Shown here: piece after piece, positions 1-64,000 of the stretch
How positions within the stretch are numbered: position 1 is the first letter of the stretch
Layout of the letters: every line of letters begins with the position of its first letter
NCBI GenBank assembly: GCA_024304885.1
Contig: JALJOM010000003.1
Span: forward strand, 1,522,110 to 1,586,109
Direction: 5' to 3'
DNA: 64,000 nucleotides
Source of the DNA: Beijerinckiaceae bacterium
Lineage (GTDB): Bacteria > Pseudomonadota > Alphaproteobacteria > Rhizobiales > Beijerinckiaceae
Position numbers and translations under genes: made by a program
The notes under the pieces: generated by a model
Database searches by the model: none
Seen by the model: the letters and a program-made list of their open reading frames with translations, nothing else
Told to the model about the DNA's origin: nothing

Positions 1-18
1 AGCAGGGATCCGGAGCGG

Positions 19-38
19 GTCCGGCTCCGCAGCCGGAC
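19..38 (-). terminator. Hairpin downstream of yidC
   Basis: A perfect 8-bp inverted repeat (GTCCGGCT / AGCCGGAC) with a 4-base loop lies just past the yidC stop codon. No T-run follows on the minus strand, so it may be a 3'-end stabilising or weak terminator hairpin rather than a classic intrinsic terminator. Confidence 0.3.
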
Positions 39-45
39 TCGCCGG

Positions 46-1869
46 TCATGTCGTTCGCGGCTTCTTGCGGAACATCGCGATGAGGTTGTCCCAGAGCTCG
101 ATCTTGACGCCCGCTCGCTTCATGATCAGGCTCTGCTGCAGGACGGACAGGACATTGTTCCAGGTCCAATAGATGACGAGGCCCGATGCGAAACTGCCGA
201 GCGTGAAGGTGAACAAGACCGGCATCCAGGCGAAGACCTGCTTCTGGATCTCGTCCGTCGGCTCTGGGTTCATCTTCATCTGGAGGAACATGGACACGCC
301 CATGATCAAGGGCCAAATTCCGATCGCGAGATAGGGGCCGAAGATCGCGACATGGGTCGGATCGTAGGGGAGAAGCCCGAACAGGTTGAAGATATTGGTC
401 GGGTCCGGGGCCGACAGGTCCTTGATCCAGCCGAAAAAGGGCGCCTGGCGCATCTCGATCGTGATGAACAGGACCTTGTAGAGGGCGAAGAAGACCGGGA
501 TCTGGATCAGCATCGGCAAGCAACCCGAGACGGGATTGATCTTCTCACGCTTGTAGATCGCCATCATTTCAAGCTGCTGCTTGTGCTTGTCGTCCGGATA
601 GCGGTCCTTCAGCGCCAGGATCTCGGGTTGGATGGCCTTCATCTTGGCGATCGACATGTAGCTTCGATTGGCCAGCGGATAAAACAGGGCCTTCACGAAG
701 ACCGTAATGCACAGGATGGCTATACCGAAGTTTCCCGTGAACTTGTAGAAGAAGTCGATCATCCAGAACATCGGTCTCGTGATGAAATAAAACCAGCCCC
801 AATCGATGAGGAGCTCGAAATTCTTGATCCCGAGATGGTCCTGATAGCTGTCGAGCGTCTCTGATACCTTTGCTCCCGCGAAGACTCGCGTCGTGACGTC
901 GACGGAGGTGCCGGGCGAGAGCGTCATCTGCTCGCGAACGAAATCCGAGCGATAGGTTTTCGTCGGCTCGCCGCCGCGCGCGGCAAAGCTCGCCTCGATG
1001 GGCTTGGTTTGGTCCGGAACGACGGCCGCGGCCCAATATTTGTCGGTGAAGCCGATCCAGCCTCCAGTGCCCTTGAAGGTCTTTGTCGCCTTGTCTTCCT
1101 TCTCGATCTTCTCGTATTTCAGCTCCTGCAGGCCTTCGTCGCCGATGACCCCGACAAAGCCTTCGTGAAGAACCATGACGCCGGACGTTTTCGGCGTCCC
1201 CTGACGCGCGACGAGCGCGTAGGGCGCGAACGAAACGCTGTTGTCCCCCTTGTTCTCGACGGTGTCGGTCACGGTGAACATATAGCGGTCATCGACCGAA
1301 ATCTTGCGCCGGAACACGAGGCCGTGCCCGTTGTCCCAGGTCAGCGTGACCGGTGTCGTCTCGGTGAGCAGATCGCGGTCCGCGGTCCAGAGCGTGTCGG
1401 AGCGCGGCAGCACCAGGTTGGCACTCGGGTCCGCGACGAATCCCGCTTCGGCGTAGTATGGCGCGGCCGACCCGACCGGCGAGAGAAGCACGATGTTCGG
1501 GCTGTGCGGGTCTGTCGTCTCGCGATAATCCTTCAGCGCCACGTCATCGATGCGGGCACCCTTGAGGGAGATGGAGCCCTCGAGGCTCGCGGTCGCGAGC
1601 TTGACCCTCGGGCTGTCAGCCAGGGCCTCGGACCTGGGCTTGACGACGAGGGGCTTCTCGACGGCAGGGGCCGCCGGAGCGGGAGCGTTGGCCGAGCCGG
1701 GCGCCCCCGACGGCTGGCCGGGCACGACCTGGGCTTGCTGTCCCCGCATATGTTCTTGGATTTGCCGCTCCTTCTCGAGCTGCGGCGCGGTGTAGAGCGC
1801 GTTCCAGCCCGTGATCACGAGTAGCGACAGAGCGATCGCGAGGAGAAAGTTCTTGGTGTCCTGCGTCAT
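46..1869 (-). CDS. yidC: Membrane protein insertase YidC
   Basis: YidC/Oxa1-family insertase (607 aa) that places proteins into the inner membrane, alone or with SecYEG. An N-terminal membrane anchor (residues about 6-27) is followed by a large periplasmic P1 domain preceded by an Ala/Pro-rich linker (about 45-75). The conserved membrane core starts near residue 360 and includes the family signature around [14 protein letters not shown], the cytoplasmic hairpin loop rich in Lys/Arg, and the last hydrophobic segments. The length is typical of alphaproteobacterial YidC. The ATG start follows the rnpA stop by 2 bases, so the two are probably translationally coupled in an rpmH-rnpA-yidC operon. 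Family assignment is firm. Confidence 0.97.
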
Positions 1870-1871
1870 GC

Positions 1872-2468
1872 TTATGGCGCCTTGCCTGTCCTGTCCTTGC
1901 GCGGCCGACCCCGATTCGAGTCCGGCGCGAGCCGATTCCCTCGGGGCAACCGGTCCGAGCAGCCCGGTACAGTGCCTGCCTTCGGGCTCTCGCGGTCGAT
2001 GCGCACGAATGCCTTTGCCAGGGTCTCTGCGAGCAACGCGAAGGGCAGCCGGAGTGCCTCGCCTCGTGCCACGATCACATAATCATGTCCGGCGCGCGCC
2101 GGAAGTGGGACAAGGCCTCGCAAGGCTTCCCGGAGGCGTCGGCGAATCCGGTTTCGCTCGACGGCGCCGCCGATCTTCTTGGTTACGGTGATGCCGAACC
2201 GCGGTGCGGTGCCCCGACGGGAGTCCGGCGCGGTCACATGGATGCCGGAGAGGGAGCCCGCTCCCTCGACGGAGGTCGACGGCGAGACTGGTTTCAGCCC
2301 GGTCGTCGCCCTAGGTGCCGCCTGCAAGGTGAAGGCCGAGGTATGGACCCGTTTGCCCTTGGCGACGTCGAGGAATTGCCGGCGCCGGGTGAGCCGCTCG
2401 ATCGGGTTCGGACCTACGTCCGAACCCGTGGGCGGGGCTACCGACGCGGCTTCCCAAAGCTCCGTCAC
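1872..2468 (-). CDS. rnpA: Ribonuclease P protein component
   Basis: Protein subunit of RNase P, which helps the catalytic RNA mature tRNA 5' ends. The diagnostic RNR motif is visible ([14 protein letters not shown]), together with the N-terminal RLTRRRQF segment and a [11 protein letters not shown] strand. I chose a GTG start at 2468 because GGGAG lies 7 bases upstream; the conserved domain itself begins about 30 codons later, so a later start is possible. At about 198 aa it is longer than usual: an insertion of roughly 30 residues, rich in Ser, Gly and Pro, separates the first strand from GITVTKK, and the tail is basic. It lies downstream of rpmH and 2 bases before yidC. Confidence 0.9.
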
Positions 2469-2683
2469 GACAATTCTCCCGACCATGGGCGGCAGGGTTT
2501 CGGCAGACGAGCCGGATCGTCCGTTCCCGAGGAGTGCAGCATGCAGTGCGCACCGAGCAGGAACGGGCACGCGCGAGGCTCCGGAGCCGGCCGTAAAAAC
2601 GACCGAGGCCCTCCACGACCGGTCCGCGCGGCGATTCTCCTGTCCTCTCGCCGTTCGACCGCGCCGGCATGTGAAGCAAAACG

Positions 2684-2818
2684 TCAGGCGGACAACCGCT
2701 TGCGCCCGCGCGCGCGGCGGGCAGCGATGACCTTGCGTCCGCCCGAGGTCGCCATGCGCGCGCGAAATCCGTGCCGCCGCTTGCGCACGAGCTTGCTCGG
2801 TTGATAGGTCCGCTTCAC
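2684..2818 (-). CDS. rpmH: 50S ribosomal protein L34
   Basis: A 44-aa, highly basic protein with the L34 signature [20 protein letters not shown] and a C-terminal RGRKRLSA, full length for the family. The start is GTG (2818), supported by GGAG 7 bases upstream. It is the first gene of the rpmH-rnpA-yidC cluster, with about 215 bases to the chosen rnpA start. Confidence 0.95.
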
Positions 2819-3526
2819 CGTCCAACTCCATTCGAAGAAAGCCGCTGCCGAAGATCGAAGAGCACGGCAAGATAGTCCTTACGGACGCGCATGAGGCAGG
2901 CACCCGGCTGGCGAGCCACACGCCGGCCGCCGGAAAAATTCCTGCGCGGAGCCGCACAACTCGACGTGCATCGAGAGACTGCGTATTGCCACACGACCAT
3001 GCGTCGTACGAGCGTCCCCGGCCGCGGACTGCGCAAACCCATGACCAATAAAGCCGTCACCCGCAACGGGCGCGACCTCGATTGGAAAACGCCTGCGCGG
3101 CGCGAAGCCGAATTTGGCGGACTTATAGAAGCAATGCTCGGCGGAAGTCAATTTGCCGCGCATGGTGCGACTCCTCCTGTCCAGGGCTGGTGTGTCCACG
3201 ACCGAAAGGATTGCTCGAGGGCAGGGGTCGAACTGTGCGGGCTTGCGGAGGAGCAATCGAGAGGCTCGGCGTCCGCGACGAGAACCGGGAGGGAAGCCAG
3301 AACGGCACCGCCGAAGGTCATTATCGTCAAGACGGTTCCACCAGCACGATTGGCGCAATTGCGACGAGGCTGAAAGTTCCTGAGCGCGGGAAATCCCCTG
3401 GCGGGCGCGACTGCCCCGCCCGTCGGCACTCTCGAAGCGTGGCCGTTGACGCGTCGCTTCGTGGTCGACCCGACCCGCCACTCCACGATGAAGTAAGAAC
3501 GCACCTTTCGACGTCGATACGATGGA

Positions 3527-3566
3527 TTGACCTGCAACCAACTGCGAGCGCAATATGCGCGAGTTG
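3527..3566 (+). promoter_or_regulatory. Promoter/operator-like repeat, copy A
   Basis: First of two 40-bp direct repeats (33 of 40 bases identical). Each opens with TTGAC, a -35-like element, and after a 17-18 base spacer has GCAATA/CAATAT at the -10 position. The -10 lies inside the dyad GCGCA-ATA-TGCGC, so a bound regulator would occlude it. This is inference from spacing and symmetry. Confidence 0.4.
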
Positions 3567-3716
3567 CACCGGCGACCCCTGTCGTTCGCGGCCTCGATCT
3601 ATACTCGTCGCGATGTCGATCCTGCTACAACACGTTCGGCATCGCGATCGGTGAGCGTGTGCTCTTGGTGTGGGAGCGAAAAGTGCTCTGCCACACGCCA
3701 GGGAATAGGGCACGTT

Positions 3717-3730
3717 TGCACGATCGTGCA
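3717..3730. promoter_or_regulatory. 14-bp perfect palindrome
   Basis: TGCACGATCGTGCA is perfectly self-complementary and sits between the two promoter-like repeats upstream of terL. It would suit a dimeric DNA-binding protein; no regulator gene is nearby. Confidence 0.3.
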
Positions 3731-3820
3731 GCATCCGAGCATCCCGGTGTTTGTTTCGCGCCCTCTGTATATATCAGGCGCGCCATGTAAGATCGAGCGC
3801 AAGCGTCCTCCGACGGCGTG

Positions 3821-3860
3821 TTGACTTGAAACACGTTGCGAGCGCAATATGCGCGCGTTG
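3821..3860 (+). promoter_or_regulatory. Promoter/operator-like repeat, copy B
   Basis: Second 40-bp repeat, 294 bp downstream of copy A, with TTGACT as -35-like element, the same spacing, and the same GCGCA-ATA-TGCGC dyad over the -10 position. It lies about 115 bases before the terL start and is the best candidate for the promoter of the phage late operon. Confidence 0.45.
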
Positions 3861-3974
3861 ACGGGGCGACATATCCGTCTCTCAGTTATGGACCTGTCGA
3901 TCCGACGCGGCAGAATGGTGCGCCGGACCTGACGGTTCGGCACGTTTCCAACCCGAACAATCGTGGAATCGTGC

Positions 3975-5282
3975 ATGGTGACATTCAGCGCCGGCCAGAA
4001 GGCGGCTCTTCGCCTGCTGGAAGGTTCGCAGCGTTACACGTGCATTGCCGGCGGTACCAGGTCCGGAAAGACCTTCCTGATTGTCCGCGCGATCGTCGAG
4101 CGTGCACTCAAGGCTGACGGTTCCCGTCATGCCATCTTGCGGTTCCATGCGAATGCGGCGCGCGCCTCGATCGCGCTCGACACCTTACCACGCGTCATGC
4201 AGCTGTGCTTCCCGGAGGCGAGCCTCAAGGAGCATCGCCAGGACGCTTATTTCGCACTGTCGAACGGCTCGCGCATCTGGATCGGCGGCCTCGACGACAA
4301 GGACCGTGTGGAGAAAATTCTAGGCCTCGAGTATGCGAGCATCTTCCTCAACGAGGCATCGCAAATACCCTACTCCTCGGCGTTGATCGCGTTCACTCGG
4401 CTGGCCCAGGTCATGCCGCGGCTCGATCAGAAGGCCTTCGTCGATCTCAATCCCGTCGGCAAGTCGCATTGGACCCATGTGCTGTTCCGGGACAAGCGCG
4501 ATCCGATCTCGATGCAGCAGCTGAAGGACCCCGAGAGCTACGAGCTCGCGTTCCTGAATCCGACCGACAATGCCGCGAACCTGTCGAAAGAGTTTTTGCG
4601 CAGCCTCGAGAACCTGCCGGAACGGCAGCGCAAGCGCTTCTACGACGGGATCTACGTAGACGATGTCGATGGAGCTCTTTGGACCTACGAGGTCATCGAC
4701 CGCTTCCGATGCGCGCCCGAGGACATACCCGATGATCGACGAGCTTCGGTGGTGGTTGGGCTCGATCCCTCCGGCGCCGCCGGCCGAGACGATCTCGGCG
4801 CCGACGAGATCGGGATCGTCGTCGCCGCACGCGGCATCGACGGTGATTGCTATATCCTCTCCGATCGCTCCTGCCGCGAGGCGCCGGCGATTTGGGGGCG
4901 CCGTGCGGTGGTCGCATTCCACGAATTTCGCGCCGATTGTATCGTCGCCGAGAGCAATTTCGGCGGAGAAATGGTGCGGGCCACGATCGAGGCTGCCGAT
5001 CGTGCTGTTCCGGTGCGCCTCGTCACCGCGAGCCGCGGCAAGGCGGTGAGAGCCGAGCCGGTCTCGGTGCGTTATGCGCAAGGGCAGGTCCATCATGTGG
5101 GCCGGTTCGCCAAGCTCGAAGATCAGCTCTGTGCCTTTTCGTCGGCCGGCTATTCAGGACCCGGCAGCCCCGACCATGCGGATGCGGCGATCTGGGCTCT
5201 GACGTACCTGTTCGGCGCCGACGACGGGACCGGCATCATCGAGTTCTACAGGCGAGCGACACAGGCGGAGAAGATCTGCTAG
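3975..5282 (+). CDS. terL: Phage terminase large subunit
   Basis: Packaging motor ATPase and nuclease that cuts and threads DNA into the prohead. The N-terminal ATPase has a Walker A (GGTRSGKT) and a Walker B-like SIFLNEAS. The C-terminal RNase H-like nuclease shows acidic residues in GLDPSG, VAESNFGG and DHADAAIWAL. The ATG at 3975 has GGAA 6 bases upstream; an in-frame GTG at 3963 is the alternative. It is the first gene of the structural cluster, and no small terminase is detectable upstream, which is odd for a complete phage. A host-type repeat follows immediately after the stop. Confidence 0.93.
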   Translation: MVTFSAGQKAALRLLEGSQRYTCIAGGTRSGKTFLIVRAIVERALKADGSRHAILRFHANAARASIALDTLPRVMQLCFPEASLKEHRQDAYFALSNGSRIWIGGLDDKDRVEKILGLEYASIFLNEASQIPYSSALIAFTRLAQVMPRLDQKAFVDLNPVGKSHWTHVLFRDKRDPISMQQLKDPESYELAFLNPTDNAANLSKEFLRSLENLPERQRKRFYDGIYVDDVDGALWTYEVIDRFRCAPEDIPDDRRASVVVGLDPSGAAGRDDLGADEIGIVVAARGIDGDCYILSDRSCREAPAIWGRRAVVAFHEFRADCIVAESNFGGEMVRATIEAADRAVPVRLVTASRGKAVRAEPVSVRYAQGQVHHVGRFAKLEDQLCAFSSAGYSGPGSPDHADAAIWALTYLFGADDGTGIIEFYRRATQAEKIC

Positions 5283-5381
5283 CGCATCTTCCAGCGAATT
5301 GGCCTCCGGTTCGCGTCGCGAAAATGCGACAAAACAGGACTCTAGAGCTGGTTTCCGATCCAATGGGATCGGAAAGTGCTC
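5283..5381 (-). repeat. Dispersed palindromic repeat, copy 1
   Basis: About 100 bp related to copies at 31177-31285 and 39921-40027, in the opposite orientation to both. It contains the perfect hairpin TTCCGATCC-AATG-GGATCGGAA and the shared core reading GTTCGCGTCGCGAAAATGCG. It fills the gap between terL and portal. Two more copies sit in ordinary chromosome, so this is a host repeat that moved into the phage cluster. Confidence 0.75.
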
Positions 5382-5451
5382 CAAGGCATCGGGTCGAGCA
5401 ATGACCGATGCCTCGTCCGACCGAAGCCCGTCGAAACACGAAGGAACCCAC

Positions 5452-6807
5452 ATGGTCGAGCGGGGCACGGGGCAACGACAATGGTCGCTCAGCCCATATG
5501 AAGTCAATGTCAGCTTCGGCCCGGCGACGAATGCCGGCGACGGTACGAGCTGGTTCGGACCGTCGCCGCCGATTACACCGCTTGCGCCTCCGGAAGTTGC
5601 CGGACGCCAATGGGATTTTCCGGCCGGATACAACCTTTCGACGCTTTCCCGGCCCCATGAGCCCGTGACCTTTTCGACCTTGCGTGCCCTGGCCGACGGC
5701 TACGACCTCCTCAGGCTGGTGATCGAGACGCGCAAGGATCAAGTTGCCGGACATACCTGGACGATCAATCGACGTGACAAGGCGCCCCCTTCACCCGCGG
5801 TGAAGGCACGCATCGATGCGGCGAAGGCGTTCCTGGCGCGTCCAGACGGAATCCACTGCTTCGCGGACTGGCTTAGAATTCTCCTCGAGGAGGTGTTCGT
5901 AACCGATGCGGCAACTCTCTACATGAGTCGTGATAGGAGCGGACGCCTCAGAGCCCTGATGCCGCTCGATGGGGCGACGATCAAGCCCATTCTCGACAAT
6001 TGGGGTCGAACGCCGCAACCCTATCTGGAAAACGGCAAGACGATATATCCGCCTGCGTACCAGCAAATCCTGAAAGGCTATCCGGCAATCGATTACTCGG
6101 TTCGGGATCTGATCTACCGTCCCCGCAACCTACGCGTCAACCGCGCCTACGGCTACAGCCCAGTCGAGCAGATCGTCACCACCGTGAATATCGCATTACG
6201 GCGGCAAATGTATCTACTCGATTATTTCACCGAGGGGAACATTCCAGACAGCCTGATCGGCGTGCCGGAAAACTGGACTCCCGACCAAATCGCGTCATAC
6301 CAGAAATATTGGGATGCCTATTTCGATGGCGACCAAGGACGTCGACGCAGAGCGAAGTTCGTTCCCGGTGGCGTTGCCAAGACCTTCGTACAAACATCCG
6401 AGCCGGAGCTCAAAGGTGCATTCGACGAGTGGTTGGCGCGACTCGTTTGCTTCGCGCTCTCGATCTCGCCGCAAGCGCTCATCCAAACGATGAACCGGGC
6501 GACTGCAGAGACCCAGAAGGATCTCGCGCAGGAAGAAGGTCTCGCGCCGATTCTCGGGTGGGTGAAGCGCCTCGTCGACGACGTGCTTGCAACCGAGCTC
6601 GATGGGGATGACCTCGAGCTCTGCTGGTGCAACGAAAGCCAAATCCATCCCGTTGACCAAGAGAAGATTCTGTCGAGCTACACGTCGAACGGAATACTCA
6701 CGATCAACGAAGCACGCGGCGTACTCGGCCGCGATCCGTTCGATGACGCGTCCGCCAACCTCCCGATGATCTCGTCCAGCATAGGCAATATCGCTGGACC
6801 GGACTAG
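5452..6807 (+). CDS. Phage portal protein
   Basis: Portal subunit that forms the dodecameric ring through which DNA enters the head and to which the tail attaches. The sequence has the typical portal pattern: an N-terminal region rich in hydrophobic turns, a central wing ending in YFTEGNIPDSLIGVP, then the helical SPQALIQTMNRATAETQK segment and a C-terminal LTINEARGVLG region shared by HK97-type portals. The ATG at 5452 is preceded by AAGGA at a good distance. Upstream in-frame ATGs (for example 5401) would add residues partly encoded by the dispersed repeat. About 451 aa, normal for the family. Confidence 0.88.
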   Translation: MVERGTGQRQWSLSPYEVNVSFGPATNAGDGTSWFGPSPPITPLAPPEVAGRQWDFPAGYNLSTLSRPHEPVTFSTLRALADGYDLLRLVIETRKDQVAGHTWTINRRDKAPPSPAVKARIDAAKAFLARPDGIHCFADWLRILLEEVFVTDAATLYMSRDRSGRLRALMPLDGATIKPILDNWGRTPQPYLENGKTIYPPAYQQILKGYPAIDYSVRDLIYRPRNLRVNRAYGYSPVEQIVTTVNIALRRQMYLLDYFTEGNIPDSLIGVPENWTPDQIASYQKYWDAYFDGDQGRRRRAKFVPGGVAKTFVQTSEPELKGAFDEWLARLVCFALSISPQALIQTMNRATAETQKDLAQEEGLAPILGWVKRLVDDVLATELDGDDLELCWCNESQIHPVDQEKILSSYTSNGILTINEARGVLGRDPFDDASANLPMISSSIGNIAGPD

Positions 6808-6892
6808 GCGCCGCGGGACGCACTTCGATTGATGCGTCGGCCAAACAAAGCGCAAACCGCTGCAAATCGCAGTCCCATAGTTGGAGATGCGG

Positions 6893-8017
6893 ATGGGTGA
6901 CCTGTCCATGTTCATTCCGATTACCAAGGTCGATGCTACGCAGCGCCTTGTCTACGGCATCGCGACCGCGGAGGTCCAGGACCGGGCCGGCGAGATATGT
7001 GATTATGCGTCGACGAAGCCACATTACGAACGATGGTCGGAGGAGATCGCACAGTCGACCGGCGGCAAATCCCTCGGTAACCTGCGTGCGATGCATGGCC
7101 CTGTCGCCGCGGGTAAGGTCACGGCGATCAACTTCAACGACGACGCACGGCAGATCGAGATTTGCGCCAAAGTCGTCGACGATCTCGAATGGATCAAGGT
7201 TACCGAGGGGGTCTATACCGGGTTTTCACAGGGTGGCGCCTACGAGCGGAGATGGACCGACGACGATGGTCTTACGCATTACACCGCCGTGCCGACCGAG
7301 ATCTCCCTCGTCGATCTACCTTGCTTGCCAGAGTCCCGGTTCGAGATGATCAAGGCGGATGGAACCCTCGAATTGCGGGCCTTCGAACCTGGATCGGCTC
7401 TTGCGGATCGGCTCGATGACTTCCTCCATGCGCTCGCGCTGCTGGGCGAGCTGTCGAGCGACGAGCTCGACAAAGTGCCGGACCTCGCACCCTTGATTGA
7501 AGATGTCCATGATTTGGCCGCGCGTCTCGCTTCAATCGTCCGCACGATGCCAATCGACGGACCTTCATCGCGCGGAAAGCCCCGCGCTACGTGGGATATT
7601 TCCGAGGACAGTGCCGCTAGAGCCGAAAGCAACGCAAACGGCAGAATGCCGCGCAATACCGATTTCGTTCCGCGAATCCATTCGGATAGCCGGGAACGCA
7701 CGAGGCGACCTCGTGCGCCGGTTGTCGCGTCGAGTACCGATCGGCAGGCAGAAAAGATGTTGCGTTGGGATCTCCAAAAGCGAATCGATACGTTTCAATC
7801 AATGCTCGATGATGTCTTGAAGCGTGTAAAGAACATAGAGCAGCAGCCATTACCGCTGCCATTGAGCGGAGGTTCCAGAGTGGTTGCAAAGCACGCGGAC
7901 GGATTGGAAACTCTCGGTGCATCGACGACGATCGATACGTTGCTCACGGACCCGGAAGCTCTGTCGCTGCTCGCGATAAGGCTCGCACAACGCAATGGGC
8001 GCGTCTCTTTTCGATAA
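6893..8017 (+). CDS. Prohead protease fused to scaffold-like region
   Basis: Likely head maturation serine protease of the HK97/XkdF type. The N-terminal 150 residues contain IPITKVD, a conserved MHGPVAAGKV segment with a candidate catalytic His, and EISLVDLPCLPESRF, the usual place of the active Ser or its surroundings. The remainder is charged, of low complexity (Arg/Ser-rich, about 230-290) and ends with a predicted coiled coil, as in protease-scaffold fusions. The start at 6893 has GGAG 6 bases upstream; other in-frame ATGs at 6887 and 6908 are less well placed. Position between portal and capsid supports the call. Confidence 0.75.
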   Translation: MGDLSMFIPITKVDATQRLVYGIATAEVQDRAGEICDYASTKPHYERWSEEIAQSTGGKSLGNLRAMHGPVAAGKVTAINFNDDARQIEICAKVVDDLEWIKVTEGVYTGFSQGGAYERRWTDDDGLTHYTAVPTEISLVDLPCLPESRFEMIKADGTLELRAFEPGSALADRLDDFLHALALLGELSSDELDKVPDLAPLIEDVHDLAARLASIVRTMPIDGPSSRGKPRATWDISEDSAARAESNANGRMPRNTDFVPRIHSDSRERTRRPRAPVVASSTDRQAEKMLRWDLQKRIDTFQSMLDDVLKRVKNIEQQPLPLPLSGGSRVVAKHADGLETLGASTTIDTLLTDPEALSLLAIRLAQRNGRVSFR

Positions 8018-8195
8018 CGTAACTTCTACATGGGCTCAGCGGCCCAGCCGAATATCTCTCGTTCCAAGTGCCGATAATCTTGACGACGAAGCGTCCCGAC
8101 CCGATCCGGGAAGGGAGATATACAGCGAACCGCATTTGTCTGGCTGATTGGCGTTCGCGATTCCCAGCAATGTTCGCAGCCACCAGGAGCAAAAC

Positions 8196-9713
8196 ATGAC
8201 AATTCACACCGATGCTCAGGACATTCTGGACAGGCTGAAGGCCGCGCAGCGTAGGCCGCTCGGTGATCCTCGGTTCAAGGATCTCGCGAGCCTCGGCAAA
8301 TCGACATTCGGGCAAAGCGCGAATCCGACTTCAGGGCTCACTTTCTACGATCTGGAACTAGGTGCGAAATTTCTTTACCCCGTTCTGACGCCCTTGAGGA
8401 ACATGATCCCGCGTGTTTCAGGCAAAGGGGGCATTCAGGCCGCGTGGAGGGCAGTGACAGCCATCAATACCACCGGTTTGAGATTCGGTGTCTCGTCTGC
8501 CAATCGGGGCGGTGTGCTCGCTGTGGCGACCCAGGACCTCGCTGCAGCATACAAGGGAATCGGTGTCGAAACGAGTGTCGATTTCGAAGCGCAATATGCC
8601 GGGCAGGAGTTCGATGATGTCCGTGCTATTGGTGCCAAGACTGGCCTCGAGGCATTGATGTTGGGCGAAGAAGCCATGATCCTCGGCGGCAACGGCTCGC
8701 TTGCCCTGGGTACAACGCCGACACCGGTACTTTCGGCGTCGACTACGGGCGGGTCGCTGGTCGCACAATCCTGGTCGGTCGTCTGTGCGGCCATGACGCT
8801 CGATGGTTTGATGAATGGGAGCATCGAGGCTGGGGTTCAGGGCGCAATTACGCGCATGAACGCAGACGGTACAAGTGATACTTTTGGGGGGGGGCTTGCC
8901 CGCGTAAGCGAAAATGCAACCGTCGACACGACAGGGACGACAGGGTCGATCGCTGCGACAGTCTCACCCGTACCCGGCGCGGTCGGTTACGCGTGGTTCT
9001 GGGGGGCAGCCGGGTCCGAGGTGCTGGGAGCGATCACGACTATCAACTCGCACGTGATCACGGCCGATGCTGCCGGTTTACAATCGGCTGCATCTCTAGG
9101 TACGAACGACAACTCCGTCAATTCGTTGGCGTTCGACGGCCTGATCTACCAAGCGATGAGGCCTGGCTCCGGTGCCTATACTATGACGATGCCGACGGGC
9201 GTCGCCGGTGCTGGCACGCCATTGTCTGCTGATGGTTCGGGAGGTATCGTCGAGATCGATCTGGTCCTGAAATCCATGTGGGACCGGTATCGGTTGTCTC
9301 CGGACACGATGTGGGTGAGTTCTCAAGAAGCGTCGAATATATCTCGTAAGGTACTGCTGGGGTCCCAAAATGCCGCGCAGCGCTTCGTGTTCGAAGCCGC
9401 CCAGGATATGGTCGGTGGTGGCATCATGGTTCGCACGTACCTGAACCGCTATTCGATGCAGGGCGGTAGCGCGGTGGATGTCAAGGTTCATCCTAACATG
9501 CCCGCAGGAACGATCCTGTTTACGACCAAGATGCTTCCCTATCCGCTTGCCGGCGTCGGCAACGTAATTCAGATTCGGACGCGTCAAGAGTACTATCAGA
9601 TAGAATGGCCGTTGCGCACGAGGAAATACGAGTACGGCGTCTATGCAGACGAAGTGCTCCAGAACTACTTTCCACCTTCAATGGCGGTGATCACGAATAT
9701 TGGCAATGGCTAG
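8196..9713 (+). CDS. Major capsid protein
   Basis: HK97-fold major head protein, about 505 aa. The ATG at 8196 follows AGGAG with a 6-base spacer. Head-type features include the N-terminal helix, an E-loop-like region, and a C-terminal P/A domain with KVHPNMPAGTILFTTKMLPYPL and the RTRQEYYQIEWPLRTRKY strand. Residues about 215-300 look like an inserted Ig/FN3-like beta domain: Gly/Ala/Thr-rich with a V-P-G-A-V-x-Y-x-W-F pattern. This insertion would explain the size and may project from the capsid. Position after the protease fits. Confidence 0.85.
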   Translation: MTIHTDAQDILDRLKAAQRRPLGDPRFKDLASLGKSTFGQSANPTSGLTFYDLELGAKFLYPVLTPLRNMIPRVSGKGGIQAAWRAVTAINTTGLRFGVSSANRGGVLAVATQDLAAAYKGIGVETSVDFEAQYAGQEFDDVRAIGAKTGLEALMLGEEAMILGGNGSLALGTTPTPVLSASTTGGSLVAQSWSVVCAAMTLDGLMNGSIEAGVQGAITRMNADGTSDTFGGGLARVSENATVDTTGTTGSIAATVSPVPGAVGYAWFWGAAGSEVLGAITTINSHVITADAAGLQSAASLGTNDNSVNSLAFDGLIYQAMRPGSGAYTMTMPTGVAGAGTPLSADGSGGIVEIDLVLKSMWDRYRLSPDTMWVSSQEASNISRKVLLGSQNAAQRFVFEAAQDMVGGGIMVRTYLNRYSMQGGSAVDVKVHPNMPAGTILFTTKMLPYPLAGVGNVIQIRTRQEYYQIEWPLRTRKYEYGVYADEVLQNYFPPSMAVITNIGNG

Positions 9714-10290
9714 CGAATAGAACGGTATAGACGGCGCGCAGCGACGCGCAGTTGTACGCTCCCGTGATCGACTGGTCTCGAGAGCGGCGGCGACGATGTG
9801 ATCGTCTTCGTTTGCTAGAGCGGCGCCGCCTACGAGGACCACCCCCATACGCCGATATCCATCCATTCACAGGTGGGAAGGAACAAGGTCGTTGAATTAA
9901 CCAGGTCTTTCCTATTTCCTTCGGGCTCGGTGGGCAAGATCACGTGCATCGAGATCGGATTGGATGTACTGCGTACGCGCCGATCGTCTGTCCGGGTTGG
10001 CGGCTGGAATGAACCCACCGGAGCAGGCGACTCGTGCACGATCGGATGTATGCGTCTGCGGGCCATCATAGATGGGGGACCTGAGTGAACCACGTCGAAA
10101 TATGACCGGCGATCTAGTCCACTGATATTGGATTTATCGCCGGATCGGTATCCATAGCATAGGTGAGGTTTGGGACAGTCCGAGGACCTTTTGTTGTGTT
10201 CGAGACCTAAAGGCTCGGCACCAGGAGCTCGCCTGGATGGAGGGCGATGATGCCTAGAGGGGCGCGGAACTAGGGAAAGACAGCCATATC
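9714..10290. other. 577-bp gap between capsid and connector genes
   Basis: No gene I can support. The longest plausible frame is 9873-10088 on the plus strand (71 aa, no family recognised, no clear ribosome site). The usual small head gene between capsid and connector is absent or unrecognisable. A small CCAGG/CCTGG inverted repeat near 10230 is the only other structure seen. Confidence 0.5.
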
Positions 10291-11112
10291 ATGGGGCAGT
10301 CCAACGATCTTACCAGCCTAGCCGATCTCAAAAGCTGGCTTGGGGTGTCGGGTTCCGACGATGATGACCTTCTCGAGCGACTGGTTTCGCAGACGAGTCG
10401 CGCGATGCTCAAGTATCTTGATCGGTCATCGATCCTCCCCAATCGGTATACGGAATGTTTCGACGGAGGGAACGAGAAGTCGATTGTTCTACGTGAATGG
10501 CCGGTAACGTCGATCGAATCCTGCACCATGAACGGGCTATCGCTTCTTCCCTTGCATGGGGGAAATGGGACGACCGCAACGGCATACGTTCTCGACATCC
10601 CGGACACGCTTCCTCCAGGGCGTATGCAGAGGCTCTCGCTGCGCGGCGGCGTTTTTGCCCGTGGCGTGCAGAATATTGAAATCTCATACCACGCCGGGTA
10701 TCAGATCACAGCCGAGCCTGCTGTCGTACCGTTGGTCCCGCCCTACGAGATAGATGTCTTGGCTCCGCACGGGCGTTTTGCATCCGACATGGGGGTCCAT
10801 TACGCCAATGGAGTCTCGCTAACGAAGACCTCGGTGGTACCGGGTATCGGGCAGTATTTTTGCTCGGATGGCCTATATGTGTTCTCGGGCGCTGATTCGG
10901 GAGCGTCAGTGACCGTGTCGTACGGCTATGTGCCAAGTGACATCGCACGTTGCTGTATCGAGTGGGCGGCTGATCAGTACCAATATCGATTGAGGATTGG
11001 GCAGGCGACAAAATCCCTGGGCGGCCAGGAAAGCGTTTCATTCATCGTCAAGGACATGCCGGATTTCGTCAGAGCAGTCTTGCAGCCGTATAGACGGGTT
11101 GTTGGTACATGA
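10291..11112 (+). CDS. Head-tail connector (gp6-like) protein
   Basis: The N-terminal segment (LADLKSWLGVSGSDDDDLLE then helices ending in YLDRSS) matches the helical adaptor family that sits beneath the portal (HK97 gp6/phage head-tail connector). Family members are usually 100-200 aa; this one is 273 aa because residues about 168-214 form an extra module with the pattern YxFxxADxGxxVxVSYxY, which recurs in the tail tube protein. The C-terminal helix IEWAADQYQYR and final SVSFIVKDMPDFVRAVLQPY are typical of the family. It overlaps the next gene by 4 bases. Confidence 0.75.
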   Translation: MGQSNDLTSLADLKSWLGVSGSDDDDLLERLVSQTSRAMLKYLDRSSILPNRYTECFDGGNEKSIVLREWPVTSIESCTMNGLSLLPLHGGNGTTATAYVLDIPDTLPPGRMQRLSLRGGVFARGVQNIEISYHAGYQITAEPAVVPLVPPYEIDVLAPHGRFASDMGVHYANGVSLTKTSVVPGIGQYFCSDGLYVFSGADSGASVTVSYGYVPSDIARCCIEWAADQYQYRLRIGQATKSLGGQESVSFIVKDMPDFVRAVLQPYRRVVGT

Positions 11113-11555
11113 TGAGTTCCAATGAGCAACTACGGGGCTTTGTCCGCGAACGAGTTTCGAGGATTCGTGTGGCTCTTGTCGCAAGACTCGAAGGGCTCAG
11201 TGGCGGCAAAGGAGTAACAGAGGTACTCCGCGGTGCCTCACAGGCGTTGAGCTCTGTGGCTCTTGACCTCGATGGTGCTACCGAAGGTGCGGCGTCCGGC
11301 AAGGACGAGGAAAGCACCGTGCTTACTCTCGGAACGAAGAATGCCGCGCGTGACATTGCGAGCGGAAGGCGGTCGAAGATGGTGGGGCTAACGAATGGCT
11401 ATGCCCTGAATGTTGCGCGGATCGAACGGAACAATTCGGCGACCGAGGAGGACATAACAAAGCGCTCATTGGCCGGTACTGAAAAAGCGGGTCTCGCTTC
11501 GGACCTCAAAGCGGCAATCTCCGGCGCGCTAGGTCGTGGCCCGAACGGTGGCTGA
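11109..11555 (+). CDS. Hypothetical phage neck/tail-completion protein
   Basis: 148 aa, not recognised. It starts with an ATG overlapping the connector stop (ATGA). The protein is helical in character, Ala/Arg-rich with a C-terminal Gly/Asn tail, and no membrane segment. From its place between connector and tail terminator it may be a stopper or tail-completion protein, but the sequence itself does not show this. Confidence 0.55.
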   Translation: MMSSNEQLRGFVRERVSRIRVALVARLEGLSGGKGVTEVLRGASQALSSVALDLDGATEGAASGKDEESTVLTLGTKNAARDIASGRRSKMVGLTNGYALNVARIERNNSATEEDITKRSLAGTEKAGLASDLKAAISGALGRGPNGG

Positions 11556-11609
11556 AGTTCGGCTTTTGTCATCGGATCTTTATGCGTGAAATGCGGGGAG
11601 AGAGAGATT

Positions 11610-12056
11610 ATGGCGGTATCGACCCGCGAGTGTGCGATCGCCGCCCTGAGATCGCTCGTTGCGGACTCGTATACGTGGAAGACCGGACCGTACCGGCGTC
11701 TCAAGCTGTGGAGCGACGTGCCGTTCTCCTCACGTCCCGCTTGCTATCTCTACGAAGGCGGCGAGGACGTTTATGCGTGGACGGAAAATGCACGACCAAA
11801 GCGAATTATCGATGTAAGAATTTTCGCCTATATGAATGCAAAAGAGTCGAGCGTTGTCGGCGGTGCATTGCTTAACGACGTGATGGACGCGTTGGATGCA
11901 GCGTTCCTCCCGAGAGGCACGGATGTTGTTCTCGGCAGAAGCACGCTGGGTGGGACCGCGTATCAATGCCGAATTGACGGCAAGGTGTTGAAGGATCCCG
12001 GTGATCTCGACGGCGACGCATTGCTTGTCGTACCTGTCCGGATCGTTCTTCCATGA
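11610..12056 (+). CDS. Tail terminator-like protein
   Basis: 148 aa from an ATG preceded by GAGAGAGA. The pattern (an N-terminal helix, then YKWRPR-like basic strand, RPACYLYEGGED, a long beta segment and a C-terminal VVPVRIVLP strand) resembles small tail terminator/minor tail proteins of the lambda gpU or HK97 gp10 neighbourhood, which cap the tail tube at the head end. Assignment rests mainly on size and order; an in-frame GTG at 11586 is an alternative start. Confidence 0.5.
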   Translation: MAVSTRECAIAALRSLVADSYTWKTGPYRRLKLWSDVPFSSRPACYLYEGGEDVYAWTENARPKRIIDVRIFAYMNAKESSVVGGALLNDVMDALDAAFLPRGTDVVLGRSTLGGTAYQCRIDGKVLKDPGDLDGDALLVVPVRIVLP

Positions 12057-12323
12057 ATTCGGACAACGAGCAAGCAGATTTGGACCGCATCGTGAGCCTA
12101 CGTGAGTGTAGGTATCGTTGGCCGGCCGTAAACCGCGGCAGGTGAGCCCGTGTCGATGCAGGGGATCGGTCGTGAGCTGTGTCGCCGAGACTCGGCGAGC
12201 TGAGCGTGACCGCGATCACCTGAATTCGGTGTCGACACAATGGTTCGGTGGCGCATTTTGGCATTTGCTCCGGGATAGTCCTGCTAGCCGTCGTTAACCT
12301 AGGCGACAACATAGGGGAAAAGG

Positions 12324-13061
12324 ATGTATAGCTTCGGCACGGGCGTATTGCTTGGAACCCGCACGGATATTCCGAATGCGACGCCTGTGAATTTCGGGTT
12401 GGTCCAAGAAGTGACCATCGAGGAGACGGCTACGATAAAGGAGCTGCATGGTCAGTTTCAACGTGCGATTGTCGAGGCGCGCGGTACAATCAAGACGACC
12501 GGCAAGGCGAAGGTCGCGCGCATTTCGGGTTTGGCGTTCGCATATCTTTTCTACGGCGTGACACCTGCGGCAGGACAGCTCGCGACAGCGTTTGCGGAGG
12601 CGGGGACGATACCGGCTTCGTCTCCGTTCACTTTGTCCGTTGCGAACGCGGCCGGGTTTTCCGATGACAATGGGGTCGTGTATTTGGCGACTGGACTGCC
12701 ACTGATCAAGGTTGCGACAGCGCCGGATATTGGAGAGTATTCGGCATCAGCGGGTATATATTCGTTCAACGCAGCAGATGCGGGAAAAGCTGTGCTCGTG
12801 AGCTATACGTATTCGGTGAGTGGGATGGGTCACAAGTTTACGGTGAGCAACCAGCTCCTCGGTACCACGCCTACGTTTCAGGCGCAGTTCTATACGACCT
12901 TTCAGGGCCAGGCGGTTTCGCTGACATTGAACAACTGTACATCGAGCAAGTTCAGCTTCAAGACCAAGCTCGAAGATTTCGTGATGCCGGAGTTCGATTT
13001 TTCGTGTTTCGCCGATGCCGCCGGCAACGTCATGACATGGTCCTTCGCGGAGGTGTCGTGA
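12324..13061 (+). CDS. Major tail (tube) protein
   Basis: 245 aa, beta-rich and Thr/Ala/Gly-rich, located just before two small overlapping genes and the tape measure, the standard place of the tail tube subunit. Residues about 117-164 carry the module YxFxxADxGxxVxVSYxY also found in the connector; the remaining parts (QEVTIEETATIKELHGQF and a C-terminal LEDFVMPEFDFSCFADAAG) look like the tube fold itself. About 265 bases of untranslated sequence precede it. Confidence 0.75.
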   Translation: MYSFGTGVLLGTRTDIPNATPVNFGLVQEVTIEETATIKELHGQFQRAIVEARGTIKTTGKAKVARISGLAFAYLFYGVTPAAGQLATAFAEAGTIPASSPFTLSVANAAGFSDDNGVVYLATGLPLIKVATAPDIGEYSASAGIYSFNAADAGKAVLVSYTYSVSGMGHKFTVSNQLLGTTPTFQAQFYTTFQGQAVSLTLNNCTSSKFSFKTKLEDFVMPEFDFSCFADAAGNVMTWSFAEVS

Positions 13062-13062
13062 C

Positions 13063-13434
13063 ATGCGGTTGCAGCCGGAAAGGATCAGCTTGGGAGAGAA
13101 GGAGTGGGTCATCCGGCCGTTGACACTACGGCAAGTCCAAGAAATCGAGCCGATTCTCATGGAAGGAGATAAGGCATCGAGCGGAAGCATCGGGGCGGCG
13201 TTGGCAATTGTCGCGATCGCGATTCGGCGTGACGATCGGGAGGCCGCATCCAATCTCTTGGATATCGAAGCGACTGCAGCGGAAATCGGTGTCGCGATGG
13301 GTACCGTTTTGCGTTTGGGTGGCTTCATTCAGTCAGACGGGTCAGGAGGGTTGTCTTCGGGGGAAGCCCAGGCGGGTGTGACAGGTTCGGTCGAGGCTCC
13401 CGGCTCGATTTCGGAAATGTCTACGCCCGCTTGA
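13063..13434 (+). CDS. Tail assembly chaperone (gpG-like)
   Basis: 123 aa beginning one base after the tail tube stop, with GGAGG 9 bases before the ATG. The N-terminal WVIRPLTLRQVQEIEPIL pattern is typical of alphaproteobacterial phage tail chaperones that hold the tape measure during tail assembly. It overlaps the following gene by one base (TGATG) in the -1 frame. No slippery heptamer is evident at the overlap, so I read these as two coupled genes rather than a programmed frameshift. Confidence 0.6.
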   Translation: MRLQPERISLGEKEWVIRPLTLRQVQEIEPILMEGDKASSGSIGAALAIVAIAIRRDDREAASNLLDIEATAAEIGVAMGTVLRLGGFIQSDGSGGLSSGEAQAGVTGSVEAPGSISEMSTPA

Positions 13435-13661
13435 TGACTGCTTGTGGCTATACCCCTGACGAGATCGATGACATGGCGTTTTGTGACGTTCTCGGCCTCC
13501 TTGCGTATTGGGAGGAGTGGCCTCCGGTTCACGAGATTCTGAAATGCGTCTATCGCATCGAACGGAATAGGGAACCTCCTGCGAAATCCGGTGGGACCGA
13601 TCCGAGTGCTATCGGAGACCTTATTGCGAGATTCCCGGGTGGTTACGTCCGAGGAGGTTAG
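13434..13661 (+). CDS. Small tail assembly chaperone (gpT-like)
   Basis: 75 aa. The segment YTPDEIDDMAFCDVLGLLAY resembles the PxEIDxMxxxDxxxLL motif of the small chaperones encoded just before tape measure genes (GpT/TAC family). The stop of the preceding gene overlaps its ATG, so translation is probably coupled. Confidence 0.6.
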   Translation: MTACGYTPDEIDDMAFCDVLGLLAYWEEWPPVHEILKCVYRIERNREPPAKSGGTDPSAIGDLIARFPGGYVRGG

Positions 13662-13711
13662 ACCTATCGTTTTCGTGAAATCGATGGCGACTCAGACGAG
13701 GATCTGTTGCG

Positions 13712-14971
13712 ATGTCCGAAGATGTCATCATCAAGCTCAAAGCCGATGTTTCGGAGTTGGAGCGAGGGTTGCGCGAAGCCGCTACCGCGATGGATGCCAC
13801 CCTTGGTGCCATGAAAAGCGGAGCGTCGCAGCTCGAGGCATCCTTCGCATCGGTGTCCCGCGGCTATGGGGCGAATGCGGCCCAACGGGTCTCCGGCATG
13901 CAGTCGTCGAGCGCGGCCGAGCTGTCCGTCGCTCGGCAATTGGAGTCGAGTCGCTATGCTATCGCATTGAACGGGGTGAGAGAGCAAATTTCGCTCGTTC
14001 GCCAGCAAGCCCAGACGGCACAGATATCTCGTCAGCAGGAGCTCACGAGCCTCCTCGCTCTCGACCGCCAGAGGGAGGAGGTCGAGCGCAGGCATCTGCA
14101 GGTTGTGGCTGGTTTGCATCGTCAAGGAACCGCTGGTTACGTTGCTGCTCAGGCCAGGATGACGGAGATCGCGAGTGAGTCCGCGCTCCGACGACAGGAA
14201 ATCGAACGGACAGCTACGTCCCAAATGTACTACGACTATCGACGCTCGTTCGATCAAATAGGTGGGAGTGTATCGCGATCGATTACAGGCATGATCGCGG
14301 GCACGACATCTTTGCGGGACGCCGCACGCAACATCTTGCTGCAGGTTATCGAATCGTTCATTCAAGCCCGCATTCGCATGCTTACGGATTGGTTGGCCGG
14401 TGTAGCCGCGCAGACCACCGCGACGACTGCAGGCGAAGCGTCGAAGACCGCGGCTGTGGCAGCGGGTACCTCGGCGCGCGCGAGTTTGGAGACGAGTGCC
14501 GCGGCTGCGTCCGGGTTCGGCATCATATCGAACATCCTGAAGAGCATTTTTGCATCTGCAGCGCAGACGTTTGCAGGCATTTTTGGCTTTTTGTCGCCGA
14601 TTATGGGTCCTGCGGCCGCAGGGCCGGCGCTGGCGGGCCAGGCCACCGTGCTCGGCGTTGCGAGCGCGCTCCCGGCCTTCGACGTCGGCTCGTGGGAGCT
14701 GCCGAGCGACATGATTGCCCGCGTCCACAAGGGCGAGATGATCGTTCCCGCAAGCCCCGCGGCGGCTTGGCGTTCGGCGTTCGATCAAGGTCCGATCGGC
14801 GCGGGCAGGCAGGTCATGGTCAGCCCGTCGATCAACGTATCGATCCAGGCGATGGACGGTCAAAGCGTGCGTAGAGTCTTCAAGAACAATAGCCGCGAGA
14901 TGTCTCGGGCGATCGGCGAGGGTGTGCGGCTCGGAACCTATCTCGGCTCGAGCCGGCTCCGCGAGGCATGA
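13712..14971 (+). CDS. Tail tape measure protein
   Basis: 419 aa, with GAGGA 9 bases before the ATG. The N-terminus IIKLKADVSELERGLREA is the usual tape measure start; a long Gln/Arg/Glu-rich helical region (about 70-190) is followed by hydrophobic helices (about 260-325) and a C-terminal VHKGEMIVPA motif common in alphaproteobacterial tape measures. It is short, implying a short non-contractile tail. Base composition rises visibly from about 14.6 kb, inside this gene, and stays high to 18 kb, suggesting a recombination joint. Confidence 0.82.
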   Translation: MSEDVIIKLKADVSELERGLREAATAMDATLGAMKSGASQLEASFASVSRGYGANAAQRVSGMQSSSAAELSVARQLESSRYAIALNGVREQISLVRQQAQTAQISRQQELTSLLALDRQREEVERRHLQVVAGLHRQGTAGYVAAQARMTEIASESALRRQEIERTATSQMYYDYRRSFDQIGGSVSRSITGMIAGTTSLRDAARNILLQVIESFIQARIRMLTDWLAGVAAQTTATTAGEASKTAAVAAGTSARASLETSAAAASGFGIISNILKSIFASAAQTFAGIFGFLSPIMGPAAAGPALAGQATVLGVASALPAFDVGSWELPSDMIARVHKGEMIVPASPAAAWRSAFDQGPIGAGRQVMVSPSINVSIQAMDGQSVRRVFKNNSREMSRAIGEGVRLGTYLGSSRLREA

Positions 14972-14992
14972 TCCTCAAACGGGGCTCGGGAT

Positions 14993-16843
14993 GTGACCTA
15001 CATCAACGGGGCGAACCTGCTTCCTTCGACGGGGGAGTTCACCTATGCCACGACAGCGCGGATCGGTCAGCGCGTCACGGAAGCCATCGGCGTCGGAGTC
15101 AATTTCTACGCCTCCGGCAAGACCGCGGGGACCTATGCCGGCGAGGAGGCCGACTTTCCGCGCGCGATCGACCAGTTGCAAACGGCGTTCCCGGCTTGCA
15201 CGACAGTCTCGTTGATCGTGTCATGGTTCTTCAACTCGACGTCGGCGGGCTCGTGCAAGGTCTATCCTTCGACCACCTACCTCAACAACGGGAGCGTGAT
15301 CGATCCGAGCACGGGGACGCCCTACTGCACGGTCGATCATTCCTTCTATTACTGGAACGGCTCGGCGTTCACGCCGGATGAATGGCGGGTTTCGAGCCTC
15401 GACACGACATCGGCGGCGATCATCCCGATCAGCAAGATCGGATCGTCCTTCGCCTATGGCGGAACGCCTTCGGATCACTCGATCCTCGAGGCGATCGCCG
15501 ATCTGAAGTCGCGCGGCCTGCGCGTGGTCTTCTATCCGTTCCTGCTCGGGGACATCCCCGGTTCCTACCCGTGGCGTGGTCGAATCGGGCACTCGCCTGA
15601 CATGACGACGGCCGCCGAGAACGCGGTCGCCGCCTTCCTCGGCTCGGCAACGCCGGCGCAGTTCACGGCGAACGTCGGGCTCGGAACGGTCGCTTATACC
15701 GGGGCCGTGAACAACTTCTGCTACAGAAGGATGATCCTCCACTATGCCCATCTTTGCGCTATGGCCGGCGGTGTGGAGTTATTTCTTGTTGGATCTGAGC
15801 TGCGCGGTCTGGAAACCATTCGGGGGACTTCCTGGACCAAGGACGGCGGCGGTCCGCCGGCGACATGGGACTATCCCTTCGTCGCCGGATTGATCGACCT
15901 CGCCGACGACGTGCGGTCGATCTTCGACGCGGCGAGCCTGACCAAGGATTTCGCCGCCAAGCACAACCTGATCAGCTATGCTGCCGACTGGTCGAGCTGG
16001 ATGGGCTACCAGCACCCGGGCGAGGACGGACAATGGCCGCACCTCGACGCGCTGTGGTCGCATCCCAATATCGACCTCGTGTGCTTCGACAATTACCTGC
16101 CGTTGTCGGACTGGACGATGGGCGACGGTGGGCTCGACGTCCTGAATTGGGCCGTGCCGAGGTTCTCCGGGACCTGGCCGCCCGACGAGACGCAAATGAG
16201 TGGCCTCGGCCTCGCCGGGACGCCGAGCTTGCTCTCGAAACCCTATTTCAAGGCGAACATCGAGGGTGGCGAGAAGTTCAGTTGGTTCTATGCCGGCGAC
16301 GACGAGAACCTCGGCCGCGGGCTCGATCCGTCCGGCTCCGGGGACCAGGTCTCGCGGCCCGAGGGGGACCGCCTGGCGCAAGTCCGCTCGCGGTTCTACC
16401 CCGACCAGGAGCTCCTCGCGCCGAAGCAGCTTCGATGGTGGTGGAACAACGAGCACAAGGCGATCTACGACACCGGGGCCGGATGGGCGCCTCAAGGCAG
16501 CGCGACGGCATGGGCGGCGCAATCGAAATCGATCGCCTTCACCGAATACGGCTATCCGAGCTGCGACAAGGGCACGAACCAGCCGAACCTCTTCTTCGAC
16601 TCGAAGAGCTCGGAAAGCGGGACCCCATATTGGTCGATATGGCACTCGGTCTATGGCGGCAGCTATGCGCCGGTGCCTGACCGAACGATCGCGCCGCTCG
16701 CCCTGCAGGCGGTTCACGAATATTGGTTCGTGGACGGCAACAACGAGACGTCCGGATCCGGCGTCACGATGCTCGACCGGCCTTTTTTGCTCGGTCTGGT
16801 CCTGGGATGCGCGGCCGTTCCCCACCTTCCCGAAGCGGGGTGA
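14993..16843 (+). CDS. GTA TIM-barrel-like tail protein, N-terminal part
   Basis: 616 aa with the glycoside-hydrolase TIM-barrel-like domain found in the tail hub of RcGTA and related phages (family signatures such as YGYPSCDKGTNQPNLFFD and HEYWFVDGNNETSGSGVTML). The start is a GTG at 14993. The frame stops at 16843, but the expected continuation WDARPFPTFP is encoded in the +1 frame from about 16790, so the gene appears split at a T6 run (16783-16788); five Ts would restore one long protein to 17336. This may be a true frameshift mutation, slippage, or a sequencing error. In RcGTA this domain is fused to the hub; here the hub is separate. Confidence 0.8.
   Translation: MTYINGANLLPSTGEFTYATTARIGQRVTEAIGVGVNFYASGKTAGTYAGEEADFPRAIDQLQTAFPACTTVSLIVSWFFNSTSAGSCKVYPSTTYLNNGSVIDPSTGTPYCTVDHSFYYWNGSAFTPDEWRVSSLDTTSAAIIPISKIGSSFAYGGTPSDHSILEAIADLKSRGLRVVFYPFLLGDIPGSYPWRGRIGHSPDMTTAAENAVAAFLGSATPAQFTANVGLGTVAYTGAVNNFCYRRMILHYAHLCAMAGGVELFLVGSELRGLETIRGTSWTKDGGGPPATWDYPFVAGLIDLADDVRSIFDAASLTKDFAAKHNLISYAADWSSWMGYQHPGEDGQWPHLDALWSHPNIDLVCFDNYLPLSDWTMGDGGLDVLNWAVPRFSGTWPPDETQMSGLGLAGTPSLLSKPYFKANIEGGEKFSWFYAGDDENLGRGLDPSGSGDQVSRPEGDRLAQVRSRFYPDQELLAPKQLRWWWNNEHKAIYDTGAGWAPQGSATAWAAQSKSIAFTEYGYPSCDKGTNQPNLFFDSKSSESGTPYWSIWHSVYGGSYAPVPDRTIAPLALQAVHEYWFVDGNNETSGSGVTMLDRPFLLGLVLGCAAVPHLPEAG
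16783..16788 (+). other. T6 run at the apparent frameshift
   Basis: Codons CCT TTT TTG CTC run through six Ts. Removing one T joins the TIM-barrel frame to the downstream frame that encodes the conserved WDARPFP continuation. The site contains T TTT TTG, a classical -1 heptamer, but the needed shift is +1 (or -2). Confidence 0.6.
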
Positions 16844-16844
16844 C

Positions 16845-17336
16845 GTGTGGGGCGACGCGCCGAACTGGTCGGCCGGGCATTGGGTCGAGGGCAAGGAGCC
16901 ATATTTCCCGCCCGGTTCTACCGACCCGCCGCCCGGGCCTGGTGCATGGCCGGCCTTCCCGGTGCTCGTCGGGCAGGGCTGGTCGGTGACCTATTCGCCG
17001 AAGCATGTCGTGATGCACGAGGAGCACGTCTCCGGCCGTGAGGCCCGAGCGGCGCGAACCTCGGAACCATTGCTCGAGATCGAGCTCACATACGATGTGC
17101 TGCGCATGGGCAGCCCCGCGGAGCTCGAAACGCTCGCCGGGTTCTATGCTGGGCGGAAGGCCGCCAATGCGCCGTTCATCTTCCCTGTGCCGACTGCGCT
17201 CGTCCCCGGGTCAGGCCCGGGGATCGAAACGTCGATTACGGCTCGCTTCGTCGACGACCATCTCGACCTCGAGGAATTCGTCTCGCGGCTCTGGCGCGGC
17301 GAGGCGGTCAAGATCGCGCAAGTGAGAGGTGAGTAG
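16845..17336 (+). CDS. DUF2460-like C-terminal part of the TIM-barrel protein
   Basis: The reading frame gives WGDAPNWSAGHWVEGK, the usual sequence following the GTA TIM barrel, then a DUF2460-like domain (FPVLVGQGWSVTYSPK, HVSGREAR, FVDDHLDLEEFVSRLW). It could be translated on its own from a GTG at 16845, two bases after the upstream stop, or as the end of a frameshifted fusion starting at 14993. The domain is similar to the complete DUF2460 protein next door, so the locus holds two copies. It overlaps the next gene by one base (TAGTG). Confidence 0.6.
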   Translation: MWGDAPNWSAGHWVEGKEPYFPPGSTDPPPGPGAWPAFPVLVGQGWSVTYSPKHVVMHEEHVSGREARAARTSEPLLEIELTYDVLRMGSPAELETLAGFYAGRKAANAPFIFPVPTALVPGSGPGIETSITARFVDDHLDLEEFVSRLWRGEAVKIAQVRGE

Positions 17337-17944
17337 TGCCGCCGCCAGTCTTTCCGAACCTTGCCGGCCAAGGCTGGTCGGTGCACAAGCGGCCCGGCTT
17401 CTCGACGCGGACGGCGACCCATGTCTCCGGCCGCGAGGTCAGGGTGCCTTTCTTTTCGTTCCCGCTTTACGAGTTCGAGCTGATGTTCGAAGGTCTCGAC
17501 TCGGACGGGAGCTTCCCGGGCCTCGGCGCGAGCTCGCTGCAGAGCCTCATGGGGCTCTACCTGCAGGCTCGAGGCAGCTACGGGACCTTCCTCTATACGG
17601 ATCCGACGGATAGCGCTGCGACGGCGCAGCTCCTCGGGATCGGAGACGGATCGAGAACCGCCTTCACATTCCAGCGCACGCTCGGCGGGGCAATCGAGCC
17701 CGTGTCCTACGTCACGAGCGTGTCCAACGTCTATCTGAACGGGATCGACCAGCCGAGCGGGTGGAGCTTCACCGCGCCGCGGACGCTGACCTTCTCGGTC
17801 GCGCCAGAAAATGGTGTGACAGTCACCGCGACGTTCACCTACGCTTTTGAATGCCGGTTCCTCGACGACCAGGTCGATTTCGAGAACTTCATGAGCGGAC
17901 TGTGGAAGGTCGAGAGCCTGAAGTTCAGGAGCGTGAAGTCATAG
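17336..17944 (+). CDS. DUF2460 distal tail protein
   Basis: 202 aa, similar to the RcGTA gp12 family (distal tail ring). The N-terminus VFPNLAGQGWSVHKRPGFST and C-terminus RFLDDQVDFENFMSGLWKVE are diagnostic. Between them, residues about 99-172 form an inserted beta module (GDGSRT..., SVSNVYLNG, FTAPRTLTFS) that is also present in the glycosidase at 25667-27508. The GTG start overlaps the preceding stop by one base. Confidence 0.82.
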   Translation: MPPPVFPNLAGQGWSVHKRPGFSTRTATHVSGREVRVPFFSFPLYEFELMFEGLDSDGSFPGLGASSLQSLMGLYLQARGSYGTFLYTDPTDSAATAQLLGIGDGSRTAFTFQRTLGGAIEPVSYVTSVSNVYLNGIDQPSGWSFTAPRTLTFSVAPENGVTVTATFTYAFECRFLDDQVDFENFMSGLWKVESLKFRSVKS

Positions 17945-17974
17945 CATGAATTCCATCTCCCCACGAGGGTAGGT

Positions 17975-17991
17975 GCCTCGCGTAGCGAGGC
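17975..17991 (+). repeat. Short hairpin between tail genes
   Basis: GCCTCGC-GTA-GCGAGGC forms a perfect 7-bp stem with a 3-base loop in the 60-base gap before the DUF2163 gene. There is no T-run, so it is more likely an RNA-processing or attenuation hairpin than a terminator. Confidence 0.35.
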
Positions 17992-18004
17992 GAATGAGGG
18001 GTAA

Positions 18005-18868
18005 ATGCGTTCAGCTTCTCCAGCTCTCCTCGCGCACTTGAACGCCTTGCGCTCCGGTGACGCGCGGACGCTCGTCGCCAATCTCTACACCTTCACATTG
18101 CACACCGGCACGATCCTGACTTATACCGATGCCGATGTTCCCATCACGTGGAACAGTTGCACGTATCTCGCCGAATCCGCTCTCGTCGGCGGGCTGAAAT
18201 TCAAATGCACGGCCGGTCTCGAGGTGGATCAGCAGGAGATCACGATCGCGGCGCGCGAGACGGATACGGTCGGTGGTGTTCCATTCCTGCAGGCGCTCAG
18301 GAACGGTGCCTTCGACGGCTGCGCGATCCAGCGCGAGTTGGCCTTTCTCACGGCGTGGAACGCGGTGCCGATCGGAACCGTTCTCCTGTTCAAGGGCAGG
18401 ATCGGGACCATCGACAGAATCGGCCGGACAATGGCCGAGATCACCGTCAATTCGGATCTCGTCATCCTCGACATCGAGATGCCGCGAAACGTCTACTCGC
18501 CGTCGTGCGTGCATGTGCTCTACGATTCCGGCTGTGGTCTCGCCAAGAACGCGTTCGGCGCCAATGGGAGCGTCGAAGCAGGATCGACAACTTCCGTCAT
18601 CAATTGGGCGAGCGCGTCCGCGGCCTATAAGCAAGGAACGATCACGTTTACGTCCGGCATCAACAACGGTGTCTCGGGGACGATCAAGGATGCGAGCAGT
18701 AGCGCATTGACGCTGGTCGCGCCGCTCCTGAATGTTCCTGCGACAAGTGACACCTTCACGGCATATCAGGGGTGTGATCATACTCGGGAGACCTGCCAAG
18801 CGAAATTCGATAATCTACCCAACTTTCGTGGGTTCCCGTATATCCCGCCGCCGCAATATTCATTTTGA
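18005..18868 (+). CDS. DUF2163/BR0599-family baseplate protein
   Basis: 287 aa, equivalent to RcGTA gp13. The N-terminal half is DUF2163 (TLVANLYTFTLHTGTILTYT, DGCAIQRELAF) and the C-terminal part is the BR0599-like domain with paired Cys and CDHTRETCQAKF, probably an iron- or metal-binding region as reported for RcGTA-type tails. Gene order DUF2460-DUF2163-NlpC-hub is the conserved tail-tip order of GTA-like systems. Confidence 0.85.
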   Translation: MRSASPALLAHLNALRSGDARTLVANLYTFTLHTGTILTYTDADVPITWNSCTYLAESALVGGLKFKCTAGLEVDQQEITIAARETDTVGGVPFLQALRNGAFDGCAIQRELAFLTAWNAVPIGTVLLFKGRIGTIDRIGRTMAEITVNSDLVILDIEMPRNVYSPSCVHVLYDSGCGLAKNAFGANGSVEAGSTTSVINWASASAAYKQGTITFTSGINNGVSGTIKDASSSALTLVAPLLNVPATSDTFTAYQGCDHTRETCQAKFDNLPNFRGFPYIPPPQYSF

Positions 18869-18871
18869 GCC

Positions 18872-19312
18872 ATGATGACAGCCGAGCGCCGAAAAATCGT
18901 GACAGAGGCCCGCAAATGGGTCGGAACGCCATACCATTGCCAGGGGGATGTACGCGGCGCACGTGTCGATTGCGTGATGCTGATCATCCGGGCCTATGTC
19001 GATTGTGGAGTCTGCTCGTCGATCGACCCGAGGCCATATTCCGACGACTGGTTCCTGCACAGGTCAGAGGAACGCTACCTCGGCGGTGTGCTCGAGCATT
19101 GCGTCGAGGTCCAGACCCCACGTCCGGCTGACGTGGCAGTCTTTCGCTGGGGCCGTTGCTACTCGCATGGGGGAATCGTGACCGCTCTAGTGCCACTGAC
19201 GATCATCCACGCTTTCCAGCCGGCGGGGTGCGTGATCGAGGAGCCTGTCGAGAGCAACTGCACGCTTGCCGATCCGCGGCGTCGGCCGCGCTTCTTCTCG
19301 CGGTGGGCGTGA
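18872..19312 (+). CDS. NlpC/P60 tail peptidase
   Basis: 146 aa NlpC/P60 cysteine peptidase, equivalent to RcGTA gp14, which cuts peptidoglycan peptides during DNA entry. WVGTPYHCQG precedes the catalytic Cys in RVDCVMLI, and the catalytic His lies in CYSHGGIV. Two consecutive ATG codons (18872, 18875) open the frame. It stands 3 bases before the hub gene. Confidence 0.88.
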   Translation: MMTAERRKIVTEARKWVGTPYHCQGDVRGARVDCVMLIIRAYVDCGVCSSIDPRPYSDDWFLHRSEERYLGGVLEHCVEVQTPRPADVAVFRWGRCYSHGGIVTALVPLTIIHAFQPAGCVIEEPVESNCTLADPRRRPRFFSRWA

Positions 19313-19315
19313 CGT

Positions 19316-21937
19316 ATGAGCTTCTTGCGCAAGCGCGGTCCGAAGCCTGCGGAAATCCCTCAGCTGACCGGTCTGCAGATCCAGACTTCGTCGAATGCCG
19401 TGCCGATCCCGATCGTCTACGGCGTCAACAAGATCTCACACAACTTGATCTGGACCGGGAAGTTCGAGGCGATCCCGGAATACACTAAGACGGGGGGCAA
19501 GGGCGGCGGGCGCGGGACATTGAGCGGCTATCATTACAAGGCCGACCTCGCCCTTGGGCTGTGCGAGGGGCCGATCTGGGGCGTCGATCACGTTTGGAAG
19601 GATCAGAGCGTCACGAATATCTGGGGGACGCCCTTCGGCCTTTTCTACGGCTCGGCGACGCAAGCCCCGTGGTCGTACCTCGGCTCGGAATTCTGGTGGC
19701 AGGCGCTTTCCTATCGTGGGCTCGCCTATGTAGTCTCGGCGTCGCACGATCTCGGCGCATCTGCGACTCTCGGTGCGATGCAATGGGAGATCTTGGGACG
19801 GCTCTATCCGCCCGTGAACACCGCCAATCAATTTGACGCCGACCCCGCCTTGGTCATCTACGATTTCCTGACATCCGCTCAATATGGAGTCGGGTTCCCG
19901 GCGGCCAGCATCGACGCGACGTCGCTCCTCGGATCCTCGGGTGGATCGTCCTTCCAGGCCTATTGCAAAGCGGTAGGGATCGCCTTCTCGCCTGTGCTGG
20001 CGAACAGGGAATCGGCGAATACGATACTCACCCGTTGGCTGCAGCTCACGAACTCGGCCGCGGTCTGGTCGGGCGGCAAGTTGAAATTCATCCCCTATGG
20101 AGATCAATCGATCACAGGCGCGGTCTATCCAAGCGGGACCTGTACTTTCACGCCGAATTTCACGCCGGTCTATGCGTTGACCGACGACGATTTCGTCCGC
20201 GAGGAGAACGGGGACCCGGTCCAGATCGAGCGCAAGGATCCATACGCGCTCCACAATTTCCAATCGCTCGAGATTTCCTATCGGCTGAACGGCTATAATT
20301 CCTCGACCGTTCACGTGTGGGATCAAGGGTCGATCGAGCTCTACGGACGCCGCGACGGCCCGACGATCGCAGCTCACGAGATTACTGAGCCTTACATAGC
20401 CTCTCGTGTCGGCAATCTGATCTTGCAGCGGCACATCTATATCCGAAACACCTATTCCTTTCGGCTCTCCTTCGAATTTTGCCTGCTCGAGCCGATGGAC
20501 ATCGTGACCTTGACCGACTCCGCGCTCGGCCTCGCCTCTACGCCGGTGCGCATCGTCTCGATCGAGGAGGACGAGGACGGCCTCTTGAGCGTTACGGCCG
20601 AGGAGTTCTCCTCCGGCGTCGGAACGGCGCTCGCCTATCCGGTGCAAGCCAACGAGGCGTCGATCCTCGAGCGCAACGTCGTGCCGTCGTCGGTCAATCC
20701 GCCGGTGATTTTCGAGCCCCCGGTCGGCCTCAGCGGAGGCGAGCGGCAGGTATGGATCGCAGTCTCGGGCGGCCTTGCGACGACGCGCCGCCTCGAGGAA
20801 GACGGCTCGACAGGCGAGCACAACGTCGCGGCGACGATCGACTATCCGGCGGGCTCGACGCCGGCGATCGGGACGGGAGTCTCGTTCCGGGCCTATGTCC
20901 TCGCCGGCGAGCGGACGGCGTGCAGGCTCCGCATTCACGACGGAGTCGCGGTCCAGAGCGTGTCGTTCGACCTCGCGACGGGGGCAATCTCCGGCGCGAC
21001 GGCAGGAATCATGGCCTCATCGATCGAGCCCGTGACGGGCGGATCTTGGTATCTCGTGACGGTCGCTTGCGCCATCGCCGCGGCGGTCGATCCCGTGGTC
21101 TCGATCGTGCTCGAGAATCCTCTCGGCACGGTCTCCTATTCCGGGACGGCCGGGGACGGACTCTTCGTCTGGAACCCGGAAGTTTCGATCGATGGCACGT
21201 CCCCGTCGATCTTGACGATCCCGTTCATGGCCTCGGGCGCGGCCTTCGACCCGGACGCCGAGGACCCGCCGCTCGGCGTCGAGGGCGAGGCCGACCCAAT
21301 GTGGGGCGGCTGTATCGTCCATCTCTCGACCGATGACGCCACCTATGGGCAGATCGGCCAGATCAACGGGCCGGCCAGGCAGGGGGTCACGACGGCCTCG
21401 CTGGAGAGCGGTGGATCATTGCTCTCCGTGAGCCTCGTGCAAAGCGCCGGGACGCTCGAACCGGCCTCGCCTAGTGATGCCGCGAACGGCGTGACGCTTT
21501 CCCTCGTCGAGGACGAGCTCCTCGCCTATTCCGGCGCGATGCTGGCCGGGCCGAATACCTACGATGTCACCGGGCTCGTGCGTGGGCTCCAGGGCACGAT
21601 GGTGCCTACAAGCCACCCGAGCGGCTCGCGCTTTGCCCGTCTCGACGATGCGATCTTCAAATATGCTCTGCCGGCGGCCTATGTCGGTCAGGTGCTCTTC
21701 CTGAAATTCCAGAGCTTCAACATCTTCGGGCTCGGGCTTCAAGACCTTGCGACGTGCTCGACCTACGTCTACAGGCCGACCGGGTTGGGGGCCGGCATGG
21801 GGCCGATCCTGCAGGCGCTCGCGCTCGGGCAGGACGTCGATCTCGGGCTGCTTACCGAAGCGGTCACGATAGAGGAGGACCTGAGCGTCCTGTCCTACGC
21901 GCCTAGTACCACTGTCGATCTTGGAGCAATGGGATGA
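19316..21937 (+). CDS. Tail hub / host-specificity protein
   Basis: 873 aa tail tip protein related to the phage-tail_3 part of RcGTA gp15. The N-terminus (IPIVYGVNKISHNLIW, GYHYKADLALGLCEGPI) and the central DDFVREENGDPVQIERKDPY region are family hallmarks, followed by LEPMDIVTLTD and a C-terminal LRRLQG-like VTGLVRGLQGT segment. Residues about 475-640 hold an inserted beta domain of carbohydrate-binding appearance. Unlike RcGTA gp15 it has no N-terminal TIM barrel, which is a separate gene upstream. It overlaps the next gene by 4 bases (ATGA). Confidence 0.82.
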   Translation: MSFLRKRGPKPAEIPQLTGLQIQTSSNAVPIPIVYGVNKISHNLIWTGKFEAIPEYTKTGGKGGGRGTLSGYHYKADLALGLCEGPIWGVDHVWKDQSVTNIWGTPFGLFYGSATQAPWSYLGSEFWWQALSYRGLAYVVSASHDLGASATLGAMQWEILGRLYPPVNTANQFDADPALVIYDFLTSAQYGVGFPAASIDATSLLGSSGGSSFQAYCKAVGIAFSPVLANRESANTILTRWLQLTNSAAVWSGGKLKFIPYGDQSITGAVYPSGTCTFTPNFTPVYALTDDDFVREENGDPVQIERKDPYALHNFQSLEISYRLNGYNSSTVHVWDQGSIELYGRRDGPTIAAHEITEPYIASRVGNLILQRHIYIRNTYSFRLSFEFCLLEPMDIVTLTDSALGLASTPVRIVSIEEDEDGLLSVTAEEFSSGVGTALAYPVQANEASILERNVVPSSVNPPVIFEPPVGLSGGERQVWIAVSGGLATTRRLEEDGSTGEHNVAATIDYPAGSTPAIGTGVSFRAYVLAGERTACRLRIHDGVAVQSVSFDLATGAISGATAGIMASSIEPVTGGSWYLVTVACAIAAAVDPVVSIVLENPLGTVSYSGTAGDGLFVWNPEVSIDGTSPSILTIPFMASGAAFDPDAEDPPLGVEGEADPMWGGCIVHLSTDDATYGQIGQINGPARQGVTTASLESGGSLLSVSLVQSAGTLEPASPSDAANGVTLSLVEDELLAYSGAMLAGPNTYDVTGLVRGLQGTMVPTSHPSGSRFARLDDAIFKYALPAAYVGQVLFLKFQSFNIFGLGLQDLATCSTYVYRPTGLGAGMGPILQALALGQDVDLGLLTEAVTIEEDLSVLSYAPSTTVDLGAMG

Positions 21938-23139
21938 GCGGACGGCTACTCCGGCGACGAGGCACCGCAACCGATCACGCAAACTTTAGCGGCTCGGAAG
22001 GTGAGTTTACCTACGACAGGACCAACAAGCGTATCATCGCGCACGACGGCTCGACGGCCGGCGGATTTCCCGCAGCGAAACTGTCGGAGGTCGTGACGGC
22101 GGGGCGAACGTCCGTTTCCGACGACGCCTATACGGTTTTGCCGTCGGACCGAATTGTCGCCTATACATCGCTCACTGCAGCACGCATCGTCTCGCTGCCG
22201 GCGGCGAGCAGCTATCCTGTCGGCGTGCCGCTATGGATCATGGACGAGGCCGGGTCGTGCTCCGGGATTAGGACGATCACGGTGATTGCCGCCGGAGACG
22301 ATAGGGTCGATGGCTCCGGGAATATCGTCCTCGATGTGCCGTATGCAACGATATGCCTCGCCTCGAGCGGGACGGGAAAGTGGACGATCATTTCAGGCGA
22401 GCCAAATCTGTCGCCCGCCATGGTCGGCATCAATGCGACTCCCGATCCTACGAACAAGCTTTCGGTGAACTCGAGTGCTTTGCTCTTCAACAATGTGGGT
22501 AGCGGAGTCCAGGTAAAGGTCAACAAGAACACTTCAAGCGATACGGCGTCGTTTCTCTTCCAGACCGGGTTTTCGGGCCGAGCGGAAATCGGAACGACAG
22601 GTGACGACGATTTTTACTTCAAGGTGTCTCCGGACGGAACGACATTCTACGATGCGATCCGGCTCGCCGCGTCGTCCGGCATGGTTACACTGCCGATTGG
22701 CCAGCTGAGGTTTCCGGCTACGCAGAATCCTTCATCGGATGCGAACACGCTCGATGACTACGAAGAGGGTGCCTGGACGCCCATGTTGCAGTTCGGTGGT
22801 GCATCCACCGGAATTGCTTATGGGGCGCAAACGGGGCGATATACAAAGATTGGTAACCGGGTGTTTGCCGACATACTCCTCACGTTGTCAGCGAAAGGTA
22901 CGGCGACGGGCGACGCGAGGGTCTCGGGACTTCCTTTCGCTCAGGCCGCGGTCGCCAATGGAAACGTTACGGTGACGTACTATGCGAATATGCTGGGACT
23001 GACGGGCCACATCTCCGGCTTCGTCTTCTCGAGCGTGTGCTTTTTCAACCAGTCCGGGGCGATGAGCGTGTCCCCGATCACGGACGCTCACTTCACGAAC
23101 AACACGCAGATGCAGTTGCACCTTTGCTATTTTGTCTAG
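21934..23139 (+). CDS. Tail fibre protein with phage repeat motif
   Basis: 401 aa. The N-terminal LRRGTATDHANFSGSEGEFT and TNKRIIAHDGSTAGGFPAAK pattern is the widely shared fibre-attachment/hyaluronate-lyase-like repeat. The middle has NQPDAKLSVN-type fibre sequence and the C-terminus a WTPMLQFGGASTGIAYGAQTG head-like domain seen in other fibre tips. The gene is coupled to the hub by a 4-base overlap, consistent with a receptor-binding role. Confidence 0.75.
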   Translation: MSGRLLRRRGTATDHANFSGSEGEFTYDRTNKRIIAHDGSTAGGFPAAKLSEVVTAGRTSVSDDAYTVLPSDRIVAYTSLTAARIVSLPAASSYPVGVPLWIMDEAGSCSGIRTITVIAAGDDRVDGSGNIVLDVPYATICLASSGTGKWTIISGEPNLSPAMVGINATPDPTNKLSVNSSALLFNNVGSGVQVKVNKNTSSDTASFLFQTGFSGRAEIGTTGDDDFYFKVSPDGTTFYDAIRLAASSGMVTLPIGQLRFPATQNPSSDANTLDDYEEGAWTPMLQFGGASTGIAYGAQTGRYTKIGNRVFADILLTLSAKGTATGDARVSGLPFAQAAVANGNVTVTYYANMLGLTGHISGFVFSSVCFFNQSGAMSVSPITDAHFTNNTQMQLHLCYFV

Positions 23140-23281
23140 TTGGCGCTTCGAAGTCGCGGCTTTGAAGCTCGTCGTGATCCTGAAATCGTGATTGATGTTC
23201 GCGAACGAGCTCGTCGTAGCATACGACGGCCACGAATGTTGTCGCGGAATACTAGGTTGCCCGAAAGGAGGAGGTGGCTTT

Positions 23282-23872
23282 ATGGCCATCATGATCGCTC
23301 AACCGCAGATATGGACTATGGTCGGCACAGGTCCATTGCGGATCTTTCCGAAATCATGGCGCCTGGGAGTCGTTATCTCGGAGGCACCTCCGGGCCCGGA
23401 CGATCCACCCGACGAGATCCTTCAGCCCGACATCGGACAAGACTTCAATGTCATGCTTCCGATCTATGTGAAGCCCTTGGATGAAGCCATTGTTGCGATC
23501 GGGGTGGCCCAGATCGCTTTGCCTTCTGGTAGCAGAAGTGATTCGGACGGTACCTGTTTCCCCAATCACGGCCCGAGCAACAGCTTCATGCCGATCAATC
23601 TCATTCCGCCAGGAATATCCGGTTCGTCGACTGTCGGATCAATTCTTGCGGTGGACCTCGGTACATGGACCAACACTCCGACAAGCTACATGTACCAAAT
23701 CCTACGCGATGGCGCGGCAATCGCCGGCGCTGGCGGCATCGTGTCGGTTCCGAACGCCGCCTATACGGTTGAAATTGTCGATGTGGGTGCGACCTTGACC
23801 GTGAGTGCAGCTGCGTCGAATGATTATGGTGTAGGGGGCCCGATAACAAGTGCGGGCCTGAGGATCGGCTAG
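23282..23872 (+). CDS. Hypothetical tail-region protein
   Basis: 196 aa from an ATG with a very strong AAGGAGGAGG ribosome site. An in-frame start at 23192 would add 30 residues but lacks such a site. The C-terminal half is Ig-like (SGSSTVGSILAVDLGTWTN, VPNAAYTVEIVDVGATLTVS), the pattern of small phage surface domains. No enzyme motif is visible. It lies between two fibre-type genes. Confidence 0.6.
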   Translation: MAIMIAQPQIWTMVGTGPLRIFPKSWRLGVVISEAPPGPDDPPDEILQPDIGQDFNVMLPIYVKPLDEAIVAIGVAQIALPSGSRSDSDGTCFPNHGPSNSFMPINLIPPGISGSSTVGSILAVDLGTWTNTPTSYMYQILRDGAAIAGAGGIVSVPNAAYTVEIVDVGATLTVSAAASNDYGVGGPITSAGLRIG

Positions 23873-23898
23873 GCAACTAGTGATAGGGACGGTGTTCC

Positions 23899-25662
23899 AT
23901 GGGACGGAAATATGTCTACGTGGCGGCAATGATAGCCGTCGTCGCTGTAGGGTCTCGTGCACATTCGCAGCAGGCGGTCGTCCTGAAGGCGACCGGCGTC
24001 AGCAATTGCGCATCCGGGCTGCCGACGCCCGGCGTGGCAGGTAGCCCGATTGCTCTTGCAACGGATCTCTACGGCCATCTGTGTCTCCTCGGTGGCGGCA
24101 GTGGGGGCAGCGTATCGTCCTCGAGCTTCACGGTCGGATTTCCCTCTTCGGGCGTTGCGATCGGCGTCAAGGACCATACCGGTACCAGCTTGACGCATCT
24201 CAAGGTAGATGCGTCGAATAACCTTGTTGCGACGCTTGCCGGATCGCTGCCCGGCTTTGCGAGCCCCCCGGCCATAGCGCAGTCCGGGGCCTGGAACGTC
24301 GGGTTGACCGGGCCGCTGCCGGCGTTCGCAACGGTCCCTGCCTTCAAGATTGACCAATCGACACCGGGCTCGTCGAATTTGGTCGAGGTCGGGGGTGCGC
24401 TGCCCGGCTTTGCGAGCCCGCCGGCCGTAGCGCAGTCCGGCGCATGGAGTGTCGGGGTAACGGGGACACTGCCGGCCTTCGCAGCGGTCCCTGCCTTCAA
24501 GATCGACCAATCGACACCGGGCATGTCGAACTTGGTCGAGGTCGGCGGAGCACTTCCGGCTTTTGCAAGTCCTCCGGCCGTAGCTCAGTCGGGCGCCTGG
24601 AGTGTCGGTGTAAGCGGGACCCTGCCGGCCTTCGCAACGGTCCCCGCCTTCAAGATCGACCAATCGACACCGGGCATGTCAAACTTGGTGGAGGTCGGGG
24701 GAACACTTCCGGGCTTTGCGAGTCCTCCGGCCGTAGCTCAGTCAGGCGCCTGGAGCGTCGGTTTAACCGGGACCCTGCCGGCCTTCGGGTCGCCTCCTCC
24801 GGTTTCACAGTCCGGCACGTGGACGATGCAGCCGGGCAATGCCGCCAATACGACGCCATGGCTCATGACGGTAGCGCAGGGAGGCAATTCGGCGACTGTC
24901 TCGGCAGGGGGCGCGCTGAGAGTAGATGGCTCGGCCGCGACGCAGCCTGTGTCGAAATCCGGCACATGGGGGGTCGGAGTCGAGGGCGTCCCATATGGCT
25001 CGGGCATTGGCAGTCTCGGGGTACCAATCGGTGGTATGAACGCAAACGGGTTGTTGACCCCGCCGCGTACTTTCTCGATCGGCACTGGTGGTACCTCGGA
25101 GTCGATGTTCGGAACGAACATACGCATAACAAATCCGGCCGGCACAACTTCTGTGGAGGCGGGTACTTACGTGAGCCCGCTATTTACCAGCTCCGGGTCG
25201 GTCAGTGCCGGCGCGAACGTGCCGACGACATCCGCGGTCACCTATTCGGCCAACCAGTCGATTGGCGGGTTGCAGACGATCTCGGTATTCCGCAGCACTT
25301 CCGTCAGATCGGGAACGCTATCGAAAATCAGGGTCGGGTTCAAAGGCGCGAACCAAACCCCTTCCCTGAAGGTATACGTTTGGGAGGCAAACCCGAACAG
25401 CGGCGGGACAACGTGCACGAACAATGCTGCGTTCGCAGCTGGCGCGGCGGACTGGGACAAACTGGTAGATATCTACACGATCGTGCCGACGACATCGACC
25501 ACCACGGCAATGACGAATGGGTCAATCGATCTGGCTACGCCCGTCGTCAATCGGGACGGTGCCGCGACGACGAACCTCTACGCCTGTGTCGTAACGGAGT
25601 CTTCCGTCACGCTCGCTAGCACGAGCGACATGGTCTTCCACATGCGCGTTGCTCAGGATTGA
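23899..25662 (+). CDS. Repeat-containing tail-region protein with signal-like N-terminus
   Basis: 587 aa. Residues about 1-25 (basic start, hydrophobic core, ending SRAHSQQ) look like a Sec signal peptide, unusual for a virion protein. Residues about 117-297 are four tandem copies of a 51-aa unit containing LPGFASPPAVAQSGAW, LPAFATVPAFKIDQS and SNLVEVGG. The C-terminal third is a beta-rich domain with TYVSPLFTSSG. Phage proteins with VAQSGxW-type repeats are usually tail-associated; export would instead suggest a lysogen surface protein. Not assigned to a named family. Confidence 0.6.
   Translation: MGRKYVYVAAMIAVVAVGSRAHSQQAVVLKATGVSNCASGLPTPGVAGSPIALATDLYGHLCLLGGGSGGSVSSSSFTVGFPSSGVAIGVKDHTGTSLTHLKVDASNNLVATLAGSLPGFASPPAIAQSGAWNVGLTGPLPAFATVPAFKIDQSTPGSSNLVEVGGALPGFASPPAVAQSGAWSVGVTGTLPAFAAVPAFKIDQSTPGMSNLVEVGGALPAFASPPAVAQSGAWSVGVSGTLPAFATVPAFKIDQSTPGMSNLVEVGGTLPGFASPPAVAQSGAWSVGLTGTLPAFGSPPPVSQSGTWTMQPGNAANTTPWLMTVAQGGNSATVSAGGALRVDGSAATQPVSKSGTWGVGVEGVPYGSGIGSLGVPIGGMNANGLLTPPRTFSIGTGGTSESMFGTNIRITNPAGTTSVEAGTYVSPLFTSSGSVSAGANVPTTSAVTYSANQSIGGLQTISVFRSTSVRSGTLSKIRVGFKGANQTPSLKVYVWEANPNSGGTTCTNNAAFAAGAADWDKLVDIYTIVPTTSTTTAMTNGSIDLATPVVNRDGAATTNLYACVVTESSVTLASTSDMVFHMRVAQD
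24247..24787 (+). repeat. Four tandem 153-bp coding repeats
   Basis: Units start at 24247, 24400, 24553 and 24706, exactly 153 bp (51 codons) apart; the fourth diverges after about 80 bp. They are highly similar at the DNA level, so copy number could change by recombination. Confidence 0.85.
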
Positions 25663-25666
25663 TGCC

Positions 25667-27508
25667 ATGCTCAGGCCCGTATTCGTCTCACTTTGCCTTC
25701 TGGCAGCGCTGTCAAACGTAGCCGATGCGCGCTCGGGGATGCGCGGCCTGGTCGGTAAGCGCTCCGTAATCGTCACGAACGCCCCACCATACCTCGACAG
25801 TACGTTCTTCGGATACCACGAGGGAGGCATCGTGGATCTGACCGGGATTAAGCCTCCGAGTAATACCTATGATGTCATACGCCTCATAGCCCAATGGGGC
25901 GGTGCGGGTTCGCTCGGCAGCCCATACCCGACGGGGTGCGGCGGATACAATGCGTGCGGGATAGACCAGTGGGCTCGCTTCGAGAAGACCCAAGGCCAAT
26001 ACGAGGATGCGCTTCTCGTCGCTTCTGCAAAGGCACTGAAGGCGCGAGGGATCAAGCGAGCAGTCGTCGCCTATTATTCCCCTCCCCTTTGGGCGCTCCG
26101 CGGCAACCGCTACGAGGTCGCAAACGCATCGATCCCGGCCGGAAGCCCGGTTACTATACCGGCACCGTCGAACAACCTCATGAACGGGCACCAAGTAGCC
26201 ATCGTCTGCGGCGTCGGGTCCGCGCTGCCGACCGGATTGACGTGCGGCACGACGTATTATGTGAGGAATCGCACGTCCTCCAGTTTCCAGCTCTCTTCGA
26301 GTTCCGGTGGGGCGCTCATCAACACGTCCGGAACTGCCAGTACGGGAAGCTCGATTGTCCTCTTACGCTCCATTCCAGGCAACCTCGCAGACTTGGCGAA
26401 TTACGTAAAGGAGATTGTCCAGCGGCTTGCCGCTAATGGTATCGAGGTCTATGCCTATGAGGGCCTGAACGAAGCGAATTCTACACAGCAGCCGAGCATA
26501 TACGAGGACGCGCAAGCCTCAGTAGAGCTTGTCGCGATCCAAAAGACGATCTTCGAGGCGATTAAGCGCTTTAGCCCGAAGACGCTGGTATTCTCCTCGC
26601 CAACCAACACCATGGGGCGAGCGAATTCGGGCTCCGGGTGCTACGGTGGTATGTGCTGGGTCGAAAGCTATGCGTCCAACAGGCTGCTGGCATACTCGGA
26701 TGTACTGGCATTCCACGGGTATCCGCATGGCGTCGACTCACAAGGCTTTCATGCTGATCTCGTGTCCATCAAGAACTGGATGGCGAAGAATGGTGCCGGT
26801 GGCAAGAGGATAGCTCTTACCGAGTATGGTCTTTATGGGAGCAATGGCACTGACTCTCCCGGAGGTAATACCAAATACGTGTTCCAGCGGCTTTTCGTCC
26901 TGGCCGCGCACAACATACTGTTCCAGGCGCCATATGCTTGGGACGCCTTCGGATACTCCCAAAATATCACCTCTGGCGCGTTGTTCAGCGGCAACGGTGA
27001 CGGATCGCGTACCGTATTCAACTTTACGAACCCGTCGGACCAGGCGTTCTTCGTGTCGAGCGTGTCCAGCGTCTTTCTGGACGGAGTGTTGCAGGCGAGT
27101 GGGTGGACATTCACGGCTCCGAACACTTTGACGTTCTCGAGTGCTCCCGGTAATGGAGTGGCGGTCACGTCGTCCTATACGAGGACAAATTACGGGTGGG
27201 CGATGTTCACCTATCCGTCTGGTCCGCGTAACGTCTACGGTGATGCCCTGATCACGGTCCGGGCGAGGCTGCTCGGATTTCTTGCACTCGGCTATCCCGT
27301 TTTCACTGGCGACACGGCGTATGTCGACTTTCGCAACCGGAACGGCCGGCGCCTTCGCGCCGTCTGGACAATCTCCGGGGCCGCCGGGTCGCATACCGTT
27401 CCGGAATGGGGGACGCGCTACTTCAGCATGTCCGGCACCGAGACGGCTGCCGCGCCGGGTTCCTCGATCACGATCGACGGGATGCCGAGGATGATCGAGT
27501 CTCTGTAG
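25667..27508 (+). CDS. Glycoside hydrolase-like tail-region protein
   Basis: 613 aa. An N-terminal signal peptide (MLRPVFVSLCLLAALSNVADA) precedes a TIM-barrel of glycosidase clan A type: YEGLNEAN offers the acid/base Glu and IALTEYGLYG the nucleophile Glu; FHGYPHGVD is another barrel strand. Residues about 155-245 are an inserted beta domain, and residues about 440-510 form the GDGSRT/FTAPNTLTFS module shared with the DUF2460 protein. It may depolymerise surface or capsule polysaccharide. A TTG 18 bases upstream is an alternative start. Confidence 0.65.
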   Translation: MLRPVFVSLCLLAALSNVADARSGMRGLVGKRSVIVTNAPPYLDSTFFGYHEGGIVDLTGIKPPSNTYDVIRLIAQWGGAGSLGSPYPTGCGGYNACGIDQWARFEKTQGQYEDALLVASAKALKARGIKRAVVAYYSPPLWALRGNRYEVANASIPAGSPVTIPAPSNNLMNGHQVAIVCGVGSALPTGLTCGTTYYVRNRTSSSFQLSSSSGGALINTSGTASTGSSIVLLRSIPGNLADLANYVKEIVQRLAANGIEVYAYEGLNEANSTQQPSIYEDAQASVELVAIQKTIFEAIKRFSPKTLVFSSPTNTMGRANSGSGCYGGMCWVESYASNRLLAYSDVLAFHGYPHGVDSQGFHADLVSIKNWMAKNGAGGKRIALTEYGLYGSNGTDSPGGNTKYVFQRLFVLAAHNILFQAPYAWDAFGYSQNITSGALFSGNGDGSRTVFNFTNPSDQAFFVSSVSSVFLDGVLQASGWTFTAPNTLTFSSAPGNGVAVTSSYTRTNYGWAMFTYPSGPRNVYGDALITVRARLLGFLALGYPVFTGDTAYVDFRNRNGRRLRAVWTISGAAGSHTVPEWGTRYFSMSGTETAAAPGSSITIDGMPRMIESL

Positions 27509-27562
27509 GCGCCTTGCGACGCTTTGAAATCGGCACATGCGGCCGTGCGCGGGGAGGTGACC

Positions 27563-28276
27563 ATGAACTTCGTCAACTTGAAGGCCAGAGCTTACACAGT
27601 GGACGATGTCGAATCGGCCGCTCGTGAGGTTGGGTGCGAGGTCGCCGCATTCCGGGCTGTCGTACAGGTCGAGACCGGTGGCCGAGGTTTCGATGGAAAA
27701 GGTAGGGTCAAGGCACTTTTCGAGCCGCATATATTCTATCGAGTCCTGTCGGGGGAGAAGCGTCGCTCGGCTGTCGCGTCGGGTCTCGCATATGCGAAGT
27801 GGGGGACGCGGCCCTATCCTGCGGATTCCTATCCGAGGATCCTCGCGGCATGCAGGATCGACGAGGAACGCGCATTGCAGGCGGCATCATGGGGTCTTTC
27901 CCAGATCCTCGGGTTGAACCATAGAGCGGCAGGGTTTTCCAGCGCCTCGGAGATGGTCGAGGCCTTTTGCGTGGACGAGGGCGTGCACCTTGCGTCGATG
28001 GCTCGGTTCATCGTCGCGAAGAAGCTGGACGGCGCGCTGAAGCGCAAGGACTGGGCGGCTTTTGCGTATGGGTACAACGGTCCTCGCTATGCGGTGAATG
28101 CCTATGACAAGGCGCTCGCGCAAGCCTATGCCCATTTCAAGCTCGATATTCCAATGGTTTCCATGATCGTGCCGCTTCCGACGCCTCGCCTGAGCGTCGA
28201 GATGCCCAAGCCGGGTCTCCTGCCGCGTAAAGCACCGAAGCTGTGGGATCGAATCGCGGCGATATTCCGACGGTGA
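27563..28276 (+). CDS. N-acetylmuramidase endolysin (DUF3380)
   Basis: 237 aa, with GGAGG before the ATG. The muramidase domain shows the catalytic Glu in AVVQVETGGRGF, then LFEPHIFYR and the motif AASWGLSQILGLNH, all typical of DUF3380 lysozymes that cut the glycan backbone at lysis. After about residue 190 comes a Pro-rich linker and a basic amphipathic end, with a short hydrophobic stretch. It starts the lysis module. Confidence 0.88.
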   Translation: MNFVNLKARAYTVDDVESAAREVGCEVAAFRAVVQVETGGRGFDGKGRVKALFEPHIFYRVLSGEKRRSAVASGLAYAKWGTRPYPADSYPRILAACRIDEERALQAASWGLSQILGLNHRAAGFSSASEMVEAFCVDEGVHLASMARFIVAKKLDGALKRKDWAAFAYGYNGPRYAVNAYDKALAQAYAHFKLDIPMVSMIVPLPTPRLSVEMPKPGLLPRKAPKLWDRIAAIFRR

Positions 28277-28766
28277 ATGTGAACTCCGTGCTGCGCTGTC
28301 TCGATCGAGAGCCCGGATCGCGGGTAGGGAGATGTCCGACCAAACGGGACGCTCGAACCACGGCACTGACCGCTGCTCGGCACGTGCCAAGTCGTTCCGT
28401 AGATGAGAACCTTGGCACGGTATCCCAAAAACCGCTCGTGTGCCGCTTTGTGAATTCGACGGGAGATCCTGCTCCGGGCTGGGACCAACGTAGAGCGCAC
28501 CTTCGGGATCGAGGCGCATTCCGGTTCCCAGATCGTCGCAAGGTCAGCTTGCCATAGGGATCGTCCTGCGGCATGCCCTGCATCATCGCGATGGCGAAGG
28601 GCTTTTTCTTACCGATTTGTGGACCGTGGCGGCCTCCGCGTCGGACGCCGAGGGACCGCCCCACATCGATCGACGATCTCGCAAGGCTGAACGACGAGCC
28701 GGACCCGTGCGGGACGGACCACGGCCGATTCGGGGACTTCTGTCGCGCTATGGTAAAGGTGCGGTG
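28277..28766. other. 490-bp gap after the endolysin gene
   Basis: No gene is convincing. Reading frames on both strands are rich in Arg and Pro and show no family pattern. It may hold a decayed gene. Confidence 0.4.
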
Positions 28767-29075
28767 ATGCCTGAGACTGTCAATTCGGCGAACAATGAGC
28801 TTCTGCACCAAAAGATCGATGCCATCGAAAAGGCCATGGGTGCAGCGAGCGAAGCAATCAAGGAGCGTATCGTCTTGTCCGACCAGCTCCGAGAAGAGAA
28901 GATCGATACAGTCTACGAGTTCGTCAAGCATCTCTATGACGAGGTCAAGGGATTGCGGACGGACGTCAAGTTTGTGAGCAAAACCCAACACTATCTCCTT
29001 GGTGCATGCGGGTTCGCATCCGTGATCCTCCCCATCGCGGTCGCCGCCATCGGATATCTCGTGCATCGGAATTGA
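28767..29075 (+). CDS. XhlA-like small membrane protein
   Basis: 102 aa from the ATG at 28767. A soluble, charged coiled-coil (NNELLHQKIDAIEKAMG to about residue 75) is followed by one C-terminal membrane segment (LGACGFASVILPIAVAAIGYLV) and a short basic end. This coiled-coil plus C-terminal anchor is the layout of hemolysin XhlA-type phage lysis accessory proteins. It lies between endolysin and holin candidates, so a lysis role is likely. Confidence 0.55.
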   Translation: MPETVNSANNELLHQKIDAIEKAMGAASEAIKERIVLSDQLREEKIDTVYEFVKHLYDEVKGLRTDVKFVSKTQHYLLGACGFASVILPIAVAAIGYLVHRN

Positions 29076-29488
29076 CTCCAGCTCCGCAGCCAAGCGGCGG
29101 AATCCGTTCTGCCGAGGCTTGATCGCTCGCCGTGCGAACGGACCCACCACCCGGCGCGCCTGGTCCGGCATTCTTCTGTTACGTCAGCCGCGGATCCTGA
29201 GCCTGCCGAGTGCGGTGGCCGGTGCCGGCGGCGGAACCCGTTTCCCTTGTTCCTACACCTTACAGCGTAAGCAATCCTGCGCGCTCGTGCGCAGTGTCCT
29301 GCATCGTGCCCACGATCGTGCCGGTGCCGGTGTCGGTCGCTAGGTAGCGCACATCACGAGATCCGGAATGTGGATCACGCTCGAACTGAGCGATCCGATG
29401 CGCAACCGGCTGGATCGGCTTCGAGCTGCGTGGACTTGATCGTGATCGGCGGATAGGTCGTTTGCCTTTTGCAAAGGAGGTGGGCTCG
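29076..29488. other. 413-bp gap in the lysis region
   Basis: No gene supported. The end of the stretch carries the strong ribosome site (AAAGGAGGTG) of the next small gene. Confidence 0.4.
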
Positions 29489-29656
29489 ATGATTGGTCTC
29501 GTTGTCGGAATTGCGAGCCCTGCGGCACTCTACGCCGTAGGCGCGTGGCTCGAAACGATTGGCACGATCGATGGGGTGGTCGATGAATTCTACACGCGCT
29601 GGCCTCTCGCTACGATCGGCTCGTTGGTCGGCGCGCTGACGGTGATGCACGCGTGA
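29489..29656 (+). CDS. Small membrane protein of the lysis module
   Basis: 55 aa with AAAGGAGGTG upstream of its ATG. Two hydrophobic stretches (MIGLVVGIASPAALYAVGAW and a C-terminal LATIGSLVGALTVMHA) flank a short acidic loop. It could be a holin, antiholin or spanin-like protein; no family is recognised. Confidence 0.55.
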   Translation: MIGLVVGIASPAALYAVGAWLETIGTIDGVVDEFYTRWPLATIGSLVGALTVMHA

Positions 29657-29721
29657 GCTCGGCTCAGGCTTTCGCGGCCTCGAATTGCAATTTGTGGTGT
29701 CCGCTATAGTAGGAGTGAAGC

Positions 29722-29949
29722 ATGCCTGTACCCGGTGATATCACGACATGGATGGGAATCTTGCGGTCTCTGCTCTCGGCGATCGGTGGGATTGTCGCGA
29801 CCCTCGGGTTTATGAGCACAGAGGATGTAACGGCGTGGTCGAATATCGTGATCACGGCGGCTGGAGCGCTGATGCCGGTCGGGGTGGCGATTTGGTCTGC
29901 AGTTCATCACACGACGGCGAATAACCCGAATTTGAAGACGATTCCGTGA
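29722..29949 (+). CDS. Putative holin
   Basis: 75 aa with AGGAG before the ATG. Two membrane segments (LLSAIGGIVATLGFM and IVITAAGALMPVGVAIWSAV) separated by a short acidic turn match the small two-helix holins of the Pam3-gp28 type. It would form the hole that releases the endolysin. The next possible frame (GTG at 29946) overlaps the stop. Confidence 0.65.
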   Translation: MPVPGDITTWMGILRSLLSAIGGIVATLGFMSTEDVTAWSNIVITAAGALMPVGVAIWSAVHHTTANNPNLKTIP

Positions 29950-30296
29950 CCGATCCCGTTCTCGGGCTCCGGTCGCGTCTCAACGGGATCTTCGTGCGGC
30001 TCGTCGATGGGCCGTACCATTGTGCTCGATCGGGGATTCCGAGAAGCTCTATACGGCCGCGCCGGTCTCGGGCACGCCATTCGGCAGGCACTTCGAAACC
30101 AAAGGGCCCAGACTTGCCTGGGCCACCGTGTCGGGTTTCGAACCGCCTCGGCGAACGTCGCGGTCTTGCGTACCGCGTCCTGTGACAAGGCTTCGCAGGT
30201 TCACCGGCATGCGGACACGACGCGCGAGGCCGGGGACGATGCCGGCAAATGCGATAGAGAATGCAACGCGCTCGTCAGGGCGGAGGTGGTACACTG
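29946..30296 (+). other. Uncertain coding stretch after the holin gene
   Basis: A frame from a GTG at 29946, overlapping the holin stop as GTGA, gives a plausible start (LRSRLNGIFVRLVDGPYH) but ends at 30185 in Arg/Pro-rich sequence. Another frame from about 30025 (GDSEKLYTAAPVSGTPFGRHF) looks protein-like. The two together would fit one small gene with a frameshift near 30025, but I cannot name a family. Confidence 0.25.
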
Positions 30297-30728
30297 ATGG
30301 TCGAGGATCGACACGTTGGATGCGCCCTTGGTGCCTTGGAGGCCATTCATTATCGCGTCGTGGAGGCGAGCCCCGATGCGAAGATCGTGATCAACGAGCG
30401 CGGCGAGATCGTCGTGTTCAACCAGCAGGCCGAGCTGCTGTTCGGGTACGACCGTACCGAGGTGCTCGGCAAGGATTTGCGCATTCTCCTACCAGAGAAT
30501 GCGCATCCTGCTCACGAGAAGCACATCAAGCGCTTTTTTGCACGTCCGCAAACTCGTGAGATGGGCACGGGCCAGGTTCTCCTCGGGGTCGATCGCAACG
30601 GCCGGCAATTCCACGTGCAAATCAAGCTTGCGCCGATCGTGGTTCCGAGCGCGGGAAAGCACTGCTTGGCTGTCGTCCGAGCGGTGTCCGAAGAGGATGG
30701 CGAGCATGCAAGTTACGTTGTCGGCTGA
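30297..30728 (+). CDS. Stand-alone PAS-domain protein
   Basis: 143 aa, essentially a single PAS sensor domain. Diagnostic features are VVEASPDAKIVINERGEIVV, NQQAELLFGYDRTEVLGKDL and RILLPENAHPAHEKHI, followed by a core strand DRNGRQFHVQIKLAPI. There is no kinase, cyclase or DNA-binding output domain, so it would act through a partner or by ligand binding. GGAGG lies about 10 bases upstream of the ATG. The stop overlaps the next gene by 23 bases. Such a protein is not needed for a virion, so this may be a lysogeny or control cargo gene. Confidence 0.85.
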   Translation: MVEDRHVGCALGALEAIHYRVVEASPDAKIVINERGEIVVFNQQAELLFGYDRTEVLGKDLRILLPENAHPAHEKHIKRFFARPQTREMGTGQVLLGVDRNGRQFHVQIKLAPIVVPSAGKHCLAVVRAVSEEDGEHASYVVG

Positions 30729-31158
30729 GGCAATCCTGGGGGTCGTCATGGCCTTCGGGAGCGCCATGGTGACCTGGCTGGGCTACCTTCACACGCAGCT
30801 CGGTACCATCAAGGTCTCGCTCGCCGAAACTCGGCTGGAAAACAAGACGCTGTGGGATTTTCAGCTTCGCCGCGGAGCGCTCGAGGCGATCGGGAACGGT
30901 GTCGCTACAAAAAACTCGCCGTTGAAGGTACGTGAGGAATTTCTCGTGGTAAACGAGGAACTCGGCAAGCCACTCCGGGAATTCTACTCGAAGATCGGAC
31001 GCCCCGCCATGACCAACGCGGAGCTCGCGTTCCAGATCGAGCGTCATTTCGGCTCCGAGATCGTCGACAAGGTCTGCGTCCCGCACGGCCTGAGCTACGG
31101 GGCGTGTTTGATCATCGCCATAGCAGTGGCCAGAGGTGATCCGGTCGTCGACGTATAG
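30706..31158 (+). CDS. Membrane-anchored hypothetical protein
   Basis: 150 aa starting inside the end of the PAS gene. An N-terminal membrane segment (AILGVVMAFGSAMVTWLGYL) leads to a helical linker and a soluble C-terminal part (EEFLVVNEELGKPLREFYSK, then SEIVDKVCVPHGLSYGACL). I recognise no family. Overlap with the PAS gene suggests a two-protein unit: cytoplasmic sensor plus membrane partner. It is the last gene of the phage cluster, immediately before a dispersed repeat. Confidence 0.6.
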   Translation: MQVTLSAEAILGVVMAFGSAMVTWLGYLHTQLGTIKVSLAETRLENKTLWDFQLRRGALEAIGNGVATKNSPLKVREEFLVVNEELGKPLREFYSKIGRPAMTNAELAFQIERHFGSEIVDKVCVPHGLSYGACLIIAIAVARGDPVVDV

Positions 31159-31176
31159 CAGAGGGCGGTTTCCGCG

Positions 31177-31285
31177 ACCTAGAGCGGTTTCCGATCCAGC
31201 GGAATCGGACACCAGCTCTAGATCCATGTTTTGTCGCAATTTCGCGACGCGAAGTGGTATCCACTTCGCTGGAAATTGCTCTAGC
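31177..31285 (+). repeat. Dispersed palindromic repeat, copy 2
   Basis: About 109 bp beginning with CTAGAGCGGTTTCCGATCC and including TTGTCGCAATTTCGCGACGC and GGAAATTGCTCTAG; the arms make a long imperfect palindrome. It follows the last phage gene and marks the right edge of the cluster. Copy 3 (39921-40027) has the same orientation, copy 1 (5283-5381) the opposite. Confidence 0.75.
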
Positions 31286-31441
31286 CTCGTGGCGCGGTCG
31301 GGCCGGGAGGCCGGCCGTGATCGACAAGGTGCTCGATCGGCGCGCTTTAGGGTGCTCTGATCGGTTCCAGGATTGCCTTCTGTCGGATCGTGATCCGGCG
31401 TCAGAGTGCTTTTCGACGGTCCATACCGTATGTCGATGCTC

Positions 31442-31479
31442 GGCCCCTGTCCCGCCCCGGCGGGGCAGGGGCCTTTTTT
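31442..31479 (+). terminator. Strong intrinsic terminator
   Basis: A 15-bp stem (GGCCCCTGTCCCGCC with GGCGGGGCAGGGGCC, one G-T pair) with a 2-base loop is followed by six Ts. It would end transcription from the phage cluster, or from a short RNA between 31290 and 31440, before the peroxidase gene. Confidence 0.85.
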
Positions 31480-31644
31480 CGTGCGTGCGGCTCGGCCGCA
31501 CGCGGGCGTCCGGGTCGTCGCTTTTCGTCGCTCGAGCTCGGTGCCGATGGGCGCGAGTCCATGGTCGGCTCGGTCGACTTGGGCTATGGTCCCGCCGGGC
31601 CGGTGGGTCGCAAAGGACGACCGAGCTGCGACGTGGAGATGCAG

Positions 31645-32124
31645 ATGGGCACGATCTACGATTTCTCGGCGGTGACGTTGCAGGGCGTGCAAACGCCGCT
31701 CGCCGAATTCTCCGGGCAAGTGGTTCTCGTAGTCAACACCGCAAGCAAATGCGGGTTCACGCCCCAGTACGAAGGGCTCGAGGCGCTCTACCGCAAGTAT
31801 AAGACGAAAGGATTTGCAGTGCTCGGCTTTCCATGCAATCAGTTCGGCGCCCAGGAGCCCGGGGATGCATCCGAGATCGCGCAGTTCTGCTCGCGAATCT
31901 ACGACGTGACATTCCCCATGTTCGCCAAGATCGATGTCAACGGCCCGAGCACGCATCCGTTGTTCGCGTTCTTGAAGAGCGAGGAGCCCGGCGTGCTCGG
32001 CACCGAGGCGATCAAATGGAATTTCACCAAGTTCCTGGTCGATCGTGAGGGTGCGGTCGCCGGGCGCTTCGCGCCGACTACGACGCCGAAAGAGCTCGAG
32101 GCGGAAATCGAGAAGCTCCTTTAG
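31645..32124 (+). CDS. Glutathione peroxidase family protein
   Basis: 159 aa thiol peroxidase that reduces peroxides. The redox Cys lies in [12 protein letters not shown], the conserved Gln in [11 protein letters not shown], and the Trp-Asn pair in [10 protein letters not shown]; this is the Cys (not selenocysteine) form. The ATG at 31645 has GGAG 6 bases upstream; an ATG two codons earlier is an alternative. It is a normal-length member of the bacterial BtuE/Gpx type and sits between two hairpin terminators. Confidence 0.93.
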
Positions 32125-32170
32125 GAGGGCCGCGCGATATCGTATCACGCCTTTTGCCGGATTGACTCGG

Positions 32171-32194
32171 CCCCTCCGGGCGGGGGAGGGGTTT
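32171..32194 (+). terminator. Possible terminator after peroxidase gene
   Basis: CCCCTCC and GGAGGGG form a 7-bp stem with a 7-base loop followed by TTT. It lies between the peroxidase stop and the hisD ribosome site. Confidence 0.4.
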
Positions 32195-32225
32195 CACCCG
32201 GCGCGAGAGAACTGGAGGCGACTTC

Positions 32226-33527
32226 ATGCCGCTGCGGCTGGATACGAGAAGCGCGGAATTTCAGCAGGCGTTCGCGAGGCTCCTGGCCCACAAGCGGGAA
32301 ACCGCCGAGGATGTGGATCACGTCGTCGAGGCGATTATCGCCGATGTCGTCGCACGAAAGGACGAAGCGCTCCACGCCTATTCGCTGAAGTTCGATCGGG
32401 TCGACCTCGCTCAAGTCGGATTGCGGATCGGCGCGGACGAGGTCGACGCGGCTCTCGCCGGCTGCTCCCCCACAGCACTCGATGCCTTGCGGCTGGCACG
32501 GGAGCGCATCGCCGCCTTTCACGAGCGGCAAAGGCCGCAGGACCTGCTTTTCGCGGATTCCTTGGGGGTCGAGCTCGGCTGGCGCTGGCGTCCGATCGAG
32601 GCCGTCGGCCTTTACGTTCCGGGGGGCACCGCGAGCTATCCGTCCTCGGTCCTGATGAACGCGATCCCGGCGAAGGTCGCGGGCGTGTCGCGCCTCGTGA
32701 TGGTGGTGCCTGCGCCCGACGGACACCTCGAGCCCCTGGTCCTCGCGGCGGCGCGCCTCGCCGGCGTCGATGAAATCTATCGCGTCGGCGGGGCTCAGGC
32801 GATCGCCGCTCTGGCCTATGGGACCGAGACGATCGCGCCGGTCGCGAAGATCGTCGGCCCCGGCAATGCCTTCGTGGCCGCGGCCAAGCGGCGGGTTTTC
32901 GGCACCGTGGGCATCGACATGATCGCCGGGCCCTCCGAAGTCTTGATCATCGCCGACGACTCGGCCGATCCGGAGTGGATCGCCGCCGATCTCCTCGCCC
33001 AGGCAGAGCACGATGCCGCCGCGCAATCGATTCTGATCACGGATTCGTCGGGCTTGGCCGATGCCGTCGAGGCCGCGGTCGCGCGTCAGCTGGAGGCGTT
33101 GCCTCGGCACAATATCGCAGCGGCGAGCTGGGAGGAATTCGGCGCGATCGTCCTCGTCGGAGACCTTTCCGAGAGCCCGAGGCTCGCCGATCGCCTGGCG
33201 CCGGAGCACCTCGAGATCATCACCGAGCGATCCGAGGAGTTGAGCCGCGCTGTCAGCAACGCCGGGGCGATCTTCCTCGGCCCCTACACGCCGGAGGCCA
33301 TCGGCGATTATGTCGGCGGGTCCAATCACGTCCTGCCGACCGCGCGCTCCGCCCGGTTTTCCTCGGGGCTCGGCGTTCTCGACTTCATGAAGCGAACATC
33401 GATCCTCAAATGCACCGCCGAGAGCCTCGCCACGCTCGGACCGGCGGCGGTCGCGCTCGGCCATGCCGAAGGACTCGACGCTCACGCGCGTTCCGTCCAG
33501 GTCCGGCTCGCCACGCCGCCGTCATGA
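32226..33527 (+). CDS. hisD: Histidinol dehydrogenase
   Basis: 433 aa, full length. It catalyses the last two steps of histidine synthesis, oxidising histidinol to histidine with NAD and zinc. Visible motifs are the nucleotide-binding region [34 protein letters not shown], the zinc/active-site QAEHD, PEHLEI and the C-terminal [13 protein letters not shown] precedes the ATG by 7 bases. It overlaps the UPF0262 gene by 4 bases, an arrangement conserved in many Hyphomicrobiales. Confidence 0.97.
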
Positions 33528-34012
33528 GCGGGAGAGACCCGCGCGAGCGTAACCGTCTGGTGTCGATCACTCTGGACGAGGCCTCGATCGGCCGCGGCTC
33601 GCCGGATCAAGAGCACGAGCGCCAGGTTGCGATCTACGACCTCCTGGAGGAGAACGTTTTCGCGCTGCCCGGCCATGATATGGGACCCTATGGATTGCGG
33701 ATCGCGCTCCAGGAAGCCAAGCTCGCCCTGGAAATCCTCGACGAGAGCGGGGCGCCGATCTTCGTGCACATCCTTTCGCTGACGCCGTTTCGCCGTCTCC
33801 TCAAGGATTATTTTCTCGTTTGCGAAAGCTATTACGCCGCGATCCGGACGGCCATGCCGAGCCAGATCGAAGCCGTCGACATGGGGCGCCGGGCTCTCCA
33901 CGACGAAGCCGCGCAGCTCCTGATCGAGCGCCTGAAGGGCAAGATCGAGTGCGACCAGGACACAGCCCGACGATTGTTCACGCTCGTCAGCGCTCTGCAT
34001 TGGAAAGGCTGA
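33524..34012 (+). CDS. UPF0262 family protein
   Basis: 162 aa conserved alphaproteobacterial protein of unknown function. Recognisable segments are [34 protein letters not shown], and [19 protein letters not shown], with the C-terminal [12 protein letters not shown]-like helix. The ATG overlaps the hisD stop (ATGA), so it is cotranslated with hisD. No catalytic motif is evident. Confidence 0.9.
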
Positions 34013-34119
34013 GCCTCTCGTCGCACTCGGTCCCGCCTGCCCGGGGACACGCGAGAGTGAGGGAAACCCGCTTCCGCGCGATCGCGCGCGATGTCGTTCG
34101 GCACCGATTCCCGGCATCC

Positions 34120-35178
34120 TCATGCGGGTGACCGAAGCGGCGACGACTCCGCTCGGCCGTTCATCAATGTGATGCACTCGGTGATTTCGGGGATGATACG
34201 GAGCGCGGCCGTCCGACCCATTGCAACGAGCTCATCGGCACGGTGGAAATCGAAAAGGCCGATCGTGCCGAGACGCGCATTGATGACGACGTCCGGTGGA
34301 TCGCCGGAGAGCCGCGAGCGCGAAATCCGTCCTTGGGCGATGTTGAAGGCGTCCATCATCGCGCTGCCGATGCCCGGCGCACCGTCCTCGCGCTTGCCGA
34401 ACAGACGGCGCAAATTGCCGCTCACGCCGCCGAAAAGGCGTGCGGTCAGGCTCTTGCCATGGTCGGGATCTTTTGCCGCGAGCTTTTCGAGGTCGGGTTC
34501 GAGCGATTGAGGATCGCTGATAATGCTTCCCCGGTATACGGTATCCCCGACGAGGTTGACGGCGATCACGAGGTCGGCACCGAGGGCGCGGCACACCGTC
34601 ACCGGCACCGGGTTGACGAGGGCGCCGTCGAACAGCCAGCGACCGTTGATGTTCACGGGCTCGAAAATCCCCGGGAGAGCGTAGGACGCGCGCACGGCAC
34701 GGGCGACATCGCCCTTCGTGACCCAGACCTCGTTGCCGGTGCCGCACTCGGTGGCGACCACCCCGAATATCTTGTCGAGGTCGGCAAATGTCCGGTTGCC
34801 GATCGTTTCCTCGAGGCGTTCGCGGAGCTTTCGCCCGGTCAGGATTCCGACACCCGAGAACGAGACATCCATCAGCGAGAGCACGGCCTTGGTCGTGAGG
34901 CTGCGCGCGAAGGCCTCGATCTCGGCGAGCTTGCCGCACGCATAGCAGCCGCCGACCACCGCTCCGATCGACGTACCGGCGACAATGTCGGGATGAATTC
35001 CATGCTCGGCGAGCGCCAGCAGCACGCCGATGTGCGACCATCCGCGTGCGGCGCCTGCGCCGAGCGCGATGCCGATCCGTCGCCTCGACTCCGTTGCCGG
35101 GTGCTCGTCCGATGCCGGCCGGCCGAGCGCGTCCCAGCCGTCGACACGTGCGTCTCGTACTGGAGGCATCGTGGTCAC
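34120..35178 (-). CDS. Patatin-like phospholipase
   Basis: 352 aa RssA/NTE-type lipid hydrolase. The oxyanion segment GAGAARGWSHIG is followed by the nucleophile motif GTSIG and the catalytic Asp in DGALVNP, giving the Ser-Asp dyad of patatins. It has an N-terminal polar extension of about 30 aa and a long C-terminal part (ARLFGGVSGNLRRLFGKRED). It lies convergent to the hisD unit. Confidence 0.93.
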   Translation of the reverse strand: MTTMPPVRDARVDGWDALGRPASDEHPATESRRRIGIALGAGAARGWSHIGVLLALAEHGIHPDIVAGTSIGAVVGGCYACGKLAEIEAFARSLTTKAVLSLMDVSFSGVGILTGRKLRERLEETIGNRTFADLDKIFGVVATECGTGNEVWVTKGDVARAVRASYALPGIFEPVNINGRWLFDGALVNPVPVTVCRALGADLVIAVNLVGDTVYRGSIISDPQSLEPDLEKLAAKDPDHGKSLTARLFGGVSGNLRRLFGKREDGAPGIGSAMMDAFNIAQGRISRSRLSGDPPDVVINARLGTIGLFDFHRADELVAMGRTAALRIIPEITECITLMNGRAESSPLRSPA

Positions 35179-35675
35179 GTGTTTCCTCCTCGCAAGGTGA
35201 GCCGCGCGAAGCAGCGTGCGGCTCGCGCCTCGGATCGCGCGCAGTGTCGAGAGCGCTGCCGCGACGATGTTCGGGACGAGCGCGCGCGACGTTGCCTTCG
35301 AGCACCAGCGCGCAGGGAAACCGCGAGCCCGACGAGCTCCGCTTGCGCCGGCCGGTCAGGTTCGAGGCCGCCACGGGACGCGGAACTCGCCCTGATCTTC
35401 TCTGCCATATGGGATGCGTGCCGCCTGTTGCACAGGTCGCCGCCGAGCTTGCAGGAGCGCGTGCAGCGCTGGAACGCCGGACAACGATCGTCTCTGCACG
35501 ACTGTGGGCGAGGACGTTCCGCTCAAGGCTAGTCGTCCGCCGTCGGCTCGGCAGCGCCTTCCGATCCGATCGAATGTGGGAAGCATCAGTGCAGGATGGG
35601 AATTCTCGCGCGGAGCAACGCAACCCGGGTCGTCGCGCAGCAAAGGCCCGGTCGGGTCGCCCGCGGCGCGACGGC
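35179..35675. other. 497-bp gap without a supported gene
   Basis: Sits between the sugar transferase stop and the patatin start on the minus strand. Frames through it are Arg-rich and show no family. Promoter elements for the patatin gene probably lie near 35180-35300. Confidence 0.4.
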
Positions 35676-36284
35676 TCATCGCTCTCTCGAGGCGAAGATC
35701 GAGTGCAAGAGGGCGACGAGATCCCTGGAGACACGCCAGTCCCTGACATAGTCGAGGTCCGCGTCGAACCCTTCGGTGGCGTGTGCCTCGCGGCGGTTCG
35801 GCCGCACGGGCGCCTGAATCAGGCCGGGCCGCGCCGAGAGATAGGTCGCGCTCCGCTCCCCGAGGTGGTCGACCTCGGACGGATCGAGCGCTCGAGGGCC
35901 GACGAGGCTCATCTCGCCGCGGATGACGTTGACGAGTTGCGGCAGCTTGTGGATGCCAGCCTCGCGCAGGCAGGCGCCGATGCGTGCGCTGCGGGTCGCT
36001 CGGCGAGACGCCGTCGTGGCCGGCGCGGATGCCCTGCCGTCGCGAGCTGTCGTCACGAGCTCGATCATATGGAACGACCGTCCCCCGAAACCGAGCCGGG
36101 GTTCTCTCTTGAAGACCGGCCGCGCGCCAGCGCATTTCAGCGCTGCGGCGGAGACGAGGAGGAGAGGGAAAGTGAAAGCGAGAAGCACTGACCCGAAGGC
36201 GATATCGAACAGGCGCTTCGGCGTTCCACCCAAGCACCCCTCGGCAGTTTCTCCCCGCGGACCTGAGCTCGGACCGGCGACCAT
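35676..36284 (-). CDS. Bacterial sugar transferase, possibly inactive
   Basis: 202 aa member of the PglC/WcaJ phosphoglycosyl transferase family, which moves a sugar phosphate onto undecaprenyl phosphate. The membrane re-entrant region KRLFDIAFGSVLLAFTFPLL and the downstream LPQLVNVIRGEMSLVGPRA motif are clear. The family catalytic dyad is Asp-Glu in SLDELPQL; here the same place reads GIHKLPQL, so both acidic residues are replaced. The usual KFRTM-like motif is also altered (MIELVTTARDG). It may be a non-catalytic relative. The start at 36284 is the ATG before the family region; longer frames run far upstream without family content. Confidence 0.8.
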   Translation of the reverse strand: MVAGPSSGPRGETAEGCLGGTPKRLFDIAFGSVLLAFTFPLLLVSAAALKCAGARPVFKREPRLGFGGRSFHMIELVTTARDGRASAPATTASRRATRSARIGACLREAGIHKLPQLVNVIRGEMSLVGPRALDPSEVDHLGERSATYLSARPGLIQAPVRPNRREAHATEGFDADLDYVRDWRVSRDLVALLHSIFASRER

Positions 36285-36735
36285 GGACTCCAAGACTTTC
36301 GAGCTTCTGCGCGAGCAAAGGCTTGGAAGCGCCTCGGACCGTGCTCGACTGCTGCGGCAGGGCACGGAGCTCAGGCGACGAAATCTCTCGGAACCGATGC
36401 TTGGATTTGTAAGCTTTCGGGGGCATCGGTTCAACGTAAAATTGCAGCGGCACGGATATACCCATGCATTTTCTGGGAAATCTATGGTCGGCCGGCATTC
36501 GAACAACTGATCGCGACAAATAACGTGTGCTCGACAATTGTCGAATATCGTGCCCGGACATCGAATTTCGGGCCGATACCGGTCCTGAAATACCGAGGCC
36601 GGACGAAGCATCGTCTGGGGCTCACCGAGGCGGCAATTCGGTGCTGCTCGATGGTCACCGTGCGAGACGCCATGAAACCGAGGACGACCCGAAGCCACCT
36701 CCGGCGAGCCGGCATCCGGGTCACAAAACCATTCT
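36285..36735. other. 451-bp gap between sugar transferase and moaA
   Basis: No supported gene. Both flanking genes read leftward, so this should hold the promoter of the sugar transferase and the 3' untranslated part of moaA. Confidence 0.4.
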
Positions 36736-37794
36736 CTACCCGCCGGTGACGCTCATGTGGCGCGCGACTGCGGGGGCCGGATGGGACCGCTCCATGACGA
36801 AGTCGTGCCCTTTGGGCTTGCGCGCGATCGCCTCCTCGAGGGCGCCGTGGAGCAGCTCGTCCGAGGCCGAGGCGCGCAAGGGCGCGCGGAGATCGGCGGC
36901 ATCGTCCTGGCCGAGGCACATGTAGAGCGTCCCCGTGCAGGTCACCCGGACGCGATTGCAGCCCTCGCAGAAATTATGCGTGAGCGGGGTGATGAAGCCG
37001 AGCCTTCCCCCAGTCTCGCCGACCCGGACATAGCGCGCGGGGCCTCCGGTCCTGTGGTCGAGGGCCTCGAGCGTGTAGCGGTCCCGCAGCCGCGCCTCGA
37101 CCAGGCTCAGCGGAAGGAATTGATCGACCCGGTCTTCGTCGATCCGCCCGAGCGGCATGACCTCGATCAGGGTCAGGTCCATGCCGCGGCCGTGGGCCCA
37201 TTCGAGCATGGGCACGATCTCGTTCTCGTTGACGGAGGCCAGCGCCACCATATTGACCTTGACCTCGAGCCCCGCGGCGAGCGCCGCGTCGATGCCGGCC
37301 ATGACCTTCACGTGATCGCCCCAACGCGTGATCGCCCGGAACTTCTCGGGGTCCAGCGTATCGAGCGAGACATTCACGCGACGCACGCCGACCGCCGCGA
37401 GCTCGGAGGCATATTGCGCGAGCTGCGTGCCGTTCGTCGTGAGCGTCAGCTCGCCGAGCGCCCCGCTCGCGAGATGGCGCGACAGGGCGCGGAAGAGGCT
37501 CATGATATTGCGCCGCACGAGAGGCTCGCCGCCGGTGATCCTGAGCTTCGTCACGCCGCGGGCGATCAGGGCCGAGCAAAGCCGATCGAGCTCCTCGAGG
37601 GTGAGGAGGTCGTGCTTCGGCAGGAAGTTCATGTCCTCCGACATGCAATAGACGCAGCGCATGTCGCACCGGTCCGTCACCGATATACGGACATAGGAGA
37701 TTTTTCGGCCGAACGGATCGACGAGCGGCGCGCGCGCTCCGGGCGCCGGCACTGGTTCGGAGCTTGCTTGGTCGATGGCGGGTGCGATTGTCAT
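36736..37794 (-). CDS. moaA: GTP 3',8-cyclase
   Basis: 352 aa radical SAM enzyme that starts molybdenum cofactor synthesis by converting GTP to 3',8-cH2GTP. The first [4Fe-4S] cluster motif is [18 protein letters not shown] contributes to SAM binding, the second cluster uses [13 protein letters not shown], and the protein ends with the essential Gly-Gly. Length and all motifs are standard. It is divergent from the DUF971 gene with a 90-bp shared promoter region. Confidence 0.97.
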
Positions 37795-37883
37795 GGCGAC
37801 ATGCTAGCATTTGCATCCGCTGGAATGCCAGAAGATCGGACGGACGCCCGGTCGGATCGGGCACCTCGAGCCAGGGCAAAGCT

Positions 37884-38264
37884 ATGGGTCAGACGATCGG
37901 GCAATGGCCGACGGAGCTGCGGCTGAAGGACGAGGGCCGCCTGCTCCAGGTTCGGTTCGAGAGCGGCGCCGCCTTCGACCTCACGGCGGAATATCTGCGC
38001 GTGATGAGCCCGAGCGCCGAGGTTCAGGGCCATAGCGAGGTGGAGCGGGTGACGGTCGGCGGCAAGCGCAATTGCCGGATCATCGCGATCGAGGAGGTCG
38101 GCACCTACGCCGTTCGGCTCACCTTCGACGACCTCCATTCGACCGGAATCTACACCTGGGACTATCTCTACGAGCTCGGGTCCGGGCACGACGAGAAATG
38201 GCCGGTCTACGAGGCCGAGCTTCTGGCCAAGGGGCTCGATCGAGACCGGCCGGGCCAGAGGTAG
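37884..38264 (+). CDS. DUF971 domain protein
   Basis: 126 aa. It contains the gamma-butyrobetaine hydroxylase N-terminal-like (DUF971) domain with LRLKDEGRLLQVRFESG, RVMSPSAEVQGHS and FDDLHSTGIYTWDYLYELG. Proteins of this family are small and often near Mo cofactor or iron-sulfur genes; the role is unknown. The ATG at 37884 begins the family region. It is divergent from moaA. Confidence 0.88.
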   Translation: MGQTIGQWPTELRLKDEGRLLQVRFESGAAFDLTAEYLRVMSPSAEVQGHSEVERVTVGGKRNCRIIAIEEVGTYAVRLTFDDLHSTGIYTWDYLYELGSGHDEKWPVYEAELLAKGLDRDRPGQR

Positions 38265-38345
38265 CCGCGTCCGGGCGGGGGCGGAACCGGACCGCGCCCG
38301 CTGCGTTCAGGACAATTGTCCCTCCCGCCGAGGCTTCGAGGCACG

Positions 38346-38582
38346 GTGCCCTTCTCGACTCCGATCGCGATCGCGATCTTCCTCACGATCTGGTTCACGG
38401 TCCTGTTCGCGGTTCTACCGTTCGGGGTCCGCTCCCAGCACGAGGCGGGAGACGTCGTCCGCGGCACGGATCCCGGCGCGCCCGTCGCGCCGCGCCTTCT
38501 CGTCAAGGCGCTGTGGACGACCGTCATTTCCGCAGCGGTCTTCGCCGCTCTCGTGGCGCTGGCGCGCGCCTCGGGCGCATGA
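38346..38582 (+). CDS. DUF1467 family membrane protein
   Basis: 78 aa with two membrane helices. The start (VPFSTPIAIAIFLTIWFTVL) and FGVRSQHEAGDVVRGTDPGAP are diagnostic of DUF1467, common in Hyphomicrobiales; the role is unknown. The GTG start at 38346 begins the family region; a TTG ten codons earlier is less likely. Confidence 0.85.
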   Translation: MPFSTPIAIAIFLTIWFTVLFAVLPFGVRSQHEAGDVVRGTDPGAPVAPRLLVKALWTTVISAAVFAALVALARASGA

Positions 38583-38694
38583 CCGGCGCTCGCGTTGACG
38601 GCCACGGGCGTTCCGGCTAGTCCAATCCGGTCCGGGCTGTCATGATGTCCTTGGCGTCGAATGTGGCGCATGCGACCGCTCGAGCGCGACTTTT

Positions 38695-38769
38695 GGGCCG
38701 GTAGCTCAGCGGTAGAGCACCCGACTTTTAATCGAGTGGTCGTGGGTTCGATCCCCACCCGGCCCACCA
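38695..38769 (+). tRNA. tRNA-Lys (TTT)
   Basis: 75-base cloverleaf with CCA encoded. Acceptor GGGCCGG pairs with CCGGCCC, the D arm is AGCTCAGCGGTAGAGC, the anticodon loop CTTTTAA gives TTT, and the T arm is GTGGG-TTCGATC-CCCAC. The anticodon stem CCCGA/TCGAG has one C-A mismatch at position 28-42, unusual for this tRNA. Confidence 0.93.
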
Positions 38770-38862
38770 TCCTGCTTCGCGCGGCGCGCTTCGCAGGAAT
38801 TGCATTGTCTTCAAGCGCGAAGCTGGACGCTTTCCGAAGCCTCGGCGTAGGGGGCCGGCCGA

Positions 38863-39105
38863 ATGCGCTATGTCTATCTCTTGCAGAGCGCCACCTTTGT
38901 CGGTGAGCGCTATGTCGGCGTTACATCAGACCTGCGAAGTCGCCTCGACGACCATAATGCTGGAAAGTCTCACAAAACGTCCAAGTTCGCTCCGCGGAAA
39001 TTGGTAACCTATGTGGCGTTTTCCGATGAGCGAAAAGCCGCTGCTTTCGAGCGATATCTCGAGTCCGGGTCCGGTCACGCGTTCGCCGACAAGAGACTTT
39101 GGTAG
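38863..39105 (+). CDS. GIY-YIG nuclease family protein
   Basis: 80 aa, a minimal GIY-YIG domain. The YVYLLQS and RYVGVTSDLRSRLDDHNAG segments are the variant GIY and YIG motifs, with Arg, and KSHKTSKFAPRKLVTYVAF follows as in the UPF0213/YhbQ-like group. The catalytic Glu expected later is in the FERYLESG region. Role unknown, possibly DNA repair. It starts about 95 bases after tRNA-Lys. Confidence 0.85.
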   Translation: MRYVYLLQSATFVGERYVGVTSDLRSRLDDHNAGKSHKTSKFAPRKLVTYVAFSDERKAAAFERYLESGSGHAFADKRLW

Positions 39106-39214
39106 GGATCGAGCATATTCCGAGCATGATCGCCGACTTGATCGAAGTAAGCGGAAGAGCATGTGAGTGCCGGCCGAACCATGAAGAGGACGCACGATTC
39201 AGCTGGCGTTACGC

Positions 39215-39889
39215 CTAGCCCTTCGTCAGCACCGCATAGAACGCATAGCCGCGATAGCGCCGCTCGAAGCGGCAGCGCATCCTGCGCTCGGCAGCGAACT
39301 CGGCGAGCTCGGCTTCCAGCGTCGGGCAGGGATGCACCGAGAAGAGCGCGAGCCAGCGCTCGAGAATAGATCGAAAGGCTGCCGGCAGCCCCGCCTGATC
39401 GCCGAAATCGACGATATGCAGGGAGCCGCCCTCGGCGAGACAGTCGCAGGCTCGCGCCAGCGCCGCTTGCCAATGCGGGATCATCGACAGCGCGTAGGAA
39501 ACGAAGATCCGATCGAACGACGCAACGCCGAACAGCTGCACCGGGTCGAAGATCGTGGCATCGGCCCGCGCCGTGACGATCTTCTGCGCGAGACCGGCTC
39601 GTGCGATCGAGCGGCGCGCGGACGCGAGCATCATGGCCGAGACATCGAGCCCGTAGAATCGGGCCTCGGGGAACGTCCTCGCCGCGCGCACGAGATTGCG
39701 GCCGGTGCCGCAGCCGATCTCGAGCACGCGCCCGCCCGCGGGCGGCTCGAGCCCGGCGACGAGCCCGTCGCGCCCGAGAAGATAGAATTTCCGCGTCGCA
39801 TCGTAGATGTGGCGCTGGGTGCGATACATCGCATCCATGAGGCGGGCGGCGTCGCTCGCATCGCGCTCGTCGAGAATCGGGCTCGTCAC
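39215..39889 (-). CDS. btaB: Diacylglyceryl-N-methyltransferase BtaB
   Basis: 224 aa SAM-dependent methyltransferase that adds three methyls to diacylglyceryl homoserine, finishing the betaine lipid DGTS. The SAM-binding motif is VLEIGCGTGRN, with an upstream YRTQRHIYDATRKFYLLGRD signature of BtaB and a downstream IVDFGDQAG. Its start overlaps the btaA stop by 4 bases, so the pair is a classical btaAB operon. Such lipids replace phospholipids under phosphate limitation. Confidence 0.9.
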   Translation of the reverse strand: MTSPILDERDASDAARLMDAMYRTQRHIYDATRKFYLLGRDGLVAGLEPPAGGRVLEIGCGTGRNLVRAARTFPEARFYGLDVSAMMLASARRSIARAGLAQKIVTARADATIFDPVQLFGVASFDRIFVSYALSMIPHWQAALARACDCLAEGGSLHIVDFGDQAGLPAAFRSILERWLALFSVHPCPTLEAELAEFAAERRMRCRFERRYRGYAFYAVLTKG

Positions 39890-41292
39890 GCGTCACCCTC
39901 CTGCTCGAGGCGTTGCCCGGTTCGAGCGCTTTCCGATGCCGTGGCATCGGAAAGCAGTTCTCCAGTGCAGTCTTGTCGCAATTTCGCGACGCGAACCGGT
40001 ACCCGGTCCGCTGGAAATTGCTCGAGCCGATACAAATGGAAGCCGCCGTAGATCGACGAGCGATCACGCCGGCAGAACTCCCGGCAGGCCTCGGGATCAT
40101 AGTCGAAAGAGTCGAGAATGTGGTCGGGGATTCGCCCGGGCAGAAGCCGCTCGTCAGCCGCGGTGCGGAAGACGACGCGAGCGCCGGGCCGCGCCGTGCG
40201 CAAGATCTCGGTCCAAAGCGCGGTGAGATCCGCATCGTTCATCCAGTCCTGCGCGTCGAGCAGGACGAAGCAATCGACGCTCCTCGGCGGGCTCTCGGCG
40301 AGAAATCGGGTCATGCTGTCGTGGCGGACCCTGACCCGGTCCGCGCGCTCCCGCAAGTCTTGGAAGTTCTCGCGCTGAAGATAGGGCGGGAGCGCGGCGC
40401 CTTCGGCGGTCGGGTAGCGGCGTCCGAAGGCCTGCCAGGCGAAATAGTTCGAGTCGATCGGAAATCCGCAGGCGAGCCGCTCCAGCCTCTGCTTCAGCAC
40501 GCAGGCGATTCCGTCCGCCTGATCGGCCGCGAGCGCGCGATATTGCGACGGAGGAATGCCGAGGCCGTAGAGCGTCGCGGGCTGGCGAATGAGCCAGCGG
40601 ATGATCGGCTTGTCCAGCATCGGCGCCAGGTGCTGCGCATACATGGCTTGCTGCTCGTCGAGGCTGCGCGCCTTCAGGATCGCGGCGGGATCCCGGCCGT
40701 AGAGCCGCGCGACGAGATGGCTCGTCCCGATGAACCAACCGAGCAGGCCTTGGCGGTAGAAATTCTCCGCGAAGGAGTCGATGCGGGCTTTGCCGCCGAG
40801 CCTGCGTCCCTCCCAATAGGTCCGTGACGCGGCATCGAGCCGAGGCCGGATGAAGCGGCGATAGGCTTCGACATTGGCGGCCGTGTCCGACCGGCCGAAG
40901 AAGGCGAAGAATGTCTCGTAGTCGGGCAGATGGCGCAGCCCGCAGAGCTTGAGCCGCGTCAAGGCGACATGAGCGCCGTTGAGATCGACCGCGGTGATCG
41001 CCGCCGGATTCGCGGTGAGATAGGACAGGACGTTGCATCCGCCCGACGCGATGGTCACGACGTGATCGTCCGGCCCGATCCCGAGCGCGTCCATATCGAC
41101 GACAGGGTCTTCCCAGATTTGCGGATAGACGAGATGCTGGAACGCGAAGGTGAAGAGACGTTCCAGGAGGCCGCGCTTGGAAAGCGGGGCCGATTGATGA
41201 ACCGCGGCACTGAGGCCGCTCGTCGTCGCTCGCCGGATCGCTTGTGTCGAAGGGGTCACGCTCGTCTCGAAGGCTGGTTGGCAATCCTTCAC
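39886..41292 (-). CDS. btaA: SAM:diacylglycerol 3-amino-3-carboxypropyl transferase BtaA
   Basis: 468 aa enzyme making diacylglyceryl homoserine from diacylglycerol and SAM. The BtaA signatures YPQIWEDPVVDMDALGI, VTIASGGCNVLSYLTANP and VDLNGAHVALTRLKL are present, and the family domain ends near GGFHLYRLEQ. The last 45 or so residues come from dispersed repeat copy 3 and read RVPVRVAKLRQDCTG, so the C-terminus has been rebuilt from a repeat. It heads the btaAB operon. Confidence 0.92.
   Translation of the reverse strand: MKDCQPAFETSVTPSTQAIRRATTSGLSAAVHQSAPLSKRGLLERLFTFAFQHLVYPQIWEDPVVDMDALGIGPDDHVVTIASGGCNVLSYLTANPAAITAVDLNGAHVALTRLKLCGLRHLPDYETFFAFFGRSDTAANVEAYRRFIRPRLDAASRTYWEGRRLGGKARIDSFAENFYRQGLLGWFIGTSHLVARLYGRDPAAILKARSLDEQQAMYAQHLAPMLDKPIIRWLIRQPATLYGLGIPPSQYRALAADQADGIACVLKQRLERLACGFPIDSNYFAWQAFGRRYPTAEGAALPPYLQRENFQDLRERADRVRVRHDSMTRFLAESPPRSVDCFVLLDAQDWMNDADLTALWTEILRTARPGARVVFRTAADERLLPGRIPDHILDSFDYDPEACREFCRRDRSSIYGGFHLYRLEQFPADRVPVRVAKLRQDCTGELLSDATASESARTGQRLEQEGDA
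39921..40027 (+). repeat. Dispersed palindromic repeat, copy 3
   Basis: About 107 bp in the same orientation as copy 2. It has the perfect hairpin CTTTCCGATGCC-GT-GGCATCGGAAAG, the core TTGTCGCAATTTCGCGACGC and GGAAATTGCTCGAG. It lies entirely within the 3' end of btaA and is translated in it. Confidence 0.8.
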
Positions 41293-41711
41293 GGCTAGGC
41301 GAGGGATGTGACACAGGCGTGAAGATTTATTTTGAAATCAATGACATCACCATGAATTGCCGAGCCGGGGCAGGGCCTCGATGGCGCGAGCCGGGGCGGA
41401 AGACGGCCCACCGGCGTCGGCTCGCGGCATCTGATGTTCGTTGTTCGCGAGCGAAAGCAAGGTCCTCTGCTCGAGGCCGATCAATAGTTTGTGTGAGTGA
41501 TGACTATTACAAATCTTTGTCATGCATAAACGGCTCGAAAGCCGAGCTGCCTGCAAAGCAATAAAATATATGAATGATCCTCATCGCGTCATGAAGATCA
41601 CAGTAGAAGAAACTCGAGCTTTATACGGCCATAGTCTCATCATATCGCCCCTGCACGGACCAGCCTGCTCGAAAAACGAGCCCAAGAAGGTCCAACGCAG
41701 GAGTCGAAATA
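41293..41711. other. 419-bp AT-richer gap upstream of btaA and rlpA-like gene
   Basis: No gene supported. The segment is visibly richer in A/T than the surroundings and lies between the divergent btaA and the rlpA-like gene, so it should hold both promoters. If btaAB is controlled by phosphate supply, a PhoB box would be here, but I cannot identify one with confidence. Confidence 0.4.
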
Positions 41712-42020
41712 TTGATAAAATCCGTAACGATTGGAATGATCATCCTTGTATCTTCCTCGGCTGCACAGGCACAAACCTGGACCGGAAAAGCCTCATATTA
41801 CAAAGCGCCGAGCCGAACCTGCGCGCATCGTTCCCTCCCGTTCGGTACCCAGGTGCGGGTCACCAATCTCGCCAATCGCCGCTCGACCGTGCTCGTGGTC
41901 AAGGATCGCGGCCCGTTCATCAAGGGACGCATCATCGACGTCTCGTCGCAGGCGGCCGATGAGCTCGGATTTCGTCGCGCGGGCGTGGTCCAGGTCGCGG
42001 TCGAGACCGTCGCCAACTAG
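41712..42020 (+). CDS. RlpA-like septal ring protein
   Basis: 102 aa. A signal peptide (residues 1-21, ending SSAAQAQ) is followed by a double-psi beta-barrel domain: GKASYYKAPSRTCAHRSLPF, VRVTNLANRRS, VKDRGPFIKGRIIDVS and ELGFRRAGVVQVAV. No Cys follows the signal, so it is soluble in the periplasm, not a lipoprotein; the SPOR domain of full RlpA is absent. The TTG start is chosen because AGGAG lies 8 bases upstream. It may bind or cleave naked glycan strands. Confidence 0.85.
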   Translation: MIKSVTIGMIILVSSSAAQAQTWTGKASYYKAPSRTCAHRSLPFGTQVRVTNLANRRSTVLVVKDRGPFIKGRIIDVSSQAADELGFRRAGVVQVAVETVAN

Positions 42021-42130
42021 AGCGGGACGAGGAAAAGTGGACAGCGGTGTTCCAGCGCAATTGCGTTTACGCAGATTGCGTAAGCTTATCTGCCTTTCCC
42101 GCTCTGAACTTTTGGAATCGATAAGGTTTC

Positions 42131-42161
42131 AAGACTTTGGATCGATTCGATCCAAAGTCTT
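42131..42161. terminator. Long inverted repeat between convergent genes
   Basis: AAGACTTTGGATCGA and its exact complement are separated by one base, giving a 15-bp perfect stem between the convergent rlpA-like and gpsA genes. It may serve both strands. A wider inverted pair (AGAGCGGGA / TCCCGCTCT, about 42020 and 42110) precedes it; the whole looks like a host palindromic repeat. Confidence 0.5.
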
Positions 42162-42183
42162 CGTGATCTAGCTTCGCAGGAGA

Positions 42184-43203
42184 TCAGCCGGGCTCGAAGG
42201 TCTCGGGCTTGAGCGGGCGCGCGAGCAGGCGCGCGATCGCGTCGTCGATCGAGAGCCGCTCCGCGAGCACGGCATCGACCGCCGACGCGATCGGCATGTC
42301 GATGCCCTTCGCGTTGGCGAGGTCGACGAGGATTCCGCAGGTGTGAACGCCTTCGGTGAGGCCGGCCGATTCGATCGCTTCGGTGAGGCTGCGGCCGGTG
42401 CCGAGGGCGAGTCCGAAGCTGTAGTTCCGCGACGTCGGCGAGGTGCAGGTCAGCACGAGATCGCCGAGACCCGAAAGGCCCATCAAGGTTCCGGGCTCGG
42501 CCCCGAATGCCCGGCCGAATCGCGAGAGCTCGGCAAAGCCGCGCGCGACGAGCGCCGCGCCCGCGCTCGCGCCGAGGCCCCGCCCGGCGGCGATCCCGTT
42601 CGCGATCGCGAGAACGTTCTTGGTCGCGCCGCCGATCTCGACCCCTCTCACGTCCCCCGACGAATAGACCCGAAACGACGGGGTCGAGACCAGCTCGGCG
42701 AGATCGGCCGCAATCGCGGGGTCATGAGCCGCGAGCGTGACCGCGGTCGGCAGGCCTTTGGAGACATCCTGGGCGAAGCTCGGGCCGGAGAGGATCGCCG
42801 GCGGGTTTTCCGGCAGGACCTCGGCCACGACCTCGCTCGCGAACCTCCCCGTCGCGAGCTCGATCCCCTTGCTGCAGACGATGACCGGCACGCCCGGCGC
42901 AACATGGGGCGCGAGGGCGCCGAGAACCTGGCGCAGCGCTTGCGCCGGAACGGCCGCCAGCACGACGTCGCTGCCCTGAAGCGCGGCGAGATCCGCCGAG
43001 GGACGAATCGACGAGGCGAGCAGCACGCCCGGCAGCCGGCGGGCATTGACCCCTGTTGCCGCAATCTCCGCGACATGGGCCGGATCCCGGGACCAGAGCA
43101 CGACCTCGGAGCCCGCGTCCGCGCGGGCCGCGAGATTGGCGAGCGCCGTCCCCCAGGCGCCCGCCCCGAGCACGCCGATGCGGCGCTTGCGGTCGATCGC
43201 CAT
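42184..43203 (-). CDS. gpsA: Glycerol-3-phosphate dehydrogenase (NAD(P)+)
   Basis: 339 aa enzyme making glycerol 3-phosphate from dihydroxyacetone phosphate, the entry to phospholipid synthesis. The nucleotide-binding motif GVLGAGAWGTALANLAA, SKGIE, GPSFAQDV and the catalytic Lys region IGGATKNVLAIANGIAAG are all present. The ATG at 43203 has a GGGGAA site; a longer frame upstream is not part of the family. Confidence 0.96.
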   Translation of the reverse strand: MAIDRKRRIGVLGAGAWGTALANLAARADAGSEVVLWSRDPAHVAEIAATGVNARRLPGVLLASSIRPSADLAALQGSDVVLAAVPAQALRQVLGALAPHVAPGVPVIVCSKGIELATGRFASEVVAEVLPENPPAILSGPSFAQDVSKGLPTAVTLAAHDPAIAADLAELVSTPSFRVYSSGDVRGVEIGGATKNVLAIANGIAAGRGLGASAGAALVARGFAELSRFGRAFGAEPGTLMGLSGLGDLVLTCTSPTSRNYSFGLALGTGRSLTEAIESAGLTEGVHTCGILVDLANAKGIDMPIASAVDAVLAERLSIDDAIARLLARPLKPETFEPG

Positions 43204-43358
43204 TCTCGTTCCCCCGTGTGCAGGCACGGCGACCCGGGCGAGCCAGGATCGCCGCTCGGGCTCCGCATTCCGTCGCCTCGCGACGCGGGTTTCTCCGACA
43301 TATCCGCGGCCTCGGCAATATGCGCCCCTGCTCGCGACCGGCCGAGGTGATCGTCCGC

Positions 43359-44099
43359 TCAGAGATCCTCGGAACGGGCGAGGAGCGCACGCCAATGACG
43401 CCGGGTGATCTCGGCCGTGGTGGCGATGTCCTCGATGGCGAGCGGCGTCAGTCCCTGCCGCTCGGCCTCGGCGAAGATCGAGGGGGGAAGGGGCCAAGGC
43501 GGGCCGCTCTCTTGCGTGTCCTCGTCGCGCGCCCGAGCGACGAGAAGAAGGCGCCCGCCGGGGGCGAGCAGGGATCGCAGCGTAGCGAGCGCCTTCGGCA
43601 AAAGCTCGACGGCGAGCGCCTGCAGCGTATAGCATTCGTGGACGAGATCGAAGCCGTGACGCCAGGCCTCCGGCGCGGCGAAAACGTCCGCGGCGCAATA
43701 GGTGACCTTCGTCTGAGGAAAGCGGTCCTGCGCCCAAGCGACGGCGGCGGGAACGAGATCGAAGGCCGTCACCGCCGCGCCAGCGCGCGCGAAGCATTCG
43801 GCATTGTCGCCGAGGCCGCAGCCGACGTCGAGCACCCGCAGCCCTGCGATCCCGCGCGCCTGCAGCCCGATCCAGGATTTCGTCAAGGGATGCGGCACCA
43901 GATTGGCCCAGGGGACGCGGGCGGGGTCGTTCTCGGCGCGCGCGTAGACGGCCTCGAACCAGGCGCGACGTAAAGGGTCGGCCTGCGCGTCGCTCTGCAT
44001 GGCCGGGTCGATCGCATCGAGCTCCCGCCGAGCCGCGGCTCTGCGGGCCTGGAACTCGGGCGAGGCCGGGTCGAGGCTGGAGGTACGATCGTCGGGCAT
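43359..44099 (-). CDS. Class I SAM-dependent methyltransferase
   Basis: 246 aa. The SAM-binding motif is VLDVGCGLGDNAECFARAG, then an acidic second strand (VTAFDLVPAAVAWAQ) and a typical LVHECYTLQAL and APGGRLLLVARARDED core. Substrate unknown. It lies in the same direction as yggS and gpsA, 38 bases from yggS. Confidence 0.88.
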   Translation of the reverse strand: MPDDRTSSLDPASPEFQARRAAARRELDAIDPAMQSDAQADPLRRAWFEAVYARAENDPARVPWANLVPHPLTKSWIGLQARGIAGLRVLDVGCGLGDNAECFARAGAAVTAFDLVPAAVAWAQDRFPQTKVTYCAADVFAAPEAWRHGFDLVHECYTLQALAVELLPKALATLRSLLAPGGRLLLVARARDEDTQESGPPWPLPPSIFAEAERQGLTPLAIEDIATTAEITRRHWRALLARSEDL

Positions 44100-44137
44100 G
44101 TGTTCTCACCTATGGTCCGATTTCATCCGCTCGGCTC

Positions 44138-44827
44138 TCACCGCGCGCCGAAGATCGCGCTGCCGACCCGCACATGGGTCGCGCCGAGCTGGATCGCGAG
44201 CTCGAAATCGCCGCTCATCCCCATGGAGAGCATCGTCAGCCCGTTCCGCGCGGCGATCCGGTTCAGAAGGGCGAAATGCGGCGAGGCCTGGTCGTTCACC
44301 GGCGGGATGCACATGAGGCCCGCGATCTCGAGCCCATAGGTCTTGCGGCACGTCTCGAGGAAGGCGTCGGCCACCTCGGGCAGCACTCCTGCCTTCTGCG
44401 GCTCGGCCCCGGTATTGACTTGGACCAGGAGGCGAGGGTGGCGCCCGCACCTCTGGATCTCGTCCGCGATCGCCCTTGCGATCTTGTCCCGATCGACGGT
44501 CTCGATCACGTCGAAGAAGGCGACCGCGTCGCGGGCCTTGTTGGATTGCAGGGGCCCGATCAGATGCAGCTCGAGGTGGGAGGCGCCGGCCTTCAGCGAA
44601 GGCCATTTCTCGAGGGCTTCCTGCACCCTGTTCTCGCCGAAGACGAGTTGCCCGGCCTCGAGCACGGGCATGATCTCGGAGATGGGAAAGGTCTTCGAGA
44701 CGCAGACGAGCGTAACGTCCTTCGGGTCGCGCCCGGCATCCCGCGCCGCGCGGGCGATCCGCTCCCGGACTTCGGCGAGCCGATCGAGGGTGGTTGCAGG
44801 GCTCTTCGTGTCGTGCTGCGAGGTCAT
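44138..44827 (-). CDS. yggS: PLP homeostasis protein YggS
   Basis: 229 aa PLP-binding protein of the YggS/PROSC family, which keeps free pyridoxal phosphate in check. The PLP lysine is in LVCVSKTFP, and LQSNKARDAV, LMCIPPV and the C-terminal SMGMSGDFELAI followed by RVGSAIFGAR are diagnostic. Length is normal. It is first in a leftward group with the methyltransferase and gpsA. Confidence 0.95.
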   Translation of the reverse strand: MTSQHDTKSPATTLDRLAEVRERIARAARDAGRDPKDVTLVCVSKTFPISEIMPVLEAGQLVFGENRVQEALEKWPSLKAGASHLELHLIGPLQSNKARDAVAFFDVIETVDRDKIARAIADEIQRCGRHPRLLVQVNTGAEPQKAGVLPEVADAFLETCRKTYGLEIAGLMCIPPVNDQASPHFALLNRIAARNGLTMLSMGMSGDFELAIQLGATHVRVGSAIFGAR

Positions 44828-45157
44828 GGGCCGAAGCTGCTTGCGGCGCTCGCGTCCGAGCGATCGCCACAGAGGTCCCGGCTATATGCTCTGCAATGGG
44901 CGCAACGTCCACGGCTTCTTGCCGCAGCACCGGGTTTGCGCAGATGCCGCGCCGTCGTGTCGTCCTCCGTCGCCGAAGCGACGAGCTCGCGGCGACCTGG
45001 CACGCTGCGAACCACCGGAACGACATGCCAAGCTCGGCCCTCCGTTCGGCAATGGGTCGGACCGCTGCGGTAGCTGGGGCCTTCGCGCTCCGGCCCGTTG
45101 CTCGACGACCCCGCAAGGGGCAAGATGACGCCAGACTCGCCTCGAGACCGGAGGAAA
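44828..45157. other. 330-bp gap upstream of yggS
   Basis: No gene supported. It must contain the yggS promoter. It grades into the cytochrome remnant that follows. Confidence 0.35.
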
Positions 45158-45349
45158 GTCGGGGAGCAGGCCAAAAGCCCCCACGCAATCGCGCCGCCGT
45201 TCCGCGACCTGTACCAGCGCTAGCCCGTCGAAAGCCTCGAATTAGCCTTCGCCGAAGGGATTTCGACGGGCCAACCGACCATGCCGCAATTTCGTTTCGA
45301 GCCGCATCAGATCACCAGCCTGATCGCTTTTCTCAAATCACTTCAATAG
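45158..45349 (+). pseudogene. Decayed C-terminal part of a class I cytochrome c
   Basis: The frame ending at 45349 reads APPFRDLYQR-stop-PVESLELAFAEGIS and then TMPQFRFEPHQITSLIAFLK before its own stop, exactly the C-terminal pattern of small c-type cytochromes with a Met heme ligand in MPQF. A TAG replaces the codon after YQR (probably from TAC, Tyr). The CxxCH heme site that should lie upstream is not found. It is a pseudogene just before tspO. Confidence 0.7.
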
Positions 45350-45363
45350 CGGAGCCTCACGCC

Positions 45364-45816
45364 ATGAACCGCCCCGTGTCGCTGATCCTGTTCCTCGCCC
45401 TCGTGCTGGGCGGCGGCCTCGTTCTCGGCTCACTCTCGACGCAGGGCGAATGGTATGCCGGCCTCGCCAAACCCTCCTTCAACCCGCCGGCCTGGCTGTT
45501 CGGGCCGGTGTGGACGGTGCTCTATATCCTCATCGCCGTCGCCGGCTGGCGCGTCTGGCAACGCGATCGCACCGGCTGGCCGATGAAGCTCTGGTGGGCG
45601 CAACTCGCCCTGAACTTCCTGTGGACGCCGGTGTTCTTCGCCGCGCACCAGATCGGGCTGGCGCTGATCATCGTCCTTTTGATGCTCGCGGCGATCCTCG
45701 GCTTCATCGCCACCGCATGGCGGCTGGATCGTGTGGCGGCATTGCTGTTCGTGCCCTATGCCGCCTGGGTGGCCTTCGCGTCGGTGCTGAACGGCGCGCT
45801 CTCTATGTTGAACTGA
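45364..45816 (+). CDS. tspO: TspO/MBR family protein
   Basis: 150 aa membrane protein with five predicted helices. The family patterns WYAGLAKPSFNPPAWLFGPVWTVLY, GLALIIVLLMLA and VPYAAWVAFASVLNGALS are clear. In Rhodobacter and relatives TspO binds porphyrins and affects tetrapyrrole metabolism and oxygen response. It is followed 10 bases later by a conserved hypothetical gene that likely shares its transcript. Confidence 0.94.
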   Translation: MNRPVSLILFLALVLGGGLVLGSLSTQGEWYAGLAKPSFNPPAWLFGPVWTVLYILIAVAGWRVWQRDRTGWPMKLWWAQLALNFLWTPVFFAAHQIGLALIIVLLMLAAILGFIATAWRLDRVAALLFVPYAAWVAFASVLNGALSMLN

Positions 45817-45826
45817 AGGACGTCGG

Positions 45827-46336
45827 ATGCGCCGTCGCATCGTCATCGTCAACGACAAGATGCAGCGCGGCTACCGCTACGAGCTGGTCGCGCCGGCCGG
45901 CCGCGGCTTCGATCCTGGCTTTTTCCCCGACCTCGCGCCCAAGCGGATGCTCGAGCTCGGCGTGTTCTGCGGCAAATATCTCACCGATTGCCGCAACGAA
46001 TTTCCCGTGAGCTGGTTTGCCCGCGCCAAGCTCGCGCCCTCGAGGCGGGATTGCTCGCTCAATTGCTTCGGTGTCGATGCCAGCCAGCCCTTGTCGGAAT
46101 GGCGGAGGAAAGGCTGGATATATCCGGACGATCCGCGCGGCTGGTTCCAATGGTACTGCCGCTACTACATGGGCCGGCGCCTGCCCGAGGAGGACGCCCG
46201 CCAGATCGGGCGCTGGAAGGCGATGCAGCGCCACGTTGCGCAAATCAGGAAGCATTGCGAGCCGGGCGATCCCACGTGCCGGCCGCGCCAGCGACAAGCG
46301 CTCTTGCACTGGGCCTACGACAGCCGGAAAATTTAG
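45827..46336 (+). CDS. Conserved hypothetical protein
   Basis: 169 aa, not assigned to a named domain here. Several aromatic and Cys/Trp-rich conserved-looking segments (RGYRYELVAPAGRGFDPGFF, GVFCGKYLTDCRNEFP, GWFQWYCRYYMGRR, and RKHCEPGD) suggest a cytoplasmic, possibly metal- or ligand-binding protein. I have the impression that it is widespread but cannot give its function. The spacing suggests cotranscription with tspO. Confidence 0.7.
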   Translation: MRRRIVIVNDKMQRGYRYELVAPAGRGFDPGFFPDLAPKRMLELGVFCGKYLTDCRNEFPVSWFARAKLAPSRRDCSLNCFGVDASQPLSEWRRKGWIYPDDPRGWFQWYCRYYMGRRLPEEDARQIGRWKAMQRHVAQIRKHCEPGDPTCRPRQRQALLHWAYDSRKI

Positions 46337-46380
46337 GGCCGTCCTTTCGATTGCTCGAGGATGCCTGGTCTCGGGCCAAG

Positions 46381-46701
46381 TCAGCTCATTGCCGAAAGCT
46401 TCCCGAAGTGCTCGGCGAGGAGGTAATAGACCGTCACGCGGTTCTTCGTGCGATCGCCCTTCATCTGGTCTGCGACCGTCTCGATCGCTCGATCGAGCTC
46501 GGCATCCGAGTTCGTCAAACCCAGCTTCTTCTTCAGAAAATTGTCGCGTACGCGCGCCACTTCTTCCTTGTCGGTGAAGGAGACCAGAGAGGAATCCCGC
46601 TTCTGCAATGCAATGCCACAGTAACGAACAATTCCGGCGATCGCCATGTCATCGGCATTGCTCGCGTACTTTCTTACGTCGGCAGCCCAATCCTCGGCCA
46701 T
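46381..46701 (-). CDS. DUF2853 family protein
   Basis: 106 aa with DUF2853 sequence: a start VRKYASNADDMAIAGIVRYC, RDSSLVSFTDKEEVARVRDN and a C-terminal DRTKNRVTVYYLLAEHFG. Function unknown; members are small, soluble and helical. It is the last host gene before the integrative element. Confidence 0.88.
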   Translation of the reverse strand: MAEDWAADVRKYASNADDMAIAGIVRYCGIALQKRDSSLVSFTDKEEVARVRDNFLKKKLGLTNSDAELDRAIETVADQMKGDRTKNRVTVYYLLAEHFGKLSAMS

Positions 46702-46842
46702 GGCGTCCTCCTGTGGTCCATGGCTTGATATTGGAAATGTGCTCTCGGACCTTGCGTTGGATCAAACCGCAAGCATTCTGCGGCCAATCCGGCCTGCTCG
46801 GGGGCTGCCCAATGACGCGCTGTCGCCGGGCGAGCGCGCGGT

Positions 46843-47100
46843 GCGGCCGATCGCTCCTATCTGGACGAAGGCGTGTAGCTTCTCGAACTCGCGCGGAACG
46901 GGCAAAGGCTGTTCGAGAGGCAGGAACCGCGCGAAAAGCGCCGGCTGCTCGATTTCGTACTATCGAACTGCACTTGGGAGGGCGGCAACGTGGTCGCCAC
47001 CTTCCGCCAATCGTTTGATCTGTTGGCAGAAACAGCCGCGATCGCGTCGCGTGCCGAGGCGGGAGAGGCGGCGAAATCGGCCAAAACCGAGATTTGGCTG
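46843..47100 (+). pseudogene. 3' fragment of a serine recombinase gene (left copy)
   Basis: This 258-bp segment aligns without gaps to 63125-63382, the 3' end of the intact recombinase. The last roughly 200 bp are identical as far as I can read; differences cluster in the first 60 bp, where CAA becomes TAG. Upstream of 46843 no similarity is seen. It ends at GAGATTTGGCTG, precisely where the other copy enters the tRNA-Gln gene. It is best read as the remnant of an earlier related element. Confidence 0.85.
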
Positions 47101-47227
47101 CCGTTCCTGAACGCTTATAGAACCATGTGTCTCGTTCCGGATCCGGATTTCCGGCTGGTTCTTGAAGAAATGCGGGACGCCCGGCTAGCCGCGTGATTTG
47201 TTCAGTGGATCGCCGTTTAGTCCCTGG

Positions 47228-47256
47228 TTGACAGCGGCCCTCGAATCGTGTGTAAA
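47228..47256 (+). promoter_or_regulatory. Predicted promoter of the XRE gene
   Basis: TTGACA, a 17-base spacer and TGTAAA form a good sigma-70-type promoter about 35 bases before the XRE start. Autoregulation by the XRE protein is a usual arrangement. Confidence 0.65.
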
Positions 47257-47288
47257 GTGAGACCTAAACAGATGACGGAGCAAAAGTG

Positions 47289-47642
47289 ATGAAGGCCGGG
47301 ACGGAGAAGTTCGGCGCGTTCATCCGCCGGGAGCGGGAGGCAAGGGAGATCGGACTGCGCGAAATGGCGAAGAAGATCGGGGTAAGCCCGACGTATTTGT
47401 CGAAGGTGGAGCGTGACGAGTTCACGCCACCTACGGAGGACAAGGTGCGGTCAATCGCACAGATCATCGAGTGCGATCCGGACGAATTGCTGGCGATGGC
47501 TGGGCGCGTCCCCTCCGACTTGGCCGACATCATCAAGCGGCATCCCGTCGAAATGTCGGCGCTGCTGCGAACCGCCAACGGACTTGACGCCGAGGAGCTC
47601 GCCCGGCTGGCGCGACAAGCGAGAAAAGCCAAAGGCGAGTGA
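47289..47642 (+). CDS. XRE-family transcriptional regulator
   Basis: 117 aa with an N-terminal helix-turn-helix of Cro/cI type: FGAFIRREREAREIGLREMA, KKIGVSPTYLSKVERDEFTP and ECDPDELLAMAG. The C-terminal part is a short helical tail. The ATG at 47289 is preceded by GGAG; an in-frame GTG lies one codon earlier. It probably controls the element and paired with the adjacent ImmA/IrrE peptidase, an arrangement seen in ICEBs1-type elements. Confidence 0.85.
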   Translation: MKAGTEKFGAFIRREREAREIGLREMAKKIGVSPTYLSKVERDEFTPPTEDKVRSIAQIIECDPDELLAMAGRVPSDLADIIKRHPVEMSALLRTANGLDAEELARLARQARKAKGE

Positions 47643-47686
47643 AACGACCGGGGCGCGACCCCTCCGATGCAGATGAAGGATGACCG

Positions 47687-48450
47687 ATGACCGGTTTTGT
47701 TCCGTATATTGCCGAGGAAGCCATCGAGCGCGACGCGGCGGCGCTGCTCGCAGAATACGCGCACGCACGGGGCGTGACGCTCGCACCACCGATCCCTTAG
47801 AGGTCATCGTCGAGAAGCACCTCAAGCTGCGGATCGAGTTCGATGACATGCACGCACGCCATAATGTGCCGCGCCCGTCGAGCGGCGAGACCGACATCCT
47901 TGGCGCGATTTATGGCGACGGCAGCGTCTTCATCGACGAAACCCTAGATCCCGAAGAGTACCCGGCTCGCGAGGGCCGCTACCGCTTCACGTTGGCCCAT
48001 GAAGGCGGCGGCCATTGGCGGCTACATCAGCACCTTATCATGCAGGACACGGCGCAGGCCTCGTTCTTTGACGCGGTGGGCGCGCCCAAGTTCATCTGCC
48101 GGTCGAGCCAGGCGAAGGAGAGGGTGGAATGGCAGGCCGATTTCTACGCGTCATGCCTGCTGATGCCGCGCGCGATGATCTTCTCGGCCTGGGACAAGTT
48201 CTTTCCCGACGGAAAGCCGCGCGTGCTTCAGCCGCAAACGCCGATTGCTCACTCTTTCGCCGAGATCCCGCGCGGTCACGCAATTGGCGATATCGAAATC
48301 TCTGTAATCGACGATGAGGCTTTGGAGCGGTTCTGTAAGCCTTTGGCCGAACACTTCATCGTCTCGCCCATCGCCATGCGCATCCGGCTGGAAAAACTCG
48401 GGCTCCTGCATCGTGTGGTGCCGCTTCAACGGCTTCTTGCCAGCAGGTGA
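47687..48450 (+). pseudogene. Frameshifted ImmA/IrrE-family metallopeptidase
   Basis: The N-terminal frame from 47687 reads FVPYIAEEAIERDAAALLAE and stops at TAG 47798-47800; the rest, from about 47790, continues in another frame as LEVIVEKHLKLRIEFDDMHA to the stop at 48450. One C missing near 47796 explains it. The zinc motif, normally HEGGH, reads HEGGGH with an extra Gly, apparently from a GGC repeat expansion, so activity is doubtful even if the frame is restored. In related elements this protease cleaves the repressor during induction. Confidence 0.75.
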
Positions 48451-48479
48451 CCCTGCCCCTTTTTTGAGGAGAATGTAAA

Positions 48480-48746
48480 GTGTCAAGTGGACAGGAGAAA
48501 TCCAACGTCATTGCCGCGGCTGACGGGTTCGAAACCCGCGACTTCTACCTCGCCTGCTTCCTGCGTTGCACTGGCTATGAGCTGCTCGATCTGCGCGCCG
48601 AGGGCCGGCGCAAGGTCTTCGTGTTTCAGGATCGGCCGACGCGGCGCGACGACGTGATGGCGTTCTACGGCGACGCCGCCATCGTTCGCCCGCAGGCATT
48701 CGCCGCTACCATCAAGGACATGAAAGGGCTTCTGCACAATGGTTGA
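48480..48746 (+). CDS. DUF5659 domain protein
   Basis: 88 aa from a GTG preceded by GAGGAG. The pattern FETRDFYLACFLRCTGYELLDL matches DUF5659, a small element-borne family of unknown function. It overlaps the next gene by 8 bases. Confidence 0.75.
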   Translation: MSSGQEKSNVIAAADGFETRDFYLACFLRCTGYELLDLRAEGRRKVFVFQDRPTRRDDVMAFYGDAAIVRPQAFAATIKDMKGLLHNG

Positions 48747-48960
48747 GGCACCGATTGCACCCTCGTCGCCGCGCATCATCCACGGGCAGGTCCGCGAGGC
48801 GCTCGATTGTCTGGAAGGGCTTGTTGTCGATGGCCTGAAGCACGGCTTCTTCGATTATTCGATCGCCTGCGAGGTCGGTAACGGCGGCAAGCGCCATCTC
48901 GTGATCCGCGCTGGCAAGAGCCACAAGTTCACAATTCCCGCAGAGGAAGTGCCGCACTGA
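48739..48960 (+). CDS. Small hypothetical protein
   Basis: 73 aa, overlapping the DUF5659 gene. The mixed sequence REALDCLEGLVVDGLKHGFF and CEVGNGGKRHLVIRAGKSHK gives no family I recognise. It is probably cotranslated with its neighbour. Confidence 0.65.
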   Translation: MVEAPIAPSSPRIIHGQVREALDCLEGLVVDGLKHGFFDYSIACEVGNGGKRHLVIRAGKSHKFTIPAEEVPH

Positions 48961-49093
48961 CGGCGGCTTTGATTGGCGATCCCTGCGACGGGGACGACGA
49001 AGATGCAGATTATTTAGGGTCCAGCGTCATCGGTGGGAATCCGAGACCGGAGGCCAGGAGCACGGAGCGGCAGAACCGCCGGTGAGGTCTTCG

Positions 49094-49336
49094 ATGAAAC
49101 GTCTCGACGCTGCAAACGACAATGAATTGGGGCGGCAAATCGCCCGCACCCGGCAACTCTGGCAACCGCGCACGGGCCGCAACCTCACCGATGAGGACGT
49201 GCGGCAAATCCTTCACAACGCAACCGGCTTTTTCAGCGTGTTGGCCGAATGGTCGCGTGCCGAAAAGCTCGCCGCAGCCAATGACCATGCCGCGCCCGTT
49301 GTGCCTAACGATGCCGAGGTGCGCCATGACCGCTGA
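49094..49336 (+). CDS. Small hypothetical protein upstream of primase
   Basis: 80 aa with GAGG 6 bases before the ATG. RTRQLWQPRTGRNLTDEDVR and ILHNATGFFSVLAEW are typical of short proteins encoded before primases in integrative elements. Its last 11 bases overlap the primase start. Confidence 0.7.
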   Translation: MKRLDAANDNELGRQIARTRQLWQPRTGRNLTDEDVRQILHNATGFFSVLAEWSRAEKLAAANDHAAPVVPNDAEVRHDR

Positions 49337-50219
49337 AACCATCGCCAAAGCCCTTGGCGGGCATCGGGCGGGAGCAACATGGATGGCGCGTTGCCCGGCA
49401 CATGACGACTCAAGCCCGAGCCTGTCGATCAGCGCGGGCAAGGATAGCAAGGTGCTGGTCCGCTGCCATGCTGGATGCAACCAGCGCGAAGTGATCGCCG
49501 CGCTTGCGGATCGCGGTCTTTGGGATGCGACCGGTAAACGGGCTGGCCGCTTTGCCTACAAGCGCCGGATTAATCTTTCCACCGAACCTGATCCCGACGC
49601 GATGGGGCGCACGGAGGCGACGCTTGCGATCTGGCGGGCCTCTCAAGGCGTCGCAGGTTCGCCCGCCGAAACCTACCTGCGTTCGCGTGGGATCACGCTT
49701 TCGCTGCCACAGAGTTTGCGATTTCATCCCGGCCTGAAACACGCCTCGGGCGGCGTCTGGCCAGCGATGGTGGCGCTGGTGACGCACGGCGCTGGCGGCA
49801 AGTCGATCGGCATTCACCGCACGTTCCTGGCACGCGACGGAAGCACGAAGGCGCCGGTGGATCCGGTGAAGATGATGCTCGGCCCCTGCCGTAGCGGCGC
49901 GGTGCGGCTCGGACCGCCCGGCGATGCGCTGATGATCGGCGAAGGCGTCGAGACATGCCTCGCCGCGATGCAGGCAAGCGGCCATCCCGCCTGGGCGGCG
50001 CTTTCGACCTCGGGCCTTCGCACTCTCGACCTGCCGCGGGAGGTTCGCGACGTGATCGTGCTCGCCGATGGCGACGATCCCGGCGAAGCGGCGGCGCAGG
50101 ATTGTGCCTGGCGCTGGAAGCGAGAGGGCCGGCGCGTGCGCATCGCCCGCCCACCGCACGGCATGGACTTTAACGATCTGCTGCTCCGCGCGCTCCACGT
50201 CGAGGAGGCCGCGCGATGA
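49326..50219 (+). CDS. CHC2 zinc-finger/Toprim primase-like protein
   Basis: 297 aa. The N-terminal CHC2-type zinc finger (CPAHDDSSPSLSI ... VRCHAGC) and C-terminal Toprim region (MIGEGVETCLAAM, VIVLADGDDPGEAAA) are clear, as in element-borne DNA primases. It overlaps the preceding and following genes. With the helicase next door it likely forms the element's replication module. Confidence 0.88.
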   Translation: MTAETIAKALGGHRAGATWMARCPAHDDSSPSLSISAGKDSKVLVRCHAGCNQREVIAALADRGLWDATGKRAGRFAYKRRINLSTEPDPDAMGRTEATLAIWRASQGVAGSPAETYLRSRGITLSLPQSLRFHPGLKHASGGVWPAMVALVTHGAGGKSIGIHRTFLARDGSTKAPVDPVKMMLGPCRSGAVRLGPPGDALMIGEGVETCLAAMQASGHPAWAALSTSGLRTLDLPREVRDVIVLADGDDPGEAAAQDCAWRWKREGRRVRIARPPHGMDFNDLLLRALHVEEAAR

Positions 50220-52162
50220 ACAACCCGGACGCTGCTGGCCATGACAATCCTGTGAGCGCGGCCATCGATGCCGCCGAGGAAGTTCGCGATACGCTGGACA
50301 GTCTCGTCGAAAGGACCGCCACCGATCCCGGCGCCGCCTTCGCTCCCGAAACGCTCGAACGGCTCGTCGCGCTCAAGCGGGACGATCGCGCTGCCTTCGA
50401 GGCGCTGCGGGTGCGGCTAAAGAAGGCCGGCTGCCGGGTGACGGCGCTCGACGAAGCCATCTCCCAGGTGAGCGGCGACGCGGTCGGGCGTGGTCCGACG
50501 CAAGCTGACATTCTGATCGAACTGGCGCAATCGGCCGAGCTATTCCACAGCCCGGACGGAACGGGCTTCGCCGACCTCGACATGAACGGCCACCGGGAGA
50601 CTTGGCCGATCCGCGGCAAGGGGTTTCGCCGATGGCTAACGCGCCGCTTTTTCGAGGAGACTGGCGGCGCGCCGAGTTCGGAAGCACTGCAATCGGTTTT
50701 GAATGTCATCGAGGCGAAGGCACATTTCGACGCCCTGGAGCGCACGGTTCATATTCGCGTCGGCGGGCTCCATGGGCGGCTCTATCTCGACCTTGGCGAC
50801 GAGGCATGGTGCGCGGTGGAGATCGACGACACCGGCTGGCGGGTGATCGACTATCCGCCGGTCCGGTTCCGCCGCGTTTCGGGCATGAAGCCGTTGCCAA
50901 TTCCGGTCCCTGGCGGATCGATCGAGACCCTGCGATCCTTCCTCAATGTTCAATCGGACGCCGATTTCGTGTTGGTGGTCGCGTGGGCACTGGCGTGCCT
51001 TCGCAATCGCGGTCCCTATCCGGTGATCGTTCTATCAGGCGAACAGGGTTCGGCGAAATCGACCTTCTCGGCTGTATTGCGGGCACTGCTGGATCCGAAC
51101 ACAGCGCCGCTGCGCGCCCTGCCACGCGAGGATCGCGATCTCTTCATCGCCGCTAGCAACGGCCACGTGCTCGCCTTCGACAATGTGTCGGGCTTGCCCG
51201 CATGGATATCCGACACGCTTTGCCGCCTCGCCACCGGCGGCGGCTTCGCGGTGCGCCAGCTTTATTCCGATCAGGACGAGGTGCTGTTCGATGCCGCCCG
51301 ACCGGTGATCCTGAATGGCATCGAGGACATCGTCACGCGGCCTGATCTGGCCGACCGTGCCGTGTTCCTCACGCTGGAGCCGATCCCCGATGAACGCCGC
51401 CGGCCCGAACAGGAATTATGGGCTGCGTTCGAGGCCGAACGACCGCGCGTCCTCGGCGCGTTGCTCGACGCGGTGTCCAAGGGGCTAGCGATGCTGCCAC
51501 GCACCAAGCTCGAAAGGCTTCCGCGCATGGCGGACTTCGCCTTGTGGGCGACGGCCTGCGAAACTGCGCTCTGGCCTGCTGGCACATTCTGGTCTGCCTA
51601 TTGCGGCAATCGTGACGAGGCGGTGGAAGGCGTGATCGATGCCGATCCAATCGCCGCCGCCTTGCGCGCTGTGATGGTCGAGCGGTCGGAGTGGACGGGA
51701 ACGGCCTCGGAGCTTCTGGGCGCCCTGGCCGAGGCGGCGGGCGAGCGCATCGCAAAGTCGAAGACCTGGCCGGATAGCCCTCGGACGCTGTCAGGCAGGC
51801 TGCGCCGGGCAGCGACTTTCCTTCGTAAGCTCGGAATCGAGATCAGTTTCGCGCGCGAAGGCCGGGCGCGAACACGGATGATCCACATCACCACGAGCGG
51901 AAGTCCACCCGTGCCAGAAACTGAAGGGGCACGATCGTCCGCATCGTCCGCGCCGTCCACGTTTCGGCCAGTAACCAATTCGGCCAAAGGCTTCGCGGTG
52001 CGGACGATCGACGTTCCTGCGGACGGAGCGACAGGCGGCAACGGTCCAACTGTCCGCTTCAATCGCTTGAAAACCGTTGGTGAGACCGATGCGGACGGTG
52101 CAGACGCAAATCACGCGACTCAATCTGCCCCGGAAAATGTGCGCTGGAGGGCTCGGCTATGA
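50216..52162 (+). CDS. Replicative helicase/ATPase of the element
   Basis: 648 aa with a Walker A motif VIVLSGEQGSAKSTFSA and a following acidic Walker B region around GHVLAFDNVSG, as in SF3/DUF927-like ATPases of integrative elements. The N-terminal third is helical, and the C-terminal 120 aa, of low complexity, is probably disordered. Its ATG overlaps the primase stop (ATGA). Confidence 0.8.
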   Translation: MNNPDAAGHDNPVSAAIDAAEEVRDTLDSLVERTATDPGAAFAPETLERLVALKRDDRAAFEALRVRLKKAGCRVTALDEAISQVSGDAVGRGPTQADILIELAQSAELFHSPDGTGFADLDMNGHRETWPIRGKGFRRWLTRRFFEETGGAPSSEALQSVLNVIEAKAHFDALERTVHIRVGGLHGRLYLDLGDEAWCAVEIDDTGWRVIDYPPVRFRRVSGMKPLPIPVPGGSIETLRSFLNVQSDADFVLVVAWALACLRNRGPYPVIVLSGEQGSAKSTFSAVLRALLDPNTAPLRALPREDRDLFIAASNGHVLAFDNVSGLPAWISDTLCRLATGGGFAVRQLYSDQDEVLFDAARPVILNGIEDIVTRPDLADRAVFLTLEPIPDERRRPEQELWAAFEAERPRVLGALLDAVSKGLAMLPRTKLERLPRMADFALWATACETALWPAGTFWSAYCGNRDEAVEGVIDADPIAAALRAVMVERSEWTGTASELLGALAEAAGERIAKSKTWPDSPRTLSGRLRRAATFLRKLGIEISFAREGRARTRMIHITTSGSPPVPETEGARSSASSAPSTFRPVTNSAKGFAVRTIDVPADGATGGNGPTVRFNRLKTVGETDADGADANHATQSAPENVRWRARL

Positions 52163-52650
52163 GCGCGGCCGAAGCCCTGAAGGCGGCGCGGGCGGCTGGC
52201 GTCCATATTGGGATCGACGGCGACTCGCTGACGCTCGAGGCTGCCGCGGAACCGCCGCACGCGGTGCTCGATCTGCTGTCGCGTCACAAGGCGGACGTCC
52301 TAGCCTTGCTGCGCATTCGCGAAAACGACCGGTCGGGCGCGGATTGGCTCGCTTTTGTTTACGAGCGGGCGCGTATAGCCGAGTTCCGGATGGGCCTGTC
52401 GAGAGCAGAAGCCGAGGACCGCGCCTTTGACTGTTGCGTGGTGGAATGGCTCAATCGGAATCCGGTGCGCTCGCAGCCTGGCCATTGCCTCCGTTGCGGC
52501 GAGGCCGAGGACGCCCACGCCCCCCTTCTGCCCTTCGGAACAGAAACCACCGGCCACGCCTGGCTGCATTCGCGGTGCTGGTCGGCATGGCACACGAGTC
52601 GGAGAGCCGAAGCGGTGGCTGCCCTTTCATCCATGGGAATCTCGAATTGA
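52159..52650 (+). CDS. Hypothetical element protein with Cys-rich C-terminus
   Basis: 163 aa, ATGA overlap with the helicase. The first 60 residues resemble TubC-type docking domains in pattern (hydrophobic repeats ending LLSRHKADVLALLR). The C-terminal part has CLRCGEAEDAHAPLLPFG and HSRCW, a likely zinc ribbon. Its function is not known; the position suggests a replication accessory. Confidence 0.65.
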   Translation: MSAAEALKAARAAGVHIGIDGDSLTLEAAAEPPHAVLDLLSRHKADVLALLRIRENDRSGADWLAFVYERARIAEFRMGLSRAEAEDRAFDCCVVEWLNRNPVRSQPGHCLRCGEAEDAHAPLLPFGTETTGHAWLHSRCWSAWHTSRRAEAVAALSSMGISN

Positions 52651-52660
52651 GGGGACAGCA

Positions 52661-53335
52661 ATGAACGCAAGAACGCCTGCCAGCGCGGCTACTGCGATGA
52701 CGGTGGTCGCCAATGATCCAGAAAATCTCAAGGGCGAACTGAAGGCTATCGGCGGTTCGAAATCGGATCACTGGAACAACCTGCTCGCAAATCAGGCGAT
52801 CGCGTCTCTTTGGACAAAGCACTCCGATGACGAGACGCGCAAGCGCCAGCTCAATGCCACCGTCATGGCGCTGATGGGCATCGGGCCGAAGGATGAACTC
52901 GAAGGCATGATGGCGGCGCAGCTCATCGCCGCCCACAACGCCGCGATGGAATGCTATCGGCGCGCCATGATCGGCGACCAGACCTTCGAGGGCCGACGAG
53001 AGAACCTCGCCCAAGCGAACAAGCTCTCTCGGACCTACGCCACGCTGCTCGAAGCGCTCAATCGGCACCGCGGCAAGGGCCAGCAGAAGGTCACGGTGGA
53101 ACACGTTCACGTCCATTCCGGTGGTCAGGCCATCGTCGGCTCGATCGGGGCCCCGGGGGGTGGGGATCGCAGGAAATCGGAGGATCAACCCCATGCAAAG
53201 CAGATTGCCCATGCATCGGAGTCCCCGATGCCGAGCCCGGACGAGGGCCGGGACGCCGTGCCGGTCGCCTGCAATGCCAAACGGCCGCTGCCGGATGCAC
53301 GGCGGGCTGTCGCCGGGCGCGCCGAACGGGAATAG
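52661..53335 (+). CDS. Hypothetical element protein
   Basis: 224 aa. NDPENLKGELKAIGGSKSDHWNN and LANQAIASLWTKHSDDETRK recall proteins found near primases in alphaproteobacterial islands. The C-terminus is polar and overlaps the next gene over 143 bases in another frame. No domain is recognised. Confidence 0.6.
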   Translation: MNARTPASAATAMTVVANDPENLKGELKAIGGSKSDHWNNLLANQAIASLWTKHSDDETRKRQLNATVMALMGIGPKDELEGMMAAQLIAAHNAAMECYRRAMIGDQTFEGRRENLAQANKLSRTYATLLEALNRHRGKGQQKVTVEHVHVHSGGQAIVGSIGAPGGGDRRKSEDQPHAKQIAHASESPMPSPDEGRDAVPVACNAKRPLPDARRAVAGRAERE

Positions 53336-53453
53336 GAATGCCCTCAAGCACGGCCGCTATACCGTGGAAGCCATCGCCGAACGCAGGCAGCTCGCAGCAC
53401 TGCTTCGCGACATGCGCGCCCTGGCTCGCGCCACCGAAGGAGAAGGGGAATGA
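53193..53453 (+). CDS. HGGXS-motif small protein
   Basis: 86 aa. RTRAGTPCRSPAMPNGRCRMHGG and SPGAPNGNRNALKHGRYT are the classic pattern of the small HGGKS proteins carried by alphaproteobacterial phages and islands, with conserved Cys and His that suggest metal binding. Start chosen at the ATG preceded by GGAGG. It overlaps the end of the preceding frame. Confidence 0.75.
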   Translation: MQSRLPMHRSPRCRARTRAGTPCRSPAMPNGRCRMHGGLSPGAPNGNRNALKHGRYTVEAIAERRQLAALLRDMRALARATEGEGE

Positions 53454-53644
53454 ATCTTCGGCGGGAAGACACGCCCTATGGCATGGCGCGACCCGGGCTA
53501 TTCCTTGCGACTTCCTCTGCGAGTACAAAAACAAAAGGCCTGCTGCTACCTAGGGTTAGGTCCACCTTTTTTGAGTGCGAACCCGCCCGGATCACGGATA
53601 TAGTTCCTCCAGATTGATGAAACATAGGGACACCGTCCGACGGT

Positions 53645-56092
53645 ATGGACAAACGTTCACTGAGCGAACGCGATATCTGCACCAAATTCATTACGCCCGC
53701 CCTGCGTTTGGCCGGGTGGGACGAGATGCTGCAAATCCGCGAGGAAGTCGGTTTCACCAAGGGCCGCATTATCGTGCGGGGCAAGCTCGTCACGCGCGGC
53801 CAAGCCAAGCGAGCCGACTATGTCCTCTATTTCAAGCCGAACATCCCGCTCGCGCTGATCGAGGCCAAGGACAATTCTCATAGCGTCGGCGACGGGATGC
53901 AGCAGGCGCTCGATTATGCCGCGACGCTCGACATCCCGTTCGTTTTCTCCTCGAACGGCGACGGCTTCGTTTTCCACGACCGCACCGCCGCCAGCAATCC
54001 GCGAGAAGCCAATCTCGGTCTCGACGCTTTTCCTTCACCGGCTGATCTGTGGGCTCGCTATCGCACCTGGAAGGGCCTCGACGCCCAGGCCGAGCAGATC
54101 GTGCTTCAAGATTACTATGACGACGGCAGCGGCAAGGCCCCCCGCTATTATCAGGTCAACGCCGCCAACGCCGCGATCGAGGCCATCGCCAAGGGCCGTG
54201 ATCGCGTGCTGCTGGTGATGGCAACCGGTACCGGCAAGACTTACACCGCGTTTCAGATCATCTGGCGTCTGTGGAAGGCAGGCCGTGCCAAGGGCGTTCT
54301 CTATCTCGCCGACCGGAATGTTCTGATCGATCAGACAATGGTCAACGACTTCCGTCCGTTTGGCGGCGTCATGGCCAAGCTCTCGACCAGCGCCAAAACG
54401 ATCGAGCGGCAGGACGGCAGCACGGTCGATCTGACATTGGCGCTCGACAAGAAGCGGCGCATCGATACCGCGTATGAAATCTACCTCGGGCTCTATCAAG
54501 CGATCACCGGCCCGGAGGAACGGCAGAAGATTTACCGCGAGTTCTCCCGCGAGTTCTTCGACCTGATCGTGATCGACGAGTGCCATCGCGGCAGCGCCGC
54601 CGAGGATTCGGCGTGGCGCGAAATCCTCGAATATTTCTCGGCGGCTACGCAAATCGGCATGACTGCCACGCCGAAGGAGACCAAATACATTTCCAACATC
54701 GCCTATTTCGGCGAGCCACTTTACTCCTATTCGCTGAAGCAGGGCATACGCGACGGCTTCCTCGCCCCCTACAAGGTAGTGAAGGTCCATATCGACCGCG
54801 ACGTCGAGGGCTATCGGCCCGAGAAGGGCAAACTCGACCGCGAAGGCGAGGAGGTCGAGGACCGCATTTACAACGCCAAGGATTTCGACCGCACGCTGGT
54901 GCTCGACGACCGCACCAAGCTCGTCGCACGAAGGATTACCCAGTTCCTAAAAGAGAGCGGCGACCGGTTCCAGAAGACGATCGTGTTCTGCGTCGATCAA
55001 GAGCACGCAGCTCGGATGCGCCAGGCCCTTGTGAACGAGAACGCCGATCTAGTCGCCGAGAACCACCGCTATGTCATGCGTATCACCGGCGGCGATCCAG
55101 AGGGCCAAGCCGAGCTCGGAAATTTCATCGACCCGGAATCGAACTATCCGGTGCTCGTTACAACCTCGCGCCTGCTTTCGACCGGCGTGGACGTTCAGAC
55201 ATGCCGGCTCATCGCCCTCGACCGGGAAGTCGGCTCGATGACAGAGTTCAAGCAGATCGTCGGCCGCGGCACCCGCGTGCACGAGGACACGCACAAGTTC
55301 TATTTCACGCTGATCGACTTCCGTGGCGCCACGACCCATTTCGCCGACCCGGCGTTCGATGGCGAGCCGGTGCAGATTTACGAGCCGGCGGATGGCGATC
55401 CCGTTGCTCCGCCGGACGATGCGCTGCCGACCGACGAGGAAGGTTCGCCGCTGCCCGAGACGCCTGACGCCGACGAAACCATCGTCGATCAGCCGGGCCT
55501 ACCGTTGCCGGTCGGCGGCGGGCCGCAGAAGAAGGTCTATGTCGATGGTGTCAGCGCCAGCATCATCGCCGAGCGCGTCGAATATCTCGACGAGAACGGA
55601 AAACTCGTCACCGAATCCTTGCGCGACTTCACGAAAAAGGCGCTGAGGAAGCGCTTCGCCAGCCTCGACGATTTCCTCAAACGCTGGAAGGCGGCGGACC
55701 GCAAGCAGGCGATCATCGAGGAACTGGAAACGGAAGGCTTGCCGCTCGATCCGATCGCCGAGGAACTCGGCAAGGACCTCGACCCCTTCGATCTCATCTG
55801 CCATATCGCTTTCGACAAGAAGCCTCTCACTCGGCGTGAGCGCGCCGAGAACGTCAAGAAGCGCGACGTCTTCACGAAGTATGGCGGCCAAGCTCACGCC
55901 GTGCTCGATGCGCTGCTCGCCAAATATGCCGACGAAGGCGTGCTCAATCTCGATGACACGAACGTCCTGAAGATCACGCCCTTCAGCGCGATGGGCAGCG
56001 TCGTCGAACTCATTCGAGCCTTCGGTGGCAAGCCCGATTACGAGAAGGCCGTCCACGAACTGCAATCCGCACTTTATCAGGAAATCGCGTAA
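53645..56092 (+). CDS. hsdR: Type I restriction enzyme, R subunit
   Basis: 815 aa motor and nuclease of a type I restriction-modification system, EcoEI-like group. The nuclease motif is ALIEAKD (PD-ExK type) near residue 73. The DEAD/SF2 helicase begins at YQVNAANAAIEAIA with Walker A ATGTGKT, followed by DECHRGSAAEDS, the TATP motif in GMTATPKE, and the VGRGTRVHEDT motif VI. The C-terminal part is the assembly region. It heads the operon and ends 3 bases before hsdM. Confidence 0.96.
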   Translation: MDKRSLSERDICTKFITPALRLAGWDEMLQIREEVGFTKGRIIVRGKLVTRGQAKRADYVLYFKPNIPLALIEAKDNSHSVGDGMQQALDYAATLDIPFVFSSNGDGFVFHDRTAASNPREANLGLDAFPSPADLWARYRTWKGLDAQAEQIVLQDYYDDGSGKAPRYYQVNAANAAIEAIAKGRDRVLLVMATGTGKTYTAFQIIWRLWKAGRAKGVLYLADRNVLIDQTMVNDFRPFGGVMAKLSTSAKTIERQDGSTVDLTLALDKKRRIDTAYEIYLGLYQAITGPEERQKIYREFSREFFDLIVIDECHRGSAAEDSAWREILEYFSAATQIGMTATPKETKYISNIAYFGEPLYSYSLKQGIRDGFLAPYKVVKVHIDRDVEGYRPEKGKLDREGEEVEDRIYNAKDFDRTLVLDDRTKLVARRITQFLKESGDRFQKTIVFCVDQEHAARMRQALVNENADLVAENHRYVMRITGGDPEGQAELGNFIDPESNYPVLVTTSRLLSTGVDVQTCRLIALDREVGSMTEFKQIVGRGTRVHEDTHKFYFTLIDFRGATTHFADPAFDGEPVQIYEPADGDPVAPPDDALPTDEEGSPLPETPDADETIVDQPGLPLPVGGGPQKKVYVDGVSASIIAERVEYLDENGKLVTESLRDFTKKALRKRFASLDDFLKRWKAADRKQAIIEELETEGLPLDPIAEELGKDLDPFDLICHIAFDKKPLTRRERAENVKKRDVFTKYGGQAHAVLDALLAKYADEGVLNLDDTNVLKITPFSAMGSVVELIRAFGGKPDYEKAVHELQSALYQEIA

Positions 56093-56095
56093 GTC

Positions 56096-57553
56096 ATGTC
56101 CGTCCGCACCATCGTCAAATCCATTCAAGACATCATGCGCCAGGACGTCGGCGTCGATGGCGACGCACAGCGCATCAGCCAATTGTGCTGGATGTTCTTC
56201 CTCAAGATCATTGATGATCAGGACCAGGAGCTCGAGCTCACCAAGGACGATTACCGCTCACCGATCCCGACGAAATATCAATGGCGTGCTTGGGCGGCCG
56301 ATCCGGAGGGCATCACCGGGGACGCGCTGCTCGCCTTCGTCAATGGCGAGCTGTTTCCCGCATTGAAGGGCCTTGTCCCGACAGGCAAGCCGGGGGACCG
56401 CCGCCGGGTGGTGCGTGACGTGTTCGAGGACGCCTATAACTACATGAAATCCGGCCAGCTGATGCGACAGGTGGTCAACAAGATCAATGGCGTCGATTTC
56501 AACGACCTGAAAGAGCGCCAGCACTTCGGCGAGATTTACGAGCAAATCCTCGCGGACCTCCAATCGGCCGGCAATGCCGGCGAATATTACACCCCGCGCG
56601 CCGTCACCGCCTTCATGGCGGACCGCATCGACCCGAGGCCCGGAGAAATCCTGTTCGATCCCGCCTGCGGCACAGGTGGCTTCCTGACTTGCTCGATCAA
56701 TCACATGCGCAAGCACTATGTGAAGCGCCCGGAGGACGAGCAGAAGCTACAGGGCGCCTTGCGCGCCGTGGAGAAGAAGCAGCTGCCGCACATGCTCTGC
56801 GTCACCAATATGCTGCTGCACGGCATCGAGGACCCGAGCTTCGTGCGCCACGACAACACGCTGGCGCGGCCCTATATCAGCTATACGCAATCAGATCGCG
56901 TGGACATCATCCTCACGAACCCGCCCTTCGGCGGGCGGGAGGAAGACGGCATCGAATCCAACTTTCCAGCCCATTTCCGCACCAAGGAAACGGCCGATCT
57001 GTTCCTCGCGCTTATCATTCGCCTGTTGAAGCCTAACGGGCGTGCCGCCGTGGTGCTGCCCGACGGCACCTTGTTCGGCGAAGGCGTCAAGACGCGTCTC
57101 AAGGAATATCTGATGGAGGAATGCAACCTCCATACAATCGTGCGCCTGCCCAATTCCGTCTTCAAGCCCTATGCCTCGATCGGCACGAACCTCTTGTTTT
57201 TCGAGAAAGGCACGCCGACGAAGGACATCTGGTTCTTCGAGCATCGCGTGCCCGAGGGCCAGAAGGCCTATTCGATGACGAAGCCGATCCGCTTCGAGCA
57301 CCTGAAGACCTGCATCGACTGGTGGGGCGGGCCGAAGCGCAAGGACCGCAAGGAGACGCCGCTCGCCTGGAAGGTCACCGCCGAGGAGGTGAAGGCGCGG
57401 GGCTATAATCTCGATATCAAGAACCCGCATGTCGTGGCGGACGAGCACGGCGACCCGGAGGAATTGCTCGCGGGTCTGACCGCCGCTGAAGCGGAGACAG
57501 TGCGCCTGCGGGACGAATTGAAGGCGATCCTCGCCGAGGCCCTCTTGCGGTAA
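56096..57553 (+). CDS. hsdM: Type I restriction enzyme, M subunit
   Basis: 485 aa adenine-N6 methyltransferase subunit. The N-terminal HsdM helical domain is followed by YTPRAVTAFMADRIDPRPGE, SAM motif DPACGTGGF and catalytic NPPFGGREEDG. It marks host DNA and, with HsdS, provides specificity to HsdR. The mntA-like gene follows after 60 bases instead of hsdS. Confidence 0.96.
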   Translation: MSVRTIVKSIQDIMRQDVGVDGDAQRISQLCWMFFLKIIDDQDQELELTKDDYRSPIPTKYQWRAWAADPEGITGDALLAFVNGELFPALKGLVPTGKPGDRRRVVRDVFEDAYNYMKSGQLMRQVVNKINGVDFNDLKERQHFGEIYEQILADLQSAGNAGEYYTPRAVTAFMADRIDPRPGEILFDPACGTGGFLTCSINHMRKHYVKRPEDEQKLQGALRAVEKKQLPHMLCVTNMLLHGIEDPSFVRHDNTLARPYISYTQSDRVDIILTNPPFGGREEDGIESNFPAHFRTKETADLFLALIIRLLKPNGRAAVVLPDGTLFGEGVKTRLKEYLMEECNLHTIVRLPNSVFKPYASIGTNLLFFEKGTPTKDIWFFEHRVPEGQKAYSMTKPIRFEHLKTCIDWWGGPKRKDRKETPLAWKVTAEEVKARGYNLDIKNPHVVADEHGDPEELLAGLTAAEAETVRLRDELKAILAEALLR

Positions 57554-57613
57554 AAGGCGAGTGGCTCGAAGATGCTATGGAACCCCCCGAGGGACCTCCA
57601 GGGAAGCGCAGCC

Positions 57614-57928
57614 ATGCACGCCGAGATCGCCGGGAAGCGTGAAGAAATTATTGCGCTGTGCCGCCGCTATGGCGTCACGCGGCTCGAAATATTCGGCTCG
57701 GCCGCGCGTGGAGAGGACTTCGATCCGGCGGCCAGCGATGTGGACTTTCTCGTCACTTTCGGCCCCCGAGCTCGGACCGATTTCGCCGCCTTCCTCGATT
57801 TTAGGGAGGCGCTGGAAGCGCTTCTGGGACGGTCGGTCCATCTCGTCGAGCGGCCGGCGGTCGAGGCCAGCCGCAATTACATCCGGCGGCGCAACATCCT
57901 GGCCGGGGCCGAAACACTTTATGGCTGA
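57614..57928 (+). CDS. MntA-like nucleotidyltransferase antitoxin
   Basis: 104 aa minimal nucleotidyltransferase. The motif is FGSAARGEDFDPAASDVDFL, here GSX12DXD, slightly longer than the GSX10DXD usual in MntA antitoxins. In described MntA-HepT pairs this enzyme adds AMP to the toxin Tyr. The ATG at 57614 is chosen for position before the family region; an ATG at 57572 is possible. It overlaps hepT by 8 bases. Confidence 0.82.
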   Translation: MHAEIAGKREEIIALCRRYGVTRLEIFGSAARGEDFDPAASDVDFLVTFGPRARTDFAAFLDFREALEALLGRSVHLVERPAVEASRNYIRRRNILAGAETLYG

Positions 57929-58286
57929 CGCGATACCGGAGCGCGATCTGGCGCTGCTGCTCGACATGGTGCTGGCGGCACGCGATGCGCTGGATTTCGT
58001 CGACGGCATGGGAGAAGCGGCGTTCATGGCGAGCCACCTGCACCAGAATGCCGTCATCCGTTCGCTGGAGGTGATCGGCGAGGCAGCGGGCAAGGTTTCG
58101 TCCGCGACCCGCACGGCGCTCGATCACATCCCCTGGCGGGACATCATCGGAATGCGCCATCGCCTGATCCACGGCTATAACGACGTCGAGTTTGACTCGG
58201 TCTGGAATGTGGTGACGCGGCACCTGGCCCCGCTCATCGCGGCGCTGGAGCCGTTGATCCCCGCCGAGGAAGGGCCGCAGGCATGA
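57921..58286 (+). CDS. HepT-like HEPN toxin
   Basis: 121 aa, all helical, of the DUF86/HEPN family. The RNase motif RX4HXY is seen as RHRLIHGY, complete with the Tyr that MntA modifies. LHQNAVIRSLEVIGEAAGKV is the family N-terminal signature. It is an RNA-cutting toxin, here placed between hsdM and hsdS. Its stop overlaps the hsdS start by 4 bases, tying its translation to hsdS. Confidence 0.85.
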   Translation: MADAIPERDLALLLDMVLAARDALDFVDGMGEAAFMASHLHQNAVIRSLEVIGEAAGKVSSATRTALDHIPWRDIIGMRHRLIHGYNDVEFDSVWNVVTRHLAPLIAALEPLIPAEEGPQA

Positions 58287-59995
58287 ACGCCGAACGCCTT
58301 CTCGCGCATTACGAACGTATCGCCGACGCGCCCGACGCGATCCCGCGCTTGCGCCGGTTCATTCTCGACCTGGCCGTCCGCGGCAAGCTCGTGCCACAGG
58401 ATCCGAACGACGAGCCGGCGTCGGAACTCTTGAAGCGGATCGCAAAGGAGAAGGCACGGCTGGCTAAGGCGGGGGAAATCAAGCGCGAGACCCCCACGGA
58501 ACGCGCCGACGCCGACGATCTTGGCTTAGATCCGCCTGCCGGATGGTCGGTAGCTTGCCTATCAGATATTGCAGTTTGCATGGATTACCGCCGTATCCCC
58601 ATTAACGGCACCGAGCGTGAAGCTCGGATCGCGGGCAAATCACAGAAAGCCCTCTTCCCTTACTATGGCGCCACGCAACAACAGGGCTGGATCGACGACT
58701 ATCTCTTTGACGGCGAGTTCATTTTGCTCGGCGAGGATGGCGTGCCGTTTCACGATCCGCTCCGAACCAAGGCCTATCTCATCACTGGCAAGTCGTGGGT
58801 CAACAATCACGCACATGTTTTTCAAGCCATTCTGACGTCGCCACGGCTCTTGGTGCACTACCTGAACGTCTTCGACTACGCGGGGCGGGTCGTCGGTGCG
58901 ACGCGCGCAAAACTGAATCAGGCGCAAGCGGTCACAATTCCCTTTCCCATCCCGCCTCTCGCCGAGCAGCACCGCATCGTCGCCAAGGTCGATGAGCTGA
59001 TGGCGCTGTGCGATCGGCTGGAGGCGGCGCGGGCGGAACGGGAGGCGACGCGCGACCGGCTGACGGCGGCGAGCCTCGCCCGCCTCGACGCCCCGGATCC
59101 CGATCCGGCGACCTTCGCCGATCATGCCCGCTTCGCGCTCGACAACCTCGCCGCCCTCACCACACGCCCCGACCAAATCAAGCAACTCCGCCGGACCATC
59201 CTCAACCTCGCCGTGCGCGGCAAGCTCGTGCCACAAGACCCCAACGACGAGCCGGCGTCGGAACTTCTGACAAGTGCGAGGCATTCAAAACAGCTTCTCA
59301 GAAAGCAGCGGGGTATTAGTCGCGAGGAAGATCCGGAGTTCTCCGACTCTGCCGGGGAACTCGGATCACCAGCACATTGGGAGTGGGCGCACCTATCAGA
59401 TTTTGCCCTGGTTCTTGGTGGGAAGCGACTGCCCGCTGGAGCAAGCTTTTCCGAGGAACCCACCAAACACATCTACATTCGCGTGACCGACATGAAGGAC
59501 GGCACGATCTCCAATGAAGGAATCAAATACATTTCTCCTGAGGAGCAACGCCATATTTCTAAGTACACGATAGATCAGGACGATATTTACATAACAATTG
59601 CTGGGACGATTGGCGAAGTTGGACAAGTCCCCCCGATGTTCCATGGTCAAAACCTGACAGAAAATGCCGCAAAAATCGTATTTCGTGGAGTAGACCGAGA
59701 CTTTCTGATTTTGGCATTGCGAGCCAATGATGTGCAAAACCAGTTCTCGGAAAAGACTAAGCAAATGGCTCAACCAAAGCTCGCTCTCAAACGCATTTTG
59801 GGGGCTAGAGTTCCTGTGCCACCCCTCGCCGAGCAACACCGCATCGTCGCCAAGGTCCACGAACTGATGGCCCTCTGCGACCGGCTGGAGGCGAGCCTCG
59901 CCACCGCCGCCGACACCCGCCGCCGCCTGCTCGACGCCCTCCTCGCCGAGGCCCTCGCGCCTGCCGCCGCCCGCAACCGCGAGGCGGCCGAGTGA
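58283..59995 (+). CDS. hsdS: Type I restriction enzyme, specificity subunit
   Basis: 570 aa. Two target recognition domains, each followed by PPLAEQHRIVAKV and LMALCDRLEA coiled-coil segments, are separated by repeated conserved regions (LAVRGKLVPQDPNDEPASEL appears twice, near residues 31 and 311). The halves are close copies at the DNA level in these regions, allowing target domain exchange. It follows hepT with a 4-base overlap and is followed by another gene with a 4-base overlap. Confidence 0.93.
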   Translation: MNAERLLAHYERIADAPDAIPRLRRFILDLAVRGKLVPQDPNDEPASELLKRIAKEKARLAKAGEIKRETPTERADADDLGLDPPAGWSVACLSDIAVCMDYRRIPINGTEREARIAGKSQKALFPYYGATQQQGWIDDYLFDGEFILLGEDGVPFHDPLRTKAYLITGKSWVNNHAHVFQAILTSPRLLVHYLNVFDYAGRVVGATRAKLNQAQAVTIPFPIPPLAEQHRIVAKVDELMALCDRLEAARAEREATRDRLTAASLARLDAPDPDPATFADHARFALDNLAALTTRPDQIKQLRRTILNLAVRGKLVPQDPNDEPASELLTSARHSKQLLRKQRGISREEDPEFSDSAGELGSPAHWEWAHLSDFALVLGGKRLPAGASFSEEPTKHIYIRVTDMKDGTISNEGIKYISPEEQRHISKYTIDQDDIYITIAGTIGEVGQVPPMFHGQNLTENAAKIVFRGVDRDFLILALRANDVQNQFSEKTKQMAQPKLALKRILGARVPVPPLAEQHRIVAKVHELMALCDRLEASLATAADTRRRLLDALLAEALAPAAARNREAAE

Positions 59996-60852
59996 GCGGA
60001 CTGTTCCTCGATTACGAGAATGAGAGCTTTCCGACGTCCGTCCTGCCAAACGCGCAAGGTAGCCTGAACGTCACCTGGGACGATATCTTGTGGGCGGCTA
60101 TCACAGTAGGCCGGCCCGACGTATTCCATGTTTTTCAACATGGTTCTGCCTCGATTCACGAGGCAATCTTCCGATGGTCGATGGTACGAATGGCGCTGCA
60201 GCAACGTGGCCCGCGCGGCCAGAAGCTCGTGCGCACCGACCTGTTCAAGCAAATGGATCCTACCGAGAAGGGCGCAGTTAATTATTTTCTCGGGCTGCTC
60301 ACCTGCAAGCTATTTGCGTCGAAACTCTTGGACGCGCCATGGACCCTGCACCTCGATGTTTTTAGACCCCTGCTGAATCCTCGGATGATAGGCGGGCGCT
60401 CAAGACCGGACATGGTGGCGCAATCGTCTTCAACTGCCCAATGGCACGCCTTTGAATGCAAGGGACGCGCGTCCGTGCCGGGTAACAATGAAAAGCAAAA
60501 GGCAAAGGCGCAAGCGCAGCGATTGGTGAGCGTCAGCGGTGTGCCATGCGCCCTCCATGTTGGAGCCATCACATTTTTCAGAAATGACGCTGTCGAGTTC
60601 TATTGGCGTGATCCCGAGCCGGGTGCTGCTCGTCCAATCTCACTGCCAAATCCAGAGTTCGCGTGGCGCACTTACTATGAGCCCATCGCCGCGTTGATCC
60701 GAAACCGAGGCGGCGTTGCACCACCCACATTGGACACGTCGGCGTCCATATCGATAGAGGAACTGGACCTGACCGTTCAAATCCATTCGAGCATCGCTCC
60801 AACTATACTTACCTCAGACTGGCGGGCGACACGGGGCGAGAGAGTCTCGTGA
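59992..60852 (+). CDS. Unrecognised protein with possible PD-(D/E)XK nuclease core
   Basis: 286 aa starting at a GTG that overlaps the hsdS stop (GTGA), so it belongs to the operon. Residues about 138-160 read SRPDMVAQSSS followed by WHAFECKGR, the PD...ExK spacing of restriction-like nucleases. The rest gives no family. It may be an accessory nuclease or effector of the type I system. Function is inferred from the motif only. Confidence 0.6.
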   Translation: MSGLFLDYENESFPTSVLPNAQGSLNVTWDDILWAAITVGRPDVFHVFQHGSASIHEAIFRWSMVRMALQQRGPRGQKLVRTDLFKQMDPTEKGAVNYFLGLLTCKLFASKLLDAPWTLHLDVFRPLLNPRMIGGRSRPDMVAQSSSTAQWHAFECKGRASVPGNNEKQKAKAQAQRLVSVSGVPCALHVGAITFFRNDAVEFYWRDPEPGAARPISLPNPEFAWRTYYEPIAALIRNRGGVAPPTLDTSASISIEELDLTVQIHSSIAPTILTSDWRATRGERVS

Positions 60853-60953
60853 GGAGCTGGCCACAAGTGGCTTTCAGGCGGATGGTCTTCTGGTAAAGGC
60901 AGGACCGACATGGTTCGAACGCCGTGAAGCTGTTGAAACTGGTTAAGAGGGTT

Positions 60954-61799
60954 ATGGCCAATCGCGCTTTCGCCTGCTACATCGGCATCGACTATTCTGG
61001 AGCGAAAACGCCTACCGCGAGCCTGCGGGGCTTGCGCGTCTATTTGGCCGAGGGTGATGAGCCCCCGGTCGAGGTCGCGCCACCAGCGTCGCCGCGTAAG
61101 TATTGGACTCGTCGCGGCATCGCCGAATGGCTGGTCGAGCGGCTTGCCGAGGACGCGCCAGCGCTGGTCGGCATCGATCACGGCTTCTCGTTTCCGCTGC
61201 GCTATTTCGAGGCGCACGGCCTCAAAACAAACTGGCCCGCTTTCCTGGACGATTTCCAGCGCCATTGGCCGACCGACGAGGATCACGCCTACGTCGATTT
61301 CATCCGCGAGGGCGTACTGGGCAACGGCGCGGCGCGCACCGGCAATCCCCGCTGGCGGCGGCTGACCGAGGAGCGCGCAGGCGGCGCCAAATCGGTGTTC
61401 CATTTCGACGTGCAAGGATCGGTGGCGAAATCCACCCATGCCGGCATTCCCTGGCTGCGCTTCATCCGCCAGCGTCTCGGCCAGCGCGTGCGTTTCTGGC
61501 CGTTCGACGGTTGGGATATTCCGGCCGGGCGCTCCGCGATCGCCGAAGTTTATCCTGCCTTGTGGAACCGCGCCTTTGCCAATGAGGGCCGCACCCCCGA
61601 CCAGCACGACGCCTTCTGCATCGCCGCCTGGCTTTCGCGCGCCGATCACGACGGCAGCCTCGCCGCGTTTCTGAAGCCCGACCTCTCACCGCCCGAACGC
61701 GCGCTGGCGCAGGTCGAGGGCTGGATATTGGGCGTGCCCGGCTTGATCCGCACGGGCAATGGGCGCGATGGTTCCCGAGCGCCCGCTTGCGATCTATAA
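60954..61799 (+). CDS. DUF429-like RNase H-fold protein
   Basis: 281 aa. YIGIDYSGAKT, VGIDHGFSFPL, AEVYPALWNR and DQHDAFCIAAW place acidic residues where RNase H-fold nucleases of the DUF429 type carry them. It is a predicted nuclease of unknown role. The ATG at 60954 is used; a GTG ten codons earlier is possible. It sits after the defence operon and before the recombinase, about 100 bases from the former. Confidence 0.7.
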   Translation: MANRAFACYIGIDYSGAKTPTASLRGLRVYLAEGDEPPVEVAPPASPRKYWTRRGIAEWLVERLAEDAPALVGIDHGFSFPLRYFEAHGLKTNWPAFLDDFQRHWPTDEDHAYVDFIREGVLGNGAARTGNPRWRRLTEERAGGAKSVFHFDVQGSVAKSTHAGIPWLRFIRQRLGQRVRFWPFDGWDIPAGRSAIAEVYPALWNRAFANEGRTPDQHDAFCIAAWLSRADHDGSLAAFLKPDLSPPERALAQVEGWILGVPGLIRTGNGRDGSRAPACDL

Positions 61800-61822
61800 G
61801 TGTTTACGTCACACTAAACGAG

Positions 61823-63409
61823 ATGAAAAGAGCTTTGCAACCTGCACCCGCCGATCCCGCCCGCCGCCAGGCGGTGATCTATGCCCGCGTCTCCTCCAAG
61901 GAGCAGGAGAAAGAGGGATTCTCGATTCCGGCTCAATTGAAGCTCCTCAAGGAATACGCAGCCGCGCAGGGCTTCAGCATCGCGCAAGAATATGTCGACG
62001 TCGAAACTGCCAAGCAGATGGGCCGCGCAGCCTTCGGCGAGATGGTCGCCTTTTTGAAGGCGCACCCTTCGGTTCGCGTGATGCTGGTCGAGAAGACCGA
62101 TCGGCTCTATCGGAACCTCAAGGATTGGGTGACGGTCGACGAGCTGAACGTGGAGCTGCACTTCCCGAAGGAGGGCGTCGTGCTCTCCCGCGAGTCGCGC
62201 TCGTCGGAAAAGTTCATGCACGGCATCAAGGTGCTGATGGCGAAGAACTATATCGACAATCTGTCCGAGGAAGCTCGTAAAGGGATGCAGGAGGTAGAGC
62301 AAGGCATCTGGCCGACCAAGACGCCGCTCGGCTATCGCAACATCACCGGCCCGGACGGCAAGAGGATCATCGCTACTGATCCCGCGACCGCGCCGCTCAT
62401 CGCTAAGTTGTTCGAATGGTACGCGCGCGGCGACATTTCTCTGAAGGAGGCCGCACGCAAGGCGCACGGGGCGAGCCTCGTCTATCCGCGAAGCGGCGCC
62501 AGGGTGCCGGTGAGCACCATCCACACCATTCTGCGCAACCGGCTCTACACTGGCTGGTTCGAATGGAACGGCAGGCTCATCCAAGGGAGGCACGAAGCGC
62601 TGGTGCCGGTCGAGCTATGGGAGCGGGTGCAAGGCGTGCTCGACGGCCGCTTCGCCAAGAAGGCCAAGCGCGGCAAGCACGACTTCGCTTTCTCGGGTCT
62701 GATCGCATGTGCGCAATGCGGTTGCGCGGTGGTCGGCGAGATCAAGAAGCAGCGCTACGTCTATTATCACTGCACGGGCTACGCCGATAAGTGCCAGGGC
62801 AACCCGGCCACTTGCCGGCGCAAGCACGTGCGCGAGGAAGCGCTCGAGGCGCAGTTTACCGATTTGCTCGGCCGGCTGAAATTCGACGACGAGGTGCTCG
62901 AATGGGTGCGCGAGGCGCTGCATGCGAGCCATGCCGACGAGCGCCGCGAACACGAGGAGGTGATCCGGCGCCATCAGGGCGAATACAAGCGGCTGGATGA
63001 GCGCATTCACGCCATGTACGTCGATAAGCTCGACGGGCTCGTCGATGCGGCGTTCTTCGAGCGAATGTCGAACCAGTGGCGAGAGGAGCAGAACCGGTGC
63101 CTGCGCGAGATCGAGCGTCTGCAAGCGGCCGATCGCTCCTACCTGGACGAAGGCGCGCAACTCCTCGAACTCGCGTGGAACGGGCAAAGGCTGTTCGAGA
63201 GGCAGGAACCGCGCGAAAAGCGCCGGCTGCTCGATTTCGTACTATCGAACTGCACTTGGGAGGGCGGCAACGTGGTCGCCACCTTCCGCCAATCGTTTGA
63301 TCTGTTGGCAGAAACAGCCGCGATCGCGTCGCGTGCCGAGGCGGGAGAGGCGGCGAAATCGGCCAAAACCGAGATTTGGCTGGGGGACCTGGATTCGAAC
63401 CAAGATTGA
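61823..63409 (+). CDS. Large serine recombinase
   Basis: 528 aa integrase of the resolvase/invertase superfamily. The catalytic Ser is in AVIYARVSSKEQEKEG, and EKTDRLYRNLKDW belongs to the catalytic fold. The recombinase domain follows (GYRNITGPDGKRI to RNRLYTGWFEWNG), then a zinc ribbon with CAQCG and CTGYADKC, and a coiled-coil. The reading frame runs 33 bases into the tRNA-Gln gene. It most likely integrated this element at the tRNA; large serine integrases at tRNAs are less common than tyrosine ones. Confidence 0.92.
   Translation: MKRALQPAPADPARRQAVIYARVSSKEQEKEGFSIPAQLKLLKEYAAAQGFSIAQEYVDVETAKQMGRAAFGEMVAFLKAHPSVRVMLVEKTDRLYRNLKDWVTVDELNVELHFPKEGVVLSRESRSSEKFMHGIKVLMAKNYIDNLSEEARKGMQEVEQGIWPTKTPLGYRNITGPDGKRIIATDPATAPLIAKLFEWYARGDISLKEAARKAHGASLVYPRSGARVPVSTIHTILRNRLYTGWFEWNGRLIQGRHEALVPVELWERVQGVLDGRFAKKAKRGKHDFAFSGLIACAQCGCAVVGEIKKQRYVYYHCTGYADKCQGNPATCRRKHVREEALEAQFTDLLGRLKFDDEVLEWVREALHASHADERREHEEVIRRHQGEYKRLDERIHAMYVDKLDGLVDAAFFERMSNQWREEQNRCLREIERLQAADRSYLDEGAQLLELAWNGQRLFERQEPREKRRLLDFVLSNCTWEGGNVVATFRQSFDLLAETAAIASRAEAGEAAKSAKTEIWLGDLDSNQD
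63125..63382 (+). repeat. Right copy of the 258-bp direct repeat
   Basis: The last 258 bp of this segment of the recombinase gene correspond base for base, with about seven differences, to 46843-47100. It ends in TTGGCTG, where the bases TGGC complement the tRNA 3' G-CCA. It marks the right end of the element. Confidence 0.85.
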
Positions 63410-63450
63410 CGGAGTCAGAGTCCGCTGTTCTACCGTTGAACTATCCCCCA
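63377..63450 (-). tRNA. tRNA-Gln (CTG)
   Basis: 74 bases with CCA encoded. Acceptor TGGGGGA/TCCCCCA, anticodon stem GCGGA/TCCGT with loop CTCTGAC (anticodon CTG), and T arm CTTGG-TTCGAAT-CCAGG all pair. Its 3' end overlaps the recombinase coding end and serves as the probable attachment site. Confidence 0.95.
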
Positions 63451-63588
63451 CCGGGACGGGCCGGAACGCCCACCGGCAGCCGGCGGCGCGCGCATCGAAG
63501 CGCTCGGACCCGACGGCGCCCCGTGATCTAGTGTCTGGCTCCGGCCCTGTCAACGCTCGGCCAGGCACTGCAGGCGGAGCCCGTCGAG

Positions 63589-64000
63589 CTAATGATAGCT
63601 CTCTCCCTCCCTCAGCTTGCCGCGGAAGGTCCAATAGACGAAGGCCGTATAGCCGAGGATCAAGGGCAGCATGATCGCGACCCCGTAGAGCATGATCTGG
63701 AGCGAGGCCTGCCCTGCGGCCGCCTGCCAGAGATCGATCGAGGGTGGCACGAGATAGGGATATGACGAGATCGCGAGCCCGAGGAAGCAGAGCAGGAAGA
63801 TGCCGATCACGCCGAGGAACGGCTTCAGCTCGTCGCCGCGGGCGATCGCGCGCCAGACGAAAGCGACGAGCGCCGCCGTCGCGAGCGGCAAGGGCCACAG
63901 AAAGAAGATGTTCGGCACCGAGAACCAGCGCGTCCAGATATAGTCGTAGCGCAGTGGGGTCCAAAGGCTCACCAGCGCGGCGAAAAGCACGACTGCCGCG
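63589..64000 (-). CDS. cydB: Cytochrome bd ubiquinol oxidase subunit II, C-terminal part
   Basis: The 3' 137 codons; the rest lies beyond the window. Three or more membrane helices (VPNIFFLWPLPLATAALVAF, FLGVIGIFLLCFLGLAISSYPY, QIMLYGVAIMLPLILGYTAF) and the C-terminal FRGKLREGESYH match CydB, the subunit of the high-affinity quinol oxidase. The gene reads toward the tRNA-Gln and is separated from it by about 138 bases. Confidence 0.93.
   Translation of the reverse strand, partial: AAVVLFAALVSLWTPLRYDYIWTRWFSVPNIFFLWPLPLATAALVAFVWRAIARGDELKPFLGVIGIFLLCFLGLAISSYPYLVPPSIDLWQAAAGQASLQIMLYGVAIMLPLILGYTAFVYWTFRGKLREGESYH

Follow-up and report, generated by a model that had tools for sequence, protein, structure and literature searches.

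The gene for a TIM-barrel tail protein in the phage-derived gene cluster of a Beijerinckiaceae bacterium is broken by a change of reading frame at a run of six Ts (T6; 16783-16788, + strand; positions are those of the window, i.e., the whole stretch of 64,000 nucleotides that was analysed). The frames are open on both sides of the break, and it is absent from every relative examined. We consider a real and recent mutation the most likely origin of this private one-base lesion, with a probability of roughly 0.6. The first-pass annotation had reported that T6 splits the TIM-barrel frame from a WDARPFPTFP continuation, which tblastn, Pfam and the relatives bear out with its coordinates correct; it had left mutation, slippage or recoding, and sequencing error side by side, and of these recoding now appears unlikely and the evidence leans towards recent mutation.

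The frame break and the protein it interrupts

The TIM-barrel ORF holds to the family pattern as far as ...LDRPF and then leaves it for unrelated residues ahead of its stop (Table 1). The sequence around the break reads ...CTCGACCGGCC TTTTTT GCTCGG..., and the +1 frame past T6 (SWDARPFPTFPKRGDVWGDAPNW...) encodes the WDARPFP motif and a DUF2460-like domain, with no stop before 17336. The residues through the Phe before the break, and again those past it, match the pattern AFCSVW-x-WDARPFP of the relatives, the continuation in the next frame beginning SWDARPFPTFP.... Because tblastn with the intact genes of three congeners (G211, G076, and G144), each used separately, shifts frame exactly at T6, the break is more than a chance result. 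The window holds six runs of at least six T or A, and two of the five others were inspected. One further T6 run (30534-30539) lies within the intact ORF of a PAS-domain protein gene (30297-30728), located between gpx/hisD and the end of the cluster with the endolysin gene, and leaves that gene whole; the run at 48460-48465 is outside every + strand ORF of at least 60 aa.

Table 1. Features of the cluster and its surroundings in the window, with the basis of their assignment.
Feature	Position	Strand	Remarks
Terminase large subunit	3963..5282	+	Pfam/PHROGs
Portal protein	5299..6807	+	Pfam/PHROGs
Probable major capsid protein, 521 aa	8148..9713	+	inferred from position and size; phrog_13692, which has no named function
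Probable tail tube gene	12324..13061	+	phrog_8234, function inferred
Tape measure-like gene	13712..14971	+	
TIM-barrel ORF as read, 616 aa	14993..16843	+	GTA_TIM PF13547; ends with TGA 16841-16843 after 18 off-pattern residues
Gene continuation: WDARPFPTFP motif, linker, DUF2460-like domain	16789..17336	+	+1 frame
Possible re-initiation ORF, 163 aa	16845..17336	+	GTG one base past the TGA
Second, separate DUF2460 gene	17336..17944	+	full length
Baseplate hub gene	18005..18868	+	full length; PF09931, PF09356
Gene at peptidase position	18872..19312	+	phrog_329 minor tail protein; peptidase inferred by position
Megatron-like tail protein without TIM domain	19316..21937	+	PF13550, PF23666
Endolysin	27524..28276	+	
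hisD, right flank	32226..33527	+	same cluster side also in G076, G144, G126, G040, G103

The match of the TIM-barrel ORF to PF13547 has an E-value of 1.4e-88 and covers model positions 2-282 of 299, whereas in the intact relative L034 Pfam finds GTA_TIM (1-299) and DUF2460 in a single protein of 762 residues. On the continuation the DUF2460 match scores 28.7 bits against a curated cut-off of 30.4, compared with 33.3 for the intact L034. A structural model of L034, predicted from 18 aligned relatives (mean pLDDT 72.4, pTM 0.71), is of low confidence at residues 414-463 and 510-549, within the TIM region, and from 592 onward, and of higher confidence at 551-590 (block means 73-91). Since the break maps to about residue 586-587 of this model, it is predicted to alter the last few ordered residues of the TIM domain and to remove the linker and the DUF2460-like domain. 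The motif lost from the TIM part is invariant in the 18 aligned relatives. A tandem pair of DUF2460-type domains occupies 16789-17944, one fused to the TIM part and the other a separate gene.

In all 86 distinct relatives for which a position could be assigned to the motif, drawn from genomes of the same family, viral contigs, named genomes, and the genus, the TIM part and the motif stand in one frame; 60 of these are at least 47% identical to the TIM part of the window and the remaining 26 less similar. At the site, L075 (Roseiarcus fermentans) carries DNA identical to that of L068 from G095, so that the family includes this species and is probably the Beijerinckiaceae of GTDB. Over the 27 bases that precede the motif, the longest run of Ts is one in 22 of the 86 relatives, two in 35, three in 16, four in 12, and five in a single case (L012), the closest relatives reading QAFCSVWAWDARPFP or similar, and T6 occurs at the site in the window only (none of the 86). 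The count leaves out the window's own copies (L001-L003), repeat retrievals of identical DNA (including L110, a shortened L004), seven records that have no TIM C-end or motif (L050, L078, L111, L112, L113, L115, and L117), and L028, with a motif variant that the pattern missed and that is in frame by eye; nor does it take in the phage records matching TIM by tblastn, of which there are 62. On these alignments the split is private to this genome. There are other broken TIM copies: L062 has Ns at the break, L061 (a 430-contig assembly) shows an apparent frame change inside TIM, the metagenomic L046 has its own frame break at about 5900-6010, some tens of bases behind the same motif, and in L072 the end of TIM alone is present.

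Origin of the break

We propose that an extra T arose recently in the lineage, presumably by replication slippage, at the T-rich stretch encoding Pro-Phe-Cys, and that it threw a TIM-barrel/DUF2460 tail-tip gene out of frame. Translation would then add the 18 unrelated residues and stop at 16841-16843. Missing from the product would be the linker, the DUF2460-like domain, and the last part of the TIM domain, including WDARPFP; the truncated protein is probably non-functional. The break may be a stage in a recurrent erosion of this cluster, which is phage-derived, possibly GTA-like, and apparently inherited vertically. For its age, five viral-contig relatives were split at the homologous point and each half was compared with the corresponding half of the window. 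Relative to L033-L036, the TIM half is 66-69% and the DUF2460 half 64-74% identical in amino acids, with dN values of 0.24-0.27 and 0.19-0.27, respectively, and dN/dS is 0.11-0.25 across the two halves, at dS values of 0.9-2.4 that are near saturation. In a weakly supported tree of the DUF2460 half the window branch measures 0.19, compared with 0.15-0.79 for the five intact relatives. Both halves of the gene look constrained, nothing suggests prolonged relaxed evolution downstream of the break and, since the DUF2460-half branch of the window is no longer than those of intact relatives, the event would seem to be young. The private split, the constrained halves, and the position of T6 as the sole convincing frame change in the homologue-covered DNA all fit a very recent one-base insertion.

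The main rival, which we regard as doubtful, is a base-call or assembly error, with five Ts and an unbroken gene in the actual chromosome. A lone homopolymer indel, on one record only, in an otherwise full-length and constrained gene and cluster is what such an error would leave. Thirteen other genes of the cluster (3963-21937) can be aligned almost end to end with at least one congener, which would be unexpected had the cluster long been free of selection. This counts against mutation and suits a base-call error equally well. The authors of GeneTack expected that singletons validated by BLASTP would stem from sequencing errors and not from real indels (PMC3711429), and the break at T6, found in one genome only and confirmed by homologues and Pfam, resembles their singleton frameshift genes, likewise single-genome breaks confirmed by BLAST and Pfam, with no difference from them noted.

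The sampled DNA of the genome itself, however, is not rich in homopolymer indels. In a comparison of 0.456 Mb of its own DNA, including the window, with 2.0 Mb of G211, G076, and G144, a convincing frame change emerged at the T6 site alone within the 127.9 kb covered by homologues, with three relatives in agreement, although this covered DNA holds 31 runs of six or more bases. The homology test recovered 51 of 68 planted one-base insertions and returned, elsewhere in the same sample, one 15/34-residue scrap. Six Ts are, moreover, a short run for common sequencing errors. A homopolymer-noisy assembly thus looks unlikely on these comparisons, with which a single error would still be compatible. 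An ab initio scan of coding potential over 464 kb did not flag the T6 site, where the stop and the nearby GTG resemble a normal gene boundary; it yielded seven entries of a stop followed by a non-start and, after an overlapping stretch was reduced to a single count, six distinct frame transitions, every one of them on the reverse strand, for which the model is crude. Real frame breaks may be among these candidates, and they would make a clean assembly less credible. One further candidate, a reverse-strand ORF of the window against G211, came from the opposite search direction, run once. A frame-change candidate at 12689-13329 of the window against G076 was judged to be an alternative-frame extension of a neighbouring gene and was absent from two later searches.

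Far less probable is a functional fission, with the TIM and DUF2460 proteins made separately and the second translated by coupled re-initiation from the GTG at 16845. This codon lies one base past the stop and in the correct frame, and DUF2460 is also present as a separate neighbouring gene; when +1 insertions were simulated in five intact relatives, however, 2913 out of 8442 created a start no more than 10 bases from the new stop, and the GTG is therefore not special. The TIM part would, furthermore, be deprived of its invariant motif.

The least probable explanation, to which we give hardly any credence, is that some full-length protein is made by design, either because RNA polymerase slips at T6 or because the ribosome shifts by +1 at CCU UUU UUG. 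Mechanically this could work, since tRNA-Phe on UUU could re-pair one base on, with UGC (Cys) next, restoring the consensus FCSVW. A precedent is the tssM gene of Citrobacter, likewise a gene of a tail-like secretion system interrupted near a homopolymer and rescued by slippage, but there the run comprises eleven As, occurs also in a Yersinia tssM, and was demonstrated to act at the protein level (PMC4256274), whereas the window has six Ts that are private and known from sequence alone. According to a reporter study in E. coli, slippage by the host RNA polymerase was undetectable on runs shorter than seven Ts or eight As (PMC6260861). The GeneTack criteria for a programmed frameshift gene are at least five related genes with the break and a conserved shift site (PMC3711429); none of the 86 distinct relatives is broken at the site, and their T runs vary from one to five, never six. 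The codon TTG, at 7.4 per 1000 codons, is not very rare in this genome. Stimulating RNA structures are typical of programmed frameshifts, although not always needed, and the 80 bases downstream fold no better than shuffled sequences (z +1.0; 170 of 200 shuffles at least as stable). Programmed recoding or slippage is unlikely, given one frame and no T6 in 86 out of 86 relatives, no downstream structure by folding, and a run too short by the E. coli standard.

The gene cluster and its history in the genus

On its own, the break is an ordinary one-base lesion, and more is to be expected from a study of the cluster. It comprises terminase, portal, probable capsid, tail, and endolysin genes between rnpA/yidC and gpx/hisD, and we found no mention of this cluster or of the T6 break in the accessible parts of the open literature (subscription papers being outside this scope). 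The genes from fibre to endolysin gave partial or no matches in the comparison with congeners. Among them, a tail-fibre gene at 21934-23139 carries an Mtd_N domain (major tropism determinant type). The cluster of G211 contains two extra stretches of ca. 5 kb (L140-L141; C1 952.9-957.7 and 965.8-971.0 kb), between the tape measure and TIM genes and between the portal gene and the next.

The hisD gene adjoins the cluster, on the same side, in six of the 15 genomes of the genus (G000, G076, G144, G126, G040, and G103), and an S24-peptidase gene (PF00717) lies just left of the terminase in six (G076, G144, G126, G040, G103, and G198), G076 and G144 having both flanks in common. In the genome of the window the S24 gene, a small gene, and a DUF6362-like gene (L313, C3, at about 940 kb) are found about 586 kb from the cluster, which indicates a rearrangement at the left edge of the latter. 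A long distance separates terminase and hisD in G211, G172, and G185, and the position differs in others too. A terminase piece of at least 79% identity is present in 13 of the 15 genomes, that of the window included, while G244 has a 37% match alone and G251 none. The identity of terL correlates with that of hisD (Mantel r 0.88, p 0.0002, 10 genomes; a single host gene and weak trees), also when one member of each of two close pairs is removed (r 0.60, p 0.018, 8 genomes). A search for hisD on viral contigs confirmed no relative, and the window has no PF00589 integrase, with 10 located elsewhere in the genome. The cluster looks vertically inherited because hisD is adjacent in six of 15 genomes and terminase divergence tracks that of hisD; the pattern fits mainly vertical inheritance with later moves.

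The terL gene contains a stop or is in pieces in G103, G198, G159, and G185, and in G103 only ~5 kb separate the stop-bearing terminase from hisD, compared with ~24 kb in G076, G144, and G126. The probable capsid gene is matched in nine of the 15 genomes, as two pieces in G185 and G244. For TIM no match was obtained in G103, G159, G198, G223, and G251; the TIM gene of G185, whose assembly is a single contig, is interrupted by an IS4/5-type transposase gene (PF13340, PF01609), and in G040 the TIM match is on a different contig from the hisD-side cluster. The cluster thus seems to erode repeatedly in the genus and, given the losses in congeners, the break in the window may be regarded as one of several losses of the TIM gene and the most recent-looking of them. 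If real, it would be a very recent loss of a tail-tip gene from a phage-derived cluster with its other structural genes still full length. Together with the independent losses in congeners it would form a natural series from intact to erased, by which domestication (as gene transfer agents, GTAs) could be tested against the mere decay of prophages.

Comparison with gene transfer agents

According to a published definition (PMC9662315), GTAs have structural proteins derived from Caudoviricetes, are mostly inherited vertically and co-diversify with their host, and have a genome that is fully endogenized and not self-mobile; they package mostly random host DNA and deliver it. Structural proteins derived from Caudoviricetes are encoded here by the terminase, portal, and tail genes (Pfam, PHROGs), and the hisD side, the S24 position, and the Mantel correlation (a single host gene, weak trees) point to vertical inheritance. 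The TIM part is homologous to that of the RcGTA megatron (PDB 6tba/6teh; profile of the intact proteins against 6tba chain 8A, E 2.2e-105) and, as noted above, to GTA-TIM proteins in the 62 phage records. The RcGTA tail set comprises distal tail, hub, peptidase, and megatron proteins (PMC8601537), and likewise a hub gene, a gene at the peptidase position, and a megatron-like protein come after the TIM gene in the window. Unlike in RcGTA, however, the TIM part lies upstream, fused to a DUF2460-like domain, and in the window the gene is frame-broken, and the TIM domain is placed differently, since the neighbouring megatron-like protein is devoid of it.

With the RcGTA-like head-tail clusters (Rhodogtaviriformidae) the cluster shares the pattern of vertical inheritance and, on a comparison with RcGTA that covered the tail tip, the tail-tip module. 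It differs in that its terminase is only 34-53% identical, over part of the length, to the commoner type of the family (of which the RcGTA-likeness is inferred), its probable capsid gene has no Pfam match, and it is known here from its genes alone. The earlier idea of a GTA undergoing domestication thus gains from the vertical-looking inheritance and the RcGTA-like tail-tip module and loses from the different placement of TIM and the distance of the terminase from the commoner type.

Close relatives of the terminase (at least 64% identity) are present in 18 of 149 family genomes (genera g1, g4, g10, g22, and g36), 16 of which have no second, more distant terminase match, and the other 100 matched genomes have the distant type alone. 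One GTA-like cluster seems to take the place of another in the genomes of this family. Tentatively, the cluster may be a separate, vertically inherited GTA lineage of the family, present since the ancestor of the genus (and perhaps in neighbouring genera, which have close terminases too), that is largely present instead of an RcGTA-like one and is being switched off species by species, the T6 break being a natural and very recent tail-tip knock-out. Matches to the distant-type terminase also in G040, G198, G185, and G231 of the genus speak against a strict rule by which one type stands in for the other.
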